Assembly (NCBI GenBank): GCA_018432315.1
Contig: JAHDLB010000025.1
Coordinates: 186,001-250,000, forward strand
Direction: 5' to 3'
Source: Anaerolineae bacterium
GTDB taxonomy: Bacteria > Chloroflexota > Anaerolineae > Aggregatilineales > Aggregatilineaceae
DNA: 64,000 nucleotides
Under the pieces are notes generated by a model. It did no database searches. It was not told the origin of the DNA and saw only the letters and a program-made list of their open reading frames with translations. The stretch's first letter is position 1, and each line of letters begins with the position of its first letter. Positions 1-64,000 of this stretch are shown here, one piece after another. Both the position numbers and the translations under genes were made by a program.

Positions 1-1089
1 CTGGAGCGGCGCGACGGTGGGCTGCGCGGTGTCGCTGGGCGTGGCGCTCGGCGTCAGCGTGTCGGTCGCGGTGGGCGGGATCGGCGTGCGCGTCGGTGGA
101 ACGGGCGTCTCGGTCGGCGACGGGCTGGGCGTGTGCGTCGGCGTGCCAGTGGGGGATGGGCTCGCCGTGGGCGTTTGCGTCGCCGTGGGCGTCCGGGTGA
201 GCGTGGCCGTCGGCGGGGCAGGCGTCTCGGTCGGCGATGGGCTGGGCGTGTGCGTCGCGGTGAGCGTCGGCGTGGCGGTTGCCGTGGGCGTGCGCGTGAG
301 CGTCGGCGTGCGGGTGGGCGTATTGCTCGGCGCCCGCGTGGACGTCGCGGTGGGCACCGGCCCCAGGTTGAAAGCGATCTGGGACGTCTGGAAGGTGGCG
401 CCGTCCAGGTCGATCAACCGGATGGTCAGCTCGTAATGGCCTTCGGGCATGTCGACCGGCAGGCTCACCGACCACAGCCCGCTCGCCCCGGCGACCGCCG
501 ACGCCAGCAGTTGGTCACCGTCGTATACCTCGACGGTGTAGCCGGGCTGCGTCTTGCCGCTGAGCGTCACCGGGCGGCTCACGGTCACGCCCGGCAGCGG
601 CGGCAGCGTGCCGTCACTCGCCCCCGGCGGCGCCGTGCGGGTGGGCGTGCGTGTCCCCTGGAGCAAGGCGACCGGGGTACCCCCAATGCTGATGCTGGCC
701 TCCTCCGTCGCCGGCTGGCGATCCGGCTCGGTGGCCGCCGCGTCGTCTGGCCCGGGCGAGAGCGCCGCTTCCGTCGCCGCCGGATCGGGCGTCCAGGTGG
801 GCGGGACCGCTGTCACGGTGTTCGTAAGGCTGGCCGTCAAGGTGGGCGGAACCGCTGTCACGGTATCGGCAGGGCTGGCCGTTGGAGTGGGCGGGAGCGG
901 CGTGCGCGTGGCGGTGACGCCCAGCGCCGCCGCCGTGGACGTCGAGCGCGGGGCCGCGTCGACGTCTTCCTGATCGAGATAGAACTGGGTCCAAAACAGG
1001 AGCGCAGCCAGCCCGGACGTTACCAGCAAGCCCACGAAAAACAGGGTATCCAGGCGCCGTACCAGCCGGTGCCGGTCAGGTGTTCTCAC
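1..1089 (-). CDS. Membrane-anchored Ig-like protein with Pro/Thr-rich stalk (C-terminus beyond window)
   Basis: The start is a GTG whose GTGA overlaps the stop of the upstream gene, so the two are probably translationally coupled. The frame stays open to base 1, giving at least 363 residues with the C-terminus outside the window. Residues about 15-35 ([18 protein letters not shown]) form one membrane segment after a basic N-terminus. A Thr/Pro/Ala-rich stretch follows, then a beta-sandwich of about 85 residues beginning [20 protein letters not shown], which resembles bacterial Ig-like domains, then a long TPT/SPTETP stalk. I infer a surface or extracytoplasmic protein held by one N-terminal helix. 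No catalytic motif is seen. Open frames on the other strand here are Gly/Val/Arg-rich shadows of the stalk. Confidence 0.75.
104..257. repeat. Imperfect 117-bp duplication inside the Pro/Thr stalk
   Basis: Bases 104-140 and 221-257 are the same 37-bp stretch with one difference, offset by 117 bp. That is a 39-codon unit in the stalk gene, each copy encoding a [12 protein letters not shown]-like segment. Looser similarity extends beyond both copies. The offset is a multiple of three, so the duplication preserves the reading frame. Confidence 0.7.
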
Positions 1090-2147
1090 CGTGTTGTCTC
1101 AACTTTCTCGCGCTGCGCGACCATCAGCTTCGCCTGTTCGATCCAGCTTTCGGCATCGATCGCGCGTGCCCGCCATTCCGGCTCGTCGATGACCATCTTC
1201 AACACCTCCGGTGACATGGACGCCAACTGCCGGTAGGTGAAAATGCCCGCTTCATAGAGCTTCCCCGCATAGACCGGGCCGATGCCCTTGATATCGGTCA
1301 GCCGGTCGTGCTCGGCGCGCGGCGGGTTGGTGACCAACTGGTTGACGACCGTGAACAACTCGCCCACCCGGTACAGCACCCGGTCGACCAGGCTGGCCTG
1401 CTCGCGCCGCTCGGTTTCGGCGGTGACCAGCAGGGTCGTGTGCTCGCTGATCTTGGCTTCCATCTGCCCGATGGCCTGCGCCGTCGCGATCAACTGGCGA
1501 TCCAGGTCGGTCAGCACGCGCGCCTGCTCGGCCAGGGGATGGCTCTCCGGCACCCCCGCCGACGCCCAGGCATCCAGGCGGTCGGCGAGCGCCACCAGCC
1601 GGTCGATCTGGGCCTGGATCAGGCCCGAATAGCCCTGCGTGTCGGCGGCGGTGACGCTCGTGGGCCGGGCTTCCAGGCGTTCCAGCGCCCGGCCCTGCCC
1701 GGCGACCTGCTCGAACAACGCGGGCAGGGTCGTCCCGGTCAGCTCGTCCACCTGCTGCGCCGTCCGGTCGAGCGTGGTTTCCTGGCGGCCCAGACGCTCC
1801 GCCAGCCCGGCCAGGTGCGACGCGTGCTCTTGCAGCAGGCCGGTCAGCGTTTCGACAGCCTGGCTGTGCGAGCGCAGCATCGCGCGCAGCGACTCGAACT
1901 CCTGGCCGAGGCCCGCCGCCGCTTCCAGGCGCGAGGTGTGGTGTGCCAGCGCGACGTTCAAACGCTCGACCGCCGCGTGCTGGCCGGCCAGCCGCGTGCC
2001 CATCCGGTCGTCGAACACCCCCAGGCCAGCCGCCTCCTCGGGATCGAGCAGGCGCGGGCGAACGGTGAACACGTAGAACAGGGCCGTCACCAGCACGGCG
2101 ACGAAGGCGCCCAATGATAGGATTGCCAGAGCCTGGATGGGGTCCAT
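1086..2147 (-). CDS. Single-TM coiled-coil protein with C-terminal helix-hairpin-helix domain
   Basis: 353 residues from ATG 2147, which has AGAAGG about 7 bases upstream; the longer frame upstream looks non-coding. Residues about 5-27 form a membrane helix followed by VRPRLL. Next come about 230 residues of Leu/Ala/Glu/Gln-rich heptad-like sequence, a probable coiled coil. The C-terminal 60 residues contain LTDIKGIGPVYAGKLYEAGI, the HhH signature of DUF4332-like and polymerase-beta-like folds (KGIGPxxAxKL). The stop overlaps the GTG of the stalk-protein gene (GTGA), so the pair is an operon. I infer a membrane-tethered structural or scaffolding role. HhH domains often bind DNA or protein, but nothing here fixes the partner. 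Confidence 0.75.
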   Translation of the reverse strand: MDPIQALAILSLGAFVAVLVTALFYVFTVRPRLLDPEEAAGLGVFDDRMGTRLAGQHAAVERLNVALAHHTSRLEAAAGLGQEFESLRAMLRSHSQAVETLTGLLQEHASHLAGLAERLGRQETTLDRTAQQVDELTGTTLPALFEQVAGQGRALERLEARPTSVTAADTQGYSGLIQAQIDRLVALADRLDAWASAGVPESHPLAEQARVLTDLDRQLIATAQAIGQMEAKISEHTTLLVTAETERREQASLVDRVLYRVGELFTVVNQLVTNPPRAEHDRLTDIKGIGPVYAGKLYEAGIFTYRQLASMSPEVLKMVIDEPEWRARAIDAESWIEQAKLMVAQREKVETTR

Positions 2148-2184
2148 TCCGATCCTTCTGCCGGTTTGCCGTCGCCTACCGTGT

Positions 2185-2190
2185 ATTATA
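2185..2190 (-). promoter_or_regulatory. -10 box (TATAAT) for the coiled-coil/HhH gene
   Basis: A perfect TATAAT on the minus strand, 38 bp before ATG 2147. The -35 candidate (TTCGCC, 17-bp spacer) is weak, so only the -10 is claimed. Confidence 0.45.
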
Positions 2191-2229
2191 GTGCGACTTT
2201 GGCCCCCGGCGAAACCACCCCGCCGCTCT

Positions 2230-2258
2230 TTGACAGAGTACCCTGTCTCCACTATCAT
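2230..2258 (+). promoter_or_regulatory. Sigma70-type promoter for the CAP-domain gene, with an inverted repeat in the spacer
   Basis: TTGACA (2230-2235), a 17-bp spacer and TATCAT (2253-2258), 38 bp before ATG 2297. The inverted repeat GACAG-N6-CTGTC (2232-2247) overlaps the -35 and most of the spacer, a position where a bound repressor would block RNA polymerase. Confidence 0.7.
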
Positions 2259-2296
2259 AGATTAACATCACAATTAGTCGAATCATAGAGGGCCAT

Positions 2297-3619
2297 ATGC
2301 GTCGCAGTCTCCTGGTAGGGCTCGTTTTGATCGTGCTGCTCGGCGGGCTGTCCCCAGCCCGCGCCCAAGGGCAGCCCCGCGTCGTCCCCGAACTGATCGC
2401 CGCGCTGAACGCCTGGCGCGTGGAACACGGCATCTGGCCGCTCAAGCCCAACCCCACCCTCGACAAGCTGGCGCTCGCCCAGGCCGAATACCTGCTGACG
2501 CTGCCCGATCTGCCGGATGGCGGCGCGATCCACGACGACGCCAATGGCGGCGGCCCCAAAGACCGCGCGCGGCGGGCGCCGTTCGACTGGCCGACGTATG
2601 GCCGGCCCGACCAGATCGCGCTGGACGAGATCGCGTACGTCGGCCACGACGTCGACGCAGCGCTCGCCTTCTGGAAAAGCTCGTCGATCCACACCACATC
2701 GAGCCTCAACCCGGCCTACCGCGAGATCGGCGTCGCCGCGCTGCCGCACACATTCGGCTACCTGTTCATCGTCGTGCTGGGCGGGCGGCCCAACGTCCTG
2801 CCCGCGCTGGCCGATTCCGCCGGGGATACGGTTTACCTCTCCAACGACACGTACCGCGTGCCCGGCGCGGACTCCGCCTGGATCTACCAGGCGACGCAGG
2901 TGCGCTTCTTCGACGAGGAAGGCCGGCCCCTGGGCAGCGGCTGGCTCGACTGGAAGCCCGCGCTCCCGCTGCCCGCCACGGACGGCGACCGCGTCTTCGT
3001 GGCCTACACCGACGGCAAGCAGACCGCGCTGAGCGAGGTCGACCTGGTGCGCGGGCAGGTTCTGCTGCCCGCCACCGCGACCGCCGTCGCCGCCATCGCG
3101 ACGCCCACGCCCGCTCCCGCCCGGCCCACCGCGCCGCCGGTCACCGCGCCCGCCGCCATCATCCCCGGCCCCACCAACACGCCCGGCGCGGCCATCCCCA
3201 CGCCCACCGCGCCGCCGCCGGTCGCCACCCGCACCGCCACCCCGCCCGCTCCCGGCGCGCTGCTGGTGGTCTACGACCGGCGCTCGCTGGCGCTGGTCAA
3301 CGCGTCCTCCGGCGTGCTGGACGTCTCGCAGATCGTGCTGGCGCAGGGCGATGACACGCTGCCGGTGGCTGCCTGGAACACGCCCTGGCTGGCCGCCCCG
3401 CTGACGGCGCTGCCCAGGCAGGACTGCCTGCAAGTCTGGTCGTGGGACGAGCCCACCGACGTCGGCCCGCCCAGCGACTGCCGCTACCAGCGCGGCGTGA
3501 TCAATGTCGCGCCGGACGAGCGATTCTGGACCGGCGGCGTGTTCGAAGTGCGCCGGGGCGACACGCTGTTGGCGACCTGTCCGGGCGGGGCGGGACGGTG
3601 CACCGTCGACATGCCCTGA
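2297..3619 (+). CDS. Secreted CAP (SCP/PR1)-domain protein with Pro/Thr linker
   Basis: 440 residues. The N-terminus is a signal peptide (MRRSLLVGLVLIVLLGG...ARA) with likely cleavage after ARA. Residues about 30-160 fit the CAP/SCP fold: an N-terminal LIAALNAWRVEHG helix, LDKLALAQAEYL, a His in GAIHDDANGGG, and later AFWKSSSIHTTSSLNPAYREIGVA, the usual H...NPxYREIGVG block. Next is an Ala/Pro/Thr linker (about 255-320) and a C-terminal beta-rich domain with paired cysteines (DCLQVWSW, DCRYQRG, CPGGAGRC). CAP proteins in bacteria are secreted and generally of unknown substrate. A clear promoter precedes it and GAGGG serves as ribosome site. Confidence 0.85.
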   Translation: MRRSLLVGLVLIVLLGGLSPARAQGQPRVVPELIAALNAWRVEHGIWPLKPNPTLDKLALAQAEYLLTLPDLPDGGAIHDDANGGGPKDRARRAPFDWPTYGRPDQIALDEIAYVGHDVDAALAFWKSSSIHTTSSLNPAYREIGVAALPHTFGYLFIVVLGGRPNVLPALADSAGDTVYLSNDTYRVPGADSAWIYQATQVRFFDEEGRPLGSGWLDWKPALPLPATDGDRVFVAYTDGKQTALSEVDLVRGQVLLPATATAVAAIATPTPAPARPTAPPVTAPAAIIPGPTNTPGAAIPTPTAPPPVATRTATPPAPGALLVVYDRRSLALVNASSGVLDVSQIVLAQGDDTLPVAAWNTPWLAAPLTALPRQDCLQVWSWDEPTDVGPPSDCRYQRGVINVAPDERFWTGGVFEVRRGDTLLATCPGGAGRCTVDMP

Positions 3620-3644
3620 CAGCCTCCGTCAGGCGTGCGCCGGG

Positions 3645-3672
3645 TTGCATCGGCTAGCACATACGGTATAAT
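3645..3672 (+). promoter_or_regulatory. Sigma70-type promoter for the MBL-fold gene
   Basis: TTGCAT (3645-3650), a 16-bp spacer and a perfect TATAAT (3667-3672). Transcription should begin near 3680, which rules out the longer upstream start and supports ATG 3716. Confidence 0.7.
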
Positions 3673-3715
3673 CCCGTACATTCTGTCCGGCATCGTTAGA
3701 GGGTGGTTGTGGGTC

Positions 3716-4354
3716 ATGGACATCACGTGGTACGGGCATAGCTGCTTCCGAGTCACCGAGCGCAATTTCATCAGCATCATCACCGATCCGTTCGACGAAA
3801 AATTGGGCTATCCCTTGCCCAAGCTGAAAGCGGACATCGTGACCGTCAGCCACGACGCGCCGGGCCACAACAATCTGGCCGCAGTGAAAGGCTATCGCCA
3901 CGTGATCGACGGGCCGGGCGAATACGAAATCGGCGGCGTGTTCATCATTGGCGTGGCAACCTACGACCAGCGGGAAGAAAACCCGCGCCGCAACGTCGTC
4001 TACGTGCTGGATTTCGACAACCTCACCGTGGCGCATCTGGGCGATCTGGACCACGTGCCGACCCAGGCGATGATCGACGCGCTGGGATCGATCGACGTGG
4101 CGTTGGTGCCGGTCGGTGGGGGCGGCGCGCTCACCTCCAGCCAGGCGGCGGAAGTCGTCAGCCTGCTGGAGCCGAGCATCGTCGTGCCCATGCACTACCA
4201 CACCGACGCGCTGCGCGGCCTGGAGCTCGACCCGGTCGACCGGTTCCTCAAAGAGATGGGGATCAACTCGTACCAGGAAGAGCCGATGCTGCGCGTGTCG
4301 TCCACCAACCTGCCAGAACAGACCCAGGTCGTCATCCTGGACTATCGCCAGTAA
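3716..4354 (+). CDS. MBL-fold metal-dependent hydrolase (Lactamase_B_3/UlaG-like)
   Basis: 212 residues starting MDITWYGHSCFRV, the typical opening of the UlaG-like branch of the metallo-beta-lactamase superfamily. Likely metal ligands are the His/Asp in VSHDAPGHNN, the Asp in HLGDLDH and the His pair in VPMHYHT. The first motif is a variant of HxHxDH, with Ala where the second His usually sits, as I recall for this branch. No signal peptide is present, so it is cytoplasmic. The substrate is unknown; the family includes lactonases and phosphodiesterases. It has its own promoter. AGAGGG lies 12 bp upstream of the ATG. Confidence 0.8.
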   Translation: MDITWYGHSCFRVTERNFISIITDPFDEKLGYPLPKLKADIVTVSHDAPGHNNLAAVKGYRHVIDGPGEYEIGGVFIIGVATYDQREENPRRNVVYVLDFDNLTVAHLGDLDHVPTQAMIDALGSIDVALVPVGGGGALTSSQAAEVVSLLEPSIVVPMHYHTDALRGLELDPVDRFLKEMGINSYQEEPMLRVSSTNLPEQTQVVILDYRQ

Positions 4355-4420
4355 GTTTTACAGTGCCCGCCGGGACGGCAGCCGCCTTCCCGACCGGGCG
4401 GACGGGGAACGAACTCGACG

Positions 4421-4720
4421 ATGATGAAACTCCTGTTAAGTTGGGACATCAAACCGGGGCGCGACCAGGAATACTTCGAATTCATGGTCCGCGAGTTTGC
4501 CCCCGGCATTACCAAGCTGGGGCTCACGCCGACCGAAGCCTGGTTTGCCGTTTACGGTGACTGCCCCCAGATTCTGATGGAGGGCATCACCGACGATCTC
4601 GAAACCATGCGCGGCATGTTGAACAGCAACGACTGGGAAGCCCTGTACGACAAGCTGATGACCTACGTGGACAACTACCAACAGAAGATCGTCCGCGCGA
4701 CGGCAGGCTTCCAGATCTGA
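4421..4720 (+). CDS. Small conserved-looking protein, possible dimeric alpha/beta-barrel fold
   Basis: 99 residues (MMKLLLSWDIKPGRDQEYFE...). The pattern of a beta strand, a long helix containing FMVREFAPGI, then WFAVYGD, then an acidic helical C-terminus resembles ABM/EthD-type ferredoxin-like barrels. I cannot name the family. It starts 66 bp after the MBL gene on the same strand and is followed by a strong hairpin, so it is probably the last gene of that transcript. It could start at 4421 or 4424 (two adjacent ATGs). Confidence 0.6.
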   Translation: MMKLLLSWDIKPGRDQEYFEFMVREFAPGITKLGLTPTEAWFAVYGDCPQILMEGITDDLETMRGMLNSNDWEALYDKLMTYVDNYQQKIVRATAGFQI

Positions 4721-4762
4721 CGCGCAGGCTGCGCGGCCCGCGCCCAGCGACCCGATCGCAAC

Positions 4763-4800
4763 AAAAAAGGCGGCCCCGAAAAGGGTCGCCTTTGTATTTT
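4763..4800. terminator. Bidirectional rho-independent terminator
   Basis: The stem AAAGGCG-G-CCC / GGG-T-CGCCTTT has a 6-base loop, flanked by an A-tract on one side and TTTGTATTTT on the other. It sits between two convergent genes and can end transcription from both sides. Confidence 0.8.
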
Positions 4801-4819
4801 ACGCGCCGGACGGCAGCGG

Positions 4820-5125
4820 TCAGTCGCCGCCGGTCTTGCTGTCGGAGCTGTCTTTGGCCGGGGTGTTGTCGGCCTTGGCGTTCTTCTGCTCGCCGCCGCC
4901 ATCCGAGTCGCCCTCTTTCTTGTTGGGCGCCACCGCCAGGTTATTGCGTCCCTTGCTGTCGGTCACATACCAACCGGAACCTTTGAACACAATCCCGACG
5001 GCCTGCGGCACGCGGTGGGTATTGCCACCGCATTCGGGGCATACGGCGATGGGATCGTCGGAGAATTTCTGACGGGCGTCGAAACGCACGCCGCATTCAT
5101 CGCATTCGTAGGTATAGATTGGCAT
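4820..5125 (-). CDS. fmdB: FmdB-family zinc-ribbon protein
   Basis: 101 residues starting MPIYTYECDECGVRFD, the classic FmdB opening, with a second CPECGG pair about 20 residues later; the four cysteines form a zinc ribbon. The C-terminal 45 residues are a charged low-complexity tail (KKEGDSDGGGEQKN). FmdB was named as a putative regulator of formamidase or formate genes; most homologues have no proven function. ATG 5125 is chosen because AGGTGA lies just upstream and the family begins at this Met. An in-frame GTG at 5134 is less likely. Confidence 0.85.
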   Translation of the reverse strand: MPIYTYECDECGVRFDARQKFSDDPIAVCPECGGNTHRVPQAVGIVFKGSGWYVTDSKGRNNLAVAPNKKEGDSDGGGEQKNAKADNTPAKDSSDSKTGGD

Positions 5126-5160
5126 CCGGGTCACCTCAACTTCTCAACGTCCAAGCACAA

Positions 5161-5189
5161 AGTATACTCCTTTTTGCCGCCTCAGACAA
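5161..5189 (-). promoter_or_regulatory. Sigma70-type promoter for fmdB
   Basis: On the minus strand TTGTCT (5184-5189), a 17-bp spacer and TATACT (5161-5166), 36 bp before ATG 5125. Confidence 0.7.
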
Positions 5190-5307
5190 GACAAATCGAA
5201 TAAGAAATTCGCATAATCGCCCCGCGCAGCCCGCGCGGCGGTGCAAAATTCCCGGTTGAGTCTATACTAGGGCGCGTGGCGCGGTATTCGCAAACCAGGC
5301 GGTGATC

Positions 5308-6807
5308 ATGCGGCTGACTCACGATCGCGTAGACGTGGTATTGGGGATCGACGTGGGCACCCAGAGCAGCAAATGCGTGGTGCTCGATGTGTCCGGCGAT
5401 CTGCGTGGCAAGGGCCAGGTCGGGTACGGCTACCAGACGCCCCGCCCCCACTGGATCGAGCAAAACCCTGAGGAGTGGTGGAACGCCGTGGTGGGCGCCG
5501 TCCGCGAGGCGCTGCGACAGGCCAACCTGCCCGCCAGCCGCGTGCGCGGGATCGGCCTGACGGGGCAAATGCACGGGCTGGTGCTGCTCGGGCAGGACCT
5601 CGCCCCGCTGCGCCCGGCGATCATCTGGATGGACCGCCGCAGCGCCAACCTGTGCCCGATCGTGATGAACCGCGTCCCGCACGACGTCATGTTACGGACG
5701 GCTGGCAACCGCCTGTCGCCGGGCTTCGCCGGGGCCAGCCTCGCCTGGCTGCACGAGGTCGAGCCGCAGGTGTTGGACCAGGCCCGCGCCGCCGTCCAGC
5801 CCAAAGATTTCGTCGCCCTGCGCCTCACCGGCGAGATCGGCAGCGAGCCGAGCGACGCCTCGGCGACGTGGCTGTACGACATCACCCGCCGCGAATGGTC
5901 CCCCACCCTGGCCGAAGCGTGCGGCGTCCCGCCGGACATCCTGCCCCCCATCGCGGAGTCGGCGGATGTGATTGGCACGCTGCGCAGCGAAGCGGCGTTC
6001 GCGCTCGGCCTGCCGGAGGGCATCCCCGTCGTGGCCGGGGCAGGCGACCAGGCGGCGCTGCTGTTGGGCGTGGGTGTCGTCGAAGGCGGGCGCGGCTCGA
6101 TCACGCTCGGCACCGGCGGCCAGTTGACCGTCGTCACCAACCGCCCGTGGATCGACCCGGAGATGCGCCTCAACACGTTCTGCCACGCCATCCCGGATCA
6201 CTGGTACACGATGGGCGCCATCCTCAACGGCGGGATCGCCCTGCGCTGGTGGCGCAGCGCGGTATCGGACAGCCTGTCCTATAACGACCTGATCGCCGGG
6301 GCAGCGGACGTGCCCGCCGGATCGGAGGGGCTGATCTTCCTGCCCTACCTGGAAGGCGAGCGCACCCCGCACATGGACCCCCAGGCGACGGGCGCCTTCA
6401 CCGGCCTGACCACGCGCCACACCCAGGCGCACCTGACGCGCGCCGTGCTGGAAGGCGTGGCGTTCGCCTTCCGCGACTGCCTGCACATTCTCCAGGCGGC
6501 GGGGCCGGTGCCGGACCATTTCCTGATTGGCGGGGGCGGCTCGCAGAGCGAGCTGTGGCGGCGCATTCTGGCGGACGTGTTGGGGGTTTCACTGCAAACG
6601 ATCGAAGGGGCCGAGCACACCGCCATCGGCGCGGCCATGCTGGCCGGGCTGGGCACGCACGTGTTCTACGATCTGCCGCAGGCGGTGGCGACCTCGGTCC
6701 GCTATGGCCCGACCCTGATGCCGGACCCGGACGCGCACGCCACCTACAGCGACGTCTTCGCGCAGTATCAGGCGCTCTACCCGGCGCTGCGCGCGGCTCG
6801 CCAGTGA
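5308..6807 (+). CDS. xylB: FGGY-family carbohydrate kinase, xylulokinase-like
   Basis: 499 residues, the usual xylulokinase length. Seen: VLGIDVGTQSSKCVVLD (N-terminal ATP/Mg loop), GIGLTGQMHGLVLL (the xylulokinase Met-His motif), ATWLYDITRREWS, and VVAGAGDQAALLLGVG with the catalytic-base Asp. The C-terminal FGGY domain has HFLIGGGGSQSELWRRILADV and EHTAIGAAMLAG. The reaction would be D-xylulose + ATP to xylulose 5-phosphate, feeding the pentose phosphate pathway, although another ketose is possible. No isomerase or sugar transporter is adjacent. ATG 5308 has AGGCGG 5 bp upstream; GTG 5302 is the alternative. A -10-like TATACT lies at 5263-5268. Confidence 0.85.
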   Translation: MRLTHDRVDVVLGIDVGTQSSKCVVLDVSGDLRGKGQVGYGYQTPRPHWIEQNPEEWWNAVVGAVREALRQANLPASRVRGIGLTGQMHGLVLLGQDLAPLRPAIIWMDRRSANLCPIVMNRVPHDVMLRTAGNRLSPGFAGASLAWLHEVEPQVLDQARAAVQPKDFVALRLTGEIGSEPSDASATWLYDITRREWSPTLAEACGVPPDILPPIAESADVIGTLRSEAAFALGLPEGIPVVAGAGDQAALLLGVGVVEGGRGSITLGTGGQLTVVTNRPWIDPEMRLNTFCHAIPDHWYTMGAILNGGIALRWWRSAVSDSLSYNDLIAGAADVPAGSEGLIFLPYLEGERTPHMDPQATGAFTGLTTRHTQAHLTRAVLEGVAFAFRDCLHILQAAGPVPDHFLIGGGGSQSELWRRILADVLGVSLQTIEGAEHTAIGAAMLAGLGTHVFYDLPQAVATSVRYGPTLMPDPDAHATYSDVFAQYQALYPALRAARQ

Positions 6808-6811
6808 GCGC

Positions 6812-6843
6812 GCGGGGCGCGACCGGCCTCGATCGCGCCCCGC
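6812..6843. terminator. GC-rich hairpin between convergent genes
   Basis: A perfect 11-bp stem, GCGGGGCGCGA / TCGCGCCCCGC, with a 10-base loop, directly after the kinase stop and before the stop of the opposing MmpL gene. It lacks a T-tract, so termination is inferred from position and symmetry. Confidence 0.6.
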
Positions 6844-6852
6844 CTCCGGGAA

Positions 6853-9444
6853 TCAGTCCCCTGCCTGCAGCGCGTCTTGCTGGGCAGCCTGCCGGGGCCG
6901 CGCTTTGGGCACGCCGCCCGGCCACCACGCCCACCGGTCGAGCAGGATGGTGATCGCCGGCACGAGCATGGTCCGCACCACGAACGTATCGATCAGGATG
7001 CCGACCGCCACCGCGAAGCCCAGCTCGATCAGCCCCTTGATCTCGCCGGCCATCATGGCCGCAAACGTCCCGGCGAGGATCACGCCCGCCGACGTGATGA
7101 TCGCGCCGGTCGCTGCCACGGCTTTATGCACGCCTTCGCGAATCCCGTGGTTGCCGACCTCTTCCTTCACGCGCCCGATCAAGAAGATGGAATAGTCCAC
7201 GCCCAGCCCGACCAGCATCACGAAGATGAAGAAGGGCACGTACCACGTCAGCCCTTCGACACCCAGCCACGCCCGCATGACGACGTTGGTCAGCCCCAGC
7301 GTGAACGTGAAGCTGAGCACCACCGTCGCGATCAGGTACAGCGGGGCAACGGCGCTGCGCAGCATGATCAGCAGCACGATGAAAATGCCCAACAGCACGA
7401 ACCCGATCGCGCGCAGCAGGTCGCGGTTCATCGTGTCGCGAATGTCGGCGTTGATCGCCCAGCCGCCGCTCACCACGGCCTCGCCACCGTCCCGGTAGTC
7501 CGCCAGCACGGACCGGATCGCCATCACCGCATCCATCGCCTCGTAGCTGTCCGCGTTGCCCGACAGCACCACGTCCAGCTTGAAGGCGGTCCCCTCGTTG
7601 GCGAGATACGTCGCCGCGAGCTGCCCCAACACGCCGCCACCATCGCCCGGCAGTTGGCTCAACAGCCCGGCCAGCTCCAGCGGCAGCAGGTAGGGGTCCT
7701 CGACCGACTCGAACCGATCGGCCAGCCCGTCGATCGCGGCGGCCAGCTCGTCCTGCCGCGCCATCAGTTGCAGCGGGTTCGCCAGCAGGTCGCGGATGGT
7801 CACCAGGTTCGGATCGTCCGCCACTTCGGGGAACTGCCCGGCCAGCAGGTCGACGTAGCCCTCGACCGCGCCCAGCGCTTCGAGCGCCTGCTGGGGATCG
7901 ATCGATCCGGCGTCTTGCAGGCCGGACATCATGCCCTGCGCCATGCGGAGCTGCCGGTCGACGCGCAGCAGGCCGCTGTACGCTTGATCGGCGCTGCCCA
8001 ACGGCGAGTTCATGCCGCGCACGTCTTCCACGCCGTCGAGGGCGGCCAGCTCGCCGGTCAGTTGCACGATGTCCACGGCGACGGTCTGCGGATCGCGCCC
8101 GGTCACGACCACGGTCAGCGGCAGCACGTTCCCCGCGCCCATTGTGTCCTGCATCAATTGGTAGCCGGCGACGGAGTCCTTACCGGATGGCATATCGCCC
8201 AACAGGTCGTAACTCACGCGCCGGGTGATGCCGTACACCGCCAGGGGCAGCATGATCGCGCTGATGACGATCACCGTCACCAGGGGGCGCGCGCTCACGA
8301 ACTGGGACGTGGCCGCGTAAAAGCGCCCGGTGGCGCGGTGCATGGCCGGGCGCGGCCAGAAGGCGCGCTCGCCCAACGTCGCCAGCAGGGCCGGGACGAA
8401 CGTCAGCCCGGCCAGCAGCGACAGCACGATGCCGATCGCCAGCGCGGGGCCGCTGGTGTTGAAGACGCCCATCTCGGCGAACACCATCGCCATGAAGCCA
8501 ACGAAGATCGTGCCCGCGCTGCTGGTGATCGTCTCGCCCACGCGGCCCACCGTCTCGCCGGTGGCGGTCCGGATGTCGCGGTGATTCGCCATTTCCTCGC
8601 GAAAACGGCTGATCAGGAACAGGCAGTAATCGGTGCCCGCGCCGTACATCACGACGACCATCATCACGTTGGCGTAGGAGGTGATCGTCATGACGTTGTC
8701 GCCCAGGTAGGCCACGATGCCGCGCGCGATCAGGTACGCGACCGTCACCGCCGACAGCGGCACCAGCGGGCTGACCGGCGACCGGTAGATCAACAGCAGC
8801 AGCACGATGACCAGCACGATCGTCACCCAGATCGTCCGGTCCACGCTGGTCATGATCGACTCGGTCGTATTGTTGACGATCGGCGCTTCGCCGGTCTGGT
8901 AGGTTGCCAGCCCGGCGGGGCGGTTTTCGGCCAGCCAGTCGTCGATGAGATTCAGCGTCTCGGTGGTGGCCTCTTCGGGATTGGTGGTCGTCAGGCTGAC
9001 GCGCACGATCGCGATGTCGTTGTCGGGCGCCACCATCAGCCCCACCGTCGCGGGCGACATGGTCGGCGCCGTCACGCTCAGGATGTTGTCCGGCGCGGCG
9101 TCGCTGGTCAGCCATGCCACCAGCTCATCGATGAACCGGCCCGTGGGCGTGTCGATCCGGTCCTCGAACGACTCGGCTCCGTCATCCAGCACGCCGCCCG
9201 TCCCGCGCGCGTCGATCACGACAACCGTGCTGCCCGGCGCGTAGCTGTCCGGAAATGTCTCGCGGTAAACCTCGTTGGCGCGGGCAAACGCGGCGTCGTC
9301 GGGCAGAAAATCCGCCTGATCCGAGCTTGCTACGTCGTCGATGTTAGGCGCCAGAACTGTGATCACCACTGCCGCCAGAATCCACGTCAGGATGATCGGA
9401 TAGCGGTATTGCGTCGCGAAGTGACCTATCCGTTCGAACATCAC
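6853..9444 (-). CDS. MmpL/RND-family membrane transporter
   Basis: 863 residues with two RND-like halves. TM1 is YPIILTWILAAVVITVLA. A large extracytoplasmic loop follows, then five membrane helices starting near residue 200 that include GAGTDYCLFLISRFREE. A second loop rich in RMAQGMM/DAGSIDPQ-type helices precedes the last helices, which contain LVGLGVDYSIFLIGRVKEE. The Asp-Tyr pairs are the MmpL proton-relay motifs. The family exports lipids, polyketides or drugs using proton motive force. It is encoded directly behind a TetR regulator (ATGA overlap), which suggests a drug- or lipid-responsive efflux pair. The substrate cannot be read from the sequence. Confidence 0.9.
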   Translation of the reverse strand: MMFERIGHFATQYRYPIILTWILAAVVITVLAPNIDDVASSDQADFLPDDAAFARANEVYRETFPDSYAPGSTVVVIDARGTGGVLDDGAESFEDRIDTPTGRFIDELVAWLTSDAAPDNILSVTAPTMSPATVGLMVAPDNDIAIVRVSLTTTNPEEATTETLNLIDDWLAENRPAGLATYQTGEAPIVNNTTESIMTSVDRTIWVTIVLVIVLLLLIYRSPVSPLVPLSAVTVAYLIARGIVAYLGDNVMTITSYANVMMVVVMYGAGTDYCLFLISRFREEMANHRDIRTATGETVGRVGETITSSAGTIFVGFMAMVFAEMGVFNTSGPALAIGIVLSLLAGLTFVPALLATLGERAFWPRPAMHRATGRFYAATSQFVSARPLVTVIVISAIMLPLAVYGITRRVSYDLLGDMPSGKDSVAGYQLMQDTMGAGNVLPLTVVVTGRDPQTVAVDIVQLTGELAALDGVEDVRGMNSPLGSADQAYSGLLRVDRQLRMAQGMMSGLQDAGSIDPQQALEALGAVEGYVDLLAGQFPEVADDPNLVTIRDLLANPLQLMARQDELAAAIDGLADRFESVEDPYLLPLELAGLLSQLPGDGGGVLGQLAATYLANEGTAFKLDVVLSGNADSYEAMDAVMAIRSVLADYRDGGEAVVSGGWAINADIRDTMNRDLLRAIGFVLLGIFIVLLIMLRSAVAPLYLIATVVLSFTFTLGLTNVVMRAWLGVEGLTWYVPFFIFVMLVGLGVDYSIFLIGRVKEEVGNHGIREGVHKAVAATGAIITSAGVILAGTFAAMMAGEIKGLIELGFAVAVGILIDTFVVRTMLVPAITILLDRWAWWPGGVPKARPRQAAQQDALQAGD

Positions 9445-10082
9445 GTTTTGCCCTCACTGTCTGTGTCGAATGTGCCTGTGCCGAATGGTGTTTCAAAACC
9501 TGCAGGATGCCCCAGCCCGCGGATGACGATCGCCTGGATCATCTCCGCCAGCTCCGAGGCAGAATAGCCCGTGTCGGACTCCAGCCACCAGCCCAGCAAC
9601 TGGATCAACATGCCGGTGATGACCTGGGCGCGGACGTCGTGCGGGTAGGGGCTGATGTTGGCGTCCAGCTCGAACTCGTCGATGGTGCGCTCGACGAGGT
9701 CTACCATGTACTGGCGACCAAACGCGTTGAGGTGCGACGACGCCGCGCCGCCGACCATGATCAGCATGAACGCGCGGTTTTCCGCCGCCCAGTTGAGCAC
9801 GCGCTCCAGGCTCTGGCGCAGCCACGCCTCGTGCGAGGGCGCGACGCGCCCGCCCTGGAAGATTTCCTCGGCCAGGGCATCGAAGCCATCGTGCATCAAC
9901 TCGCGGACGCAGTCTTCCTTGTTGGCGAAATGCTTGTAGAACGTGGCCTTGCTGACGTTGGCGCGCTCGGTGATGTCGAGGATATCGACGTGGTTGTAGC
10001 CCTTCTCGATGATCACCTCGCGGGCGGCGGCCAGCATCGCCTCGCGCGTGGCGGCTTTGCGCTGTTGGTGCCGGTTAGCCAT
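9441..10082 (-). CDS. TetR/AcrR-family transcriptional regulator
   Basis: 213 residues. The N-terminal TetR HTH spans about residues 10-60: REAMLAAAREVIIEKGYNHV, then ITERANVSKATFYKHFANKE with the recognition helix. The C-terminal ligand domain is helical and family-specific. The stop overlaps the start of the MmpL gene by 4 bp, so both come from one transcript. A good promoter with an inverted repeat over the predicted transcription start lies upstream, as expected for an autorepressor that also controls the exporter. Confidence 0.92.
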   Translation of the reverse strand: MANRHQQRKAATREAMLAAAREVIIEKGYNHVDILDITERANVSKATFYKHFANKEDCVRELMHDGFDALAEEIFQGGRVAPSHEAWLRQSLERVLNWAAENRAFMLIMVGGAASSHLNAFGRQYMVDLVERTIDEFELDANISPYPHDVRAQVITGMLIQLLGWWLESDTGYSASELAEMIQAIVIRGLGHPAGFETPFGTGTFDTDSEGKT

Positions 10083-10106
10083 ATCAATCGACGTCCCGTA
10101 TAAGAT

Positions 10107-10121
10107 TAGACGCGAAGTCTA
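10107..10121. promoter_or_regulatory. Inverted repeat, candidate TetR operator
   Basis: TAGAC-GCGAA-GTCTA, perfect 5-bp arms with a 5-bp centre, positioned over the transcription start predicted from the tetR promoter. Confidence 0.55.
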
Positions 10122-10123
10122 CT

Positions 10124-10151
10124 ATTTTAGAGGCTCGCGCGCCGTTGTCAA
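10124..10151 (-). promoter_or_regulatory. Sigma70-type promoter for tetR-mmpL
   Basis: On the minus strand a perfect TTGACA (10146-10151), a 16-bp spacer and TAAAAT (10124-10129). Start of transcription is expected near 10117, giving a leader of about 35 bases. Confidence 0.75.
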
Positions 10152-10164
10152 GAACGTGTGCCCG

Positions 10165-10186
10165 GCCAAACCACAGCCAAACCACA
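10165..10186. repeat. Tandem 11-bp direct repeat beside a promoter
   Basis: GCCAAACCACA occurs twice head-to-tail (10165-10175 and 10176-10186) and ends 1 bp before the -35 box of the rightward promoter, one helical turn per copy. This is the usual position of an activator site. Confidence 0.6.
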
Positions 10187-10187
10187 A

Positions 10188-10216
10188 TTGACCGCCCCCC
10201 CACCAGCGGATAGAAT
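10188..10216 (+). promoter_or_regulatory. Sigma70-type promoter for the epimerase-like gene
   Basis: TTGACC (10188-10193), a 17-bp spacer and TAGAAT (10211-10216). The predicted start near 10223 makes the in-frame ATGs at 10215 and 10218 unlikely and supports ATG 10272. Confidence 0.65.
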
Positions 10217-10271
10217 GATGCTGACAGCGGGGCTTCACGATCACCCACGGAAAGAGCACACCAAAACGCGC

Positions 10272-11060
10272 ATGGCGAGGCGACACTGGAACAAGGTATT
10301 TGTCACCGGCGGGACGAGCTTCATCGGCCTGCGGACGGTGGCCGCGCTGATCGACGCGGGGGCCGACGTCACCGTGTTGGTGCGTCCCGACCACGAGGAG
10401 CGGCTCGGGGCGCTGCGCCGCCACATCCGGCTCGAGAGCGGGGACGTGTGGAACATCGCCAGCCTCAAGGGACGGTCGCGCGGGCATGGGGTGGTGATCC
10501 ACCTGGTGGGCAGCGTGCGCGCCCAGCCGGAGCGCGGCCTGACCTTCCAACAGCTCAACCTGGTGTCGGCCCGCAACGCGATCAGCATGGCCGTCAGCGA
10601 CGGCGTACCGTACTTCATCCTGCTGAGCGCGGCCCATAAACCGGCGGGCGTGCCTTACGAATATCTGCGCAGCAAGCGCGAGGCGGAAGAATACCTGCGC
10701 AACAGCGGCCTGCGCTGGGGAATCGTGCGCGCGCCGATGGTCTTCGACCGGACGCAGGGCGGCGGGGCCTTCTTCACGGTGCTGTCGGCCATCGGCGGGC
10801 TGCCGGTGCTGCGCGTGCTGTTCGGGCGGCGCGCGCCGCTGCCGGTCGATATCGCCGCCCGCGGCATCAGCCGGATCGCGCTGGAGGAAGACCTCCCGCG
10901 CAGCCGGATCTACTACGCGAACGACCTGCGCCGCCTGGGGCGCCCGCCCAGGATCATGGCCGCGCCGGAGCCAAACCCGGCGCGGCCCGGCCCGCAAAGC
11001 GTCGAAACCGAAGACGTGCCCTTCGGCTGGCTGCCAGGGCCGCCCCCGGACGACGACTGA
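10272..11060 (+). CDS. NAD(P)-binding Rossmann protein, epimerase/NmrA-like (atypical SDR)
   Basis: 262 residues. VFVTGGTSFIGLRTVAALID is the glycine-rich dinucleotide loop (TGGTxFIG), and DVTVLVRPDHEERL follows at the second strand. YEYLRSKREAEEYL carries the YxxxK pair, and LRWGIVRAPMVF is typical of atypical SDRs such as YfcH or NDUFA9-like proteins. The C-terminus is a Pro-rich tail. It probably binds NAD(P)H and may act on, or simply sense, a nucleotide-linked or quinone substrate; the substrate is not predictable. It is divergent from tetR with its own promoter and meets the MFS gene tail-to-tail with only 3 bp between. Confidence 0.75.
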   Translation: MARRHWNKVFVTGGTSFIGLRTVAALIDAGADVTVLVRPDHEERLGALRRHIRLESGDVWNIASLKGRSRGHGVVIHLVGSVRAQPERGLTFQQLNLVSARNAISMAVSDGVPYFILLSAAHKPAGVPYEYLRSKREAEEYLRNSGLRWGIVRAPMVFDRTQGGGAFFTVLSAIGGLPVLRVLFGRRAPLPVDIAARGISRIALEEDLPRSRIYYANDLRRLGRPPRIMAAPEPNPARPGPQSVETEDVPFGWLPGPPPDDD

Positions 11061-11063
11061 CGG

Positions 11064-12302
11064 CTAGAGCGGCGATCCGGCCCCCCGCTCGGCGACGGGC
11101 TGCCCCGGCTCGACGCCCCGCCGCGCCAGCATCCCAAACCCGGCCACGGCGACCGCGCAGAAGGCCATCGCGCCGTACCACGTCGCCGCCGGGGCGATGT
11201 GATCGTTGAGCAGCCCGCCCACCACCGGCCCGATCCCCGACCCGACGCGAAACGACAGGCTGAACACGCCCATATACCGGGCGCGCATCTGGGGCGGCGC
11301 GATGTTGGCGACCAGGGCGGTCGCGGTCGGCACGAGCAGCAGCTCGCCCACGGTGAACACGACCATGCCCCCCAGGAACGCCCCGAACCCGCGGCTGATG
11401 GCGAACACGCCCAGCCCCACCGCCTGGAACATCCCCCCGACGGTGATGGCGTTCAGCGGTGCGCGGCGGTTACTGGCGCGCGTCACGGCGTACTGGAAGA
11501 CGACGACCATCAGCGCATTGGTCCCGATGATCAGGCCGTAGCGGTCTTCGGGGATGGCGTAGTTCTCTTTGACGTAGACGCCCAGCAGGATGAACACCAT
11601 CGAGTTGGCGATCTGGATCAGGATGTACAGCCCCCAGATCACCAGAAAGGAACGGTCGCGCAGCAGCGGGCCATAGCCCAGTCCGCCGCCGCCCGCCGGA
11701 AAGGCCGTGATGGCCGCGCCCGCGTCTTCCCTGGGCAGCGTTTCCGCGATCATGGCGCTGGTGAAGACGGCGAGCGCGATCTGCATCCCCGCCGCGAGGA
11801 AGTACGACAACTCGTAAGCCACCGCCGCCAGGAACCCGCCCATCGCCGGGCCGACCGAGATGCCCAGGTTGTCGCCCATGCGCAGCAAGGCGTACATCGC
11901 CGCCCGGTGCTCGGCGGACACCAGATCGGCGACCATCGCGTAACTGCCGATGCGGAAGATCGCGTTCACGACGCCGTACAGCGGCAGCAGCACCGCCCAC
12001 TGCGCGTAGGTCCCCGCCTGGCTCATCGCCAGCAGGACGGCGCTGCTCGCCACCAGCCCGACGACCATCAGCCACTTGCGGCCAAAGCGGTCCATCAGCG
12101 GGCTGACGACCGTCGTGGCGGCGAACCCGGCGATCGATTGCAGCGTGAACAGCAGCGTGATCCGGCTGAGCGGGATGTCCAACTGCTCGCGAATGAAGAT
12201 CGTCAGGAAGGGCCAGACGAGCGCCTGCCCGGTGCTGCTGAGCAGCGTGCCGGCGAACAACAGCCAGATCTGGGGCGGAAAGGTGCGCAGACGTGCGAAC
12301 AC
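11064..12302 (-). CDS. Major facilitator superfamily transporter
   Basis: 412 residues with about 12 hydrophobic segments. The MFS motif A loop between TM2 and TM3 reads PLMDRFGRKWLMVVG, and a motif-C-like GNLGISVGP-type stretch occurs in TM5 (RMGDNLGISVGPAMGG). The profile is that of a drug/proton antiporter of the DHA1 type. It lies downstream of pdxT on the same strand, separated by a hairpin. The substrate is unknown. Confidence 0.88.
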   Translation of the reverse strand: MFARLRTFPPQIWLLFAGTLLSSTGQALVWPFLTIFIREQLDIPLSRITLLFTLQSIAGFAATTVVSPLMDRFGRKWLMVVGLVASSAVLLAMSQAGTYAQWAVLLPLYGVVNAIFRIGSYAMVADLVSAEHRAAMYALLRMGDNLGISVGPAMGGFLAAVAYELSYFLAAGMQIALAVFTSAMIAETLPREDAGAAITAFPAGGGGLGYGPLLRDRSFLVIWGLYILIQIANSMVFILLGVYVKENYAIPEDRYGLIIGTNALMVVVFQYAVTRASNRRAPLNAITVGGMFQAVGLGVFAISRGFGAFLGGMVVFTVGELLLVPTATALVANIAPPQMRARYMGVFSLSFRVGSGIGPVVGGLLNDHIAPAATWYGAMAFCAVAVAGFGMLARRGVEPGQPVAERGAGSPL

Positions 12303-12344
12303 AGGTCCCGGTCCTTATCGGTGACAGCCGCGACAAACACAACC

Positions 12345-12380
12345 CGAACACAACAAAGAGGGGCGCGCTCGACGCCCCCG
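12345..12380 (-). terminator. Rho-independent terminator after pdxT
   Basis: On the minus strand GGGGCG-TCGAGCG-CGCCCC is followed by TCTTTGTTGTG. It lies just downstream of the pdxT stop and before the MFS start. Confidence 0.65.
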
Positions 12381-12405
12381 GGGTGCACAGTGGAGAATTA
12401 TCGCT

Positions 12406-12981
12406 CTAATCGGCCAGTCCGGCTACGTCGCGCAGAAAATAGCGGTGGAAGCGGTCGTCGGGCGTCAGCTCCGGGTGAAAAGCGGTCGCCAGCCAGCGCC
12501 CCTGGCGGACGGCGACGATCGCGCCGTCTTCCAGCCGCGCGAGGACTTCGGCCCCGTTCTGCACCGCAGTGACGACCGGCGCGCGGATGAACACCGCGTG
12601 GAACGGGTCCGGCCCCAACTGCGGCACGTCCAGGTCCGTCTCGAAGCTGTCGAGCTGTCGGCCAAAAGCGTTGCGGTTGACGGTAATATCCATCACGCCG
12701 ATCAGCGGCTGGTCGCGCCCGATGTCCTTCGCCAGCATGATCATCCCGGCGCAGGTGCCCCACACCGGCTTCGTCGCGGCGAAGGCGCGCAGCGGCTCCA
12801 GCAGGCGAAAGGTCACCGCCAGCTTGCCGATGGTCGTGCTCTCGCCGCCGGGGATGATCAGCGCGTCGAGCCCGTCCAGGTGCTCCGGCAGGCGCACTTC
12901 GACCGCGTGCGCGCCGAGCGCGCGCAGGGTTTTCTCGTGTTCGATAAAGGCGCCTTGCAGCGCCAGCACGCCAACGTTCAT
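12406..12981 (-). CDS. pdxT: Pyridoxal 5'-phosphate synthase glutaminase subunit PdxT
   Basis: 191 residues, normal for PdxT. It begins [17 protein letters not shown], the family hallmark. PGGESTT (oxyanion/Gln binding), WGTCAGM with nucleophile Cys77, and a C-terminal FHPEL with the His and Glu of the triad are all present. It supplies ammonia from glutamine to PdxS for PLP synthesis. PdxS is not adjacent and not in the window, although the two are usually neighbours. An upstream in-frame ATG exists (13014), but homology begins at 12981. A TTGACA-like element lies at 13025-13030 without a good -10. Confidence 0.93.
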
Positions 12982-13115
12982 CGTCGTCCACTCTACTCCG
13001 GTGTTTGCTGTCACGACGTCCCACTGTCAACTCTAGCGCCCGCCGCCCCGGCTGGCAACCCCACTTGGTCTCGGTTGGCTCTATGCGGTCGAGCGCGCCC
13101 GCACGCCAGAATCGC

Positions 13116-13144
13116 TTGGCATTTTCGCCCGGCTCGCGTACACT
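13116..13144 (+). promoter_or_regulatory. Sigma70-type promoter for the MIase-like gene
   Basis: TTGGCA (13116-13121), a 17-bp spacer and TACACT (13139-13144). Confidence 0.65.
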
Positions 13145-13207
13145 GGGCAGGGAATGCGCAAGTTGATCGCAGGGCCGGGCGATGTCCGGCTCCATACGGG
13201 ACGCGAC

Positions 13208-13513
13208 ATGAAAATCCTGGCAATCGAACACGAGCTGCCCGGCGCGGCGCCGGACCGGTTCACCCCGCAGCTCAAACGGGCCGAAGCCGCCCGCGTGTGG
13301 GAACTCCAGCAGGCGGACGTCATCCGCGAGGTGTATTTCCGCGCCGACCGTTCCGAGGCGGTGCTGGTGCTCGAATGCGCCACCGTCGACGAAGCCGAGC
13401 GCGCCCTGGCGACGCTGCCGATGGTGGCGGCCAACCTGATCGCGTTCGAGATCATTCCGCTGGCGCCCTATCCCGGCCTCAGCCGGTTGTTCGCCGGCGA
13501 CGGTTCCCTGTGA
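13208..13513 (+). CDS. Small ferredoxin-like protein, muconolactone-isomerase-like
   Basis: 101 residues from ATG 13208, whose upstream GGGACG is a modest ribosome site; the promoter at 13116-13144 excludes much longer versions. MKILAIEHEL, a helix with RVWELQQADVIREVYFRAD, VLVLECATVDEAERALATLP and LIAFEIIPLAPYPGL match the layout of MIase/YciI-type small dimers. In this protein type the helix-strand unit 'ARVWELQQ...REVYFR' recurs in uncharacterised relatives. Its position just upstream of kynurenine genes suggests an aromatic-catabolism role, but that is inference. The kynureninase-like gene has its own promoter 30 bp downstream. Confidence 0.6.
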   Translation: MKILAIEHELPGAAPDRFTPQLKRAEAARVWELQQADVIREVYFRADRSEAVLVLECATVDEAERALATLPMVAANLIAFEIIPLAPYPGLSRLFAGDGSL

Positions 13514-13539
13514 CGGGACACCCGCCGGCGCGCTGCGAT

Positions 13540-13568
13540 TTGGTTTTTTCCCCCAGTTCGACTACACT
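13540..13568 (+). promoter_or_regulatory. Sigma70-type promoter for the kynureninase-like gene
   Basis: TTGGTT (13540-13545), a 17-bp spacer and TACACT (13563-13568). The -10 sequence is the same as in the promoter at 13139-13144. Confidence 0.55.
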
Positions 13569-13611
13569 GTGATCGGTTGCCACTCACGCTTCGACCAAAG
13601 GATATTCGTCC

Positions 13612-14805
13612 GTGTCCGATCCGCTTCTGCGCTGGCGCGACCAGTTCCCGATCCTCGACCAGACAACCTACCTGATCAACAACTCGCTGGGCGCTATGCC
13701 GCGCGGCGTTTACGACAGCCTGCGCGACTATGCGGACACGTGGGCCGCGCGCGGCGTCCGGGCGTGGGGCGAGGGCTGGTGGGAGATGAACGTCGCGCTC
13801 GGCAACCAGGTCGCGGGCATCATCGGCGCGCCGCCCAACACCGTCTCGATGCACCAGAACGTTTCCATCGCCCAGGGCATCTTGCTCTCGTGCTTCGACT
13901 TCGACGGGCCGCGCAACAAGGTCGTGATCGAGTCCGGCATCTTTCCCTCGGTCTACTACGTGCTGCGCGGGATGCTGCCGCCGCACGTCGAGCTGTGCAT
14001 GGTCGAGAGCGAGGACGGCGGAACAACGGTCCCGGTCGAGCGCATCATCGACGCCATCGACGAGCGCACGCTGCTGGTGCCGATCAGCCACGTGCTGTTT
14101 CGCAGCGCCTACATCCTGGACGTCAAGCCGATCATCGAGAAGGCGCACGCCGTCGGCGCGATCGTGATCCTGGACGGCTACCACGCGGCGGGCATCGTGC
14201 CGTTCGACGTGACCGCGCTCGACGTCGATTTCTACCTGGCGGGCGTGCTCAAGTGGATGTGCGGCGGGCCGGGCGGCGTGTTTCTCTACGCGCGCCCCGA
14301 TTACCTCGAGACGATCCGGCCCGGCCTCACCGGCTGGATGGCCCACCAGCGCCCGTTCGATTTCGAGGTGGACGACATCGTGCTGCGCGAGGACGCGTTC
14401 CGCTTCCTGAACGGCACCCCGGCTATTCCCAGCCTGTACGCCAACCGGCCCGGCGTGGAGATCATCGCGCAGGTCGGCGTCGGGGCCATTCGCGAAAAAT
14501 CGAAACGGCAGACGGCGCTGTTGATCGCGCTGGCCGAAGAGGCGGGCTTCGCGGTCCATTCCCCGCGCCAACCGGACGAGCGCGGCGGCACCGTGACGAT
14601 CGACCCGCCGCACGCGTACGAAGTCTCGCGCGAGCTGCTGGCGCGCGATATTCTGATCGACTACCGGCCCCAGGCCGGGATTCGCGTCTCGCCCCATTTC
14701 TACAACAGCGACGACGAGATCCGGCTGGTGATCGAGGCCATCCGCGACATCCTCGAAACCGGCGCCTGGGAACGGCACGCAGGCGGGCGCGCCTTCGTGA
14801 CCTGA
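13612..14805 (+). CDS. kynU: Kynureninase-like PLP enzyme (aminotransferase class V fold)
   Basis: 397 residues from GTG 13612, with AAGGA 11 bp upstream. YLINNSLGAMPRGVYD is the substrate-binding opening of kynureninases. WWEMNVALGNQVAGIIGA and NTVSMHQNVSIAQG follow. LDGYHAAGIVPFDV holds the PLP-ring Asp, and GVLKWMCGGPGG contains the Schiff-base Lys214 in the kynureninase context (K followed by an aromatic, then GGPG). GIRVSPHFYNSDDEI is the C-terminal block. It would cleave kynurenine to anthranilate and alanine. The kynurenine formamidase encoded 118 bp downstream supports this assignment. A related class V enzyme such as isopenicillin-N epimerase-like is the alternative. Confidence 0.78.
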   Translation: MSDPLLRWRDQFPILDQTTYLINNSLGAMPRGVYDSLRDYADTWAARGVRAWGEGWWEMNVALGNQVAGIIGAPPNTVSMHQNVSIAQGILLSCFDFDGPRNKVVIESGIFPSVYYVLRGMLPPHVELCMVESEDGGTTVPVERIIDAIDERTLLVPISHVLFRSAYILDVKPIIEKAHAVGAIVILDGYHAAGIVPFDVTALDVDFYLAGVLKWMCGGPGGVFLYARPDYLETIRPGLTGWMAHQRPFDFEVDDIVLREDAFRFLNGTPAIPSLYANRPGVEIIAQVGVGAIREKSKRQTALLIALAEEAGFAVHSPRQPDERGGTVTIDPPHAYEVSRELLARDILIDYRPQAGIRVSPHFYNSDDEIRLVIEAIRDILETGAWERHAGGRAFVT

Positions 14806-14923
14806 ACGAGAGCATGGCGGGCCATGCAGCGCGCGATCCCGCGCCGCGAGTCGCCGTACTGGTTCAAACACAGGGCTGATCGATTCGAGTCGATGTGGAA
14901 GCAGCCCAACACGAGGAAACCTT

Positions 14924-15577
14924 ATGACGCGTATCTACGACATCAGCCGCACCCTGTCGCCAAGCCTCGCCGTGTGGCCGGGCGATATGCCGTTCTCGTT
15001 CACGCACAGCCTCCGCCTGCGCGACGGCGCCGCCGTCAACCTGACGACGCTCACGCTCAGCGCCCACACCGGCAGCCACATCGACGCGCCCTATCATGTC
15101 GTCGATGAACACATCCACCCGGCAGACCTGCCGCTGGAGCCGTACATCGGCCCGGCCCACGTCGTGACCATCGACCGGCGGCAGGGCGGCATCGTGCCGG
15201 ACGATTTTGCCGGGCGCGATCTGGCCGGGATGCAGCGCCTGTTGATCCACACCTGGGTGAGCGATCTGCCCGATGACCGGTGGCCGGACGGCTTCCCGTA
15301 CCCAACCGTCGAGCTGGCGGACTGGTTGGCCGAGCGCGGAGTCCGCCTGCTGGGGCTGGACAGCCCCTCGGTCGATCAGCAGGACAGCCAGACGCTGCCC
15401 TGCCATCACCGGCTGTACGCGCACGGCATCGCCAACCTGGAAAACGTGCGCCTGTCCGGCGTGCCGGACGGAGTCTACGAACTGATCGCGCTGCCGCTGA
15501 AGATCGCCGGCATCTGCGGGTGCCCGGTGCGCGCCATTCTCCGCACGCCGGCTTCCCGGCCCAGATCGGACGGGTAA
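14924..15577 (+). CDS. kynB: Kynurenine formamidase / cyclase-family hydrolase
   Basis: 217 residues. IYDISRTLSPSLAVWPGD is the family opening, and LSAHTGSHIDAPYHV carries the HxGxHxDxP metal motif. VRLLGLDSPSVDQQDSQTLPCHHRLY and ICGCPVRAIL complete a KynB-type protein. It would hydrolyse N-formylkynurenine to kynurenine and formate, one step before kynureninase. GAGGAA precedes the ATG. Tryptophan dioxygenase, the first pathway step, is not in the window. The 118-bp gap before it shows no clear promoter, so co-transcription with kynU is likely. Confidence 0.83.
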   Translation: MTRIYDISRTLSPSLAVWPGDMPFSFTHSLRLRDGAAVNLTTLTLSAHTGSHIDAPYHVVDEHIHPADLPLEPYIGPAHVVTIDRRQGGIVPDDFAGRDLAGMQRLLIHTWVSDLPDDRWPDGFPYPTVELADWLAERGVRLLGLDSPSVDQQDSQTLPCHHRLYAHGIANLENVRLSGVPDGVYELIALPLKIAGICGCPVRAILRTPASRPRSDG

Positions 15578-15582
15578 TAGTG

Positions 15583-15969
15583 ATGGCCCTCCCTGAGATT
15601 CTCATCGTCGATGATGAGCCCGGCCTATTGAAGTTGTTCTCCAGCCTGATCCAGCGCCTGGACTGCACCGTCATCCAGGCTGCGGGCGGCGCAGCGGCGA
15701 TCGCCATCCTCGAAAAGCGCACGCCCTACCTGCTCATCCTCGACATCGCCATGCCCGAGGTGTCGGGCATCGACGTGCTGGCCTACGTCAGCCAGACGCC
15801 GCGCCTGGACGCGATGAACGTCATGGTCCTCACCGCGCTGGGCTCGAACCGCGGGTTCCAGGAGCTGGCGCCGCGCGTGCAGCGTTGGGTCAGCAAGCCG
15901 GTCATGCCGCTCGATTTTTTGCAGATGGTGCAGGACCTGCTGCCGGACGACCGCAGCGAGCGCGCGTAA
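15583..15969 (+). CDS. Stand-alone response regulator (single receiver domain) 1
   Basis: 128 residues: only a REC domain. ILIVDDEPG (Asp10/11), phosphoacceptor Asp54 in LLILDIAMPEVSG, Thr in VMVLTALGS and Lys in WVSKPV are all present, so it should be phosphorylatable. There is no output domain. It begins 5 bp after kynB and is probably co-transcribed with it. A second, similar receiver gene follows 70 bp downstream. Confidence 0.9.
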   Translation: MALPEILIVDDEPGLLKLFSSLIQRLDCTVIQAAGGAAAIAILEKRTPYLLILDIAMPEVSGIDVLAYVSQTPRLDAMNVMVLTALGSNRGFQELAPRVQRWVSKPVMPLDFLQMVQDLLPDDRSERA

Positions 15970-15975
15970 TCCGTC

Positions 15976-16004
15976 TCGACAACCTCGCCCGCCGGGTGTA
16001 TCAT
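15976..16004 (+). promoter_or_regulatory. Sigma70-type promoter for the second response regulator
   Basis: TCGACA (15976-15981), a 17-bp spacer and TATCAT (15999-16004). The expected start near 16011 supports GTG 16040 as the first codon and excludes the upstream ATG at 16004. Confidence 0.65.
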
Positions 16005-16039
16005 TGGCTTGGCTGCTCTACCGGGAAAGGGAACGCACC

Positions 16040-16408
16040 GTGTCCTCGCCATTGGTCCTGATTGTCGACGATGAACCAGGGCTGCTCAGGCTGTTTGTAG
16101 GTTTGGTCGAACGGCTGGACTGCGAGACGCTGCAAGCGGAGGATGGCGCCGCCGCGCTGGATATCCTCGAACACGAAACCCCGGACCTGTTGATCCTGGA
16201 CCTCGCCATGCCGGAGATGTCCGGTTCCGAGGTATTGGAGTACGTGCGCTCGGTGCCCCGGCTGGAGGGGATGAAAGTGATGATCCTCACCGCGCGCCCC
16301 AACCTCATCCCGGAGATCGTCCAGATGGGCATCGATTACTGGGTGAGCAAGCCGGTCATGCCCAAAGATTTCATCGAGATGGTCGCCGAGCTGCTCAACG
16401 GTTATTGA
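16040..16408 (+). CDS. Stand-alone response regulator (single receiver domain) 2
   Basis: 122 residues from GTG 16040, with AAAGGG about 10 bp upstream. LIVDDEPGLLRLF, Asp54 in LLILDLAMPEMSG, VMILTARPN and WVSKPVMPKDF are canonical. It is a paralogue of the preceding receiver, with the same DDEPGLL start, the same Asp54 and a shared VSKPVMPxDF block. It has its own promoter. No histidine kinase lies nearby, so its partner must be elsewhere. It ends tail-to-tail with the TPR-like gene, 3 bp away. Confidence 0.9.
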   Translation: MSSPLVLIVDDEPGLLRLFVGLVERLDCETLQAEDGAAALDILEHETPDLLILDLAMPEMSGSEVLEYVRSVPRLEGMKVMILTARPNLIPEIVQMGIDYWVSKPVMPKDFIEMVAELLNGY

Positions 16409-16411
16409 ACA

Positions 16412-17587
16412 TCACTCGGTGGCGACCGGCGCGCTCGCGCCGGACTGGGCCCGTAGCAGCAGCGTCCGCACACTGGTGCCCTGGTAACCCCATTCGCAGT
16501 TCTCTTCACACAAGCGCTCGAGCACCGGCAGCGCCGCGGCATAGTTGCCGCCGTTGACGTAGCTGCGCGCGTTGAGATAGCGCTGGGCGAAGTCGGCCTC
16601 GTAGAGCAGGCTGGCCGGTTCCACCGTGCCGATCTCGTCCGCACGATAGATCAGGTTGATGCCCCGCTGCAAACGGTCCTGGCCGTCCTGGTTCATCCCG
16701 CGCAGGTAGATCCGCCCCTGCTCGACGAGCGCCTCCAGGTACATCGCCTTGACCTCGGCCTGCTGGGTCGCGTCCAGCGTCTGGGGCGCGATCACCATCA
16801 GCGGCTCCAGCCACGAAATCGCCTCTTCGTAATCGTCGAAGCGCATGGCCGTCGCCGCCCGCTCGTACATCACCGCCGGGTCCGGCCCGGCTGCATCCTC
16901 TGCCGCCGCGTCGCCCTGCGGCGCCGGCTCTTCGGTAGCCGGTTCCGGGCTGGGTGTCGCCGTGGGCGTGGGCGTACCGGTCGGCGCGGGGGTCGGCGTC
17001 ACCGACATCATCGCCCGCGCGGTGGCGAGCTGCTCGCGGCTGTCGAGCGCGTACTTAGTCGGCGCCTGGATCGTCTCCACGATCCACTCGAACCGCGCGG
17101 CGGCCAGCTCGGCAAACCCGTTTTCCAGGTCCACCCGCCCGCTGGCGTACTGCTGCGCGATTCCGGTCGCCATCGTCTGCGTGATGCGGGCGTCGTTCGT
17201 CGCCAGGCCGTCGCGGTACCCGGCAAACCCGGCGAATCCGAGCAGCGTCACGCACATGCACACCGCGCCGGCCATCACCAGCGCTACCAGCAGCACGCGC
17301 GTCGGCGCGGCGCCGGACAGGAACGAGTCGCGCGGGGCGGTATCCATGAACGGATCGACCGGCGGCTCCTCGGCGGCCAGCCGTTGCAGCACGTCGACCG
17401 GCGCGGGCACGGCCTGCGGCTTCGTGTCTTCCGGCTCGACCGGCGGCTCCTCGGCAGCCAGCGCCGCGCCGGCTTCCGGCTCCACCGTCACGGGCTCGTC
17501 CGGCGGGGCAGGCTGCGAACGGTCTTCCAGTTCCGGATCGCCGGGTTCGGGTTGGTTTTCGCGTGGATTTTCGGCCATGGGCATCAT
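16412..17587 (-). CDS. Membrane-anchored protein with TPR-like C-terminal region
   Basis: 391 residues from ATG 17587. A promoter at 17613-17642 leaves a leader of about 19 bases and excludes a longer start. Residues 1-95 are acidic and Pro/Glu-rich, with AAEEPPV repeated twice. One membrane helix follows (VLLVALVMAGAVCMCVTLLGF). Outside it is a helical stretch, a TPTPAPTGTPTPTATP stalk, and about 140 residues of helix pairs (YERAATAMRFDDYEEAISWL, ARSYVNGGNYAAALPVLERL) that look like two to three TPR units. I infer a tethered protein-interaction module. The partner is unknown. No enzyme motif is seen. Confidence 0.7.
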   Translation of the reverse strand: MMPMAENPRENQPEPGDPELEDRSQPAPPDEPVTVEPEAGAALAAEEPPVEPEDTKPQAVPAPVDVLQRLAAEEPPVDPFMDTAPRDSFLSGAAPTRVLLVALVMAGAVCMCVTLLGFAGFAGYRDGLATNDARITQTMATGIAQQYASGRVDLENGFAELAAARFEWIVETIQAPTKYALDSREQLATARAMMSVTPTPAPTGTPTPTATPSPEPATEEPAPQGDAAAEDAAGPDPAVMYERAATAMRFDDYEEAISWLEPLMVIAPQTLDATQQAEVKAMYLEALVEQGRIYLRGMNQDGQDRLQRGINLIYRADEIGTVEPASLLYEADFAQRYLNARSYVNGGNYAAALPVLERLCEENCEWGYQGTSVRTLLLRAQSGASAPVATE

Positions 17588-17612
17588 TTCGTCTCGTGAA
17601 TCAGCGAGCGGC

Positions 17613-17642
17613 ATTATAGCGAGTCCCTACCCCCTTGTCCAA
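17613..17642 (-). promoter_or_regulatory. Sigma70-type promoter for the TPR-like gene
   Basis: On the minus strand TTGGAC (17637-17642), an 18-bp spacer and a perfect TATAAT (17613-17618). Confidence 0.7.
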
Positions 17643-17740
17643 GACGCTTGCCCCACGCCATGCTCACGCTGCGCGGGCCGCCGCCACTTGTGCAGAATCA
17701 GCGCGCGCCAAGTCATCCCGCCCAAGCATTTGGACCAGTT

Positions 17741-17757
17741 TTGTGCAAGTTGCACAA
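17741..17757. promoter_or_regulatory. 17-bp perfect palindrome upstream of pucR, with outlying half-sites
   Basis: TTGTGCAA-G-TTGCACAA, 8-bp arms. Further half-sites are TTGTGCA at 17688-17694 and TTGCACAA at 17882-17889, the latter just before the pucR ribosome site. The 330-bp region between the TPR-like gene and pucR holds this element, a promoter on each side and nothing else that I can recognise. Confidence 0.7.
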
Positions 17758-17790
17758 GTGTATTCGTGTGAATCTCATAAAACATGCCCG

Positions 17791-17819
17791 AAGACATCCG
17801 ATAACCGAACTCCTACAAT
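17791..17819 (+). promoter_or_regulatory. Possible promoter for pucR
   Basis: AAGACA (17791-17796), a 17-bp spacer and TACAAT (17814-17819). The -35 is imperfect. It would place the 17-bp palindrome near position -77, an activator-like distance. Confidence 0.45.
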
Positions 17820-17918
17820 GGAAAATGGTCCCTTATCACTGCAAGCCAGGCTGTCTAGAGAACGCTGGCTTATTAGAGAGATTGCACAAGAACGGCACGC
17901 ACCTGGGGGAGGACCACT

Positions 17919-19580
17919 ATGAGCGCCGTATCGACGTCCACGGACATTCGCTCTTTGCTGAAGTTGGCGCTGCCCATCGGCAGCCGGTTGATCACGGGAC
18001 ATCCCGATACGCCGGTGAATTGGGTCTGCAACCTCCGCACCCGCCCGCCCATCTTCGCGGACATCGAGGGCGGCGAGCTGGTGCTGCTGTCCACCGCCAC
18101 GCTGAGCAATTACCAGAAGCCGCTCACGCTCGAAACCGTGATCGAGGAACTGACCCAGACGCGGGCGAGCGCGCTGGCCGTGCGCGGCACGCTGATGCCC
18201 CGCGCCCACCAGATCGCCAAGGCAGCGAACTTCCCGGTGATCGTGCTGCCGGATCGCGCCGTGCTGCCCCAGGTCGAGCGGGCCGTCCAGCGCCTGCTGA
18301 CCAACCACCAGGCCCAGCTCGCCCACCGCGCGTTCGAGCTGCAGCAGACGCTCCAGCGCCACGCGGCCAGCCATCGCGGGCTGACGACCATGCTCAACGC
18401 GCTGGCGCGGATGCTCGATCGCCCGGTCGTGATTCACGACCGCGCCGGCGAGGTGCTCAGCCGGGGCCTGCCCGCCTCGCACGGGCACGACTGGGATTCG
18501 CATCTGGCGCTGGTGGGCGGCGCGGAGTTCGTGCGGCGCTTCGACATCGATGGCCGCGCCTTCTTCGAAGACGACTGGCAGATCATCGAAAGCCCGGCGG
18601 GCATCACCGCCCCGCTGATTCACGAGCGCCAGTTGCTGGGCTACGTCTCGATCCTCAGCGCGGGCGACGCGCCCGACCGGTTTGACCTGCTGGCGCTGGA
18701 GCACAGCGCGCCGGTCTTCGTGCGCGAGATGGTCCACCAGCAGACGACCACCCTCACCCACGAGAGTGCGCCCCCGGTGCGCGACTGGCTGACCGACTGG
18801 CTGCACGGCACCGGTAGCGACGACGCGCTGCTGGCCCTGCGCGCCGAAAAGGAATGCTACCAGGTGGACGCGTGGCACGCCGTCGTGCTGTTCCATTGGC
18901 TGCCGTCCAACGACCGCGCCGCGGGCACCTTCTCGCCGGAGCGCATGGTCAGCCTGATCCAGGCCGAGATCCACCAGCGGCGGATTCAGGCGCCCGTCGG
19001 GCAGTACGTCGACCGCGCCGTGATGCTGTTCCCGCTCGACGAGCCGCAGCAAACGCAGCGCCTCAAGCAGATCGTGGACCTGCTGCACGACACGCTGACC
19101 GCCGCCATCCCGGACGGCGAGATCACCGCCGGAGTCGGGCGCCCGGTCAAGGGGCTGACCGCCCTGCGCGACTCGTTCCAGGAAGCCGAGCGCGCGCTGA
19201 CGCTCTCCGAACAACTGTGGAACGAATCACAGGTGGCTTTCTTCGGCGACCTGAGCCTGTACGAGCTGCTGCTGGGCGTGAGCGATCCGGGGACGCTCGC
19301 CAGCTTCTGCGATCACTGGCTGTCGCCGCTGGCGAAATACGACGAGCGCCACCAGACCGACCTGCTGCCCACGCTGAGCGCCTACTTCGCCAACAACGGC
19401 AACATGGCGCGCACGGCTCACGTGCTCAACATCCACCGCAACACGCTGGTCTACCGGATGGCGCGCATCACCGAGATCATCCAGCTCGACATGGACGACT
19501 CCAACGTGCGGCTGAACCTGCACCTGGCGCTCAAAGTCCAGCGCATGCTGGACGCGTCGGGCGGCGATCCGGTGCAGTAA
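17919..19580 (+). CDS. PucR/CdaR-family transcriptional regulator
   Basis: 553 residues. The N-terminal PucR ligand-type domain is visible as VNWVCNLRTRPPIFADIEGGE and RASALAVRGTLMPRAHQIAKAANFPVIVLPD. A GAF-like middle (MLDRPVVIHDRAGEVLSR) follows. The C-terminus holds LLPTLSAYFANNGNMARTAHVLNIHRNTLVYRMARI, the HTH_30 helix-turn-helix of this family. PucR of Bacillus controls purine catabolism. A purine or nucleoside signal would fit the nucleoside locus some 6-20 kb away, but no site links them. GGGGGAGGA is a strong ribosome site. The palindrome upstream suggests autoregulation. Confidence 0.88.
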   Translation: MSAVSTSTDIRSLLKLALPIGSRLITGHPDTPVNWVCNLRTRPPIFADIEGGELVLLSTATLSNYQKPLTLETVIEELTQTRASALAVRGTLMPRAHQIAKAANFPVIVLPDRAVLPQVERAVQRLLTNHQAQLAHRAFELQQTLQRHAASHRGLTTMLNALARMLDRPVVIHDRAGEVLSRGLPASHGHDWDSHLALVGGAEFVRRFDIDGRAFFEDDWQIIESPAGITAPLIHERQLLGYVSILSAGDAPDRFDLLALEHSAPVFVREMVHQQTTTLTHESAPPVRDWLTDWLHGTGSDDALLALRAEKECYQVDAWHAVVLFHWLPSNDRAAGTFSPERMVSLIQAEIHQRRIQAPVGQYVDRAVMLFPLDEPQQTQRLKQIVDLLHDTLTAAIPDGEITAGVGRPVKGLTALRDSFQEAERALTLSEQLWNESQVAFFGDLSLYELLLGVSDPGTLASFCDHWLSPLAKYDERHQTDLLPTLSAYFANNGNMARTAHVLNIHRNTLVYRMARITEIIQLDMDDSNVRLNLHLALKVQRMLDASGGDPVQ

Positions 19581-19604
19581 TCGCACGTCCCGTACACAAA
19601 CGAA

Positions 19605-19634
19605 GGGGTAGGCCGCCGTCTGGTGACCTGCCCC
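19605..19634. terminator. Probable bidirectional terminator hairpin
   Basis: GGGGTAGG / CCTGCCCC (one G-T pair) around a 14-base loop, between the convergent pucR and S41-protease genes. No strong T-tract is present. Confidence 0.45.
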
Positions 19635-19655
19635 TGTTGCGTGGACCGTGCGCCC

Positions 19656-21581
19656 TCACTCTCCCAGCAGGGCCGCTTCGGCGGCGCGCAGCACCTCGTC
19701 CTCGTCCGACAGCAGGCTCTCGACGGTGACCGGCACGCGCACGTCCGGCTCGACGCCCTTCCCTTCGATCAGCGTTTCGCCCGTCACGGGGTCCACCGGG
19801 CGCCCGGTGGGAATCTGCAGGGTCAGGCCGCTGGGCAGCGTGTACTGGCCGTCGCTCACCTCGCCGGTGAAGCCGCCGGTCGGCGTGTGCCCGACGACGA
19901 TAGCCCGGTTGCCGGTGCTCAGGGCGTAGGCGAACATGTCGCCCGCGCTGCCGGTCATCTCGTTGACGAGCAGCGCCACCGGCCCGCCGTAATATGGCTC
20001 GCCCACCAGCGTCTCGACGTAACCGCGATAGGCGAATCCGCCCTCGCCATCGGCATAGTACAAGTCGAACAGGCGCAGGTAGTCCGGGAAGAAGCGCCCG
20101 GCGATCGACATGGCGAGCTGGACCAGCCCGCCGCTGTTGTCGCGCACGTCGACGATGATGCCCTGCGCCCCGGCATCGATCAGGTTCTGAAGCTCCGCGC
20201 CAAAGGTGTGATCCGCCTGGCTGACGTCCTCGGCAAAACCGCGCACGCTGATGTAGCCCAGGCCGGAATCGAGCATCCGGGCGGTGATGACGCCTTCCCT
20301 GGGATCGCCCGTGTCGAAGGCGACCAGCAGCGCGGCCACGTCGAACTCGCGGATCAGGCTCGCCGTGTTGTCGGACCCGTCCGGCGCGCGCCACGTCAGT
20401 TGCACCTGGGACCCGACCGGCCCTTGCAGCATCGTCGCCGCCTGGAAATACCGGCGGCTGTGCGGCGTCGAGGCGCTGCTGAGCAGCAGCGGCGTTTCGT
20501 CCAGCACCTGGAGCGCCGGGTCGCCATCCACCGCCAGCAGCACCGCGCCGGGCGCGATCCCGGCCCGTTCCGCCGGCGAGTTGGCGCCGACCTGGGTCAC
20601 GACCACCTCACCCGCGTCGGTCACCGCCATGGCCTCGATCCCCACGCCGCCGATCAGTAACCGCTGCGTGACCGACAGCGAGGCATAGCCGATGTGCGTG
20701 TCGGGGATCAGCGAGCCGAACGACGCAATCGCCAGGTCGAACTCCAGGTGGGATTCCGCCTGTTTGATCAGCGGCGTGACCGCGCTGTAGATCGACTCCC
20801 AATCGAGGTTCTTCTCGGTCGTGAAGGGATAGGTTTCGCGCGTCCGCTCGAACAGGTCCTGCCACGCGTCGAGGTAGCTCAGGTCCGAGTAGTCGTTGAG
20901 CGCGCCGATACTCTCGATGATCGGCACGTCCACGCGCGCATCACGCACCAGGGTGAACGGGTCGGTTTCGAGCGAGATCACGCTCCACCCGGCGGGCAGC
21001 TCGATCAGCGGGTCGTCCGGCGTGAAGGCCGCGCCGTCCGCGCCGAAACCGCCGGGGAACGCCTCACCGTCGGACGGCGACCAGACGATCACGTGCCCGC
21101 CCACGATGTGGTAAGTCAGCGGTTCGAGCCGCACCGACAATTCCATCGGGGACTCGCCCCGGTTGACGTATTCGTCGCCCAGGAATTCGATGAACGTGGC
21201 CGTCATGAAGACCTGCACGGCGGGCGGCGTGTCCGGGTCGCTGTCGAAATCGAGCGCCGCCGCCTGCGGCGTCTCCGGCAGTTCGATCACGTAATCGCCG
21301 CTGACGATGTCCCCGTTGAGCCGGCCCAGGGTCTGGGCCTCTGGCGGGGACATGAACGCGTAATCCTCGCGGATCAGCGCGTTGAGGTCGTAGAGGACGA
21401 TGCCGGTGTCGGCGCCGATCAGCGGGTAGATCGGGTTCGTCGTTTCGTAGCTGCCGGTGATGGTGCGCGGCCCAGCCGCCGCCGGCGGATCGCCGGGCTG
21501 GGCGTGGGCCGGGACGATCAGCCCGGCGAGCAGGACAATCAACATGCCGGTGACCAGCACGCGGCGCGTCAGGTGGATCAT
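19656..21581 (-). CDS. Secreted PDZ/S41-family (tail-specific) peptidase
   Basis: 641 residues from ATG 21581, with AAGGGA upstream. The signal peptide is RVLVTGMLIVLLAGLIVPAHAQ. About 200 residues of a beta-rich N-terminal domain follow. A helical segment (DWESIYSAVTPLIKQAESHL) of the S41 N-terminal type comes next, then a PDZ core, VVTQVGANSPAERAGIAPGA. The protease core includes GLGYISVRGFAEDVS, GIIVDVRDNSGGLVQLA and NEMTGSAGDMFAYAL with the catalytic Ser. The C-terminal GVEPDVRV motif is present. It probably degrades proteins outside the membrane. It has its own promoter, with a palindrome over the -35. Confidence 0.88.
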   Translation of the reverse strand: MIHLTRRVLVTGMLIVLLAGLIVPAHAQPGDPPAAAGPRTITGSYETTNPIYPLIGADTGIVLYDLNALIREDYAFMSPPEAQTLGRLNGDIVSGDYVIELPETPQAAALDFDSDPDTPPAVQVFMTATFIEFLGDEYVNRGESPMELSVRLEPLTYHIVGGHVIVWSPSDGEAFPGGFGADGAAFTPDDPLIELPAGWSVISLETDPFTLVRDARVDVPIIESIGALNDYSDLSYLDAWQDLFERTRETYPFTTEKNLDWESIYSAVTPLIKQAESHLEFDLAIASFGSLIPDTHIGYASLSVTQRLLIGGVGIEAMAVTDAGEVVVTQVGANSPAERAGIAPGAVLLAVDGDPALQVLDETPLLLSSASTPHSRRYFQAATMLQGPVGSQVQLTWRAPDGSDNTASLIREFDVAALLVAFDTGDPREGVITARMLDSGLGYISVRGFAEDVSQADHTFGAELQNLIDAGAQGIIVDVRDNSGGLVQLAMSIAGRFFPDYLRLFDLYYADGEGGFAYRGYVETLVGEPYYGGPVALLVNEMTGSAGDMFAYALSTGNRAIVVGHTPTGGFTGEVSDGQYTLPSGLTLQIPTGRPVDPVTGETLIEGKGVEPDVRVPVTVESLLSDEDEVLRAAEAALLGE

Positions 21582-21623
21582 CGCGGTTCCCTTCGCTGTG
21601 CTCGTGGTGCGCTCGGTGACTAC

Positions 21624-21652
21624 CTTATAGCCGAATTGAGAACAAATCGCAA
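21624..21652 (-). promoter_or_regulatory. Sigma70-type promoter for the S41 peptidase
   Basis: On the minus strand TTGCGA (21647-21652), a 17-bp spacer and TATAAG (21624-21629), about 43 bp before ATG 21581. Confidence 0.65.
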
Positions 21653-21659
21653 CGATTTG
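21643..21659. promoter_or_regulatory. 17-bp perfect palindrome over the S41 promoter -35
   Basis: CAAATCG-CAA-CGATTTG, 7-bp arms with a 3-bp centre. It covers the -35 of the leftward promoter and touches the -35 of a rightward promoter-like element, so one bound dimer could control both. Confidence 0.65.
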
Positions 21660-21686
21660 CGCATCTCGCCCGACGTATGGCATACT
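21657..21686 (+). promoter_or_regulatory. Rightward promoter-like element
   Basis: TTGCGC (21657-21662), an 18-bp spacer and CATACT (21681-21686), followed by GGAGGAG at 21700-21706 and GTG 21711. Signals are complete, but the downstream frame is doubtful. Confidence 0.4.
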
Positions 21687-21710
21687 TGGCCCACGCCTTG
21701 GAGGAGAAGT

Positions 21711-21965
21711 GTGACGGACGATACTGGCCGCGAGCCACGATCGTCCGTCAATGATTCTGCGACACTGCCGGACTACATCGCCAGCGTCATCATGAGGATC
21801 GCGCCGGGCTGGTCCAGGGCCGCCGACGTCGCCATCCGCACCCGCGTGTGCACCACGCGCATCCCCGCATCGAGCGTATCGCGCAGCAGGTCGATCTGCG
21901 CCGCGTTGATCGGCATGACGATCCCCAACTTGACCCGGCGCTGGGCGAAGGTTTGCATCTCGTGA
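21711..21965 (+). CDS. Possible small ORF or 5' remnant of a lost gene, antisense to the GNAT 3' end
   Basis: GTG 21711 follows a near-perfect GGAGGAG and a promoter-like element. The first 21 codons (MTDDTGREPRSS...) lie outside the GNAT gene and look ordinary. From 21773 on, the frame runs antisense to the GNAT coding region and turns Arg/Ser-rich, as shadows do. It could be a genuine 84-residue protein or the leftover start of a gene displaced by rearrangement. I cannot assign any function. Confidence 0.25.
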   Translation: MTDDTGREPRSSVNDSATLPDYIASVIMRIAPGWSRAADVAIRTRVCTTRIPASSVSRSRSICAALIGMTIPNLTRRWAKVCIS

Positions 21966-22711
21966 AGATAGCGCGGCCAGTGGCTCGCCGCCTGGGGCAG
22001 GCACGCTGCCGCCTCGACCGTCAGGTACGACTGCGCGCCATCCAGGCGGCGCGGCGCGCTGCGCAGGACGGCAAACGCCACCGGCGCGCCGTCTTCGCGC
22101 CAGACGAGCGTGTCACCCGCGCCTTCATGCTCCAGCCAGATCGCCGCCGGGGTCGGGTCCATGCCGGGGACGATCTGCGAGGCGATCCGCCGCAGCGAGT
22201 CGTCGCCTTCCCAAAGCTCGAAATGGGTGGTCGCCGCCGGGGTCGGGCTGCCCTGGCAGAGCAGCGTCAGGTGGCCGGGCCGCAGCCCCAGGCGCGTGTA
22301 GAGCGCGATGTTCTTGCCGTTTTCCGGCATGGTTTCCAGCGCCCGGATCTGGCACCCTGACTCGTGCAGCAGGTCCAGCCCGGCGGCGGTGACGGCGCGC
22401 CCCAGCCCGACGCCCTGTTTGCGCGGCGTCACGCCCAGGGTGCCCAGCCAGCCCACCGAGCCCCACACGTGGGTGAAGCAGTAGCCCGCCACCCGGCCCG
22501 GCGGCCATTCGACCACGACGCCGGAATGCGGGCGCTGAACCGCCGCCTGCATGTTTTCCAGCGTGCGCAGGCGCAGGACGCGCCCGCTCCCGCCGAACTG
22601 CCGGCGGGCCTGCTCGAACGCGTCACGGTCGATCTCGCGGACGGTGGGCAGATCGTCCAAACACATTGGCCGGATCGTATAGGGTGGCCCACCGGACGAA
22701 AACACAGACAT
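21773..22711 (-). CDS. GNAT-family N-acetyltransferase with two GNAT-like halves
   Basis: 312 residues. The N-terminal half has YTIRPMCLDDLPTVREIDRD and LGVTPRKQGVGLGRAVTAAG, the acetyl-CoA loop (QGVGLG). IALYTRLGLRPGHLTLL is the C-terminal motif of that half. The second half (residues about 165-312) has a matching strand-helix layout with a weaker CoA loop. It is the third gene of a leftward SIS-PfkB-GNAT run, 22 bp after the kinase. The substrate is unknown; a small-molecule acetyltransferase is the default. Confidence 0.82.
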   Translation of the reverse strand: MSVFSSGGPPYTIRPMCLDDLPTVREIDRDAFEQARRQFGGSGRVLRLRTLENMQAAVQRPHSGVVVEWPPGRVAGYCFTHVWGSVGWLGTLGVTPRKQGVGLGRAVTAAGLDLLHESGCQIRALETMPENGKNIALYTRLGLRPGHLTLLCQGSPTPAATTHFELWEGDDSLRRIASQIVPGMDPTPAAIWLEHEGAGDTLVWREDGAPVAFAVLRSAPRRLDGAQSYLTVEAAACLPQAASHWPRYLHEMQTFAQRRVKLGIVMPINAAQIDLLRDTLDAGMRVVHTRVRMATSAALDQPGAILMMTLAM

Positions 22712-22733
22712 ATGCCTCTCTCGCCCGCTGCCT

Positions 22734-23654
22734 TCAGGCGCTCAGGATCGTCGCCCGGCCCGCCAGCCATGCGCGGCGCCGCTCGCGCTCGGCGGGCCGC
22801 ACCGTCGACGGATCGAGCACGCCGGTAACCTCGATCGTGAATGAGGCCGACACCCCGCCGCAGCAGGCCGCGGCCAGCAGGTCACCGCCCGCCGCCAGCC
22901 AACCGGCCAGAAAACCGCCGCAGTACGCGTTCCCCGCCCCGGTCTGATCCACGAGCTGCGCGACCGGGATCGCGGGCAGGCGGATCAGGCCCGGCTGGTC
23001 CGCGCCGCCCAGCAGCGAGCCGTCGGCGCCCAGCCGCAGCGCCACGACGCGCGCGCCGTCGTCGAGCATGGCCCGCACCAGGTCCGCCGGGTCGTCCAGG
23101 CCGTAGACCAGCCCCGCTTCGAGGCTGTTCGGCGATACGACGTCCACCAGCGGCAGCGCGGCGCGAAACTGGGGCAGGCGGCCCTCGACCATGAACTGCT
23201 GGGTCGGCTCCCACAGGATCGCCGCATCTGGGAAACGCGCGCGCCAGCCCGCCACGTCGTCCGCCGGGCGCAGCAGGTGCAGCCCGCGCGCCGCCTCGTA
23301 AGCCGCCGGAATCTGCCCCGGCGGGGGATCGTCCAGGAACGGATCGAGCACGTCCACACGAAAAATCTCCGTCCGGCGCCCATCCCACTCGAAGACCTGC
23401 CACGCCCGCGCCTGGGGCGCGTCGAGCGCGATCACGCCCTGCACGTCGAAGTCGCGCGCCAGCCGCGTGCGGATCGAGCCGGGCAGGTCGCGGCCCACGT
23501 AGGCCACGATGCCCGGTCGCTCGCCCCAGACCGCCACCCCGGCGGCGGCGTGCGTGACGCCCCCGCCCAGCACGCCCATGTGCGTCACGCCGTCGGGCAG
23601 CACGATGTCGTCGATGATGATGCTGTCGACGCAGACAATCGCCGGACAATCCAT
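22734..23654 (-). CDS. PfkB-family kinase with GAGN in place of GAGD
   Basis: 306 residues. GVLGGGVTHAAAGVAVWG is a variant of the N-terminal GG signature and AYVGRDLPG follows. The C-terminal PfkB signature reads DQTGAGNAYCGGFLAGW: the catalytic-base Asp of DTxGAGD is replaced by Asn. It is closest by eye to the PfkB gene at 25365-26294, which carries the same change and shares IVDDIVxPDGxTxMGVLGGG. It is encoded 12 bp after the SIS gene, so a joint sugar-phosphate role is likely. Either this is a branch with altered chemistry or a binding protein. Fungal Mak32-like proteins are the comparison I would test. Confidence 0.8.
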   Translation of the reverse strand: MDCPAIVCVDSIIIDDIVLPDGVTHMGVLGGGVTHAAAGVAVWGERPGIVAYVGRDLPGSIRTRLARDFDVQGVIALDAPQARAWQVFEWDGRRTEIFRVDVLDPFLDDPPPGQIPAAYEAARGLHLLRPADDVAGWRARFPDAAILWEPTQQFMVEGRLPQFRAALPLVDVVSPNSLEAGLVYGLDDPADLVRAMLDDGARVVALRLGADGSLLGGADQPGLIRLPAIPVAQLVDQTGAGNAYCGGFLAGWLAAGGDLLAAACCGGVSASFTIEVTGVLDPSTVRPAERERRRAWLAGRATILSA

Positions 23655-23666
23655 CGCGCCCCCGCC

Positions 23667-24824
23667 CTACCGGCGCACGGTGTCGAGCAGGTGGCTGTCG
23701 CGGATGCGGCTGGCGCCGTCGGCCCAGTCCACCGTCCGCCCGCCGCCGAAGCCCTGGAAATACGTCGCGCCCATCGCGGCGGCGCGCTCGGCGGCCAGCA
23801 GCTCGCCGGGGATGCTGTACACCAGCGGGGCGAAACACTCGCGCACGTCGCCCTTCACCGGCAGGACGTGTTCCACGTACTGGCTGATCGCCGTCTCGCC
23901 GTCCGGCAGCACGCCGATCACCCGCCGCCCGATGCTCTGCGCCGCGCGGGCGACTTCGGCCATGCGGTCGGCGTCGTAATCCGCCGCGCTGATCAGGACG
24001 GTGGGCGTGTCGGCGCGGCGCCCGAAGTACTGCAAATGCGCCCATTCCTCGGTTTCCTGGGCCATCGCCGGGTCGCCGCTGGCCTCCAACATCTTGGCCG
24101 CGCTGAACATCGCCACGCCGTACAGCGGCCCGGCGCCGACGTACACGAATTCGGGGATGTCGTCCCAGCGCTGCATCAGGTCGTGCGCCACCGGCTCGCA
24201 GGCCCGGATGGTCGCGTCCAGCACGTCGGCCAGGCCGAGCAGCTCGCCGCGCAGGGCGTCGGCTTGCGCCGTGGTCAGGTGCCCGCGCACCTCGCCGATC
24301 CGGACCGCCGCGCTGTACAGCGCCATCTGCGACGCCAGATACGACCGCACGCCGGGCACCACCATGCCCGCCATCTCGTCCGGCAGCGGCGGGACCGTCG
24401 TCTGAAAGACCTTCCCGGCGGACTGGGCCAGCGGCGCGTCGGGCGCGCCGGTCAGGGCCACGCCCACCGCCCCGGCCTGGCGCGCCAGCCGCAGCGCCTC
24501 GATCGTCCGGCTGACCACGCCCGACACCGACACGGCGATCACGAGGTTGGTCTGCGGGCCGGTCGGCGGCAGGTGCCCCACCACGTAGCGGCTGAAGGTC
24601 AGCGCGCTGACCGCCTGGGTGGGCACGTTCGCCAGTTGGTGAAACGCCAGTTCTGCGCCCACCGGCGCGTGATAGCTGTCGCCGCAGCCGACGAGGTAGA
24701 TCCGTTTGACGGACGTGCACAGCTCGAAGTCGAAGGTGGCGCGGGCCGACTCGTCGAAGGGCCGGGCAATCGCGCGGACCAGTTCGGGCAGGGTATCGAT
24801 CTGTTGGTGCATGGGAGAACGCAT
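23667..24824 (-). CDS. Double-SIS-domain sugar isomerase/deglycase-like protein
   Basis: 385 residues from the ATG at 24824, with AGGA 9 bp upstream; ATGs at 24833 and 24812 are alternatives. The first SIS domain reads IYLVGCGDSYHAPVGAELAF with VIAVSVSGVVSRTIEALRLA. The second reads FVYVGAGPLYGVAMFSAAKM followed by AMAQETEEWAHLQYF, the Glu/His region of GlmS-, AgaS- and FrlB-type enzymes. No glutaminase domain is present. With an adjacent PfkB kinase, a fructosamine (FrlB/FrlD-like) or amino-sugar route is possible; this is inference. It starts a three-gene leftward operon. Confidence 0.8.
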   Translation of the reverse strand: MRSPMHQQIDTLPELVRAIARPFDESARATFDFELCTSVKRIYLVGCGDSYHAPVGAELAFHQLANVPTQAVSALTFSRYVVGHLPPTGPQTNLVIAVSVSGVVSRTIEALRLARQAGAVGVALTGAPDAPLAQSAGKVFQTTVPPLPDEMAGMVVPGVRSYLASQMALYSAAVRIGEVRGHLTTAQADALRGELLGLADVLDATIRACEPVAHDLMQRWDDIPEFVYVGAGPLYGVAMFSAAKMLEASGDPAMAQETEEWAHLQYFGRRADTPTVLISAADYDADRMAEVARAAQSIGRRVIGVLPDGETAISQYVEHVLPVKGDVRECFAPLVYSIPGELLAAERAAAMGATYFQGFGGGRTVDWADGASRIRDSHLLDTVRR

Positions 24825-24947
24825 TTTCGTCATTCCTGTTGGTACGCTGCCGACCACGCTTCGCGGTGGGCAAGGCTCAAGCACAATCACACAGCGGGCG
24901 GCGCAGCCAATTGGCAGGGCTTCACGGGTCGATCCTCACATCTCACT

Positions 24948-24975
24948 TTGTTTCCGCCCGGTGTACCGGTATCAT
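24948..24975 (+). promoter_or_regulatory. Sigma70-type promoter for the DsrE-like gene
   Basis: TTGTTT (24948-24953), a 16-bp spacer and TATCAT (24970-24975), 36 bp before ATG 25012. Confidence 0.6.
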
Positions 24976-25011
24976 ACACGCGATATTTGGCGGATCAAAG
25001 AGTATGGGACG

Positions 25012-25368
25012 ATGCCAGCGATTTCCGAACACCGCAACACCGTTATTCTCGTCACCAACGATGGCATGGGAAAATCCGATCCCGAACTCCAGCACATCCT
25101 GGCGGCGAAGTACTTCCAACTGCTGCTCGAAGACGGCAAACTGCCCGCCGCAATCTGCTTCTACGCCGACGGCGTCAGGCTGGTCTGCGACGGCTCGCCC
25201 GTCCTCGAACCGCTGCGCGCCCTGGGCGAGAAGGGCGTCTTTCTGGTCGTGTGCGGCACCTGCCTGAACCATCTCGGCCTGGCCGACCGGCAGCGCGTCG
25301 GGCTGGTGGGCGGCATGGCCGACATCATCGAGGCCCAGTGGCGCGCCGACAAGGTGATCACGATCTAG
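25012..25368 (+). CDS. DsrE-family protein resembling the C-terminal domain of YedF
   Basis: 118 residues. TVILVTNDGMGKSDPELQHI, AICFYADGVRLVCDGSPVLE, and FLVVCGTCLNHLGLADRQRVG match the DsrE half of selenium-metabolism YedF proteins (GxGDxELG, SEVLE, CGTCL). The TusA half is missing. The CGTC Cys pair could carry persulfide or selenium. It is alone on the plus strand between leftward gene blocks and its stop overlaps the stop of the next PfkB gene by 4 bp. Confidence 0.75.
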   Translation: MPAISEHRNTVILVTNDGMGKSDPELQHILAAKYFQLLLEDGKLPAAICFYADGVRLVCDGSPVLEPLRALGEKGVFLVVCGTCLNHLGLADRQRVGLVGGMADIIEAQWRADKVITI

Positions 25369-26294
25369 CCCAGCGACAGCGCGACCATCCCGCGCCGGGC
25401 TTCGTCCACGCGGCGCGCGTAATCGTCTCGATCCGGGAGCGCGGCGGGCAGCCCCACCTGCTCGATCAGGTACGACGCGGCAGCGCTCGCGTGGCAGGCG
25501 GCCTCTTCCAGCCCGGCATCCCACCGCGCGACGAGCGCCCCGCAGAACGCGTTCCCCGCGCCGACGGGATCGGCCACCGTCGCCTGCACCGCGGGCACGC
25601 GCACGCCCCGCCCCTCGGCCAGATTCCACACATCCGCCCCGCGCGAGCCGCGCCGCAGCGCCAACACCCGGCAGCCTAGCGCGCCGAACCGGGCCACCAT
25701 CTCGCGCTCGTCCTCCGTGCGGACCAGCCGGGCCGCTTCGTACCAGTTGGGCGAGAAGATCTCGCACGCCTTCAAGATGGCGCGCAGCTCGCCGTCGCTC
25801 AGTGGCCGGTCCGGCGGCTTGAACGGCTCCAGGCTCACCCACCGCCCGCCCGCCAACAGGCTGGCGGCAAACGTCAGGCTCGGGCCGGGATCGTCGGGAT
25901 GGATGCCCCAGTGGAAAGTCTGCGCGGCGTGATAGACGGGGGGCAGGGCGTCCCAATTGCGCGCCAACTGCACGCCGAGCGTCGGCAGCGGCACGCGCCA
26001 GACCTGCGTGCGCCGCCCGTCGAACTCGGTGATCTGCCAGGCGCGGGGCGTGGGGTGTTTGGTCTGGCGCACGCCGCCCAGGTCGATCCCCGCCGCGCGC
26101 AGCGGCGCGAGCGTTTCCGGTGGCAGATCGTCGCCGACGCCCGCCACCAGCCCGACGGACTCACCCCCGCCCAGCGCGGCAGCCATGCCCCAGGCCGTCT
26201 GGGGGCCGCCGCCGCCGAGCACCCCCATGCGCGTGGCGCCGTCCGGAAACACGATGTCATCGACGATGATGCCAAACGCCACATGCCGGATCAC
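25365..26294 (-). CDS. PfkB-family kinase with GAGN in place of GAGD (paralogue)
   Basis: 309 residues from GTG 26294, with GGGAG 8 bp upstream. IIVDDIVFPDGATRMGVLGGG matches the PfkB protein at 22734-23654. The C-terminal signature is ADPVGAGNAFCGALVARW, again with Asn instead of the catalytic Asp. It is the last gene of the leftward nucleoside operon, 14 bp after the next kinase. The likely substrate class is a ribose-type sugar or nucleoside, if it is active at all. The two GAGN proteins are more similar to each other than to the two GAGD kinases of the same region. Confidence 0.8.
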   Translation of the reverse strand: MIRHVAFGIIVDDIVFPDGATRMGVLGGGGPQTAWGMAAALGGGESVGLVAGVGDDLPPETLAPLRAAGIDLGGVRQTKHPTPRAWQITEFDGRRTQVWRVPLPTLGVQLARNWDALPPVYHAAQTFHWGIHPDDPGPSLTFAASLLAGGRWVSLEPFKPPDRPLSDGELRAILKACEIFSPNWYEAARLVRTEDEREMVARFGALGCRVLALRRGSRGADVWNLAEGRGVRVPAVQATVADPVGAGNAFCGALVARWDAGLEEAACHASAAASYLIEQVGLPAALPDRDDYARRVDEARRGMVALSLG

Positions 26295-26307
26295 CGGATC
26301 ACTCCCT

Positions 26308-27207
26308 TCAGGGCCGCGCCAGCCGCAGCTCGACCTCGTCGCGAGTCGGCAGACCGCCGCGCGCGCCCCGGTGTTCGACCTTGATCGCCGCCGCCGCGCT
26401 GGCGAACGCCATCGCTTCCGGCAGGTCAGCGCCGCCCAGCCGGGCCGCGATCAGGGCTGCGTGATAGCAGTCGCCCGCGCCGGTCGTGTCGACCGCTACC
26501 GCCGGGTGGGCCTTCTGGCTGACCGGCTTGCGCATCCCGCCGGCGATGCCGCTGGAGCCGCGCTTGCCGTCCGTCAGGATCACCCACTGCCGGGGCTGCA
26601 CCAGCCGCTCGATCGACGAGACGCCGAGCATCGCCAGGCTGTCTTTCGTCACGAATACGACATCGGCCACCGCCACCGCCTCGCGGAGCTGGTCGCCGCG
26701 CAGGGGCACCGACGGCTCGACGTCCAGCGCCAGCTCCCCGCCGGACTCGATCGTGGCGCGGCGAAGCTGGGTGCACCACACCGGGTCGCGCGGGTACGTG
26801 TAGACCACGCGCGCCTGCCGCGCCAGCGCCACCTGCTCGTAGGTGAGCGGCGCGTCGTAGATCGGCCACTGCGGGATCACGATCGCCCGCCCCCCGCGCG
26901 CGTCGGTCATCACCAGCGTGAAGGGCGTCATCTCGCCGGGCAGGCGTATCACCCCCTCCGGCTCGACGCGCCAATCGATGAAATCCTCGATCAGCATCGC
27001 GCCGTCGGCATCGTCGCCCACCCAGCCGATGAAGCTCGCGCGCAGCCCCAGCCGGGCCGCGGCGCAGGTCGCGTTGGCGATGAAGCCGCCCGGCAGTTTT
27101 TCGACCGGCTGGGCCGGGTATTTGTCGTCGTTCAGCGGCAGGCGGTCCACCTGGAGCATCATGTCATACGCCAGGCCGCCCACCCCGATGAAATCGAACA
27201 GCGCCAT
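26308..27207 (-). CDS. PfkB-family ribokinase-like kinase
   Basis: 299 residues from ATG 27207, 8 bp after the nucleoside hydrolase stop; the longer open frame upstream lies antisense-free over that hydrolase and is non-coding. PGGFIANATCAAARLGLRA is the sugar-binding Gly motif, IGWVGDDADG follows, and VDTTGAGDCYHAALIAARLG is the intact DTxGAGD signature with the catalytic Asp. ATP-dependent phosphorylation of ribose released by the adjacent nucleoside hydrolases is the simplest role. A nucleoside kinase is the alternative. Confidence 0.85.
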   Translation of the reverse strand: MALFDFIGVGGLAYDMMLQVDRLPLNDDKYPAQPVEKLPGGFIANATCAAARLGLRASFIGWVGDDADGAMLIEDFIDWRVEPEGVIRLPGEMTPFTLVMTDARGGRAIVIPQWPIYDAPLTYEQVALARQARVVYTYPRDPVWCTQLRRATIESGGELALDVEPSVPLRGDQLREAVAVADVVFVTKDSLAMLGVSSIERLVQPRQWVILTDGKRGSSGIAGGMRKPVSQKAHPAVAVDTTGAGDCYHAALIAARLGGADLPEAMAFASAAAAIKVEHRGARGGLPTRDEVELRLARP

Positions 27208-27215
27208 GAGTCCGG

Positions 27216-28190
27216 TTACACCTGCATCGTCTTGTACAGCAGTTCTTTCCAGCGCCGCGCGTCGATCTCCCAGCAGACGGTGATGTGCGGCTCGCCGCGC
27301 GCCACCACCGGCGCCCACATCGCGACGTTGGCCGTGTCGTAGGGCGTCACGCCGCACTGATCGACGACCGTCATGCCGCGTGTGTAGGTCCCGTCGCACT
27401 CCACCTCGACGAAATGCTTGCTGTGGCGCGTGCAGATCGTGGGGTCGATCGCAATCGCCATCGCCACCGGGTCCGGCAGGCCAAGCCCCGGATCGCCCAG
27501 CCAGTTGCGGCTGGTCTCCAGCGCGGAGATGTTGCAGTCCACCGCGAAATGCGACAGCGGCGTATCGATCACCTCTTTGCAGTGGCGCATGTCGTCGTCG
27601 GTGAGATTCGCCTCGCCCCGGCACAGCTCCCAGCCGACCATCTCGATCGGCAGGCCGGAGCGGAAGCACACCCGCGCCGCTTCCGGGTCGCACCAGATAT
27701 TATACTCGGCGGCGGGCGTGATGTTGCCGACCACGTTGGCGGCACCGCCCATCACCACGCAGCGCGACACGTTCTCGACGATCTCCGGCGCCTGGCTGAC
27801 GGCCAGCGCGACGTTCGTCATCGGGCCGAGCGTGACCAGCATGATCCCCGGGTTGGCCTTGATCGTGTCGATCAGCACCTCCACGGCGTGGCCTTCGGCG
27901 GGCGGCGTCTTGGCCTGGTAGTTCATCCCGCCCATGCCGTCCGGCCCGTGGAAGAAATACGCGCGGTAGATCTCGCGGATCAGCGGCTTGTCCGCGCCGT
28001 GATAGACCGGCACGTCCTTGCCGCACAGCTCGACCGTGTAGCGGGCGTTGATGCTGCCCTGCTCGACCGGCATATTCCCGGCCACGATCGTGATCGCCTT
28101 GACCTCGATATCGGGCGTTTGCAGCGCCATCATGATCGCGACGGCGTCGTCCGAGGCGGTGTCGGTGTCGATAATCATCTTTCGAGTCAT
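27216..28190 (-). CDS. Nucleoside hydrolase (IunH/RihB-like) 1
   Basis: 324 residues. The N-terminal calcium motif is MIIDTDTASDDAVA (Asp8, Asp10, Asp14, Asp15). VTLGPMTNVALAV and VVMGGAANVVGNITPAAEYN with the Asn/Glu ligands follow, then CDPEAARVCF and an active-site His region near FAVDC. It hydrolyses N-glycosidic bonds of (deoxy)ribonucleosides to base plus ribose in the cytoplasm. GAGGAGAA gives a good ribosome site. It is followed after 45 bp (upstream side) by a second copy in the same operon, which suggests different base preference. Confidence 0.92.
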   Translation of the reverse strand: MTRKMIIDTDTASDDAVAIMMALQTPDIEVKAITIVAGNMPVEQGSINARYTVELCGKDVPVYHGADKPLIREIYRAYFFHGPDGMGGMNYQAKTPPAEGHAVEVLIDTIKANPGIMLVTLGPMTNVALAVSQAPEIVENVSRCVVMGGAANVVGNITPAAEYNIWCDPEAARVCFRSGLPIEMVGWELCRGEANLTDDDMRHCKEVIDTPLSHFAVDCNISALETSRNWLGDPGLGLPDPVAMAIAIDPTICTRHSKHFVEVECDGTYTRGMTVVDQCGVTPYDTANVAMWAPVVARGEPHITVCWEIDARRWKELLYKTMQV

Positions 28191-28235
28191 GCAGATCGTT
28201 CTCCTCGTAAGGACAAGGATACTGTCAAACCGGCG

Positions 28236-29174
28236 TCAGGTCAGCCGGTTGAGTTCCATCTCCAGCAGGCGGTCGGCATCCACGCCGACGCACACGCTCA
28301 CCAACGGGCGGCCCTGCCAGGGCGGCAGCGGGCGCTCGCCGTTGTCGGGCCACGTCTTGCCGCGGCTGATGCCCTGCGTCTCGACGCGCACCGGCCAGCG
28401 CTGCGCGGTGAACAGCGACGGATCGATGGCGCAGGCCACCGCCGACGAATCGTGCACGTAGATGCCCTGGATGCCGTAGCTCTGCTCGAAATAGGCGCGG
28501 TAGTGCGGCACGATCCGGCTGATGTGCTGTGCCAGCGGGTCGTCCGATTGGTCATAGCGGTCCAGGTGGGCGGGCGTCATGTTGACGCGGTGCGTCACGT
28601 CGAGCCCGACCATCGTCACCGGCCATTCCGCGCCCAGCACGACGTCCGCCGCCTCCGGATCGTTGTGGATGTTCGCCTCGGCGGCGGGCGTGGCGTTGCC
28701 GGGACACAGGGCGTTGCCGCCCATCAGCACGACCTGCCGGACGTTGACGGCGATGCGCGGCTCCAGCCGCAGCGCCAGCGCCAGATTCGTCAGCGGGCCC
28801 AGCGGCACGAGTGTGATCTCGCCGGGCGCGGCCATCACCTGCTCGATGATGAACGCCGCCGCCGACTGGTCGACCGCGCGGCCCGCCGGGGGCGGCAGGT
28901 GGACGTTGCCCTGCCCATCGTCGCCGTGCACGAACGCGACGCCGCCCGCAAACGGCCCGGTCAGCGGGTGATCCGCGCCTTTGGCGACGGGGATGTCCAT
29001 CCGCCCCGCGATCTCCAGCAGGCGCAGCGCGTTGGTCGTCGCCAGGTCGGTGTCGACGTTGCCGAAAATAGTGGTCAGACCGATCACGTCCAGCTCCGGC
29101 GAGCGGAGGGCGAAGAAGATCGCCATCGTGTCGTCCACACCGGGATCGGTGTCGATGATGATTTTTTGCGCCAT
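28236..29174 (-). CDS. Nucleoside hydrolase (IunH-like) 2
   Basis: 312 residues. IIIDTDPGVDDTMAIFFAL is the canonical DTDPGxDD motif. LVPLGPLTNLALAL, VVLMGGNALCPGNATPAAEAN and HNDPEAADVVLG follow, and VHDSSAVACAIDP carries the C-terminal Asp. This is closer to the classical inosine-uridine type than its neighbour, which has DTDTASDD. The two share an operon with psuG, so their products (ribose and bases) and that of PsuG (ribose 5-phosphate and uracil) would arise together. Confidence 0.93.
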   Translation of the reverse strand: MAQKIIIDTDPGVDDTMAIFFALRSPELDVIGLTTIFGNVDTDLATTNALRLLEIAGRMDIPVAKGADHPLTGPFAGGVAFVHGDDGQGNVHLPPPAGRAVDQSAAAFIIEQVMAAPGEITLVPLGPLTNLALALRLEPRIAVNVRQVVLMGGNALCPGNATPAAEANIHNDPEAADVVLGAEWPVTMVGLDVTHRVNMTPAHLDRYDQSDDPLAQHISRIVPHYRAYFEQSYGIQGIYVHDSSAVACAIDPSLFTAQRWPVRVETQGISRGKTWPDNGERPLPPWQGRPLVSVCVGVDADRLLEMELNRLT

Positions 29175-29183
29175 CGAACCCCC

Positions 29184-30095
29184 TTATGCCTGCCCCATCG
29201 CTTTGGCGATGCGCGCCCCGATGCGAGCGTTGTTGACCAGCGCGGCGATGTTGGCCGTCTGCGAGCGCCCGCCGGTCAGCTCCAGCACTTTCGCCAGCAC
29301 GAACGGCGTGACCGCCTTGCCGTGAATCCCGGCGGCATCGGCCTGGCGCGTCGCCTCGGCGATGGCCGCTTCCGCTTCCTCGACCGGCAGCGCATCGGCT
29401 TCCGGCACGGGCACCGCCACCAGCGTTCCGTGCGCCAGCCCCAACTGGTCGCGGGCCGCCACGATGGCCGCCACCTGCTGCGGCGTATCGACGCGCTGGT
29501 CGACCGGCAGCCCGCTCGAACGGCTGTAGAACGCGGGCAGCGTGTCGCTCTCGTAGCCGAGCACGGGCACGCCCTGCGTCTCCAATACCTCAAGCGTCAG
29601 CGGCAGGTCGAGGATCGACTTGGCCCCGGCACACACCACCGTGATCGGCGTGCGGCCCAGCTCGATCAGGTCCGCCGAGATGTCTTCGGGGTGGCCCCGG
29701 TGCACGCCGCCGATCCCGCCCGTGGCGAAGACCTTGATCCCGGCCATGTGCGCCACAATCATCGTCCCGGCGACGGTCGTCGCGCCGTGCTGGCGCAGCC
29801 CGACCACGATCGGCAGGTCGCGCCGCGAGCACTTGCGCACGCTGTCCTGGCCCAGCCCGGCCAGCATCTCGATCTCGTCCTGGCTCAGGCCGACCTTCAC
29901 CTGCCCGCCGATCACGGCAATCGTCGCCGGGATGGCGCCTTCCTCGCGGATGGCGGCCTCCATCGCCAGCGCCGTCTCGACGTTGGCCGGGTAGGGGAAG
30001 CCGTGCGTGATCAGCGTCGACTCCAGCGCCACGACCGGCGACCCGGCCAGGATCGCGGCGCTCACTTCGTCCGAAAGCAGCAAACTCGTGTTCAT
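29184..30095 (-). CDS. psuG: Pseudouridine-5'-phosphate glycosidase
   Basis: 303 residues. VVALESTLITHGFPYPAN is the family opening with Glu25, VRKCSRRDLPIVV holds Lys88, and NIAALVNNARIGARIA holds the C-terminal Asn. By position these match the catalytic Glu, Lys and Asn known for E. coli PsuG. GATTVAGTMIVAHMAGIKVF and ATGGIGGVHRG are strongly typical. It splits pseudouridine 5'-phosphate to uracil and ribose 5-phosphate. Its ATG overlaps the YjbQ stop (ATGA), and a PfkB kinase lies two genes upstream as the probable PsuK. Confidence 0.95.
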   Translation of the reverse strand: MNTSLLLSDEVSAAILAGSPVVALESTLITHGFPYPANVETALAMEAAIREEGAIPATIAVIGGQVKVGLSQDEIEMLAGLGQDSVRKCSRRDLPIVVGLRQHGATTVAGTMIVAHMAGIKVFATGGIGGVHRGHPEDISADLIELGRTPITVVCAGAKSILDLPLTLEVLETQGVPVLGYESDTLPAFYSRSSGLPVDQRVDTPQQVAAIVAARDQLGLAHGTLVAVPVPEADALPVEEAEAAIAEATRQADAAGIHGKAVTPFVLAKVLELTGGRSQTANIAALVNNARIGARIAKAMGQA

Positions 30096-30499
30096 CCGGC
30101 AATCACTTTCATCTGGACGTGCCGCTGGCGCGGCCCGTCGAACTCGTAGAATAAGATGCTCTGCGACCCGCCCAGCAGCAGGTCGCCGTTCTCCACGGCG
30201 AGCGTGATGCTGTGGCCGACGATCGCCGCCTTGATGTGCCCGGCAGCGTCGGCGGGCGTGTCGTACTGGTGCTTGAAATCCACGCGCGTCGGCACCAAGC
30301 GGCGCAGATCGTCGATGATGTCGTCCGGCGTGGTCGGGTCCAGCGACGAATTGATCGTCACGGCGGCGGTCGTGTGCGGCACAATCACCGCGCACAGCCC
30401 GGACCGGACCCCACTCGCGCGCACGGCGTCGCGCACCTGATCGGTGATGTTCACCAGCGCGTCGCCGGGCGGCGTCTGAATCGTTACCGTGCTCAACAT
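30092..30499 (-). CDS. YjbQ/UPF0047-family protein
   Basis: 135 residues. ITDQVRDAVRASGVRSGLCA, VIVPHTTAAVTINSSLDPTT, HIKAAIVGHSITLAVENGDL, LLGGSQSILFYEFDGPRQRH are the family signature blocks (the His in PHTTAAV and the GxWQ-like GGSQ). E. coli YjbQ shows weak thiamine-phosphate synthase activity; the true role is unsettled. Both ends overlap neighbours: 7 bp with the PfkB gene and 4 bp with psuG. Such tight coupling between a kinase and PsuG is unexpected for this family. Confidence 0.9.
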   Translation of the reverse strand: MLSTVTIQTPPGDALVNITDQVRDAVRASGVRSGLCAVIVPHTTAAVTINSSLDPTTPDDIIDDLRRLVPTRVDFKHQYDTPADAAGHIKAAIVGHSITLAVENGDLLLGGSQSILFYEFDGPRQRHVQMKVIAG

Positions 30500-31446
30500 G
30501 CGTAGTTTACCTCGTCTCCGGCCCCTTGCAGGATCGCCATCACGTCGGCGCAGGTAGGCGCGTTGCGCCCCGCCCCCGCGCGCCCGACCGCCGCCGCCCC
30601 CATCGCGTTCGCCAGCCGCCCGCAGTCCGCCAGCGGCAGCCCGCGCAGCAGGCCCGCCACGAACGCCGCGTCGAAGCAGTCGCCCGCCCCGGATGTATCG
30701 ACCACCCGGGCCGGATAGCCCGGCAGCGCGAGCGCGCCGTCGTGGGTGACGATCGTGCAGCCCGCCGGGCCGCGCTTGACGACCAGCTTCGCCGGGCCGC
30801 TCGCCAGCAGGTAGGCATACGCCGCCTCGCCGGTCCGGCCCTCGCTCACCAGCGGGACCTCGTCCTCGGTCATAAGCAGCAGCGCCGATCCTGCCACCAC
30901 GCGCCGGACGATCTCCGGCGGGACGTGCGCCAGGAATGGCCCCGCGTCGAGGAAGACGGGCGTGCCCGCCTCCGCCGCCCGGTCCAGCCCGCGCAGCGCC
31001 AGCGGCGTGATCCGCTCCTCGGCCAGCGTATAGCCTTGCAGGAACACCGCGTCCGCCCCGGCGATACAGGCGTCGAGCCCGGCGGGATAGGCCACCGGGG
31101 GACCGGCGCCGTAGTTGCCGACGAAGGTGTGCTCGCCGGATGCGCGGTCGGTCAGCGCGATCACCAGCGTGGACGACGACCCCGGCATGGCGACGACGAA
31201 CGCCGTATCCACGCCCTCGGAGCGCAGCCCGTCGAGGATTAGCGCGCCGAACGCGTCCTCGCCAATGGCCCCCGCCGCCGACACGTCCAGGCCCATGTGG
31301 CGCGCCGCGATCATGAAGTTGGCCGCGCCGCCCGGCTCGACGTGCCGCTCCGGGCTCGTCTGGTGGTGCCCCGGTAGGACCGGCAGCGTCACCGGCAGGA
31401 TGACGTCGAGCACCAGGTCGCCGATCGAAACGATATGCGGGGCCAT
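30493..31446 (-). CDS. PfkB-family kinase, candidate pseudouridine kinase
   Basis: 317 residues from ATG 31446, 2 bp after the glycohydrolase stop. HVEPGGAANFMIAARHMGLD is the sugar-binding motif, AGAIGEDAFG follows, and VVDTSGAGDCFDAAFVAGLL is an intact DTxGAGD signature. A kinase two genes from psuG is most simply PsuK (pseudouridine to pseudouridine 5'-phosphate), but ribokinase cannot be excluded. It overlaps yjbQ by 7 bp, so kinase, YjbQ and PsuG should be made together. Confidence 0.85.
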   Translation of the reverse strand: MAPHIVSIGDLVLDVILPVTLPVLPGHHQTSPERHVEPGGAANFMIAARHMGLDVSAAGAIGEDAFGALILDGLRSEGVDTAFVVAMPGSSSTLVIALTDRASGEHTFVGNYGAGPPVAYPAGLDACIAGADAVFLQGYTLAEERITPLALRGLDRAAEAGTPVFLDAGPFLAHVPPEIVRRVVAGSALLLMTEDEVPLVSEGRTGEAAYAYLLASGPAKLVVKRGPAGCTIVTHDGALALPGYPARVVDTSGAGDCFDAAFVAGLLRGLPLADCGRLANAMGAAAVGRAGAGRNAPTCADVMAILQGAGDEVNYAC

Positions 31447-31448
31447 CG

Positions 31449-32453
31449 TCAGCCTGCCCGTTCGATCAGCCCCAGCAGTCCATCCGCGATCTGGGGGACG
31501 TGGTACGCCGCGAAAACCTCGTCGGCATCCAACCGGCGCGTGATCGCCGGATCGATGGCGGCCATGCCCTTGAACGCGCCCGCCACCGCGCAGGCAATCG
31601 CGCCGACGGTGTCCGCGTCGCCGGACAGGTTGGCCGCGTAGATCGCGGTCTGGCGCGGATCGCCATCCGCCATCGCCAGCACGCCAAACGCCGCGCCGAC
31701 CGTCTCCGGCACCGAGAGCGACGTGCCGATCTCGTCGTAGATCCGGCGCAGGCGGACCATGTCGTCGCCGCCACCCCGCGCGATGTCCACCGCCATCTGA
31801 ATCCGGCGCGCCACGGACGGCCCGAGCCACGTCCGGCCCTTCGACCGGCCCAGCTCCGCGCCCATGATCCCCGCCGCGATCACGCTGTCGAGCGTGGCGC
31901 CGTCCACCACCGCCACCGCGATCGCCGCGGCGACCGCGCACGCGCCGGAGATGGCGACGTTGGTGTTGTGGGTGGGCATGGACGCGATCTCGGCGTCGGC
32001 GACCGCGCCCAGCGGGTCGCCGGGATGCAGCAGGCCCACCGGCGAGACGCGCATCGGCGCGCCGTTGGTGTCGCCCCAGGTGCCGGTCGTGCGCGGGTCT
32101 TCGCCGCGCTTCAGCGCCTGGACGCCGCGCCGCGTGCTCGGCCCCACGTAGGGCGAGGTTTCGCCGCCAACGCGGTCGTACCACGTGATGATCGCCTCGA
32201 CGCTGGCCTCCAGCGTGACGCCGCCGTGCTCGATGAACGCCCGCGCCAGCGAGAACGCCTGCTCCGAATCGTCGGTGATGCGCCCCGCGGGCAGCCCGTG
32301 ATGGACCGGGTGATCCGCCGGGCCGGGCAGAAAGTCCGTGATCCAGCCGCCGTAAGCCTCCCACGTCTGGTCCGGGTCGAAATAGGCGGGCATTCCCCAG
32401 GCATCGCCCAGCGCCTGGCCGTACAGTCCGCCGAGAATCTTATCTTTCAACAA
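31449..32453 (-). CDS. ADP-ribosylglycohydrolase (DraG/ARH) family protein
   Basis: 334 residues from TTG 32453, chosen because AAGGGAG ends 8 bp upstream. The frame is open 25 codons further back, but that stretch runs into the terminator hairpin. GGLYGQALGDAWGMP, GRITDDSEQAFSLA (Mg-binding TDDS) and ANLSGDADTVGAIACAVAGA (GDxDTxG) are the family metal motifs. The family removes ADP-ribose from proteins or small molecules. Leading a nucleoside-catabolic operon, it may instead cleave ADP-ribose-like or nucleoside substrates. That is inference. It is first in the run continuing with PfkB, YjbQ and PsuG. Confidence 0.85.
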   Translation of the reverse strand: MLKDKILGGLYGQALGDAWGMPAYFDPDQTWEAYGGWITDFLPGPADHPVHHGLPAGRITDDSEQAFSLARAFIEHGGVTLEASVEAIITWYDRVGGETSPYVGPSTRRGVQALKRGEDPRTTGTWGDTNGAPMRVSPVGLLHPGDPLGAVADAEIASMPTHNTNVAISGACAVAAAIAVAVVDGATLDSVIAAGIMGAELGRSKGRTWLGPSVARRIQMAVDIARGGGDDMVRLRRIYDEIGTSLSVPETVGAAFGVLAMADGDPRQTAIYAANLSGDADTVGAIACAVAGAFKGMAAIDPAITRRLDADEVFAAYHVPQIADGLLGLIERAG

Positions 32454-32494
32454 CGCGATCGCTCCCTTACAGGTAAGACAAACAGGCACCAGCC

Positions 32495-32523
32495 GGAGGG
32501 GCGCCCGTTGAGGCACCCCCTCC
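32495..32523 (-). terminator. Terminator/attenuator hairpin between transporter and catabolic genes
   Basis: On the minus strand GGAGGGG-(G)-TGCC / GGCG-CCCCTCC with a 6-base loop, followed by GGCTGGTGCCTGTTTGTCTT. It lies 41 bp after the second permease and upstream of the TTG start of the glycohydrolase. Partial read-through would link the two gene sets. Confidence 0.55.
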
Positions 32524-32563
32524 GCCACATCTCAATTTCCGGCACAACCACGCCACCAGCCGC

Positions 32564-34003
32564 TCAGCCGGACGCCTCGCGCCGCTGGTGGCGCATCAGG
32601 TACTGGCCGCCCAGCGCCAGCCACAGCGCGATCCCGGCCACCAGCCCCAGGATGATCCCCAGGACGATCGACTGGTCCTTGAGCGACGTCGTGCGCAGGT
32701 ACAGGCCGAACAGCAGGCCCAGGTACAGCCACAGCGTCAGCGACGACGCGGCGGCGCTGGCGATCACCTGCCGCCCGATGCGCTCGACGTGAAGCATGAA
32801 CGGCAGGTTGATGCCGATCAGCGCCAGCGAGAAAGCGCCCACCGCCGCCCCGACCGGGTACGCCGTTTCGGGGCCATCGAACCCGTTCGGCGCGGCGAAC
32901 ATGCTCAGGCTGATGATCACACCGAACACGGCCAGCATCGCCAGGAACATGTGCAGCACGCTCAGCCGCTGGATCGCCTTCCAGAACACGGCGTCGAAGC
33001 CTTCGCCCTCCGCCGAGCGCAGCGTCCGCACGCGCGAGGTGAGCTGCGCTTGCAGCGCGTAGATCACCAGCGCCAGCACGGTCGCCAAAAACGGCAGCAT
33101 CTGCGGAAGCTGCGAAGGGATATTCAGCGAGCCGACCCGGTTCGAGAGCGCGTCGAAGAAGCCGAAGACGAGCGACGCGAACCCGGTCCCGACGGGATGC
33201 CCGCCGCCCAGGTACGGCGTCGCCAGGGCGATGAAGCCGCGCCCGGACGTCATATCGCGCTGGAAGAACGTGAGGTAGCCCATGCTCATGTGGATGCCGC
33301 CCAGTCCGGCGAAGACGCCGCTGATCACGAGCGCCAGGTACCGGATGCGCGTGACGCGGATGCCGACTGAGGCGGCGGCTTCGGGATTCTGGCCCACCGC
33401 GCGCAGGTGCGTGCCGGTCGGCGTGCGGTACATGAAGTACCACACCACCGCGATCGACAGGAACGCGATCCATGTCATCACGCTCTGGTTGTCGAAGATT
33501 CGGAAGAAGAACGAGATCACCGGAATGTCGCGCAGGAACTCCGGCAGTTGGATGAAGGGCATGCGCAGGCTCGCCAGGCTGCCTTTCGTGTTGCCGCGCT
33601 CGCCGGTCAGCTCGAACATGATCGCGATCGTCGCCGCCGAGCCGAGCACGTTGAGCGCGATGCCCGACAGGATCAGGTTGGCCTTCAGCTTGAGGTGGAA
33701 AAACGCCAGCAGCAGGGCCATCAGGATCGCCATCAATACGCCCATCACCATGCCCAGCCAGGGGCCGATGTCCGCGCCGGTCGACGCGCCGAACCAGTCC
33801 TGCGCGTAGGCGCTGAAGACCACGCCCGTGAAGGCCGACACCAGCATGGTGCCTTCCAGGCCGATGTTGATCACCCCGGCCCGATCAGAGATCAGCGCGC
33901 CCAGCGACGGCAGCAGAATCGGCGTCGTCACGCGGAGAATCGAGGCCAGAAAAGCCGAGCTGAAGATTCCCTGAAGGACGCTCTCGAACAGCGTGTTATC
34001 CAT
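32564..34003 (-). CDS. BMP-type nucleoside ABC transporter permease 2, with C-terminal membrane extension
   Basis: 479 residues against a usual 300-330. The conserved core is VTTPILLPSLGALISDRAGVI (family start), INIGLEGTMLVSAFTGVV, HLRAVGQNPEAAASVGIRVT (the EAA-like cytoplasmic loop) and FAGLGGIHMSMGYL. After the core, at about residue 330, comes TSRVRTLRSAEGEGFD and then four or five more hydrophobic segments (FLAMLAVFGVIISLSMFAA, GAFSLALIGINLPFML and others) not found in standard homologues. It overlaps permease 1 by 8 bp. Confidence 0.85.
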   Translation of the reverse strand: MDNTLFESVLQGIFSSAFLASILRVTTPILLPSLGALISDRAGVINIGLEGTMLVSAFTGVVFSAYAQDWFGASTGADIGPWLGMVMGVLMAILMALLLAFFHLKLKANLILSGIALNVLGSAATIAIMFELTGERGNTKGSLASLRMPFIQLPEFLRDIPVISFFFRIFDNQSVMTWIAFLSIAVVWYFMYRTPTGTHLRAVGQNPEAAASVGIRVTRIRYLALVISGVFAGLGGIHMSMGYLTFFQRDMTSGRGFIALATPYLGGGHPVGTGFASLVFGFFDALSNRVGSLNIPSQLPQMLPFLATVLALVIYALQAQLTSRVRTLRSAEGEGFDAVFWKAIQRLSVLHMFLAMLAVFGVIISLSMFAAPNGFDGPETAYPVGAAVGAFSLALIGINLPFMLHVERIGRQVIASAAASSLTLWLYLGLLFGLYLRTTSLKDQSIVLGIILGLVAGIALWLALGGQYLMRHQRREASG

Positions 34004-36116
34004 GTGCGACCTCCTGCGCGCTGGCCGTCAGGCCACCTGCTTCACCGCTGCCGTCGTCCAGTTCAATGGTCCCCCGGCGCGTGATGCGGCGCTGGCGGAA
34101 GAACGCGACCAGGGCATCCGCCGTGATCAGCAGGATGACGACCGCCTGGATAATACGAACCACTTCGGAGCTGACGTTGGCGTCGCGCTCCATCACCTGC
34201 GCGCCGGTGCGCAGATAGGCGTACAACAGGCCGGTGAACGGCACCACCAGCGGGTTGTTGCGCGCCAGCAGCGCCACGACGACGCCTTCGAAGCCCAGCC
34301 CCAACGAGATGTTGAGGATCAGGCGGCGGTGAATGCCCATCGCCAGGTGCGCCCCGGCCAGCCCGGCCACCGCCCCGCTGATCGCCATCGCCAGCATGAT
34401 CGTGCGCTTGCTGTTGACGCCGCCGAAGTTGGCGAACTTGATGTTCGCGCCGATCATGCGAATCTCGTACCCCAGCGGCGTGCGCTGGATGAGCACCCAG
34501 GTGATCAACACCAGGATGATCAGCAGGTAGACGGCAATAGTCACCTGGTCGCCCGCCACGTCGATGATCGGCGTCAGCAGGCCGTTCGACGCGAACCAGT
34601 CCGACGTGGTAAACCCGGCGTCGGGCGGCTGGAGCTGCTCGGTGATGACCATCTCGTAAAACCGCGCCGCGACGGTGTTGAGCATCAGGGTCGAAACCAG
34701 CTCGTTCGCGCCCAGGTAAGCTTTCAGCACGCCGGGCACCAGCCCCCACAAGAACCCCGCCGTCGCCGCCGACAGCAGCGCCACCGGCACCAGCAGGATC
34801 TTGGGCAAATCGCCGAACGCCAGGACCAGCGCCCCCGCCGCCAGCGCGCCAAAGTAAAGCTGGCCGTCCGCGCCCAGGCTGAACTGCTCGGCGCGGAACA
34901 CGATCGCAATCGCCAGCCCCAGCATGATGAGCGTCAGCGCGTCGCGCATCCAGATCACCCAGCGGTTCTGGCGGCTCAGCGGCCCCAGCAGGAACGTCTC
35001 GTAGGCGTCCGCCGTCTGCGAGACGGTCTCGCTGATGCGCATCGAGGTTGTCAGCGGCTCGGGCTGCGTCCGCACGGTGTAGATGCCGCTGGCGGGCAGG
35101 GTGAAGCCCTCGATGATCGCGTCGCGCTCGCTGTTGAGGTTGGGCCGGTACGCCGCGACCTGTTCGGCGGTCGAGCCGGTGCTCTCGGCCAGCACGGCGC
35201 CATCCGGCCCCACCAGCGCCACTTCAAGATCGACCGCGACGTTCGAGCGGGCCGCGTACGACAGCACGCTGATCACGTCGCCCCGGCTGCCCGCGAAGCG
35301 GTACGCGGCCTCGGTGATCGGATCGCTGGCGTTGGGCGCGTTGAACGTCGCGCCGACCGGGGCGTTATATGCCATGTCGACCGGCGACTCGCCGCCCTCC
35401 GACACGACGACGACCGTCGCCTCGCCGCGCGCGTCGGAGTCGGGATTCTCCATGCGCGCCACGACCGAGTACGTCCCATCGGCGGGCAGCACGAAGCTCT
35501 CGATCACCGCGTCGTTTTCCGTCTTCAGATAGCGCCGGAAGGTGCGAAGCTGTTCCTCGGTGGCGCCGGACGCTTCGGCCAGCACCTCGTCGTTGGCATC
35601 CAGCAGGGCCACCGCCATATCCAGGTCGGCGTTGCGGTCCTCGACGTAGGCCAGCACGGCGATCTCGTCGCCTTCGCGGCCCACGAACTGGTACGACACT
35701 TCCTTGACCGGCTCGTCGACGTTCGGATTGTTGAACAACTCGGTCATCCGGTCGCCATAGCCCATGTCGATCAACGGCTCGGCGTCGCTCACCACCTGGA
35801 CCCGGAACTCGCCCTGAACGTATTTGTTCGCCGCGTCGAGGAAGAAGACCGCCGTCACGAGGCCGCCCAGCAGCAGGGCGAAGATCACGGTCAGGATCAC
35901 GCGCAGCGCATCCCAGCGCAGCTCGACCACGAACAGCAGCACGCAGAAGCCGATCAGCGCGTTGACGATGATCAGGCTCACATAGTTGGGCGCGTTGGTC
36001 ATGGTTTCCCACGAGCCGCCGAACACCCGGTAGGTGATGAAGAACATCACCCCCAGCCCAATCAACACGCTGAATGCGATCAGCGGGAGATGCCGGGAAA
36101 AGTGTCTCTGGTTCAT
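33996..36116 (-). CDS. BMP-type nucleoside ABC transporter permease 1 with inserted tandem beta-sandwich domain
   Basis: 706 residues, about twice the usual size. Three membrane helices lie within residues 10-95. Residues about 95-385 are a hydrophilic, presumably extracytoplasmic block of two 130-residue repeats (117-246 and 247-376): EVSYQFVGREGDEIAVLAY matches EAAYRFAGSRGDVISVLSY, and DAVIESFVLPADGTYSV matches DAIIEGFTLPASGIYTV. These resemble pre-peptidase C-terminal-like sandwiches. The normal permease core follows: LGADGQLYFGALAAG, LGANELVSTLMLN, IRMIGANIKFANFGGV. The stop overlaps permease 2 and the start overlaps the ATPase (4 bp). Confidence 0.87.
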   Translation of the reverse strand: MNQRHFSRHLPLIAFSVLIGLGVMFFITYRVFGGSWETMTNAPNYVSLIIVNALIGFCVLLFVVELRWDALRVILTVIFALLLGGLVTAVFFLDAANKYVQGEFRVQVVSDAEPLIDMGYGDRMTELFNNPNVDEPVKEVSYQFVGREGDEIAVLAYVEDRNADLDMAVALLDANDEVLAEASGATEEQLRTFRRYLKTENDAVIESFVLPADGTYSVVARMENPDSDARGEATVVVVSEGGESPVDMAYNAPVGATFNAPNASDPITEAAYRFAGSRGDVISVLSYAARSNVAVDLEVALVGPDGAVLAESTGSTAEQVAAYRPNLNSERDAIIEGFTLPASGIYTVRTQPEPLTTSMRISETVSQTADAYETFLLGPLSRQNRWVIWMRDALTLIMLGLAIAIVFRAEQFSLGADGQLYFGALAAGALVLAFGDLPKILLVPVALLSAATAGFLWGLVPGVLKAYLGANELVSTLMLNTVAARFYEMVITEQLQPPDAGFTTSDWFASNGLLTPIIDVAGDQVTIAVYLLIILVLITWVLIQRTPLGYEIRMIGANIKFANFGGVNSKRTIMLAMAISGAVAGLAGAHLAMGIHRRLILNISLGLGFEGVVVALLARNNPLVVPFTGLLYAYLRTGAQVMERDANVSSEVVRIIQAVVILLITADALVAFFRQRRITRRGTIELDDGSGEAGGLTASAQEVAHG

Positions 36117-37660
36117 TGGTAGCGCTCCATTTCCTCGGCAGGCTGGCGCTCGGCCCCCAGCATGTACAACCCTAACTGCTGCTCGGTGAGGTCCGGCGTG
36201 TTGGGGAAGATGGCGACGATCTCGCCGTTGTACATCACCATGATCCGGTCCGAGAGCTTCATCACCTCCTGGAGATCAGCCGAGATGAGCAAGATCGCCA
36301 GCCCGTTGGTGCGCTGGTCGACAAGTTGCTGGTGAATGTACTCGATCGCGCCGATGTCCACGCCGCGCGTGGGCTGGGCCGCGATCAGCAGGCGCGGGTC
36401 CGCCGACAGCTCGCGGGCCACGACCACCTTTTGCATGTTGCCGCCGGACAGCGATCCGACCGGCAGGTCGGCGCTGGGGGCGAGGATGTCGAACTGCTGG
36501 ACCAGCGCCTGCCCGTTGTCGCGAATCGCCGCCAGGTCGAGCAGGCCCATGCGAGTGAAGGGCGGGCGATAATAGCGGTCGACGATCAGGTTGTCGCCGA
36601 TGGTCGCCATGACGGCGACGCCGTTCGTCAGGCGGTCTTCGGGGATGTGCGCCACGCGCGCCTCGCGCACCTTGCGCGGCCCGTGGCCCAGTACCGACAC
36701 GCCATCGACGTAGGCTTCGCCGCTGGTCGCCGCGCGCAGGCCGGTCAGCACTTCGGCCAGTTCGGTCTGCCCGTTGCCTTCCACCCCGGCGATGCCCAGG
36801 ATTTCCGATTCGTAAGCCGTGAAGGTCGCGTCGTGCAGCAGCGTGCGGCCCGTCTCGTTGATGAACGTCAGGTTGCGCGCTTCGAGGACGGGCTTGCCGC
36901 GCCGGACCGGCGGCTTTTCGACCTGCATGAAGACCTCGCGCCCGACCATCATCCGCGCCAGTTCGGCCTCGTTGGTCTCGGACGTGTTGACCGTCCCCAC
37001 CCGGCGGGCATCGCGCATGACGGTCACCCGGTCCGAGATCGCCATCACTTCGCGCAGCTTGTGCGTGATGAAGATCACGGTCTTGCCCTCGGACACCAGG
37101 TTGCGCACGGCTTTGAACAGGTCATCGGTTTCGCGCGGGGTGAGCACGGCGGTCGGCTCGTCCAGGATCAGGATCTCGGCGCCGCGATACAGCGCCTTGA
37201 GGATTTCGACCCGCTGGCGCATCCCGACCGGCACCGTGTCCACGCGCGCGTTCGGCTCGACGTACAGGCCGTACTGCTGCGAGAGCATTTCCGTGTCGCG
37301 AATGGCCGTCTGGCGGTTGATGGTGATGCCCTGGTGAATGGTCGGCTCGCGGCCCAGCACGATGTTCTCGGCCACGGTGAACGCGTCGACCAGCATGAAG
37401 TTCTGGTGCACCATGCCAATCCCCATGTCGATCGCCGCCTGCGGGCTGGCGATCGTCACGGGCTGGCCGCGCAGGTGAATTTCGCCGGACGTGGGATGCT
37501 CGAGTCCGTAGAGAATCTTCATGAGCGTGCTCTTGCCCGCCCCGTTCTCGCCGACCAGCGCGTGAATCTCGCCTGCCTCGACCGACAGGCTGACGTGATC
37601 GTTCGCCAGCACGCCGTTCGGATATATCTTAACAATATCGACTGCTTCGATAAGGGCCAT
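36113..37660 (-). CDS. BMP-type nucleoside ABC transporter duplex ATPase
   Basis: 515 residues from ATG 37660, with GGGGATT upstream. The first half has Walker A LVGENGAGKSTLMKILYG, a degenerate signature (VPVGMRQRVEILKAL) and Walker B EILILDEPTAVLTP. The second half has a degenerate Walker A, IAGVEGNGQTELAEVL, without Lys, LSGGNMQKVVVAREL, and LLIAAQPTRGVDIGA with Gln in place of the Walker B Glu. This asymmetric pattern is standard for the RbsA/NupA-like branch importing nucleosides. It energises the two permeases. A terminator-like hairpin separates it from the binding-protein gene. Confidence 0.93.
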   Translation of the reverse strand: MALIEAVDIVKIYPNGVLANDHVSLSVEAGEIHALVGENGAGKSTLMKILYGLEHPTSGEIHLRGQPVTIASPQAAIDMGIGMVHQNFMLVDAFTVAENIVLGREPTIHQGITINRQTAIRDTEMLSQQYGLYVEPNARVDTVPVGMRQRVEILKALYRGAEILILDEPTAVLTPRETDDLFKAVRNLVSEGKTVIFITHKLREVMAISDRVTVMRDARRVGTVNTSETNEAELARMMVGREVFMQVEKPPVRRGKPVLEARNLTFINETGRTLLHDATFTAYESEILGIAGVEGNGQTELAEVLTGLRAATSGEAYVDGVSVLGHGPRKVREARVAHIPEDRLTNGVAVMATIGDNLIVDRYYRPPFTRMGLLDLAAIRDNGQALVQQFDILAPSADLPVGSLSGGNMQKVVVARELSADPRLLIAAQPTRGVDIGAIEYIHQQLVDQRTNGLAILLISADLQEVMKLSDRIMVMYNGEIVAIFPNTPDLTEQQLGLYMLGAERQPAEEMERYQ

Positions 37661-37683
37661 AAAAAATCCCCCACACATGCCCG

Positions 37684-37715
37684 TAAAAATATGGGGCGAG
37701 CAGATGCTCACCCCA
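37684..37715 (-). terminator. Intra-operon terminator after the binding-protein gene
   Basis: On the minus strand TGGGG-T-GAGCA / TGCTC-G-CCCCA with a 2-base loop as drawn, followed by TATTTTTA. It lies 25 bp after the binding-protein stop and 24 bp before the ATPase start. Partial termination here would yield more binding protein than transporter. Confidence 0.8.
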
Positions 37716-37739
37716 GTCGTGCTGCCGACGACGCTCGAC

Positions 37740-38891
37740 TTACTCGAGGTACATCGACGGATCGAACTCAGTTTCCGGCATTTCGTTGCACGGCACGCCC
37801 ACCGGGACCGCGCCTTCACCGTAGGCGGTGTTGACGGTGATCTCGCCGTTGAGGACGGCCTCTTCCGCCGCGTCAACCAGGTCGAGGATCGCTTCGGGGG
37901 TGTTGTCGTAGTAAATGTCGTTGCGGGCCAGGCCCACGCCGCCTTCGGCAATACCGATCGCTTCCACCTCACCATAGGGCAGCTCGCCCTGCAGGTGCAG
38001 GTCGACAGCGCGGTACAGCGAGTTGTCGACGTTCTTCATCATGCTGGTCAGGATACGAGCGGCCTGATCGGGATAGGTTTCCTGGATGATGGTCGCCTGG
38101 TCGGAATCGACGCCGATCGCATAGCGGCCCTGTTCCTCGGCAGCCTCGAACACACCGTTACCGGTCTGGCCGGCGATCTGGAACACGATATCGGCCTGCT
38201 GCTCGTACATCGCCAGGGCGATTTCCTTGCCCTTGGGCGCGTCGAACCAGCCGCCCGCGTACTGGACCAGCGTGCGCACGTCCGGGTTCACCAGGCAGGC
38301 GCCCTGCTCGTAGCCCACGATGAAGTCGTTGATCACGCCGATGTCCTGGCCGCCCAGCGCGCCGATCACAGCTTCGGGGTTCATGCCCTCGATGTCGGCG
38401 GTGGTCATCGCCCCGGCGTAAACGCCCGCCAGGAACGAGCCTTCGTTCTGCTTGTAGATCACGGAGTAGACGTTGGTGCAGCCCTCGACGCAGAACGCCT
38501 CATCGTCGTAGGGCACGCCCTGGTCGTACATCACATAGAACTTGTCCGGATACAGGTGCGAGCGCGCCGCCAGGAATTCGGCCATCTGCCAGGTGCCGGT
38601 GATCAACATGTCGTAGTTGTCCACGTCACCCATGGCATCGCCCAGGCCCGGCTCCCAGGCCGCCTCGTCGGTGCCCAGCTCGATCGTGTTGATCTCGACG
38701 TTGTAGCCTTCGTCCATCAGGCGGTCCATGCCCCGCTGGGCCGAGTCGAAGAACGATTGGTCACCCAGGTTCCCGTTGATCACCAGGGTGATCCGCAGCG
38801 GATCGTCCTGGGCAGTGGTTGAGGGGACACCCACGACCAGGGCAACCATTGCCAGAACCAGCATCAACCCAAACACTTTGGTACGCGACAT
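37740..38891 (-). CDS. BMP-family nucleoside-binding protein
   Basis: 383 residues from ATG 38891, with GGAGAG upstream. The signal peptide is KVFGLMLVLAMVALVVGVPSTTAQ, with no Cys after it. The usual lipobox of BMP lipoproteins is therefore absent and the protein should be released or held another way. VINGNLGDQSFFDSAQRGMD is the family opening (normally GxxxDxSFN). NVYSVIYKQNEGSFLAGVYAG, VIGALGGQDIGVINDFIVGY and ADIVFQIAGQTGNGVFEAAEEQ are typical. It captures nucleosides for the permeases. It is the first gene of the import operon. Confidence 0.92.
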   Translation of the reverse strand: MSRTKVFGLMLVLAMVALVVGVPSTTAQDDPLRITLVINGNLGDQSFFDSAQRGMDRLMDEGYNVEINTIELGTDEAAWEPGLGDAMGDVDNYDMLITGTWQMAEFLAARSHLYPDKFYVMYDQGVPYDDEAFCVEGCTNVYSVIYKQNEGSFLAGVYAGAMTTADIEGMNPEAVIGALGGQDIGVINDFIVGYEQGACLVNPDVRTLVQYAGGWFDAPKGKEIALAMYEQQADIVFQIAGQTGNGVFEAAEEQGRYAIGVDSDQATIIQETYPDQAARILTSMMKNVDNSLYRAVDLHLQGELPYGEVEAIGIAEGGVGLARNDIYYDNTPEAILDLVDAAEEAVLNGEITVNTAYGEGAVPVGVPCNEMPETEFDPSMYLE

Positions 38892-38944
38892 TCTTTTTTC
38901 TCTCCTAACTACGGTGCTAAATTTGTTCCCCAAATGTATAGAGA

Positions 38945-38973
38945 ACTATAACCTGAGAGCGATTCGGCGTCAA
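38945..38973 (-). promoter_or_regulatory. Sigma70-type promoter of the nucleoside import operon
   Basis: On the minus strand TTGACG (38968-38973), a 17-bp spacer and TATAGT (38945-38950), about 54 bp before ATG 38891. Confidence 0.75.
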
Positions 38974-39003
38974 CCTGATGCGCCGGGCCGCGCCAGGGTG
39001 ACG
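38968..39003. promoter_or_regulatory. Long inverted repeat between divergent nucleoside promoters
   Basis: CGTCAACCTG (38968-38977) and CAGGGTGACG (38994-39003) are inverted repeats matching at 9 of 10 positions, 16 bp apart. The left arm covers the -35 of the import-operon promoter, and the right arm ends 3 bp before the -35 of the divergent nucleoside-hydrolase promoter. One regulator could control both directions. Confidence 0.6.
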
Positions 39004-39006
39004 TTC

Positions 39007-39036
39007 TTGCTCACCCTCCGCGAAAAATGGTACACT
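39007..39036 (+). promoter_or_regulatory. Promoter for the divergent nucleoside hydrolase
   Basis: TTGCTC (39007-39012), an 18-bp spacer and TACACT (39031-39036). It supports GTG 39087 as start, with AAAGGTGA upstream. Confidence 0.55.
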
Positions 39037-39086
39037 GCCCGGCGTGCAAATCGGCTGTAGGCTGTCCCCAGAAAGGTGAAACGACC

Positions 39087-40016
39087 GTGCGAATTCTGAT
39101 TGACACCGACTGCGGCGTCGACGACGCCCAGGCGATCATGATGGCGCTGCGCCAGCCGGGCGCGACCGTGGAAGCCATCACCACCGTGACCGGCAACGCG
39201 CACGTGAAACACGTCAACCGCAACGTGCTGACCGTGCTGGACGTGATGGGCGCCGATGTCCCCGTCTTTCCCGGCGCGGACCAGCCGCTGGTGCCCGGCT
39301 ATTGGGAAGCCGAGGCCCGCGTGCATGGCGAGGATGGCCTGGGCGGGTACAAAAATCGGCCCGCCACCGCGCGCCAGCTCGAAGCCGAGCCCGCCGCCGC
39401 CGCGCTGGTGCGGCTCGCCAGCGAAGCGCCCGGCCAATACACGCTGGTCGCGCTCGGCCCGCTGACGAACGTCGCGCTGGCCTGCCGGCTGGACTCGCTC
39501 TTCCCCGACAAGATCCGCCAACTGGTGTTCATGGGCGGCACCATCTCGGCGCTCGGCAACACCCGGAACGTCACCGCCGAGTTCAACGCCTACTGCGATC
39601 CCGAAGCCGCCGAGATCGTGCTGGACGCCTTCGCGCAGGCCACCATGCTCTCGTGGGAGACGACGCTCAAGCACCCGTTCACCTGGGAGCAGTACGACGC
39701 GCTGGCCGCCACCGACACACCCGCCGGGCGGTTCTTCCGCGACACGACGATCACCACCGTCGATTATTTGCGCCAGTTCCGGCAGGTGCCCGGCTACCTG
39801 CTGCCCGATCCACTGGCGATGGCGATCACGCTGCGGCCCGAGCTGGTCCGTGAGAGCGCCATGCATTACGCGCGCGTCGAGCTGCAGGGCCGGGCCACGC
39901 GCGGCCAGACCGTGATCGACTACATGGGCTTGCTGGAGCGCGAGCCGAACGTCAGCATCGTGACCGGCCTGGACACCGCCGGGGTCTACGCGCTGTACCA
40001 GCAGATGCTGGCCTGA
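39087..40016 (+). CDS. Nucleoside hydrolase (IunH-like) 3
   Basis: 309 residues from GTG 39087. ILIDTDCGVDDAQAIMMAL is the calcium motif, VHGEDGLGGYKNRPA is the GxxGLGG block, and LVALGPLTNVALACRL and LVFMGGTISALGNTRNVTAEFN follow. CDPEAAEIVLDA and PDPLAMAITL complete the family pattern. This is the third such enzyme in 12 kb and the only one transcribed rightward. It is followed after 10 bp by an M42 peptidase. Nucleosides, or an N-riboside with a peptide-like group, are possible substrates. Confidence 0.92.
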   Translation: MRILIDTDCGVDDAQAIMMALRQPGATVEAITTVTGNAHVKHVNRNVLTVLDVMGADVPVFPGADQPLVPGYWEAEARVHGEDGLGGYKNRPATARQLEAEPAAAALVRLASEAPGQYTLVALGPLTNVALACRLDSLFPDKIRQLVFMGGTISALGNTRNVTAEFNAYCDPEAAEIVLDAFAQATMLSWETTLKHPFTWEQYDALAATDTPAGRFFRDTTITTVDYLRQFRQVPGYLLPDPLAMAITLRPELVRESAMHYARVELQGRATRGQTVIDYMGLLEREPNVSIVTGLDTAGVYALYQQMLA

Positions 40017-40026
40017 GCCGTACCTC

Positions 40027-41079
40027 ATGGACCACGCCACCGGTGACCTCCGCGCCTTGCTCGACGAGCTGGTGCCCGCGCCGGGCCTGTCCGGGCACGA
40101 GACGGCGGGCATCGCGGGCAGCATGACCGGCGCGCTGCGCCCCGGCGCGAGCCACGTCTGGGCCGACCCGCTCGGCAACGTGATCGCGCGGTTTGGCCGC
40201 GAGGACGCGCCGCGCCGCACCGCCGTGCTGGCCCACATGGACACCGTCGGGTTCCTGGTCAAAACCGTCGAGGAAGGCGGCATCCTGCGCGCCGTGCCGG
40301 TCGGCGGCGTGAACGTCAAGGCGCTGCCGGGCGCCGCCGTGCGCGTCTTCACCGCGCAGGGAGCCATCCCCGGCACGATCGGCGTCCGGTCGCAGCACCT
40401 CGCCGCGCCGGGCGACGCCGCCGCCAGCCTGGACGATCTGTATATCCAGGTCGATCCGGCGGATGCGCCCCGGATCGCCATCACGGCGCCCGTCCTGTAC
40501 GCGCCGCAGATCGTGCCGCTGGGCGAGCGCCGGATCGCCGCGCCCTACCTGGACAACCGCGCCGGGTGCGCGGTGCTGGCCGCGTTGGCCCGCGCCCTGG
40601 ACGACCTGCCGGACGACCGGGCCGTCTACCTCGTCGCCACGGTGCAGGAAGAGACGACCTGCCTGGGCGCGCTGAGCGCGCTGCGCGGCGTCGCGCCGGA
40701 CCGGGCGCTGTTCATCGACGGCACGCTCGCCTACGACACGCCCGAAACGCGCGCGCAGGGCGCGGTGCGGCTGGGCGGCGGCCCGGTGCTGACGGCGTTT
40801 CTGTACACAAGCGGGCTCAACGGCTGGCATGCCCACCCCGGCTGGCGCGCCCACCTGGTACAGCAGTGCGCCGCCCACGGGATTCCCTGCCAGCAGGACG
40901 CGGTCCGCGGCCTGATGAGCGACGCCCGCGCCGCCGCGCAGTTGGGCATCCCCAGCGTCGTGGTTGGCCTGCCGATGCGCAGCAAGCACGCCCCGCTGGA
41001 AATGGTCGACCTGGCCGACATGGCGGGCGCGCTCAAGTTGATCGCCGCCGAACTGCGCGATCCGTATCCTCTGCTCTGA
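40027..41079 (+). CDS. M42-family metallopeptidase 1
   Basis: 350 residues, usual for M42 aminopeptidases. LVPAPGLSGHE is the family start, TAVLAHMDTVGFLVKTVEEGG the first metal site (AHxD), AAPYLDNRAGCAVLAALA the bridging Asp, VATVQEETTCLGA the Glu-Glu pair, and GLPMRSKHAPLEMVDLAD the last His. Metal-dependent removal of N-terminal residues from peptides is expected, though some relatives act on other acylated substrates. It is the second gene of the rightward three-gene operon. Confidence 0.85.
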   Translation: MDHATGDLRALLDELVPAPGLSGHETAGIAGSMTGALRPGASHVWADPLGNVIARFGREDAPRRTAVLAHMDTVGFLVKTVEEGGILRAVPVGGVNVKALPGAAVRVFTAQGAIPGTIGVRSQHLAAPGDAAASLDDLYIQVDPADAPRIAITAPVLYAPQIVPLGERRIAAPYLDNRAGCAVLAALARALDDLPDDRAVYLVATVQEETTCLGALSALRGVAPDRALFIDGTLAYDTPETRAQGAVRLGGGPVLTAFLYTSGLNGWHAHPGWRAHLVQQCAAHGIPCQQDAVRGLMSDARAAAQLGIPSVVVGLPMRSKHAPLEMVDLADMAGALKLIAAELRDPYPLL

Positions 41080-41090
41080 GGGAGAACACC

Positions 41091-42251
41091 ATGCCGTACC
41101 ATGCAATTGCGACCGCCGTCCCCGGCCTGGAAGACCGCCTGAAACGGCTCCCGGCGCTGGCCGATCCCGACCGGCTGTGGGACGTGCTCCGGCGGCTGTT
41201 GGCGGCCCACGCGCCATCCGGCGGGGCGAACCTGCCCGGCGCCATCGGCGACGAGATCGCCGCGCTGGCCGGCGAGCTGGGCCTGGGCGACCGCGTGATC
41301 CCCGCGCTCGGCGCGACCGGCAACACCGCGCTCTGGCTCGGCGCGGAGCGGCCCCAGCCGGACGTGGTCGTCGCGGCGCACATGGATCGCCCTTCGTTCC
41401 GCGTGCAGGATCCAGACGACGGGACGCTGTTCGCCATCTGCGCCAACCGCTTCCCGCCGGGCGACTACCGCACCCCGGCCAAAGCGGTCCGGTTCGTGGA
41501 CGGGCGGCTGGTCGTCGGCGCGCAGGGGACGCTCGTCTCGCGCAAAGCGGGCGGGGAAGCGGCGCTCCGTTTCGAAGTGGGGCGGGGGACGCTGGCCTGG
41601 GAGGACACCGTGCTGATCGATGCGCCGCCCGCGCGCGACGGCGACCGCGTGACCGGCACCGGGTTGGACAACAGCCTGGGCGTGCTGGCCGCGCTGCTGG
41701 CGGCGAGCGCCCTGGGCGCGGACGAAGACGCGCTGCGCCGCGCGGACCGGCGCCTGCTGGTCGCCTTCACCGACCAGGAAGAAGGCCCGCCCGATGGGTT
41801 CTTCGGGCACGGGGCGGCGCGGCTGGCCCACGCGCTGCCGCCGCCGACCGTGGGCTGCGTCGTGGTGGACGCCCAGACCGCCGGGCCCGGCCTGGGCGTC
41901 GAGTTGGGGCGCGGCGCAGGGCACGGCACCGCGTCCGGCTGGGGGCGCGGCTCGATCGTGCCGCCCCACGTTCACGCGCTGGCGCGCGACCTGGCCGGCC
42001 AGATCAACGAGGCGCGGCCCGGCACCGTCCAGATGAACGCCGGCTACCTCTCGCGCAGCGACGACGTGATCCTGGGCCGCTGGAGCCGCGTGCTGGCATT
42101 GACCGGCCCGCCGATGACCGATCCGCACACCGGCCACGAAGCCGCCCGCCTGGGCGACATCCAGGCGAGCGCGTGGTGGCTGGCGCATTTCCTGGCCGCG
42201 GCCCTCAACCTGTCGCCGGAGATCGGGCAGCGCTACGCCCTGGGGCGCTAG
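41091..42251 (+). CDS. M42-like metallopeptidase 2, divergent
   Basis: 386 residues, starting 11 bp after peptidase 1 with GGGAGA before the ATG. LAAHAPSGGANLPGAI, VVAAHMDRPSFRV (metal His/Asp), VTGTGLDNSLGVLAALLA (bridging Asp), VAFTDQEEGPPDGFFGHGA (Glu-Glu) and PMTDPHTGHEAARLGDI (candidate last His) keep the M42 frame. Spacing and flanks differ from peptidase 1. The GPPDGFFG insertion after the Glu pair is unusual. It may use a different substrate. Co-transcription with a nucleoside hydrolase is the main functional hint. Confidence 0.75.
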   Translation: MPYHAIATAVPGLEDRLKRLPALADPDRLWDVLRRLLAAHAPSGGANLPGAIGDEIAALAGELGLGDRVIPALGATGNTALWLGAERPQPDVVVAAHMDRPSFRVQDPDDGTLFAICANRFPPGDYRTPAKAVRFVDGRLVVGAQGTLVSRKAGGEAALRFEVGRGTLAWEDTVLIDAPPARDGDRVTGTGLDNSLGVLAALLAASALGADEDALRRADRRLLVAFTDQEEGPPDGFFGHGAARLAHALPPPTVGCVVVDAQTAGPGLGVELGRGAGHGTASGWGRGSIVPPHVHALARDLAGQINEARPGTVQMNAGYLSRSDDVILGRWSRVLALTGPPMTDPHTGHEAARLGDIQASAWWLAHFLAAALNLSPEIGQRYALGR

Positions 42252-42258
42252 GGCGGCA

Positions 42259-43206
42259 TCACCGCGCGTCGATCAGCACGGCATCCGCCCACCAGTAGGG
42301 ATACAGGGCCCGCGTCCGAACATCGCCGAACCCGGCGGCGCGCAGGCCGTCCACCCAATCCTCGACCGGCCCTTCCCAGTTGGTGCGGTCCGCCGACCGG
42401 TCGAAGTAGCCGAACATGACCGGCATCAGGAATCCCTGCGCGACCAGCCCGCCATCGTCCGCGTATTCGGCCAGCCCCTGCTCGTAACGCGCCATCACGT
42501 GCCGCACGCGGTCCGGGTGGTACAGCTCGTCGAACAGCGGCACGTCGAACTCCGCGATCACCACGCGCCGCCCGTGATCGCGCAGCCAGCCGAAGATCGC
42601 CGGGCGCTCGGCGGGTGGGATGGATTGCAGGCTCCAGGTCGCCTGGATCACGTCCCAGGTGGAGTCGCTGCCGGTCTGCATGAACGCCTGCAGCGTGGTG
42701 GGATACGCCTCGTAGCGAACGCCCCACCGGGCAAGCTCGGCGGTCGTGTGGGCGAGCATGGCCTCGGAGGGCTCGATCAGGCTCAGGCGGTGGATGTTCC
42801 CGGTCATCGCCGGGAGCAGGGCCAACCCGTCGCCCACGCCGATATCGAGCAGCGACAGCGTTTCGTACTGCTGGTATACCGTGTTGAGCGCCTCGCTGGC
42901 CGCCATGTACAGGCCGATGTTCCCGCCGCCGCGAATGAACGCCGCGAACGCTTCGCCGTCCACGTACACCCCGGCTTTGCCCTGTTCCACCACGCGCGCC
43001 AGATAGATCGCCGCCTGGAGGAGCACCGCGCTGCCCGGCTCCTGTTCGGCGGCGGCCCGCGCCGCCTCCGCCGCCCGTTCGAAATCGTCGTGGCCGAAGG
43101 CCAGCACCGCCCGGTAGAAGTGCGCGATCCCGGTCGTGGCCGGGCCGGTTCGCGCGGCGTCGTATCCCCCGTCGCAGAACAGTTCCCACAGTGTTTCGAG
43201 CGCCAT
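42259..43206 (-). CDS. SAM-dependent methyltransferase-like protein with helical N-terminal domain
   Basis: 315 residues from ATG 43206, with GAGG 5 bp before it; GTG 43212 is possible. Residues 1-90 are helix pairs (GIAHFYRAVLAFGHDDFERA, AAEQEPGSAVLLQAAIYLAR), TPR-like. LSLLDIGVGDGLALLPAM is the SAM-binding motif I, and IHRLSLIEPSEAML is motif II. WDVIQATWSLQSIPPAERPA and GRRVVIAEFDVP follow. The substrate is unknown. It lies downstream of the molybdenum hydroxylase genes but is separated by a hairpin. Confidence 0.78.
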   Translation of the reverse strand: MALETLWELFCDGGYDAARTGPATTGIAHFYRAVLAFGHDDFERAAEAARAAAEQEPGSAVLLQAAIYLARVVEQGKAGVYVDGEAFAAFIRGGGNIGLYMAASEALNTVYQQYETLSLLDIGVGDGLALLPAMTGNIHRLSLIEPSEAMLAHTTAELARWGVRYEAYPTTLQAFMQTGSDSTWDVIQATWSLQSIPPAERPAIFGWLRDHGRRVVIAEFDVPLFDELYHPDRVRHVMARYEQGLAEYADDGGLVAQGFLMPVMFGYFDRSADRTNWEGPVEDWVDGLRAAGFGDVRTRALYPYWWADAVLIDAR

Positions 43207-43268
43207 AGTCACCTCGCTGAATCCCGTTACGAGCCGGCAGCGGGCGCGCCACCGCCTATCAGAACAAA

Positions 43269-43298
43269 GGCCCGCGATCCGGACTGCGACCGCGGGCC
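43269..43298 (-). terminator. Terminator after the molybdenum hydroxylase operon
   Basis: GGCCCGCG / CGCGGGCC, a perfect 8-bp stem with a 14-base loop, followed on the minus strand by TTTGTTCT, 26 bp after the hydroxylase stop. Confidence 0.7.
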
Positions 43299-43323
43299 CT
43301 GTGGACTCATCCGATCGTCCGCG

Positions 43324-46131
43324 CTATTTTACATCGCTCCAGGTCGCCGTCACCTCGCGCGCGCCGGACTTGATCGCGCGCAGCAGGGCATCCTGATCGA
43401 CCGGGATGCGGAAGACGCGCAAGCCGGTGGCGTTGTAGATCGCGTTGGCGATGGCCGGCGTCGTGTTGATCGACGTGATCTCGCCGACGCCTTTCGCGCC
43501 GAACGGGCCATCCGCGGTGGGATGCTCCACCAGATGCGAGATCACTTCCGGCGTGTGCTTGATGCTGGGGATCTTGTAGCGGGCGAACAGGCCGCTCCAC
43601 GGCACGCCGTCCTCGATGATGTACTGCTCGGTCAGGCAGTTGCCCAGCCCCATCGAGATGCCGCCCTCGACCTGGCCTTCGAGCGCGCGCGGGTTGATGG
43701 CCCGCCCCACGTCGTTGGCCGCGATCACCTTCAGAACGTGCACCGCGCCCGTGTCCAGGTCCACCTCGACCAGCGCCGCCTGGGTCGCGTACGAGAACGC
43801 GAAGTGCATGTCGCCGCCGGTGCCCAGCGGCTGGGTGGCGGGCGCGTCGTAGGTGTAGCGCGACCTGGCTTCCATGCCCTGTTCGCGCATCCAGCCGACG
43901 ACCTCGCCGATCTCGATCGACGAGCCGTTGTAGCGCAGCTTGCCGCCCTCGAACCGGATCTCGTCCGGCGGGACGCTCATGTGCTCGGCGGCGACGGAGG
44001 CCAGCGCCTCGCGCATCACCACCGCCGCATGCCGCGCCGCGTTGCCGCTCACGTAGGTCTGGCGCGAGGCGGTCGTCGGGCCGCCATCCGGCGTCAGGTC
44101 CGTGTCGGAGAGCAGCACGCGCACCTGGTTCACCGGCAGGCCCAGCTCCTCGGCGGTGACCTGGGCCAGCACAGCGCTCAGCCCCTGCCCCATGTCCGCC
44201 GACGACGTCCGCACCTCGGCGATGGAGTTCTCGAAGACTTCGACCTCGGCCACCGCGCGATCGGGCGCGCCGCCGCCCAGGCCGGTGTTCTTGTAGGCGC
44301 AGGCGATGCCCCAGCCATAGGCTTTGCTGCCTTCGCGCCAGCCCCAGCGGAATGGGGCATCACCGGCGCGCATGTCGCCGTCGACGCGCTCGATCGTCTC
44401 CAGCAGGCCGACGCTCTCGCGCAGGAGCTGGCCGGTGGCGGTCGTCGCGCCGACGCGCTGCGCATTCTTCAGCCGGAATTCCATCGGGTCCATGCCGATG
44501 GCCTCGGCCACCAGGTCCATGTTCTGCTCGACGGCGAACGCCGACTGCGTGACGCCGAACCCGCGGAACGCGCCCGACGGCGGGTTGTTGGTGTACATCA
44601 CGTAGCAGTCGATCCTGGCGTTGGGCACCACGTAGGGCCCGGTCGCGTGCGTGGTGGCGCGGGTCATCACCTTGTCGGACAAACTGGCATACGCGCCGCC
44701 GTCGCCGTACAGTTCCGCCTGGACCGCCGTCAGGGTGCCGTCGCGCCTGGCGCCGGTCTTGATGCGGATGATCGTCGCGTGGCGTTTGGGGTGGAACAGC
44801 ATCGATTCCTGGCGGGTGTAGAGCATCTTGACCGGCTTGCCGGTCGTCTGGGCCAGCATCGCGACGTGAATCTGCCCGGCGATGTCTTCCTTGCCGCCGA
44901 ACCCACCGCCGATCAGCGTGCCCCGGACGCGAAGCTGGTCTTCGGGGATGCCCAGCACCCGCGCCGCCTGCCGCCGGTCCTCGTAGGGGATCTGCGAGCC
45001 GACGTAGACGGTCAGCTTGGGGTGCTCGTCGTCGAACCCCGCCGGGACGCCGATCGCGCATTCCGGCTCCATGAACATGTGCTCGATCGTCGGCGTGCGG
45101 TATTCGCGCTCGATCACCACGTCCGCCTCGGCAAAGCCCTGGTCGATGTCGCCATGCCGCACCTTGATGTGCTTGAGCAGGTTGCCGTCTTCGCGCTCCT
45201 CGTGGACTCGCGCGGCCTCGGGCGAGCGCGCGAATTCGGGATCGCCCACCACCGGCAGCGGCTCGTACTCGACCTCGATCAGCCCCAGCGCCTCGGCGGC
45301 GATGTCGGCTGTCTCGGCGGCGACGATGGCGACCGGGTCGCCCATGTAGCGCACTTTGTCGGCGGCCAGCGCGGGCCAGTCGGCATACACCAGGCCGTGA
45401 ATGTTCTCGCCGGGCACGTCCTCGTGAGTCAGCACGGCTTTGACGCCGGGCAGCGCTTCGGCCCGGCTGGTGTCGATCGACACGATCCGCGCGTGGGGAT
45501 AGGCTGCGCGCAGTGTGCGCCCGAACAGCATGCCGGGGAAGACGTAGTCGTCGGCGAAGCGGGCGTGCCCGGTCACCTTGTCGACCGCCTCCTGCGCCGC
45601 GACTGGCTGGCCGACCGCCTTGAGCGGCTCGACCGTCTTGACGGCCTTCCACGCCAGCGGTCCCTGGCCGCGCAGGTCGCTGGCTGCCGAGTGAATCGCG
45701 TTGAAAACGCTGGTATAGCCCGTGCAGCGGCAGTAGGTGTCCTTCAGGGCGACTTTGATCTCGTGATCGCTCGGGTCCGGGTTGTTGTCGAGCAGGGCCT
45801 TGGCCGTCATGATCAGGCCGGGCGTGCAAAAGCCGCACTGCACCGCGCCGTGATCGATGAACGCTTTTTGCAGGGCGTGCAGATCGCCGTTGTTCGCCAG
45901 CCCTTCGATCGTCGTGATCGACGCGCCCTGCGCTTTGAACGCCGGGTAGATACACGAATCGACCGGCACGCCGTTCACCAGCACCGTGCAGATGCCGCAT
46001 TCCGCTTCTTCGCAGCCGATTTTGGTCCCCGTCAGGCCCAGGTCGTAGCGCAGAAGCTGGGCCAGCGTGCGCGATTCGGGGATGTCCAGATCATAAGGTT
46101 GGTCGTTGACGGTAATGTTCAGTTTGCTCAT
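43324..46131 (-). CDS. Xanthine dehydrogenase-type hydroxylase: fused 2Fe-2S and molybdopterin subunit
   Basis: 935 residues. Residues 1-80 are a plant-type ferredoxin domain (Cys40, 45, 48, 60) and 85-150 a second 2Fe-2S domain (Cys99, 102, 134, 136). From about 165 comes the Mo-binding subunit: HARFADDYVFPGMLFGRTL, GGGFGGKEDIAGQIHVAM, NPPSGAFRGFGVTQS, DMGQGLSAVLAQ and PFGAKGVGEITS with the catalytic Glu. FeS-Mo fusion with a separate FAD protein is the arrangement of E. coli XdhD (YgfN) and YgfM rather than XdhABC. Purine hydroxylation (xanthine or hypoxanthine) is likely given the nucleoside genes nearby, but aldehyde or other heteroaromatic substrates are possible. Confidence 0.9.
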   Translation of the reverse strand: MSKLNITVNDQPYDLDIPESRTLAQLLRYDLGLTGTKIGCEEAECGICTVLVNGVPVDSCIYPAFKAQGASITTIEGLANNGDLHALQKAFIDHGAVQCGFCTPGLIMTAKALLDNNPDPSDHEIKVALKDTYCRCTGYTSVFNAIHSAASDLRGQGPLAWKAVKTVEPLKAVGQPVAAQEAVDKVTGHARFADDYVFPGMLFGRTLRAAYPHARIVSIDTSRAEALPGVKAVLTHEDVPGENIHGLVYADWPALAADKVRYMGDPVAIVAAETADIAAEALGLIEVEYEPLPVVGDPEFARSPEAARVHEEREDGNLLKHIKVRHGDIDQGFAEADVVIEREYRTPTIEHMFMEPECAIGVPAGFDDEHPKLTVYVGSQIPYEDRRQAARVLGIPEDQLRVRGTLIGGGFGGKEDIAGQIHVAMLAQTTGKPVKMLYTRQESMLFHPKRHATIIRIKTGARRDGTLTAVQAELYGDGGAYASLSDKVMTRATTHATGPYVVPNARIDCYVMYTNNPPSGAFRGFGVTQSAFAVEQNMDLVAEAIGMDPMEFRLKNAQRVGATTATGQLLRESVGLLETIERVDGDMRAGDAPFRWGWREGSKAYGWGIACAYKNTGLGGGAPDRAVAEVEVFENSIAEVRTSSADMGQGLSAVLAQVTAEELGLPVNQVRVLLSDTDLTPDGGPTTASRQTYVSGNAARHAAVVMREALASVAAEHMSVPPDEIRFEGGKLRYNGSSIEIGEVVGWMREQGMEARSRYTYDAPATQPLGTGGDMHFAFSYATQAALVEVDLDTGAVHVLKVIAANDVGRAINPRALEGQVEGGISMGLGNCLTEQYIIEDGVPWSGLFARYKIPSIKHTPEVISHLVEHPTADGPFGAKGVGEITSINTTPAIANAIYNATGLRVFRIPVDQDALLRAIKSGAREVTATWSDVK

Positions 46132-46145
46132 GATCGTATCCTCGC

Positions 46146-47060
46146 CTATTCCATTCCAACGCCTTCAGGGACCGCCTGCCCGGTGCGGGCACGTTCTGCG
46201 GCCAGCGGCAGCACGCGCCGCAACAATACGTCTGCCATTTCCTGGCGATATTCCGCCGTGGCCCGGTATTTGCTGGTTCGCGGGCTGAGCGACTCGTGGG
46301 CCGCACCGACCGCCCGCTCGATCGCGGCCTCATCGACCGGCGCGCCGCGCAGCGCCTCCTCGACCGCCGTGGCGCGCGCCGGGACTTTCGCCACCGGCCC
46401 GATGCACACCCGCGCGTCCTCGCAGCGCTCGCCCGCCTCGTCGAGCCGCAGCCAGGCGGCGCAGCCCAGGATCGGCAGCGCGACGCCCTGCGGGCGCATG
46501 ATGCGCTTGAACGCCGTCGCTTCGCGCGGGCCGCACAGCCGCACGCGGAACTGGACCAGGATGTCGCGCGTGGGGTCGAGCAGCGACACGCCGGGGCCGA
46601 GGAACAGCTCGCCGATGGGCAGCCAGCGGCGCTCGCCCTGGTGGACGACCTCGACCTCGGCGTCGAGCGCCACCAGCGAGGTCGTGCCGTCGCCGGCGGG
46701 CAGCGCGTGGGCCACGTTGCCGCCCAGGGTGCCGACGTTGCGCACCTGGGGCCCGCCCACCACGCCGCAGCTCTCCACCAGGCAGGTGGCGCGGCTGGCG
46801 AGGGTGTCCGACCCGACGATCTGCGAGTGCGTGACGCCCGCCCCGATCAGCAGCGTGTCACCGTCGAGCCGCATGGTGTTCAGCCCGTCGATGCACGTCA
46901 CGTCGATCAGCGCCTCCTGCGGCGGGACATGTCCGTGACGGATGTCCAGCAGCAGGTCGGTGCCACCGGCCACGATGCGCGCCCGCCCATCGTAAGACGC
47001 CAACAGGGCGAGCGCCTCATCAAGTGTGGATGGAGTATGGTAGTGTTTCCAAAGTGTCAT
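46146..47060 (-). CDS. FAD-binding subunit of the xanthine dehydrogenase-type hydroxylase
   Basis: 304 residues. HTPSTLDEALALLASYDGRA and RIVAGGTDLLLDIRHG form the first FAD loop. VGGPQVRNVGTLGGNVAHAL is the second (the NxGTxGGN block), with AGDGTTSLVALDAEVEV next. A C-terminal CO-dehydrogenase flavoprotein domain follows (SKYRATAEYRQEMADVLLRR). It passes electrons from the iron-sulfur clusters to NAD or another acceptor. It lies 14 bp upstream of the catalytic gene. The ATG has no clear Shine-Dalgarno sequence. Confidence 0.9.
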   Translation of the reverse strand: MTLWKHYHTPSTLDEALALLASYDGRARIVAGGTDLLLDIRHGHVPPQEALIDVTCIDGLNTMRLDGDTLLIGAGVTHSQIVGSDTLASRATCLVESCGVVGGPQVRNVGTLGGNVAHALPAGDGTTSLVALDAEVEVVHQGERRWLPIGELFLGPGVSLLDPTRDILVQFRVRLCGPREATAFKRIMRPQGVALPILGCAAWLRLDEAGERCEDARVCIGPVAKVPARATAVEEALRGAPVDEAAIERAVGAAHESLSPRTSKYRATAEYRQEMADVLLRRVLPLAAERARTGQAVPEGVGME

Positions 47061-47245
47061 GGAGAAAAGGTCCGTTTTTCGTTAACTGGTCCGGTATATG
47101 ACGGCTGCAAGCACTTTTCGGTGGGCGAGGGTGCCCAACGCCGCTGTGCCCCAGGACACATACGACCCACAGCCGGAGGAATGTTCACTATTAAAATTAC
47201 CATAACATGCACCGCCGGGCAAGATGCCGGGGCGCCCAGAACGAA

Positions 47246-47278
47246 CATCCCCGCGCGGGAAGACCCGTCGCGGGGATG
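47246..47278 (-). terminator. Terminator-like hairpin after the four-PDZ gene
   Basis: CATCCCCGCG / CGCGGGGATG, a perfect 10-bp stem with a 13-base loop, followed on the minus strand by TTCGTTCTG. The rest of the 245-bp gap up to the FAD-subunit gene is AT-richer than average and shows no further feature that I can support. Confidence 0.65.
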
Positions 47279-47305
47279 CCAGCTTGAGCCGGGTAGCGGC
47301 AGGGA

Positions 47306-48976
47306 TCAGGCGGATGACCCATCCGGCGCGGCCTGGGTGTCAGCCTCAGGCGCGGTGTCGCCCCATCCCCAGTGGAACGGCAGTTCGTCGAAGGGGAAAT
47401 TCTCGAAGAACTTCTCGAAGTCGAAGTCCCCCATGTGAGGCCCCATCCGGAACCGCATGCCGGGCATGTTCGGCCCGCCGTACCTGCCGCCAAACATGCC
47501 GCCGTGGGGCATCATCTCGCGGAAGCGCCAGCCGCGCCCGCTCCAGCCCGGCATGTTGCCGAAGCCGTACGGCGCCCAGCCGCGCGGCCCCAGCGTCACG
47601 TCCAGCGATAGTTCCTCGCCGTCGCGGATCACGGTCAGCGTCACCTGCTCGCCTTCGTCATAGGCGTACAGGCGCTCGGCCAGCGTATGCTGGGCATCGA
47701 CCGGGTCCCCGTCGACCGCCGTCACCACGTCGCCCGCTTGCAGGCCGGCTTCCTCGGCGGGCGTGTTCGCGTACACTTCCTCGATCAGCGCGCCCTCGTC
47801 GACCGCCAGATCGCGCTCGGCGGCCAGGTCAGCGTCGAGCATGAGGTAGCTCACGCCAAGCTGCGTCGGCGGCGTCACGGGGATCATCCCCATGCCGAAC
47901 TGCACCGGCAGATCGGAGAGGTCCAGCTCGATGGTGATCTCCTCGCCGTCGCGCAGCACGGTCAGCGTCACCCGCCCCTCGCTCTCGCCCAGCGCCTGCA
48001 TCATCTCCCACATATCCAGATCGGCGAGTTCGACGCCGTTGATCGCGGTGATCAGGTCGCCTTCCTGCAGGCCGGCCTCAGCCGCCGGCGATCCATCCTC
48101 CACGGCGCCGACCGACAGGCCCTCGCCCGTCAGGCTGAGGTCCACGCCGAGCAGCGACAGGAGCATGTTGCCCATGCCCATCATCGGGCCGTAGCCGGGC
48201 ATCTGGTCCCAGTCGGGCATCATCTCGCCCCAGTCCGGCATCATGCCTTCCCAATCGGGCATCATATCTTCCCAGTCGGGCAGGGCCGCGAGCAGGTTCG
48301 CGTCGATGAAGACCTCGATCGCCTCGCCGTCGCGCAGGACGGTGAACACCAGCGGGTCATCGCGGAACAGGTCGAGCAGCACGCCGGGCCGCACGGCATC
48401 GAGCACCGGCTGGCCGTTGATCGCGGTGATCACGTCACCGGCCTGGAGATCGGTTTCCGCCAGGGGGGAGTCGGAGTCGATCGAATCGATCTGCAGCCCC
48501 TCATCCGTGATGCTGGCCTGCAAGCCGAGGAAGTCCAGGCGGCCCTGGAGCCGGGGCCGGGTGGTATCCGGCACGGCGGGCTCGACGATGATTCCCTCCT
48601 CCGGCCACGTCCCCAGCGTCACCTCGATGTCGCGCTCGGTGCCGCGCCGCTCGACCGTCAGCGTGATCGCGTCACCGGGCGCATGCGCGCCGACCCGATC
48701 GACCACGTCCTCAGCCGACTCGACCGGCGTCCCGTCGATGGCGGTGACGATGTCGCCGATGAACAACTGCGCCTCATCCGCCGGGGAGCCGGGCTCCACC
48801 GAGGTGATGGTCACGCCGTTGGGGCTGTCGGTGATGCCCACGCCCAGCCAGGCGCGGCCCTCATCCTGCTGGCGGGCGCTCCGGTCCGGCGCAATCTCCG
48901 ACGCGCCGGCTGTCACGATGCCCAGACCGCCGAGCACCAGCACAATCACCATACTGACGACAAGTACACGTTTCAT
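47306..48976 (-). CDS. Secreted four-PDZ-domain protein with PDW-repeat linker
   Basis: 556 residues from ATG 48976, with GGAGG upstream. The signal peptide (KRVLVVSMVIVLVLGGLG) is followed by four PDZ units. Their ligand-groove and exit motifs are VEPGSPADEAQLFIGDIVTA, IDSDSPLAETDLQAGDVITA, VEDGSPAAEAGLQEGDLITA and YANTPAEEAGLQAGDVVTAV. Between units 2 and 3 sit four PDWxxMM repeats and a Met-rich patch (PGYGPMMGMGNM). A C-terminal Met/Gly/Phe/Arg-rich tail ends in an acidic Phe-rich stretch (DFDFEKFFENFPFDELPF). No protease domain is present, so it is a binding or chaperone-like protein outside the membrane. It lies next to a two-component system. Confidence 0.8.
   Translation of the reverse strand: MKRVLVVSMVIVLVLGGLGIVTAGASEIAPDRSARQQDEGRAWLGVGITDSPNGVTITSVEPGSPADEAQLFIGDIVTAIDGTPVESAEDVVDRVGAHAPGDAITLTVERRGTERDIEVTLGTWPEEGIIVEPAVPDTTRPRLQGRLDFLGLQASITDEGLQIDSIDSDSPLAETDLQAGDVITAINGQPVLDAVRPGVLLDLFRDDPLVFTVLRDGEAIEVFIDANLLAALPDWEDMMPDWEGMMPDWGEMMPDWDQMPGYGPMMGMGNMLLSLLGVDLSLTGEGLSVGAVEDGSPAAEAGLQEGDLITAINGVELADLDMWEMMQALGESEGRVTLTVLRDGEEITIELDLSDLPVQFGMGMIPVTPPTQLGVSYLMLDADLAAERDLAVDEGALIEEVYANTPAEEAGLQAGDVVTAVDGDPVDAQHTLAERLYAYDEGEQVTLTVIRDGEELSLDVTLGPRGWAPYGFGNMPGWSGRGWRFREMMPHGGMFGGRYGGPNMPGMRFRMGPHMGDFDFEKFFENFPFDELPFHWGWGDTAPEADTQAAPDGSSA
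48200..48280 (-). repeat. Four PDWxxMM heptad repeats in the four-PDZ protein
   Basis: Coding repeat of 21 bp: PDWEDMM, PDWEGMM, PDWGEMM, PDWDQM. The units vary only at positions 4-5, and base differences are mostly in those codons. Confidence 0.8.
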
Positions 48977-49037
48977 AGGTTTTTCCTCCACCAATCAACA
49001 CAGTTCAACTGCGTCGTATCTGAATCGACTGTGGCAC

Positions 49038-49053
49038 CAAATTGTAAAATTTG
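49038..49053. promoter_or_regulatory. Palindrome upstream of the four-PDZ gene
   Basis: CAAATT-GTAA-AATTTG, 6-bp arms, in the 140-bp gap between the histidine kinase gene and the PDZ gene. An AT-rich site in a GC-rich genome is notable. It could bind the adjacent OmpR-type regulator. Confidence 0.45.
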
Positions 49054-49065
49054 CGTAATCCGATG

Positions 49066-49081
49066 CTTAGAGAACCCTAAG
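49066..49081. promoter_or_regulatory. Second inverted repeat in the same gap
   Basis: CTTAG-AGAACC-CTAAG. It could be a short hairpin after the kinase stop or a second regulator site 12 bp from the CAAATT palindrome. Confidence 0.35.
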
Positions 49082-49116
49082 AATCGGCCCGCCAACACCC
49101 AGCAAACCGGGCGTGG

Positions 49117-50589
49117 CTAGCGCGAGCCGGGCAGCCGGATGGCGGGCAGGTTGGGAACGGTGGCGCGAACTGAGTCTTTGGGGACATAGTCGGGCACGAC
49201 GGGCAGGCTGATGGTGAAGGTCGAGCCCTGGCCCACCCGGCTGGTGACGGACAGGCTCCCGCCGTGCGCGTCGGCGATCCACTTGGCGATGGACAGGCCG
49301 AGGCCGGTGCCGCCCTGCGCCCGCGAGCGCGCCTTGTCGACCCGGTAGAAGCGGTCGAAGATGTGCGGCAGGTCTTCTTCGGGGATGCCGACCCCGGTAT
49401 CGCTGACGGCGATCTCGACGGTGCAGTCGTCGCGCGTCATGCTGATCGTCACACTGCCGCCGGCAGGCGTGTACTTGAGCCCGTTCGATACCAGGTTCAA
49501 CAAGAGCTGCTTCAGCCGGTCCGGGTCGCCCTGGACCTGCGCCCGGTCGAGGGTGCCCAGGTGGATATCGACCCCCTCGCTGAGCAGGTGCGCCTGGTTA
49601 TAGACCTCCAGCACCAGCGTATCGAGATCGACGGTCGTCTTCTCCAGCGAGAGCCGCCCGGCGTCCGCCTTCGCCAGCAGCAGCAGGTCGCCCACCAGCC
49701 GCGACATGCGCCCGGCCTCGCTCTCGATGGCCTCCAACGCCTCTTCGTCATAGCCGATGCGGCGGATCAGGTCCAGGTTGCCCTGAATGGTCGTCAGCGG
49801 CGTGCGCATCTCGTGCGACACGTCCGCCACGAAGCGGCGCTGCGCGTTGAACAGGCGCTCCAACCGCCCCATCGTTTCGTTGAACGTGTTGGTGAGCTGG
49901 GCCAGCTCGTCGGGCGGGCCGTCGTAGGTGATACGGCGGCTGAGGTCGTCGGCGGCGGTGATCTGGGCCGCAGCCTGCGCGATGGTGTCGATCGGCTGCA
50001 GCGCGCGCCGAGTCAGGAAATCGCCCAGCAGCAGCGAGGCCAGCAGGATCACCGCGCCGCCGATCAGCATGATCTTGAGCAGGCGGTCGATCGCCGCGTC
50101 GACGGTGCGCAGCGACGACGCCGTTTGAATGTGCCCGACCAACTGCCCGTTGACCACCAGCGGCGAGGTCGCCACGCGCAGGTGGTTGTCGTCCACCACC
50201 ACGTCGCGCCGCACCTCGCGCGTCTGGTCGAGCGCCGCCGGGTCCAGCGCCTCGGTGTAACCGAAGCCGAGCAGGTTCCACGACGAGTCGTACAGGTACG
50301 AGCGGTGCGTCTGCGGATCGTTCAACCAGACCTGGACGAACAGGCCCGGCGTGCTGAGGTTGTTGACCTCCAGCATCGACAGATCGCCAAACTGGGGCGC
50401 TCCCCCGGATGAGCCAGCGATGCTGAAGGCGACTTCGCGCCGCACCGCTTCGATGGCTTCGATCAGGGTGTTGTCCACCTGGTTGCGCAGCGTCCAGTTG
50501 AGCACAGCGGACGTAGCCGCGCTGAACATCAGGATGACGATCGCCAGCAGGCTGGCGTACAGGAATGTCAGGCGGGTGCGAATAGTCAT
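49117..50589 (-). CDS. HAMP-domain sensor histidine kinase
   Basis: 490 residues. TM1 is at about 9-31 and TM2 at about 172-192, with a 140-residue extracytoplasmic sensor between them. HAMP follows (FLTRRALQPIDTIAQAAAQI...). HisKA has VADVSHEMRTPLTTIQGNLD with His259. The ATPase has LLNLVSNGLKYTPAGG (N box), VSDTGVGIPEEDLPHIFDRF (G1/F) and GGTGLGLSIAKWIADAHGG (G2). It should phosphorylate the OmpR-type regulator encoded 110 bp upstream. No strong ribosome site is seen. The neighbouring secreted PDZ and propeller genes suggest an envelope or surface signal. Confidence 0.93.
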   Translation of the reverse strand: MTIRTRLTFLYASLLAIVILMFSAATSAVLNWTLRNQVDNTLIEAIEAVRREVAFSIAGSSGGAPQFGDLSMLEVNNLSTPGLFVQVWLNDPQTHRSYLYDSSWNLLGFGYTEALDPAALDQTREVRRDVVVDDNHLRVATSPLVVNGQLVGHIQTASSLRTVDAAIDRLLKIMLIGGAVILLASLLLGDFLTRRALQPIDTIAQAAAQITAADDLSRRITYDGPPDELAQLTNTFNETMGRLERLFNAQRRFVADVSHEMRTPLTTIQGNLDLIRRIGYDEEALEAIESEAGRMSRLVGDLLLLAKADAGRLSLEKTTVDLDTLVLEVYNQAHLLSEGVDIHLGTLDRAQVQGDPDRLKQLLLNLVSNGLKYTPAGGSVTISMTRDDCTVEIAVSDTGVGIPEEDLPHIFDRFYRVDKARSRAQGGTGLGLSIAKWIADAHGGSLSVTSRVGQGSTFTISLPVVPDYVPKDSVRATVPNLPAIRLPGSR

Positions 50590-50615
50590 GACCGGCGATC
50601 AATACAAGAACTAAA

Positions 50616-50628
50616 CTGCTGAAAGCAG
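50616..50628 (-). terminator. Short hairpin between regulator and kinase genes
   Basis: CTGCT-TTC-AGCAG followed on the minus strand by TTTAGTTCTT. It is small, so it may only attenuate transcription into the kinase gene. Confidence 0.35.
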
Positions 50629-50699
50629 CACTTCGGACCGGTTGTATTGTATCAACTGAAAGTTAGCGCCCGATGAGAACCAGTTACGAATCTCGTGAT

Positions 50700-51377
50700 T
50701 CATTCCTCGCGCAGCACGTACCCGACGCCGCGCACGGTATGAATCAGCCGCGACTCGCCGGTTTCCTCGGTTTTCTGGCGCAGGTAGCGGACGTACACCT
50801 CGATGATATTGCTCTCGCCCCCGAAGTCGTAGCCCCACACCCGGTCGAAGATTAGCTCGCGGGTCAGCACGCGGCGCGGGTTCCGCATGAACATCTCCAA
50901 CAGCTCGTACTCTTTGGCCGTCAGGTCGATGAACCGGTCGCCGCGCTGGGCGCGATGCGTGCCCGTGTCGAGGGTGAGATCGGCGAAGCGCAGGACTTCG
51001 GGCCGCGACGAGGGCGTCGCCCGCCGGAACAGCGCGCGGATTCGGGCCATCAGCTCGTCGAACGAGAACGGCTTGACCAGGTAATCATCCGCCCCGGCGT
51101 CCAGCCCGGTGACGCGATCCTGCACTTCTTCCTTGGCGGTCAGCATCAGGATCGGCAAGTCGCTGGCCGCGCGCAGCCGCTTGCACACTTCCAGCCCGTC
51201 CAGGCCGGGCAGCATCCAGTCCAGGATGACCAGATCGGGCGGCTGGTCGCGGGCCATGTCCAGCCCGCTCTGCCCGTCGTAGGCCACATCTACCCGAAAA
51301 CCCTCGTAAATCAGGCCGCGCTTCAAAAACTGCGCGATGCGCGCCTCATCTTCGATGACCAGAATTCGTTCCGCCAT
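50700..51377 (-). CDS. OmpR/PhoB-family response regulator
   Basis: 225 residues. Receiver: [18 protein letters not shown], phosphoacceptor Asp53 in [36 protein letters not shown]. The winged-helix output carries [47 protein letters not shown] and [12 protein letters not shown], all canonical. It acts on DNA as a dimer after phosphorylation by the adjacent HAMP kinase. It starts 43 bp after the secreted propeller gene and may be co-transcribed with it. Confidence 0.95.
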
Positions 51378-51420
51378 CCAGCACCGTCCTCTCTAGAGCC
51401 GCCTGTCACCCGCACAACAC

Positions 51421-53163
51421 CTACTGCCCGGCCCAGCGAACCATCCAAACTGGGCCAGCCGTCCGGATGCGCGCCGTCGCGCCGCCGGTCATATCCACGA
51501 TCACCAGCTCGCCGGATGCCCGGCCCATCTGGTCATAGGACAGGTTCCGCAGCCCGGCAGCGTACACCGGGGCCCCGTCCGCCGCCGGCATGCCCTCGCC
51601 GGACAGCGCCAGACGCGGCACCTCGACGAAACCGCCGCCATCGTCGCCGACCGGCTCGAACGGCTCGGACAGCGCCGCGCCAACCAGGACGCGCGCGTAG
51701 GCCGGCCCGCGCAGCCCGGTCGCGTTGTACAGCACGATCCACCGGCCACCGGCGGCCTGCGCCGCGTCCATCACCGGGTAGCGCTCGTCCAACAGCGTGA
51801 CCGGTTCAGCGTCCGGTGCCGCCGGGTCGAGCAGGTACAGGCCCGGCATCTCGTAGCCGAACGACCAGGACCACGTCAGCACGTGGCCGTCGCCGGTCCA
51901 CAGCCCGCGCGCGCCCGCCGGGCTGGCGAGCGGCGTCACCGCCCCGGTCCCCACATCGGCCACGGCCAGCCCGGCCCCTTCGTAAAAGCCAACGCCCACC
52001 AGCAGGCGCGCGCCGTCGGCGCTCCAACGCGGGTCGAAATAGGTGCGGATGCGGGCAATGTCGCCCTGGTCGAGCACGTTCTGCAGCAGCAGGCGCGGCG
52101 GCTCGCTGCCATCCGCCGGGACGGTCCACAGCCCGCGCCGGTCGTGATACGCGATCAGGCTCCCGTCCGGGCTCCACGCCAGGCTCGCCCCGCCGTTCTC
52201 GGTCACCAGCGCGGCCAGCTCGCGGCGATCCGCGCCCGGCGCGTCCGGGCCGGTCACGGCCAGCGAATTCGCCGTGGCGATGGCGATCTGGCCGGTCGCG
52301 GCGCTCACGCCATAGGCGATCACCGGCGCGGCTTCCGCCGTCACCGCGCGGGCCGGGCTGCCATCCGGCGGCAGGCGCCACACCTGGGCCACGCCCGCCT
52401 CGTCCGCCGCCAGGTAATACAGCGCCTCCGGCAGCAGCGTCCCCTCGACCAGCGGCGGCGGCACCGGCCCCCAGTCGAACGCGAGCGCGCCCGCCGTACC
52501 GGGGATCACCGTCCCGCTCGCCAGCACCACGCCGTCCGGCTCCAGGCGGGATGGGACGGCCTGCTGCGCGATTGGCGGGTCGCCGGCCAGCGTCTCGACC
52601 TGCCAGCGCCCATCCGCCGCCTGCGCGATCCGCGTCTGCCGGCCCGCTTCGTCGCGCACGATCAGCGCGGTGGTCGAGCGAAATTCCCAGGCCACATCGA
52701 CCCACGGCCCGCCGGCGATGGTCCGGAAGGCGTCGTCGCCCATCTCCTCGCGGCCCAGTTGCGCGATCCGCACGCCGTCCGGCACAATATAAGCCAGTCT
52801 GGCCGCGTCATACGTCCAGGCAATCGTCCGTCCCTGGCCGGTCACCGGCGGGGGCAGCACGTCGAATTCGAGCACGAAGCCGCCGATCCCGTCGATGCGG
52901 CTCACGACGAGCGCGTTGTTGGCCTCGGTGCGGTAAGCGTACCACGCGCCATCGGGCGCAATCGCGAAGTCGGACACCGTCTGCTGGTCCGACGAGATCT
53001 GCGTCTGGCCGCCCGTGTCCGGATCGACCGCCAGCACGACGCCTTCGCTGGTCAGGATGTACAGCGGCGCGGGCAGCGGATACGGCGCGTCCTGGGCAAA
53101 AACGGCGAGCGTTGGCGCGACGAACGCGAGATAGAGCGCGAGTGATATGATCAGTCGTTTCAT
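51421..53163 (-). CDS. Secreted TolB/WD40-like beta-propeller protein
   Basis: 580 residues with a signal peptide (RLIISLALYLAFVAPTLAVFA) and AAAGGA before the ATG. Repeated blade motifs of the form DGAWYAYRTEAN, AIAWTYDAARLAYIVPDG-like strings, LAWSPDGSLIAYHDRRG, and DPRWSADGARLLVGVG suggest six to eight blades. Such propellers bind protein or peptide partners outside the membrane. It is transcribed divergently from the esterase gene with only 44 bp between. A -10-like TATACT lies at 53185-53190 on the minus strand. Confidence 0.8.
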   Translation of the reverse strand: MKRLIISLALYLAFVAPTLAVFAQDAPYPLPAPLYILTSEGVVLAVDPDTGGQTQISSDQQTVSDFAIAPDGAWYAYRTEANNALVVSRIDGIGGFVLEFDVLPPPVTGQGRTIAWTYDAARLAYIVPDGVRIAQLGREEMGDDAFRTIAGGPWVDVAWEFRSTTALIVRDEAGRQTRIAQAADGRWQVETLAGDPPIAQQAVPSRLEPDGVVLASGTVIPGTAGALAFDWGPVPPPLVEGTLLPEALYYLAADEAGVAQVWRLPPDGSPARAVTAEAAPVIAYGVSAATGQIAIATANSLAVTGPDAPGADRRELAALVTENGGASLAWSPDGSLIAYHDRRGLWTVPADGSEPPRLLLQNVLDQGDIARIRTYFDPRWSADGARLLVGVGFYEGAGLAVADVGTGAVTPLASPAGARGLWTGDGHVLTWSWSFGYEMPGLYLLDPAAPDAEPVTLLDERYPVMDAAQAAGGRWIVLYNATGLRGPAYARVLVGAALSEPFEPVGDDGGGFVEVPRLALSGEGMPAADGAPVYAAGLRNLSYDQMGRASGELVIVDMTGGATARIRTAGPVWMVRWAGQ

Positions 53164-53207
53164 AGTGGGGTCCTTTCTAGCCTCAGTATAGCAGCAATCC
53201 GAGCGCC

Positions 53208-54014
53208 ATGCCTACAGAAAAAACACCCTCCATTGACATCCGCCCTGGCGCCGCGCCGTTCCTGCTGGACGGCGGCGAGGCCGGGGTCGTCTGCGTGCAC
53301 GGCTTCACCGCCTCGCCCGAAGAAATGCGCTGGTTAGGCGAATACCTGAACGCGCGCGGCCTGACCGTCTACGCGCCGCGCCTGGCCGGGCACGGCACCG
53401 ACCCGGACCTGATGCGCCGTCAGGTCTGGCAGACGTGGTACGAGGACGTGCTGGACGGCGTCGCGCTGCTGCGCGCCCGGTGCCGGACCGTGTACGCTGC
53501 CGGGCTGTCGATGGGCGGCCTGCTGACGCTGCGCGCGGCCTCGGCAGGCGCGGTCGATGGCGCGGTGGTCATGGCCTCGCCGCTGGTTACGTTTGCGCGC
53601 GGGCTGCGTTTCGCCCGGTGGCTGAAGTACGTCCGCCCCTTCATCCCCGACGCCCCCCAGCCCAACGATCTCGACGCGCGCGTGCGCGCCATCCAGCGCG
53701 AGATGGGCCGCCCCGACTATGGCCGGGCCGCCTACGCGGGCAAGCCCACGGCCTCCGTCGCGCAGCTCTACGCGCTGATGCGCGACGTCGAGCGCCGCCT
53801 GGGCGCGGTCACCGTCCCGCTGCTGCTGATCTACTCCAAAGGCGACCGCACCGTGCCCTTCGGCAACATGGCCCGCGTCGCCCGGCAGGTGCGCAGCGCC
53901 GATCTCGTCCAGCGCACGCTCGAACACAGCGACCACTGCCTGACGCAGGAGACGGAGCGCGAGACAGTCTACGCGATGGTGTGGGACTTCCTCGTCGCGC
54001 GGATGGCGCCGTAG
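53208..54014 (+). CDS. Alpha/beta-hydrolase, Est30-type carboxylesterase/monoacylglycerol lipase-like
   Basis: 268 residues. VVCVHGFTASPEEMRWLGEY is the oxyanion-hole region (HGFTGSP type). YAAGLSMGGLLTLRAA has the nucleophile elbow GxSxG, LLLIYSKGDRTVPF the Asp, and LEHSDHCLTQET the catalytic His. This fits the Geobacillus Est30 family acting on short acyl esters in the cytoplasm. It begins 44 bp from the divergent propeller gene. Confidence 0.87.
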   Translation: MPTEKTPSIDIRPGAAPFLLDGGEAGVVCVHGFTASPEEMRWLGEYLNARGLTVYAPRLAGHGTDPDLMRRQVWQTWYEDVLDGVALLRARCRTVYAAGLSMGGLLTLRAASAGAVDGAVVMASPLVTFARGLRFARWLKYVRPFIPDAPQPNDLDARVRAIQREMGRPDYGRAAYAGKPTASVAQLYALMRDVERRLGAVTVPLLLIYSKGDRTVPFGNMARVARQVRSADLVQRTLEHSDHCLTQETERETVYAMVWDFLVARMAP

Positions 54015-54067
54015 CCGCCCCGCGCAGGTTCCCCCAAACCCGGCCTCACGACCCGCCCGCGCCGGGG

Positions 54068-54073
54068 TATAAT
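54068..54073 (+). promoter_or_regulatory. -10 box (TATAAT) before the MFS gene
   Basis: A perfect TATAAT, 65 bp before ATG 54138. No convincing -35 at the right distance. Confidence 0.4.
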
Positions 54074-54137
54074 AGGCCGCTCGCGGGACGCAGACTCCGC
54101 GCTGGACCAGCCGCTTGGGGGTGAGGAACGCTTTTCG

Positions 54138-55346
54138 ATGCTGACCTTGTGGCACGATATCGGGCGCGACACGCGCTGGGTGATGTGGTCTTACATGCTG
54201 TGGGGCATCGGCGAGGGGCTGTGGATGTTCATCCAGCCCCTGTACGTCAAGTCGCTGGGCGCCACGCCGTCGCAGACCGGCTTCGTGATCGGCATGTGGG
54301 GGCTGGCCCGCCTGCTGTTCATCCTGCCGGCGGGCATCCTGGCGGACCGGCTGGGCGCGCGCCGCCTGATGCTGCCGGGCTGGTACCTGGGGCTGGCCGG
54401 GGTGGTGATCATCGCGCTCGCGCCGGACTGGCGCTGGGCCGCGCCGGGCTTCCTGGTGTACGGCATCTCGTCCACCGCCATCCCCGTCACCAACCTGTAC
54501 CTGACGCAGAGTATCCGCCACGACCCGACCCGCAACCCGCTGCTGCCCATTCAGGCGTCGCTCACGCTGCTGTGGGCGGCCTATTCGCTGGGGCTGGTCA
54601 TCTCACCGGGCGCGGGCGGCCTGATCGGCGACCTGGTGAGCCTGCGCGCCGTGTTCCTGTTCAGCGTGTTCTGGTTCCTGCTCAGCGTGTGGGCCATCTC
54701 CCACACCGCGCACTATCCCGTCCCCCCGCGCCCGGATCGCGGCTACGACTATCGCGGCGTGCTGCGCCGCCCGCCGGTGATCGCAGCGCTGACCGTGCTG
54801 ACCTTCGGCTTCATCGCCGTGCTGACCGGGCAGACGCTCTCCGCGCAGTTCCTCGAAGAGGCGCGCGGCTTCTCGCACTCGGCCATCGGCGCGTTCGGAT
54901 CGCTGAACGCCCTGGGAACCGCCGTGTTCAGCATCGCGCTGGCGCGGCTGCCGGCGTGGCGCGGATTCTTCGCGACTCTGCTGCTGGTCCTGGTCGCGTT
55001 CGGGCTGCTGCTGGCCGGGGGAGCGTGGCCGGTCGTGGTGGCCGCCTACTTCCTGCTGGGCGCGTACTATACCACGCGCCCGTTCGCCGTCAGCGTGATC
55101 AGCCACTACGTCCAGGAACACCAGCGCGGCATGGCCTATGCCCTGGTTGACACGCTGGCCGGGCTGGCGACTGTGCTCGGCACCAACCTGGCTGGCGTCC
55201 TCTATGCCCAGGACACAGCCTGGCCGTTCCAGGCGGGCATCGGCGGCCTGATAGCGGTCGTCGTGGCGGGGCTCGCCCTGCTGCGCAGCCCGGCCCACCG
55301 CCATCCGGATACCGTCCCGGCGCAACCTGGGGTAGAATCTGGGTGA
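54138..55346 (+). CDS. Major facilitator superfamily transporter
   Basis: 402 residues with about 12 hydrophobic segments. YMLWGIGEGLWMFIQPLYVK is TM1, and motif A reads PAGILADRLGARRLMLPG. A Pro-rich loop (YPVPPRPDRGYDYRG) separates the two halves. It is distant from the other MFS protein in the window. The substrate is unknown. It is followed by DUF1232, histidine phosphatase and YfcE genes with little or no spacing, so it likely heads a four-gene operon. Confidence 0.88.
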   Translation: MLTLWHDIGRDTRWVMWSYMLWGIGEGLWMFIQPLYVKSLGATPSQTGFVIGMWGLARLLFILPAGILADRLGARRLMLPGWYLGLAGVVIIALAPDWRWAAPGFLVYGISSTAIPVTNLYLTQSIRHDPTRNPLLPIQASLTLLWAAYSLGLVISPGAGGLIGDLVSLRAVFLFSVFWFLLSVWAISHTAHYPVPPRPDRGYDYRGVLRRPPVIAALTVLTFGFIAVLTGQTLSAQFLEEARGFSHSAIGAFGSLNALGTAVFSIALARLPAWRGFFATLLLVLVAFGLLLAGGAWPVVVAAYFLLGAYYTTRPFAVSVISHYVQEHQRGMAYALVDTLAGLATVLGTNLAGVLYAQDTAWPFQAGIGGLIAVVVAGLALLRSPAHRHPDTVPAQPGVESG

Positions 55347-55360
55347 TGAAAGGAGATGAC

Positions 55361-55729
55361 ATGACCAAGCAACGAAAACAGGCCGATCCCGATCTGCTGG
55401 CGCGGCTGTGGCAAAACCTGGTGTTGTCGTGGCGGCTGATGTTCGACCGGCGCGTGAGCGGCACGGCCAAGCTGATCCCGATGGCGATGCTCGCCTACAT
55501 CCTCTCGCCGATCGATTTGCTGCCGGACGTGCTGCTGCCGTTTGGTGTAGTCGACGATATCGGCGTGCTGCTGCTGGGCTTGCAGTGGTTCATCCGCAGC
55601 GCGCCGCCGGGCGTGGTCGACGAGTATCGCGGCGGTCGCCGCGCGCCCGCCCAGGTGCAGGACCCCGACGCGCCGCAGATCATCGACGGCGAGTATCACG
55701 TCTACGGCGACGACAACGACGACTATTGA
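55361..55729 (+). CDS. DUF1232/YkvA-family membrane protein
   Basis: 122 residues from ATG 55361, with the strong ribosome site AAAGGAG. The DUF1232 signature IPMAMLAYILSPIDLLPDVL is plain, and FGVVDDIGVLLLGLQWFI follows. The acidic tail ends DDNDDY. The family is small, membrane-associated and of unknown function. Its stop shares one base with the next start (TGATG). Confidence 0.9.
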   Translation: MTKQRKQADPDLLARLWQNLVLSWRLMFDRRVSGTAKLIPMAMLAYILSPIDLLPDVLLPFGVVDDIGVLLLGLQWFIRSAPPGVVDEYRGGRRAPAQVQDPDAPQIIDGEYHVYGDDNDDY

Positions 55730-56328
55730 TGTCCTCGCACCTGATCCTGATTCGCCATCCCCGGACCCAACCGGACCCGGCCCTTCCGGCCTCGCGGTGG
55801 CGGCTGGCTCCCGAAGGCGAGGCCCAGGTCCGCGCGCTCGTTGCCGCGCCGTTCTGGCGTGGCGTGACCACCGTCTACACCAGCCGGGAATACAAGGCCG
55901 CCGTCGTTGGCGAAGCGATCAGCGCCGCGCACGGCATCCCGCACCGGGCCGTGCCGGATCTGCGCGAAGCCCGGCGCGACGTGTGGCTCGGGCCGGATGC
56001 CTTTCTGGCGGCGCAGCGGGCATTTTTCGCCCGCCCGGATGCGCCCCCGGTCCCTGAGTGGGAGTCCGGCGCCGCCGCCCAAGCGCGTTTCGTCCGCGCC
56101 ATGGACGGTATTCTGGCGAGCCATCCCGCGGACGAATCGCTGGCCGTGGTCAGCCATGCCAGCGTGCTCACGCTGTACCTGGCGCACCTGCGCGGCCAGC
56201 CGCCGGACATCGACGACTGGAACGCGATCGGGTTCGCCGCCGTGATGCTCGTCGAGCGCGAGACGCGTCGCCCGGTCAGCTCATTCGTCCTCGCGCCGTA
56301 CACCGGCCTGGAAAGCCCCCGGCCATGA
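55729..56328 (+). CDS. Histidine phosphatase superfamily protein
   Basis: 199 residues from ATG 55729. LILIRHPRTQPDP has the phosphorylated His in RHP rather than the usual RHG. TTVYTSREYKAAVVGEAI (TSxxxRA-like), HRAVPDLREARRDVW and LAVVSHASVLTLYLAH with the second His complete the fold. Small-molecule phosphatase activity is expected. It is coupled by overlap to genes on both sides (TGATG and ATGA). Confidence 0.82.
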   Translation: MSSHLILIRHPRTQPDPALPASRWRLAPEGEAQVRALVAAPFWRGVTTVYTSREYKAAVVGEAISAAHGIPHRAVPDLREARRDVWLGPDAFLAAQRAFFARPDAPPVPEWESGAAAQARFVRAMDGILASHPADESLAVVSHASVLTLYLAHLRGQPPDIDDWNAIGFAAVMLVERETRRPVSSFVLAPYTGLESPRP

Positions 56329-56831
56329 AAATCGGCATCCTCTCCGACACGCACAACCACGCGGACAACACGCGCGCCGCCCTGGCCGAGCTGCGCCGGC
56401 GCGAGATCACCCGGCTGGTGCACTGCGGCGACATCACCACGCCGGAGATCGTGCACCTGTTCGCGGGCTGGAACGTCACGTTCGTCTGGGGCAACATGGA
56501 CCGCGACTGGGCCGAGCTGAGCGACGCGGCGCGGCGGATCGGCGTGTCGATCCCGCAGATGAGCCGCGAGATCGAGATCGACGGCAAGCTGATCGGCGTC
56601 ACCCACGGCGCGGATCAGAAGATCCTCTACAACATGATGATGAGCGGGAAATACGTGTACGTCTGCCACGGCCACACGCACGAGCGCCGCGACGAGGTGC
56701 GCAGCGCCTACGGCGTCCGGCTGATCAACCCCGGCGCGCTGGGCGGTAGCCGTCCTCAAGCGCGGTCGGTGTGCATCCTCGACCCGGCCAGCGGCGATCT
56801 GGAGTTCATCGAGTTTCCGGAGATGGCGTGA
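56325..56831 (+). CDS. YfcE/MJ0936-family metallophosphoesterase
   Basis: 168 residues. KIGILSDTHNHADN (Asp-x-His), VHCGDITTPE, VWGNMDRDW (GNxD), IGVTHGADQ and VYVCHGHTHERRDE are the five metal-ligand motifs of calcineurin-like YfcE phosphodiesterases. INPGALGGSRP is the typical C-terminal loop. It is the last gene of the rightward run, and its 3' end overlaps the opposing GNAT gene by 26 bp. Confidence 0.92.
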   Translation: MKIGILSDTHNHADNTRAALAELRRREITRLVHCGDITTPEIVHLFAGWNVTFVWGNMDRDWAELSDAARRIGVSIPQMSREIEIDGKLIGVTHGADQKILYNMMMSGKYVYVCHGHTHERRDEVRSAYGVRLINPGALGGSRPQARSVCILDPASGDLEFIEFPEMA

Positions 56832-57306
56832 CCGCGCGCCCCTTTTCCATCACCAGCCCGGTTTCGCCGTCGCGGTAGTAGCCCGGCCTGCGTTCCACCA
56901 CCACGTACCCGGTTTCCCGGTAGAGCGTGATGGCCGGACCATTCCCCTCGCGCACGGTCAGCCGCACGTACGGGACCTTCATCCGCCGTTCGACCACGGC
57001 CAGCAGGTACTTCGCCAGGCCGCGCCGCCGGTGCGCCGGATGCACCCCGATGGTCACGATCCAGGCGCGGTTGCGGTCGAACAGCGCGCGCGTGGCCGAC
57101 ACGAAGGCCGCGATCGACCGGTCCGACGCGGTGAGCTTCAGGTTGAGCACGCCGGGCAACACGAACAACAGGAACAGGTCGGCATACGGATAGGCATCGC
57201 GCGGGAAGATGTGGCGCTCCAGGCGGTACACGGCGCGCAGATCGAACACGGTCGCGCGCCGCAGCGCGTAACCCGGCGCCAGCGGGACGGGGTCCGGCAC
57301 GCTCAC
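56806..57306 (-). CDS. GNAT-family N-acetyltransferase (RimI-like)
   Basis: 166 residues. YALRRATVFDLRAVYRLERH is the opening, WIVTIGVHPAHRRRGLAKYLL the acetyl-CoA loop (RRRGLA), and VRLTVREGNGPAITLYRETG the RimI-like NxxAxxLY motif. It may act on protein N-termini or small molecules. It sits 3 bp after the membrane coiled-coil gene on the same strand and its 3' end overlaps the yfcE-like gene. Confidence 0.85.
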   Translation of the reverse strand: MSVPDPVPLAPGYALRRATVFDLRAVYRLERHIFPRDAYPYADLFLLFVLPGVLNLKLTASDRSIAAFVSATRALFDRNRAWIVTIGVHPAHRRRGLAKYLLAVVERRMKVPYVRLTVREGNGPAITLYRETGYVVVERRPGYYRDGETGLVMEKGRAVTPSPETR

Positions 57307-57309
57307 GGT

Positions 57310-58125
57310 TTACCTGCTCGCGGCGTAACGCTGGTAATTCTGCACCTCGTCGATCGCGGAAATCGTGTCTTGCAGCGACATCACCTCGTCGTGAATCTCC
57401 TGTTGGAGCCGCTGGGCGCGGGCGCTGTCCAGGTCTTTGGAGTCGATGAGCTGCATCTGCGTGTACACCGTGCCCAGCGCCGACAGGGTGTGATCGAGCT
57501 GGATGTCCGCGCGCTTGATGTTGTTCTCCAGGCTGCGCAGGTTAGCGAGCTGCGTCTCTTTGGTCTGGATCGCCTCTTCCAACTCGGCGCGCACGTCCGG
57601 CGACTGTTCGGCTTCCAGCCGGCGGCGCAGTGTCTTGAGGTCGTGCGGGACCATGCGGCGGTCGCGGCCAATGATGTCGTTTTCCTCGAATGCGTCCATT
57701 CGCCGGGCCAGCAGGTAAATCTGCTCGATCCAGTCGTTGATTTCGACGGCGGTGTTCTCGATGCTGCGGCGCATGGCGCCGGTGTGGTTGGCGGCGGACT
57801 CGCCGATCAGGCGACGATATTCGAGCGCGCGCTTCAGGCGCTCGCGCGTCAGCGGGTTGCGAATGCTGCCGGGATCGTAGCGCTGGGTGAGCATCCGGTC
57901 GACGGCGCGCTGGGCGGCTTTGGGATCGGTGATGCTGACGCCCAGGTAAACCGCCTCGGCCAGGGCGCCGAACACCAGCCAGTACCACGACTGCCACCAG
58001 TCGAAAGGCGCGTATCCCAGGCCGTACAGGACGATCGACAGCGCGATGATCACGGCGCTCTCGATGCTGAAAAACGCCATACCGAGGATCGCATTCCAGG
58101 CGCGGCTGCGCATCTCATCCTTCAT
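57310..58125 (-). CDS. Two-TM coiled-coil protein encoded beside PspA
   Basis: 271 residues from ATG 58125, with GGAAGGGTGA upstream; the longer frame would run across the promoter. Two membrane segments sit at about 15-35 (AFFSIESAVIIALSIVLYG) and 45-65 (YWLVFGALAEAVYLGVS). About 200 charged helical residues follow (NTAVEINDWIEQIYLLARRM, LRRRLEAEQSPDVRAELEE), probably a long coiled coil facing the cytoplasm. I do not recognise the family. Adjacent to a PspA/IM30 gene, it could be the membrane partner that recruits PspA. This is inference. Confidence 0.7.
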   Translation of the reverse strand: MKDEMRSRAWNAILGMAFFSIESAVIIALSIVLYGLGYAPFDWWQSWYWLVFGALAEAVYLGVSITDPKAAQRAVDRMLTQRYDPGSIRNPLTRERLKRALEYRRLIGESAANHTGAMRRSIENTAVEINDWIEQIYLLARRMDAFEENDIIGRDRRMVPHDLKTLRRRLEAEQSPDVRAELEEAIQTKETQLANLRSLENNIKRADIQLDHTLSALGTVYTQMQLIDSKDLDSARAQRLQQEIHDEVMSLQDTISAIDEVQNYQRYAASR

Positions 58126-58172
58126 AATGGGCGTCACCCTTCCTTGTCCGTGCAAACCTCGTCCTATCATCT

Positions 58173-58203
58173 TGTACGTAATTGTACAGCGGTCCGGTGC
58201 CAA
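58173..58203 (-). promoter_or_regulatory. Promoter with overlapping inverted repeat for the two-TM gene
   Basis: On the minus strand TTGGCA (58198-58203), a 17-bp spacer and TACGTA (58175-58180). The repeat TGTAC-GTAATT-GTACA (58173-58188) covers the -10; TTGTAC also repeats directly every 10 bp here. Confidence 0.5.
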
Positions 58204-58236
58204 AAGCAGAAAAGGGCGCTCATCTCCACGCCCTTC
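58200..58236 (-). terminator. Terminator after the pspA-like gene
   Basis: On the minus strand AAGGGCG / CGCCCTT with a 10-base loop, then TTCTGCTTTTGG. Its T-tail runs into the -35 of the next promoter, so the pspA transcript ends where the neighbour's promoter begins. Confidence 0.75.
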
Positions 58237-58286
58237 CCCAGTTCACAGATGATGCCGCCCTAACCGCGCGGGCAGCGGGTCGCCCG

Positions 58287-58982
58287 TCATGCGCCGCCGC
58301 TTTCGCCGCCCAAACCGAGGCGCTGGCGGCGTTCTTCGAGCTGCAGCTCGATCTCCGAGATGCCGATCGCCTCGTCGATCTGGTCGCGCATGCTGCCGCT
58401 GGCGATCTCCAGCCGGGCCTCTTCGCGGTCCAGCCGGGCGCGGATCTGGTCGCCCAGGCGCTGCACGTCTTCGTCGCCCACGCCCGCCAGGTCGTCCAGG
58501 CTCTTGACCGTGCGCGTGGTCAGCTCCTTGGCCTCGACCAGCTCCATGAGGGCCTTGAGGTGCTCGCGCTCCTGCTTGATGGTGGTCAGCTTGGCTTCCA
58601 GCTTGAGCTTGGCGTCGAGCATCCGGCGGTATTCCTGCTCCTGCGACTGCCACTGCTCGTAATACTCCTGGGCGAGCTGCTGCTTCTGGTTCAGCTCTGC
58701 CTGGGCTGCGGACGCGAGGTCGGTCTTGCCGCGCATCAGCAGCGTATCGATGTCGCGGTCGAGCTTTTCAGCCGCGGCAGCGAACTCCTCGTATTTGCGC
58801 TTCAGCGTCTTGACGGTGCCGCCAATCGTCGCCGCCGAGTCCTCGACCGCGTCCAGGTTTCGCTCGGCCTGGCGGATGTACTCGTCCATCACTTTGACCG
58901 AATTCGCTTCCAAAGCCGAATCGACCAGCGCGTGCATGTTGGCCGAGATCAGCGTATTGACCTTCTGCAATAGTGATGCCAT
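58287..58982 (-). CDS. pspA: PspA/IM30-family membrane-stress protein
   Basis: 231 residues, ESCRT-III-like. The start MASLLQKVNTLISANMHALV is the amphipathic helix. Then come long coiled-coil helices (VMDEYIRQAERNLDAVEDSA, LNQKQQLAQEYYEQWQSQEQ) and LARLDREEARLEIASGSM-type later helices. The sequence ends GLGGESGGA. It should line the inner face of the membrane and repair or stabilise it under stress. GGAGGA lies upstream of the ATG. A -10-like TATGAT is at 59017-59022. The two-TM gene downstream is the likely partner. Confidence 0.9.
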   Translation of the reverse strand: MASLLQKVNTLISANMHALVDSALEANSVKVMDEYIRQAERNLDAVEDSAATIGGTVKTLKRKYEEFAAAAEKLDRDIDTLLMRGKTDLASAAQAELNQKQQLAQEYYEQWQSQEQEYRRMLDAKLKLEAKLTTIKQEREHLKALMELVEAKELTTRTVKSLDDLAGVGDEDVQRLGDQIRARLDREEARLEIASGSMRDQIDEAIGISEIELQLEERRQRLGLGGESGGA

Positions 58983-59079
58983 CTACGAACGTCCTCCTGT
59001 TAAGCTTTGCTCTCTGATCATAGCACAACTTTGACACAGGTCCTCTGACGACCGGCTGACCGGGGCCTGACGCGTCCTG

Positions 59080-60210
59080 CTAGTCGTCCAGGTCCTCATC
59101 GGCGATAGGCAGGTAGAGCACGAACGTGCTGCCCTGGCCGAAGGTGCTGTCGATAGCGATGGTGCCGCCGTGCAGGCGCACGATGCCTTCCACAATCGCC
59201 AGGCCGGCCCCCGCGCCCTGATCCTCGTACCGCTCGCGGTTGATCTGGTAGAAGCTCTCGAAGATGTGCTGCAATTCGTGCTCCGGGATTCCCCGCCCCT
59301 GGTCAGCCACGGACAGGCAAACGTTCCCGTTCTCGGTATAAGCGCGCATGATCACCACGCCGCCCGGCTCTTCGGTGAACTTGATCGCGTTGTCCACCAG
59401 GCACTCCAGGGCGGCGCTCAAATACTCGTTGTCGGCCTTCACCGGCGGCAGGTCTTCTTCGATCTCGACCTCCACCGTGACGTCGCGCTCCTGGGCAAAT
59501 TCCAGGTATTTGTCGCGCACGACCCACAGCAGCGACGTGAAATCGTTGATCAGGTGGCACCGCCACGCGAAGGTGGCCTGCGCTTCGCCGGTTTCCAGCT
59601 CGACGAGCAGGATGAAGTTCTCGACCATGCGGCGCAGGCGAGTCGCGCCCGTGTTCATCCCGCGCAGGAAGGTGCGCATATCGTCGACGCTCAGGTCATC
59701 GGCGTCGCGGTGCAGCATGTCGGCATACGCCACGACGTAGGTCAGCGGGGTGCGCAGCTCGTGGTTGAGGATGGTCAGGATGTTGTGCTTGATCCCCGAC
59801 ACCTCGCTCTGCCAGACCTTGTCCAGCTCTTTCTTGCGGTTGAGCTTGGCCGACACCGCGACCAGCAGATCGTCCGCGTCGAACGGCTTGACGACGTAAT
59901 CTTCGGCGCCCATCCGCTTGCCGCGCTTGATGTCTTCGCGCTCGCCTTTGGCGGTGAGGAAGATGAACGGAATCGCCACCCAGCTTTCGACCGAGCGCAC
60001 GGCGTGGAAGAAATCGTACCCGTCCATACGAGGCATCATGATGTCGGACACAATCAGATCGGGGGGAACCGGCTGGGCCTTGAGCACATCCAGCCCCGCG
60101 ATCCCATTCGTAGCGGTCAACACTTCATATCCATTGATCTGCAGGATGTCGCGAATGCCTTCCATCAGGTGCAGATCATCTTCGACGACTAAAATGGTTG
60201 TCTTGCCCAT
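59080..60210 (-). CDS. Receiver-histidine kinase hybrid (REC-HisKA-HATPase)
   Basis: 376 residues, soluble. The REC domain is N-terminal: ILVVEDDLHLMEGIRDIL, Asp56 in LIVSDIMMPRMDGYDFF, FLTAKGEREDIK, YVVKPFDADDL. HisKA has ILTILNHELRTPLTYVV with His150. The ATPase has LECLVDNAIKFTEEPGG, VADQGRGIPEHELQHIF and GAGAGLAIVEGIVRLHGG. An input REC suggests that another kinase, probably the GAF-array kinase encoded 22 bp upstream, feeds phosphate into it or gates it. Confidence 0.93.
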   Translation of the reverse strand: MGKTTILVVEDDLHLMEGIRDILQINGYEVLTATNGIAGLDVLKAQPVPPDLIVSDIMMPRMDGYDFFHAVRSVESWVAIPFIFLTAKGEREDIKRGKRMGAEDYVVKPFDADDLLVAVSAKLNRKKELDKVWQSEVSGIKHNILTILNHELRTPLTYVVAYADMLHRDADDLSVDDMRTFLRGMNTGATRLRRMVENFILLVELETGEAQATFAWRCHLINDFTSLLWVVRDKYLEFAQERDVTVEVEIEEDLPPVKADNEYLSAALECLVDNAIKFTEEPGGVVIMRAYTENGNVCLSVADQGRGIPEHELQHIFESFYQINRERYEDQGAGAGLAIVEGIVRLHGGTIAIDSTFGQGSTFVLYLPIADEDLDD

Positions 60211-60232
60211 CCTATCCTCTCCGACAGACGCC

Positions 60233-63200
60233 TCAGTGCCTGGGTCTCATCGCTGGCAGCGCCACGCGAAAGGCGCTCCCGTGTCCCTCCTGGCTCTCAA
60301 CCACAATCGTGCCGCCATGCAGTTCGACGATCTCTTTGATGATAGCCAGCCCCAACCCGGTGCCGGGGATGTTCGGCTCGACATTCGACCCCCGGTAGAA
60401 GCGGTCGAATATCATGGGAAGCTCGTCATCACGGATTCCGATCCCCGTGTCAATAACCTCAATGATAACCGATTCTGATTCTCCCTGCCGAGCAGCCTCG
60501 ACCAGGCTCCGCACGGTGATCGTGCCCCCGGCGGGCGTGTAGTTGATCGCGTTGGCGATCAGGTTGGTCAGGGCGCGCACGAGTTGGTCCGGATCGCCGT
60601 TGACTTCGGGCAGCGATGGGGCCAGCCGCTCGTGAACCAGGGTTTTCTTTTCGCTGTCGGCCCAGGCCGCGTTGTTGTGGATCACAGTGGCGATCAGCTC
60701 GTCCATATCGACCAACCGGCGCACCTGGGGCCGCTCGGCCCGGTGCTCGCTTTGCAGCCGCGACAGGTGCAGCAGATCGCTGATCAGACGCTCCAACCGG
60801 TTGACTTCGCGCTCCATCACTTCCATGTAGCTCGCCCGGCGCTCGGGGCGGCCCTGCTGCAGCAGCGACAGGTACAGCTTCAGGTTCGCCAGCGGCGTGC
60901 GCAGCTCGTGCGAGACGTTGGACACGAACTGGTCTTTCATGCGGTCCAGCTCTTTGAGCACCGAGATATCGCGCATGACGACCACCGAGCCCAGCACTTC
61001 GTCGCCCTCGACCACGCGCGCCGCCTTGGCTTGCAGCGTCACCGCGCCCAGCTCGATGATCTCCGTCGAGTACGGCGTGTCCTCCTCGGTGTGCAGCGTC
61101 TGCGAGACCAGCGCCCCTACCCGGCCCGCCAGGTCGAAATTGAGATCGTGCTGGTCGAACAGGTCTTTGGCAACCGGGTTGGTCATCACCACCTGCCCGG
61201 CCAGGTCGAACATGATCACGGCATCCGCCACCGAGCCCAGGATCGCCTCGGTGCGCTCTTTCTGCTGGCGGATCTCGTGCGTGCGCTCGATCACGCGCGC
61301 CTCAAGCTCGATGGCCTGCTGGCGGATCTTCTCGAACAGCCCGGCGTTCCACACCGAGATCGCCAACTGTGCTCCCAGCGGCTCGAGCACGTCCAGGTCA
61401 TCTTTGGTGATGCTGTGGTGCCCCTCGCGCTCCACGATCAGCACGCCGATCACCTCGTCGGCGATGATCAGCGGGACCGCCAGCGAGCAGCAGTCGAATG
61501 ACGACGCCAGCCCGAGGATGCGCTTGCCGATCTCGCAGTGCCGGTTCTCGAGAATGGGCTCGGCCTGCTGGACGGACTTGTCGGCCACGCTGCGCATCAT
61601 CGCGAATCCGTCCGGTATGTCCGCGAGTTGCACCGGCTGGCCGCGCACGTACACCGAATGGACCGAAACCCGACCGGCGTCGATTTGCAGCAGGCTGATG
61701 ATGTCGTAATGCAGCGTGCTGTACAGTTTTTTGGCGACCCCCTCCACCAGGCTCTGCAGGCTGAGAATCGCGGTCGCGTAGCGGCTGACCTCGTTGACCA
61801 GCCGGAGCTGGTCCAGCCGGCGGCGAATCTCGTCGAACAGGCTCGCGTTCTGGATCGCCAGGGCCGCCTGCACGCCCAGCAGCCCGACCTGCTCCAGCAT
61901 CCAGTCGGCGAAGGCGTACGGGTTGGTCGTGTCCACCATCAGCAGCGTGCCGATGGGGATATCGGCCTTCAGCAGCGGGATGGCGATCACCGACTGCGCC
62001 TCGGAGAACGCCAGGAAGTCCGCCGGCAGGACGGACGCCGCAGCGACCTGGTTGACGTACCGGGGCCGCCATTCGTTGATGACCTGCACCGGCAGCAGGT
62101 CGCTCCGGCTGAGATCGATCGTATGGCCGGCGAACCGGTCGGCGCCGGCCCCGCGCCCTTTGGCGCCGACGAGCTTGTCGTCGTCGATCAGCCAGACGTA
62201 GACCCCCTGCACGCCGAAGATGCCGGTGCTCTCGTGGCAGATCAGGTCGAGCACGTTGTCCCGGTCGAGCTGCGCGCTGATCGCCAGGCTGAGGCGGCCC
62301 AGGTCCGTCGAGAGCATCCCGCGCCGCGCGGTGTCTTCGAACAGGTTGGCATTTTCGAGCACGACGCCCAACTGCTGGCCGATGTTCGCCAACACCTGCT
62401 GCAGATCCTTCTCCAGCGGCTCTTTGCCGCAGGTGCTGATGCTCAACAGGCCGATCTCCGAGCCGCGCGCGACCAGGGGGACGCTGAAGAACTCGTGGCG
62501 CTGCCCGTCCGCCAGCGTGACCGGCGGCAGCGTGGCCCCCGGCGGCAGGCGGTCCAGCCGGCGGGTCACCTCGTCGGGCAGCCCTGCCGCGGCCCGCAGG
62601 CGCAGCTCCTGCGAGGCAGTATCGTGCTGGTGGATCATGCCCCCTTCGAGATCGAGCGTTTCCAGCACGCGCCCCAGCGACGCGCTCAGCAGGTTGTCGT
62701 GAACTAGCGCCTCGTTGCTGGCGGCCAGCACGTTGTTGAGCGCGCGCAGCGCCCGGTTCTGGCGGCTGGCTTCTTCGAGCAGGCGGAAGTTCTCGACCGC
62801 GGACGCGATGTGGTTGGCGAAAACCTGCGCGATCTGGAAATCGTCCTCGGTGAAACTGCCCGGCGTGTAGCTGTCCACGTTCAACAGGCCGATCGCCCGG
62901 TCGCGCACGATCAGCGGCGCGCCGATCCAACTGGCCGGGTCGTCTGTCTCCGCCTCGACCGGGGCGCGCAGCTTGGCGCGCCACAACTCGTGATCCCGCG
63001 TGCGGCGCACCAGCATCGGGCGCCTGGTCCTGATCATCCGATCGATGAGCGGGAAATGCGCGATGGGGATCAGCTCGCTGGACGGCACGTCGGACATATC
63101 CGGGTACCCGACGCGCGGCGTCCAGGTCCGGTCGTCCACGTTGATCAGGCCGATGTGCGCGCGGTCGAACGTCATCAATTCGGCCAGATGGCGCAGCGAG

Positions 63201-64000
63201 GCCGACAGCGCGCTGTCGAGATCGGGGCTGGAGGTCAGGTCGATCGATGCCTGTTGGAGCACCTCGGCCTGGACGCGCCGCCGCTGCTCGGCCTCGAACA
63301 GGCGCGCGTTCTGGACCGCGATCACGGCCTGGTCGGCGAAGGTTGCGGCCAGCTTGAGGTGGGCTTCGGTGAAATAGCCCGGCTGGTTGTGCGCGAGGCT
63401 GATGCAGCCCAGCACTTGATCGCGCGTGACCAGCGGCACCCCCATCCAGGAATAGTAGCTGAAACTGCCGGGTTTCCACACGGAATCGACGGCGGTGTTC
63501 GCCACAAGTTGGGGCTTGCGCTCGTCGAACAGGCGCCTGAGATACGGAAACGACTCGATCGGGATGCGGACGTCTTCCAGCGAGCCATCCTGCGGCGCGC
63601 GGGTGAACCCGGCGTGCGCCCGGATCGCCAGCAGGCCGGGCTCGGCCATCAACAGCACGGTCGCGCGATCGTAGTTCAGCAGGGTGGCAAGCTGTTTCAG
63701 CATGGCCTCCAGCGCTTCGCCCAGGTTCTGGCTGTTGAGAATGCTGGCAACCTCGCGCATGGCTTCGGCGATCTGGCGCTGCTGGCGTTCGCGCGCGTGC
63801 AGGCGCGCGTTGTCCAGCGCCACCGCAAGCTGGCGGCCCACGCTGTCCAGCATCGCGATCTCGACCGCGTCGAATTTGCGCGGCGTGGGGAACACCACGC
63901 GCAGCAAGCCGATCACCCGGTCCCGCGCGATCAACGGGACGGCGGCGCCGGTATTCAGCGCGCCGTCACGACCGTCCAGGGCGGTGCTCGTGTCGGTCGG
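60233..64000 (-). CDS. Giant multi-GAF/PAS sensor histidine kinase (N-terminus beyond window)
   Basis: At least 1255 residues. The frame is open to base 64000 and sequence before the first start-like codon still reads as GAF (NTGAAVPLIARDRVIGLLRV), so the 5' end is missing. I count six GAF units in the window, the first partial. Their ends recur as VIGLLRV..., VLGCISLAHNQPGYF, AIGLLNVDSYTPGSFTEDDF, EIGLLSISTCG, PIGTLLMVDTTNPY and VIGVLIVEREGHHSI. A coiled helix and PAS follow (ILGSVADAVIMFDLAGQVV), then HisKA QFVSNVSHELRTPLANLKLY, and an ATPase with LTNLIANAINYTPAGG, VIDTGIGIRDDELPMIFDRF and GTGLGLAIIKEIVELHGG. No membrane segment is seen. Confidence 0.92.
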   Translation of the reverse strand, partial: PTDTSTALDGRDGALNTGAAVPLIARDRVIGLLRVVFPTPRKFDAVEIAMLDSVGRQLAVALDNARLHARERQQRQIAEAMREVASILNSQNLGEALEAMLKQLATLLNYDRATVLLMAEPGLLAIRAHAGFTRAPQDGSLEDVRIPIESFPYLRRLFDERKPQLVANTAVDSVWKPGSFSYYSWMGVPLVTRDQVLGCISLAHNQPGYFTEAHLKLAATFADQAVIAVQNARLFEAEQRRRVQAEVLQQASIDLTSSPDLDSALSASLRHLAELMTFDRAHIGLINVDDRTWTPRVGYPDMSDVPSSELIPIAHFPLIDRMIRTRRPMLVRRTRDHELWRAKLRAPVEAETDDPASWIGAPLIVRDRAIGLLNVDSYTPGSFTEDDFQIAQVFANHIASAVENFRLLEEASRQNRALRALNNVLAASNEALVHDNLLSASLGRVLETLDLEGGMIHQHDTASQELRLRAAAGLPDEVTRRLDRLPPGATLPPVTLADGQRHEFFSVPLVARGSEIGLLSISTCGKEPLEKDLQQVLANIGQQLGVVLENANLFEDTARRGMLSTDLGRLSLAISAQLDRDNVLDLICHESTGIFGVQGVYVWLIDDDKLVGAKGRGAGADRFAGHTIDLSRSDLLPVQVINEWRPRYVNQVAAASVLPADFLAFSEAQSVIAIPLLKADIPIGTLLMVDTTNPYAFADWMLEQVGLLGVQAALAIQNASLFDEIRRRLDQLRLVNEVSRYATAILSLQSLVEGVAKKLYSTLHYDIISLLQIDAGRVSVHSVYVRGQPVQLADIPDGFAMMRSVADKSVQQAEPILENRHCEIGKRILGLASSFDCCSLAVPLIIADEVIGVLIVEREGHHSITKDDLDVLEPLGAQLAISVWNAGLFEKIRQQAIELEARVIERTHEIRQQKERTEAILGSVADAVIMFDLAGQVVMTNPVAKDLFDQHDLNFDLAGRVGALVSQTLHTEEDTPYSTEIIELGAVTLQAKAARVVEGDEVLGSVVVMRDISVLKELDRMKDQFVSNVSHELRTPLANLKLYLSLLQQGRPERRASYMEVMEREVNRLERLISDLLHLSRLQSEHRAERPQVRRLVDMDELIATVIHNNAAWADSEKKTLVHERLAPSLPEVNGDPDQLVRALTNLIANAINYTPAGGTITVRSLVEAARQGESESVIIEVIDTGIGIRDDELPMIFDRFYRGSNVEPNIPGTGLGLAIIKEIVELHGGTIVVESQEGHGSAFRVALPAMRPRH

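Follow-up and report, generated by a model that had tools for sequence, protein, structure and literature searches.

The catalytic aspartate of PfkB kinases, found in a GAGD motif, activates the hydroxyl of the sugar substrate, in agreement with the initial annotation of the DNA described here, which took this residue to be the usual catalytic base (PMC5405513). Exchange of this Asp for Asn in E. coli Pfk-2 abrogated activity and affected substrate binding only mildly (cited in PMC5405513), and the plant proteins FLN1 and FLN2, components of a plastid transcription complex, share the PfkB fold with no kinase activity detected (PMC5405513). The described enzymes closest to the proteins considered below are a nucleoside kinase of Chlorobaculum (Chlorobium) tepidum (PDB 3kd6), the pseudouridine kinases of Arabidopsis (PUKI, 7c1x-z) and E. 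coli (PsuK), and E. coli ribokinase (1rkd/1gqt). Fungal Mak32 is PfkB-like with possibly Asn at the catalytic site; its link to these proteins is a lead only, and the literature on Mak32 yielded nothing useful. For pyridoxal kinase D235N, the loss of activity is said to be only about one half; a search for mutant literature on this variant and on ribokinase or adenosine kinase found none.

Set against these systems is the window, the whole stretch of 64,000 nucleotides analysed here, in which two PfkB-fold proteins (A and B) read GAGN in place of GAGD and sit in what is, judged by its family matches, a gene cluster for nucleoside breakdown in a Chloroflexota bacterium:

17919 to 19580, forward strand: PucR-type regulator (purine catabolism regulator family; family search), the probable regulator of the locus
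22734 to 23654, reverse strand: protein A, PfkB fold with GAGN at the catalytic position, 306 aa (ORF, Pfam match, AlphaFold2 mean pLDDT 95.3, clade placement)
23667 to 24890, reverse strand: SIS-domain protein resembling the GlmS isomerase domain, next upstream of A (family searches)
25009 to 25368, forward strand: DsrE/YedF-like gene between the SIS gene and B, tail to tail with B (start estimated from translation)
25365 to 26294, reverse strand: protein B, PfkB fold with GAGN at the catalytic position, 309 aa (ORF, Pfam match, AlphaFold2 mean pLDDT 93.1, clade placement)
26308 to 27207, reverse strand: protein C, a PfkB protein with the canonical GAGD, next upstream of B (start estimated)
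27216 to 28190, reverse strand: nucleoside hydrolase NH1 (PF01156; family search)
28236 to 29174, reverse strand: nucleoside hydrolase NH2 (PF01156; family search)
29184 to 30140, reverse strand: PsuG-type pseudouridine-5'-phosphate glycosidase (PF04227; family search)
30092 to 30499, reverse strand: YjbQ / UPF0047 (family search)
30493 to 31440, reverse strand: protein D, canonical GAGD PfkB (start estimated)
31449 to 32528, reverse strand: ADP-ribosylglycohydrolase-family (ARH) protein (PF03747; family search)
32564 to 38933, reverse strand: nucleoside-type ABC importer with two permeases (the second named by eye), ATPase and Bmp/PnrA-like binding protein
39027 to 40016, forward strand: nucleoside hydrolase NH3 (PF01156; family search)

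Genome-wide family searches place three of the four nucleoside hydrolases, the only PsuG found in the genome and four of the 19 PfkB matches within this locus. The DsrE/YedF-like gene, which shares 4 bases with the end of B and belongs to a cluster of related ORFs from 7 loci, is in the locus but probably does not belong to the system. Elsewhere in the window, at 43324-47060 and near the nucleoside locus, lie frames that resemble xanthine dehydrogenase subunits by eye.

The initial annotation had set GAGN in A (DQTGAGNAYCGG) and B (DPVGAGNAFCGA) against GAGD in their neighbours C (DTTGAGDCYHAA) and D (DTSGAGDCFDAA), a difference that is borne out by the ORF translations, and the alignment of A with B (37-41% identity over most of the length) likewise contains the shared stretch DDIVxPDGxTxMGVLGGG that it had listed. 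Both proteins match PF00294 (A 68.9 bits, B 69.5 bits; Pfam curated cut-off 25.8), and neither reaches the curated cut-off of an NCBIfam equivalog (ribokinase, IolC, tagatose kinase and others), the best scores being 48.0 bits versus 300 for A (TIGR04382) and 50.9 versus 420 for B (NF049991). Pfam, NCBIfam and the inspected PDB sequence matches yielded no substrate-assigned family with GAGN, and A and B belong to a branch of PfkB sugar/nucleoside kinases that goes unnamed in the family libraries consulted. The NxxE metal-site motif is kept in A (SPNSLEA) and B (SPNWYEA) and degraded in some other GAGN members (loci L063, L080, L086 and L095).

The AlphaFold2 models of A and B, both confident, adopt a ribokinase-like fold, with Z of ~26-34 to many family structures. 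By VIA-align, nucleoside kinase 3kd6 came first for both, with 290 positions of A aligned at rmsd 2.5 (Z 33.6) and 287 of B at rmsd 2.6 (Z 31.7), and Arabidopsis pseudouridine kinase was next; Foldseek on its own ranked many ribokinases and nucleoside kinases nearly level for B. On these models 3kd6 (22% identity) is the closest fold match, and sharing a fold is no proof of function. It is also the best PDB sequence match of A, with the DD and GG motifs aligned, but it retains the canonical Asp (TGAGDTF) and has Asp and Lys where B has E156 and R214. The pseudouridine kinases, to which A and B are ~16-20% identical, differ in that their activity is established, whereas that of A and B is putative; PsuG often lies near GAGN genes (12/45 loci). 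In E. coli ribokinase, the counterparts of N183, E186 and GAG of B are N187, E190 and the glycine loop, whereas the Asp of AAGDTF is replaced by Asn248 in B, and Asn166/Thr223 by E156/R214.

Whilst the initial annotation was right about the conserved Asn and the usual role of Asp, it described a trait of two proteins that is in fact that of a whole clade. A scan of genome contigs with B recovered 16 loci, every one a Chloroflexota/Anaerolineae record, with Asn in 14 of the 15 B homologues reaching the motif and in all A homologues reaching it. A profile was then run against 396 genomes of the same class: 65 gave matches, and 40 stretches were fetched; because the family was gathered with a B profile, sampling is skewed toward B-like proteins. 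In the main PfkB-family tree (87 rows from related Chloroflexota genomes, the motif column taken out beforehand), GAGN proteins group as one clade of 62 rows with an SH-aLRT of 100, and the canonical Asp, present in every row outside the clade, is absent from A, B and 59 of the 62, the other three having Asp. Since these three Asp rows (L034, L046 and L047) form a single subclade nested inside the B group, the natural reading of the tree is one D-to-N change followed by one later reversion, with Asn dating from the origin of the branch. Redoing this quick-method tree on a reduced set of 52 rows by a careful method left the result unchanged (clade support 100/100, bootstrap/SH-aLRT; minimum two state changes). 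Asn and Asp are the only residues at the catalytic site across the clade, a pattern unlike the free drift of a dead residue. One clade member (L097:6627-7589) reads GGGN in place of GAGN. A tblastn search of plasmids returned only weak matches for B, two fetched loci (L118 and L119) reading GAGD, and none for A; viral contigs gave no matches. No spread outside Chloroflexota was seen in a sample that covers other phyla thinly, for A especially.

The Asn is accompanied by linked substitutions. Replacement of Asp with Glu at B156 and of Lys with Arg at B214 is found in 62/62 clade rows and in none of the 14 GAGD sequences that make up the sister comparison set; PDB relatives with alignments shown have Asp or Asn at the former position and Lys or Thr at the latter. 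Ser181 stands in place of Leu in ~92% of Asn rows, the first Asp of the DD motif is invariant among Asn members, and the glycine loop is retained. The Asp revertants retain the clade substitutions, including E156 and R214. Pairwise codon comparison gave a dN/dS of ~0.1-0.4, and the GAGN genes are under purifying selection; together with the clade-wide Asn, this upholds the earlier view of a conserved, inherited residue as opposed to the decay of one gene. No claim is made here that E156 is proven to replace the base: Glu occupies this position in protein C too, and since C pairs it with GAGD, Glu alone is no mark of a relocated base.

Gene neighbourhoods add a functional context. The order C-B-SIS-A recurs in related genomes, and tandem GAGD/GAGN neighbours, with C directly upstream of B, occur in the window and several related loci. 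NH, PsuG, YjbQ or ARH genes lie within 6 kb of the GAGN gene in 29 of 45 loci (several of the remainder end at a contig edge), SIS homologues within the same distance in 18, and C/D-type GAGD PfkB genes nearby in 20. No labelled PfkB gene resembling window C or D was found within 6 kb in 12 of the 29 loci, where the label reflects BLAST against window C and D and leaves GAGD sisters of the clade uncounted, one being present in L111; here a kinase gene may lie elsewhere or belong to a different PfkB type. PsuG directly adjoins the GAGN gene in L088, L090 and L098, and the reverted GAGD proteins lie in a PsuG-NH1-B gene order, the same neighbourhood type as the Asn forms.

Other arrangements were also observed. 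YjbQ (UPF0047) recurs beside GAGN genes in the window, L074, L075, L077, L087 and L097. In L059, L063, L064 and L111 a GAGN gene has a close GAGD relative as its neighbour, with overlapping open frames in L063. In L039 (669 aa) and L040 (735 aa), the open frames of GAGD relatives of the clade continue into a SIS domain, which suggests PfkB-SIS fusions. By eye, L092:1010-1828, next to the GAGD relative L092:29-1006, resembles a nucleoside phosphorylase, and a scan of 50 neighbours detected PNP_UDP_1 in 3.

A and B are paralogues within a single GAGN clade that arose from GAGD kinases near nucleoside kinases. The leading, if tentative, reading is that they are remodelled nucleoside- or ribose-directed phosphotransferases, still active, perhaps slowly, without the canonical base. 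Acting within a pathway of nucleoside import and breakdown, they would bind a nucleotide together with a substrate that contains ribose, be it a nucleoside, pseudouridine or ribose set free in the locus. Phosphoryl transfer would proceed with no Asp base, probably at a lower rate or towards a nucleophile that is more acidic. A working phosphotransferase is favoured, with modest confidence, because other active-site residues are strictly retained and the site alternates only between Asn and Asp, because the reversion sits in a nucleoside gene neighbourhood, and because solitary GAGN genes adjoin PsuG or NH. Evidence against activity comes from the inactivated Pfk-2 variant, from the candidate replacement base E156 not being exclusive to the clade, from the degraded NxxE of some GAGN members, and from the nearby C/D-type GAGD proteins (20/45 loci), which could do the phosphorylation. 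The broader proposition, that the clade as a whole carries out phosphoryl transfer in nucleoside salvage via a remodelled Glu/Arg/Asn site, with the natural Asn-to-Asp reversion as its internal control, is rather doubtful.

Nearly as likely as an active phosphotransferase is a non-catalytic role, and there is a real possibility that GAGN proteins bind nucleotide and nucleoside with no transfer of phosphate, either as heterodimer partners of adjacent GAGD kinases (C with B) or as ligand sensors. Such a role agrees with the tandem arrangement of C and B, with the close GAGD relatives beside GAGN genes in four loci and with the relaxed NxxE of some GAGN members. Precedents exist in the family: loss of the base abrogates Pfk-2, a model member, and FLN1 and FLN2 of Arabidopsis lack detected kinase activity (PMC5405513), whilst AtPUKI binds its substrate using Thr26' of the partner protomer (PMC9247573). 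A partner or sensor would, however, hardly lead one to expect active-site residues that are strictly kept and even newly fixed (E156 and R214, 62/62), a site confined to Asn or Asp, or the 12 loci with no labelled C/D-type PfkB nearby. Sequence alone does not separate an active enzyme from a non-catalytic partner.

It is unlikely that the clade instead performs a different chemistry, whether on a nucleophile that needs no base (e.g. an existing phosphate), with another phosphoryl donor, or in a non-kinase reaction. The coordinated fixation of D-to-N, D-to-E and K-to-R suggests altered active-site chemistry, and the superfamily also includes ThiD, with Cys at the Asp position and a phosphate as its acceptor, which counts in favour of such a change; yet the Asp revertants keep E156, R214 and the nucleoside neighbourhood. 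Decay, sequencing error or chance is barely credible as the source of the Asn, for although a single base change suffices to turn Asp into Asn, the residue is found in 59/62 members from many independent assemblies, in intact ORFs under purifying selection.

The Asp of GAGD counts as a signature of PfkB kinases, and in annotation kinase names are given by family. A conserved clade in which this Asp is missing, with linked substitutions and a natural revertant, would allow a direct test of whether the base is necessary in the superfamily, and cautions against calling such proteins kinases without an assay. The GAGN branch may embody altered chemistry or a non-catalytic partner role, and points to an unassigned step or regulator in the breakdown of nucleosides and pseudouridine by Chloroflexota.
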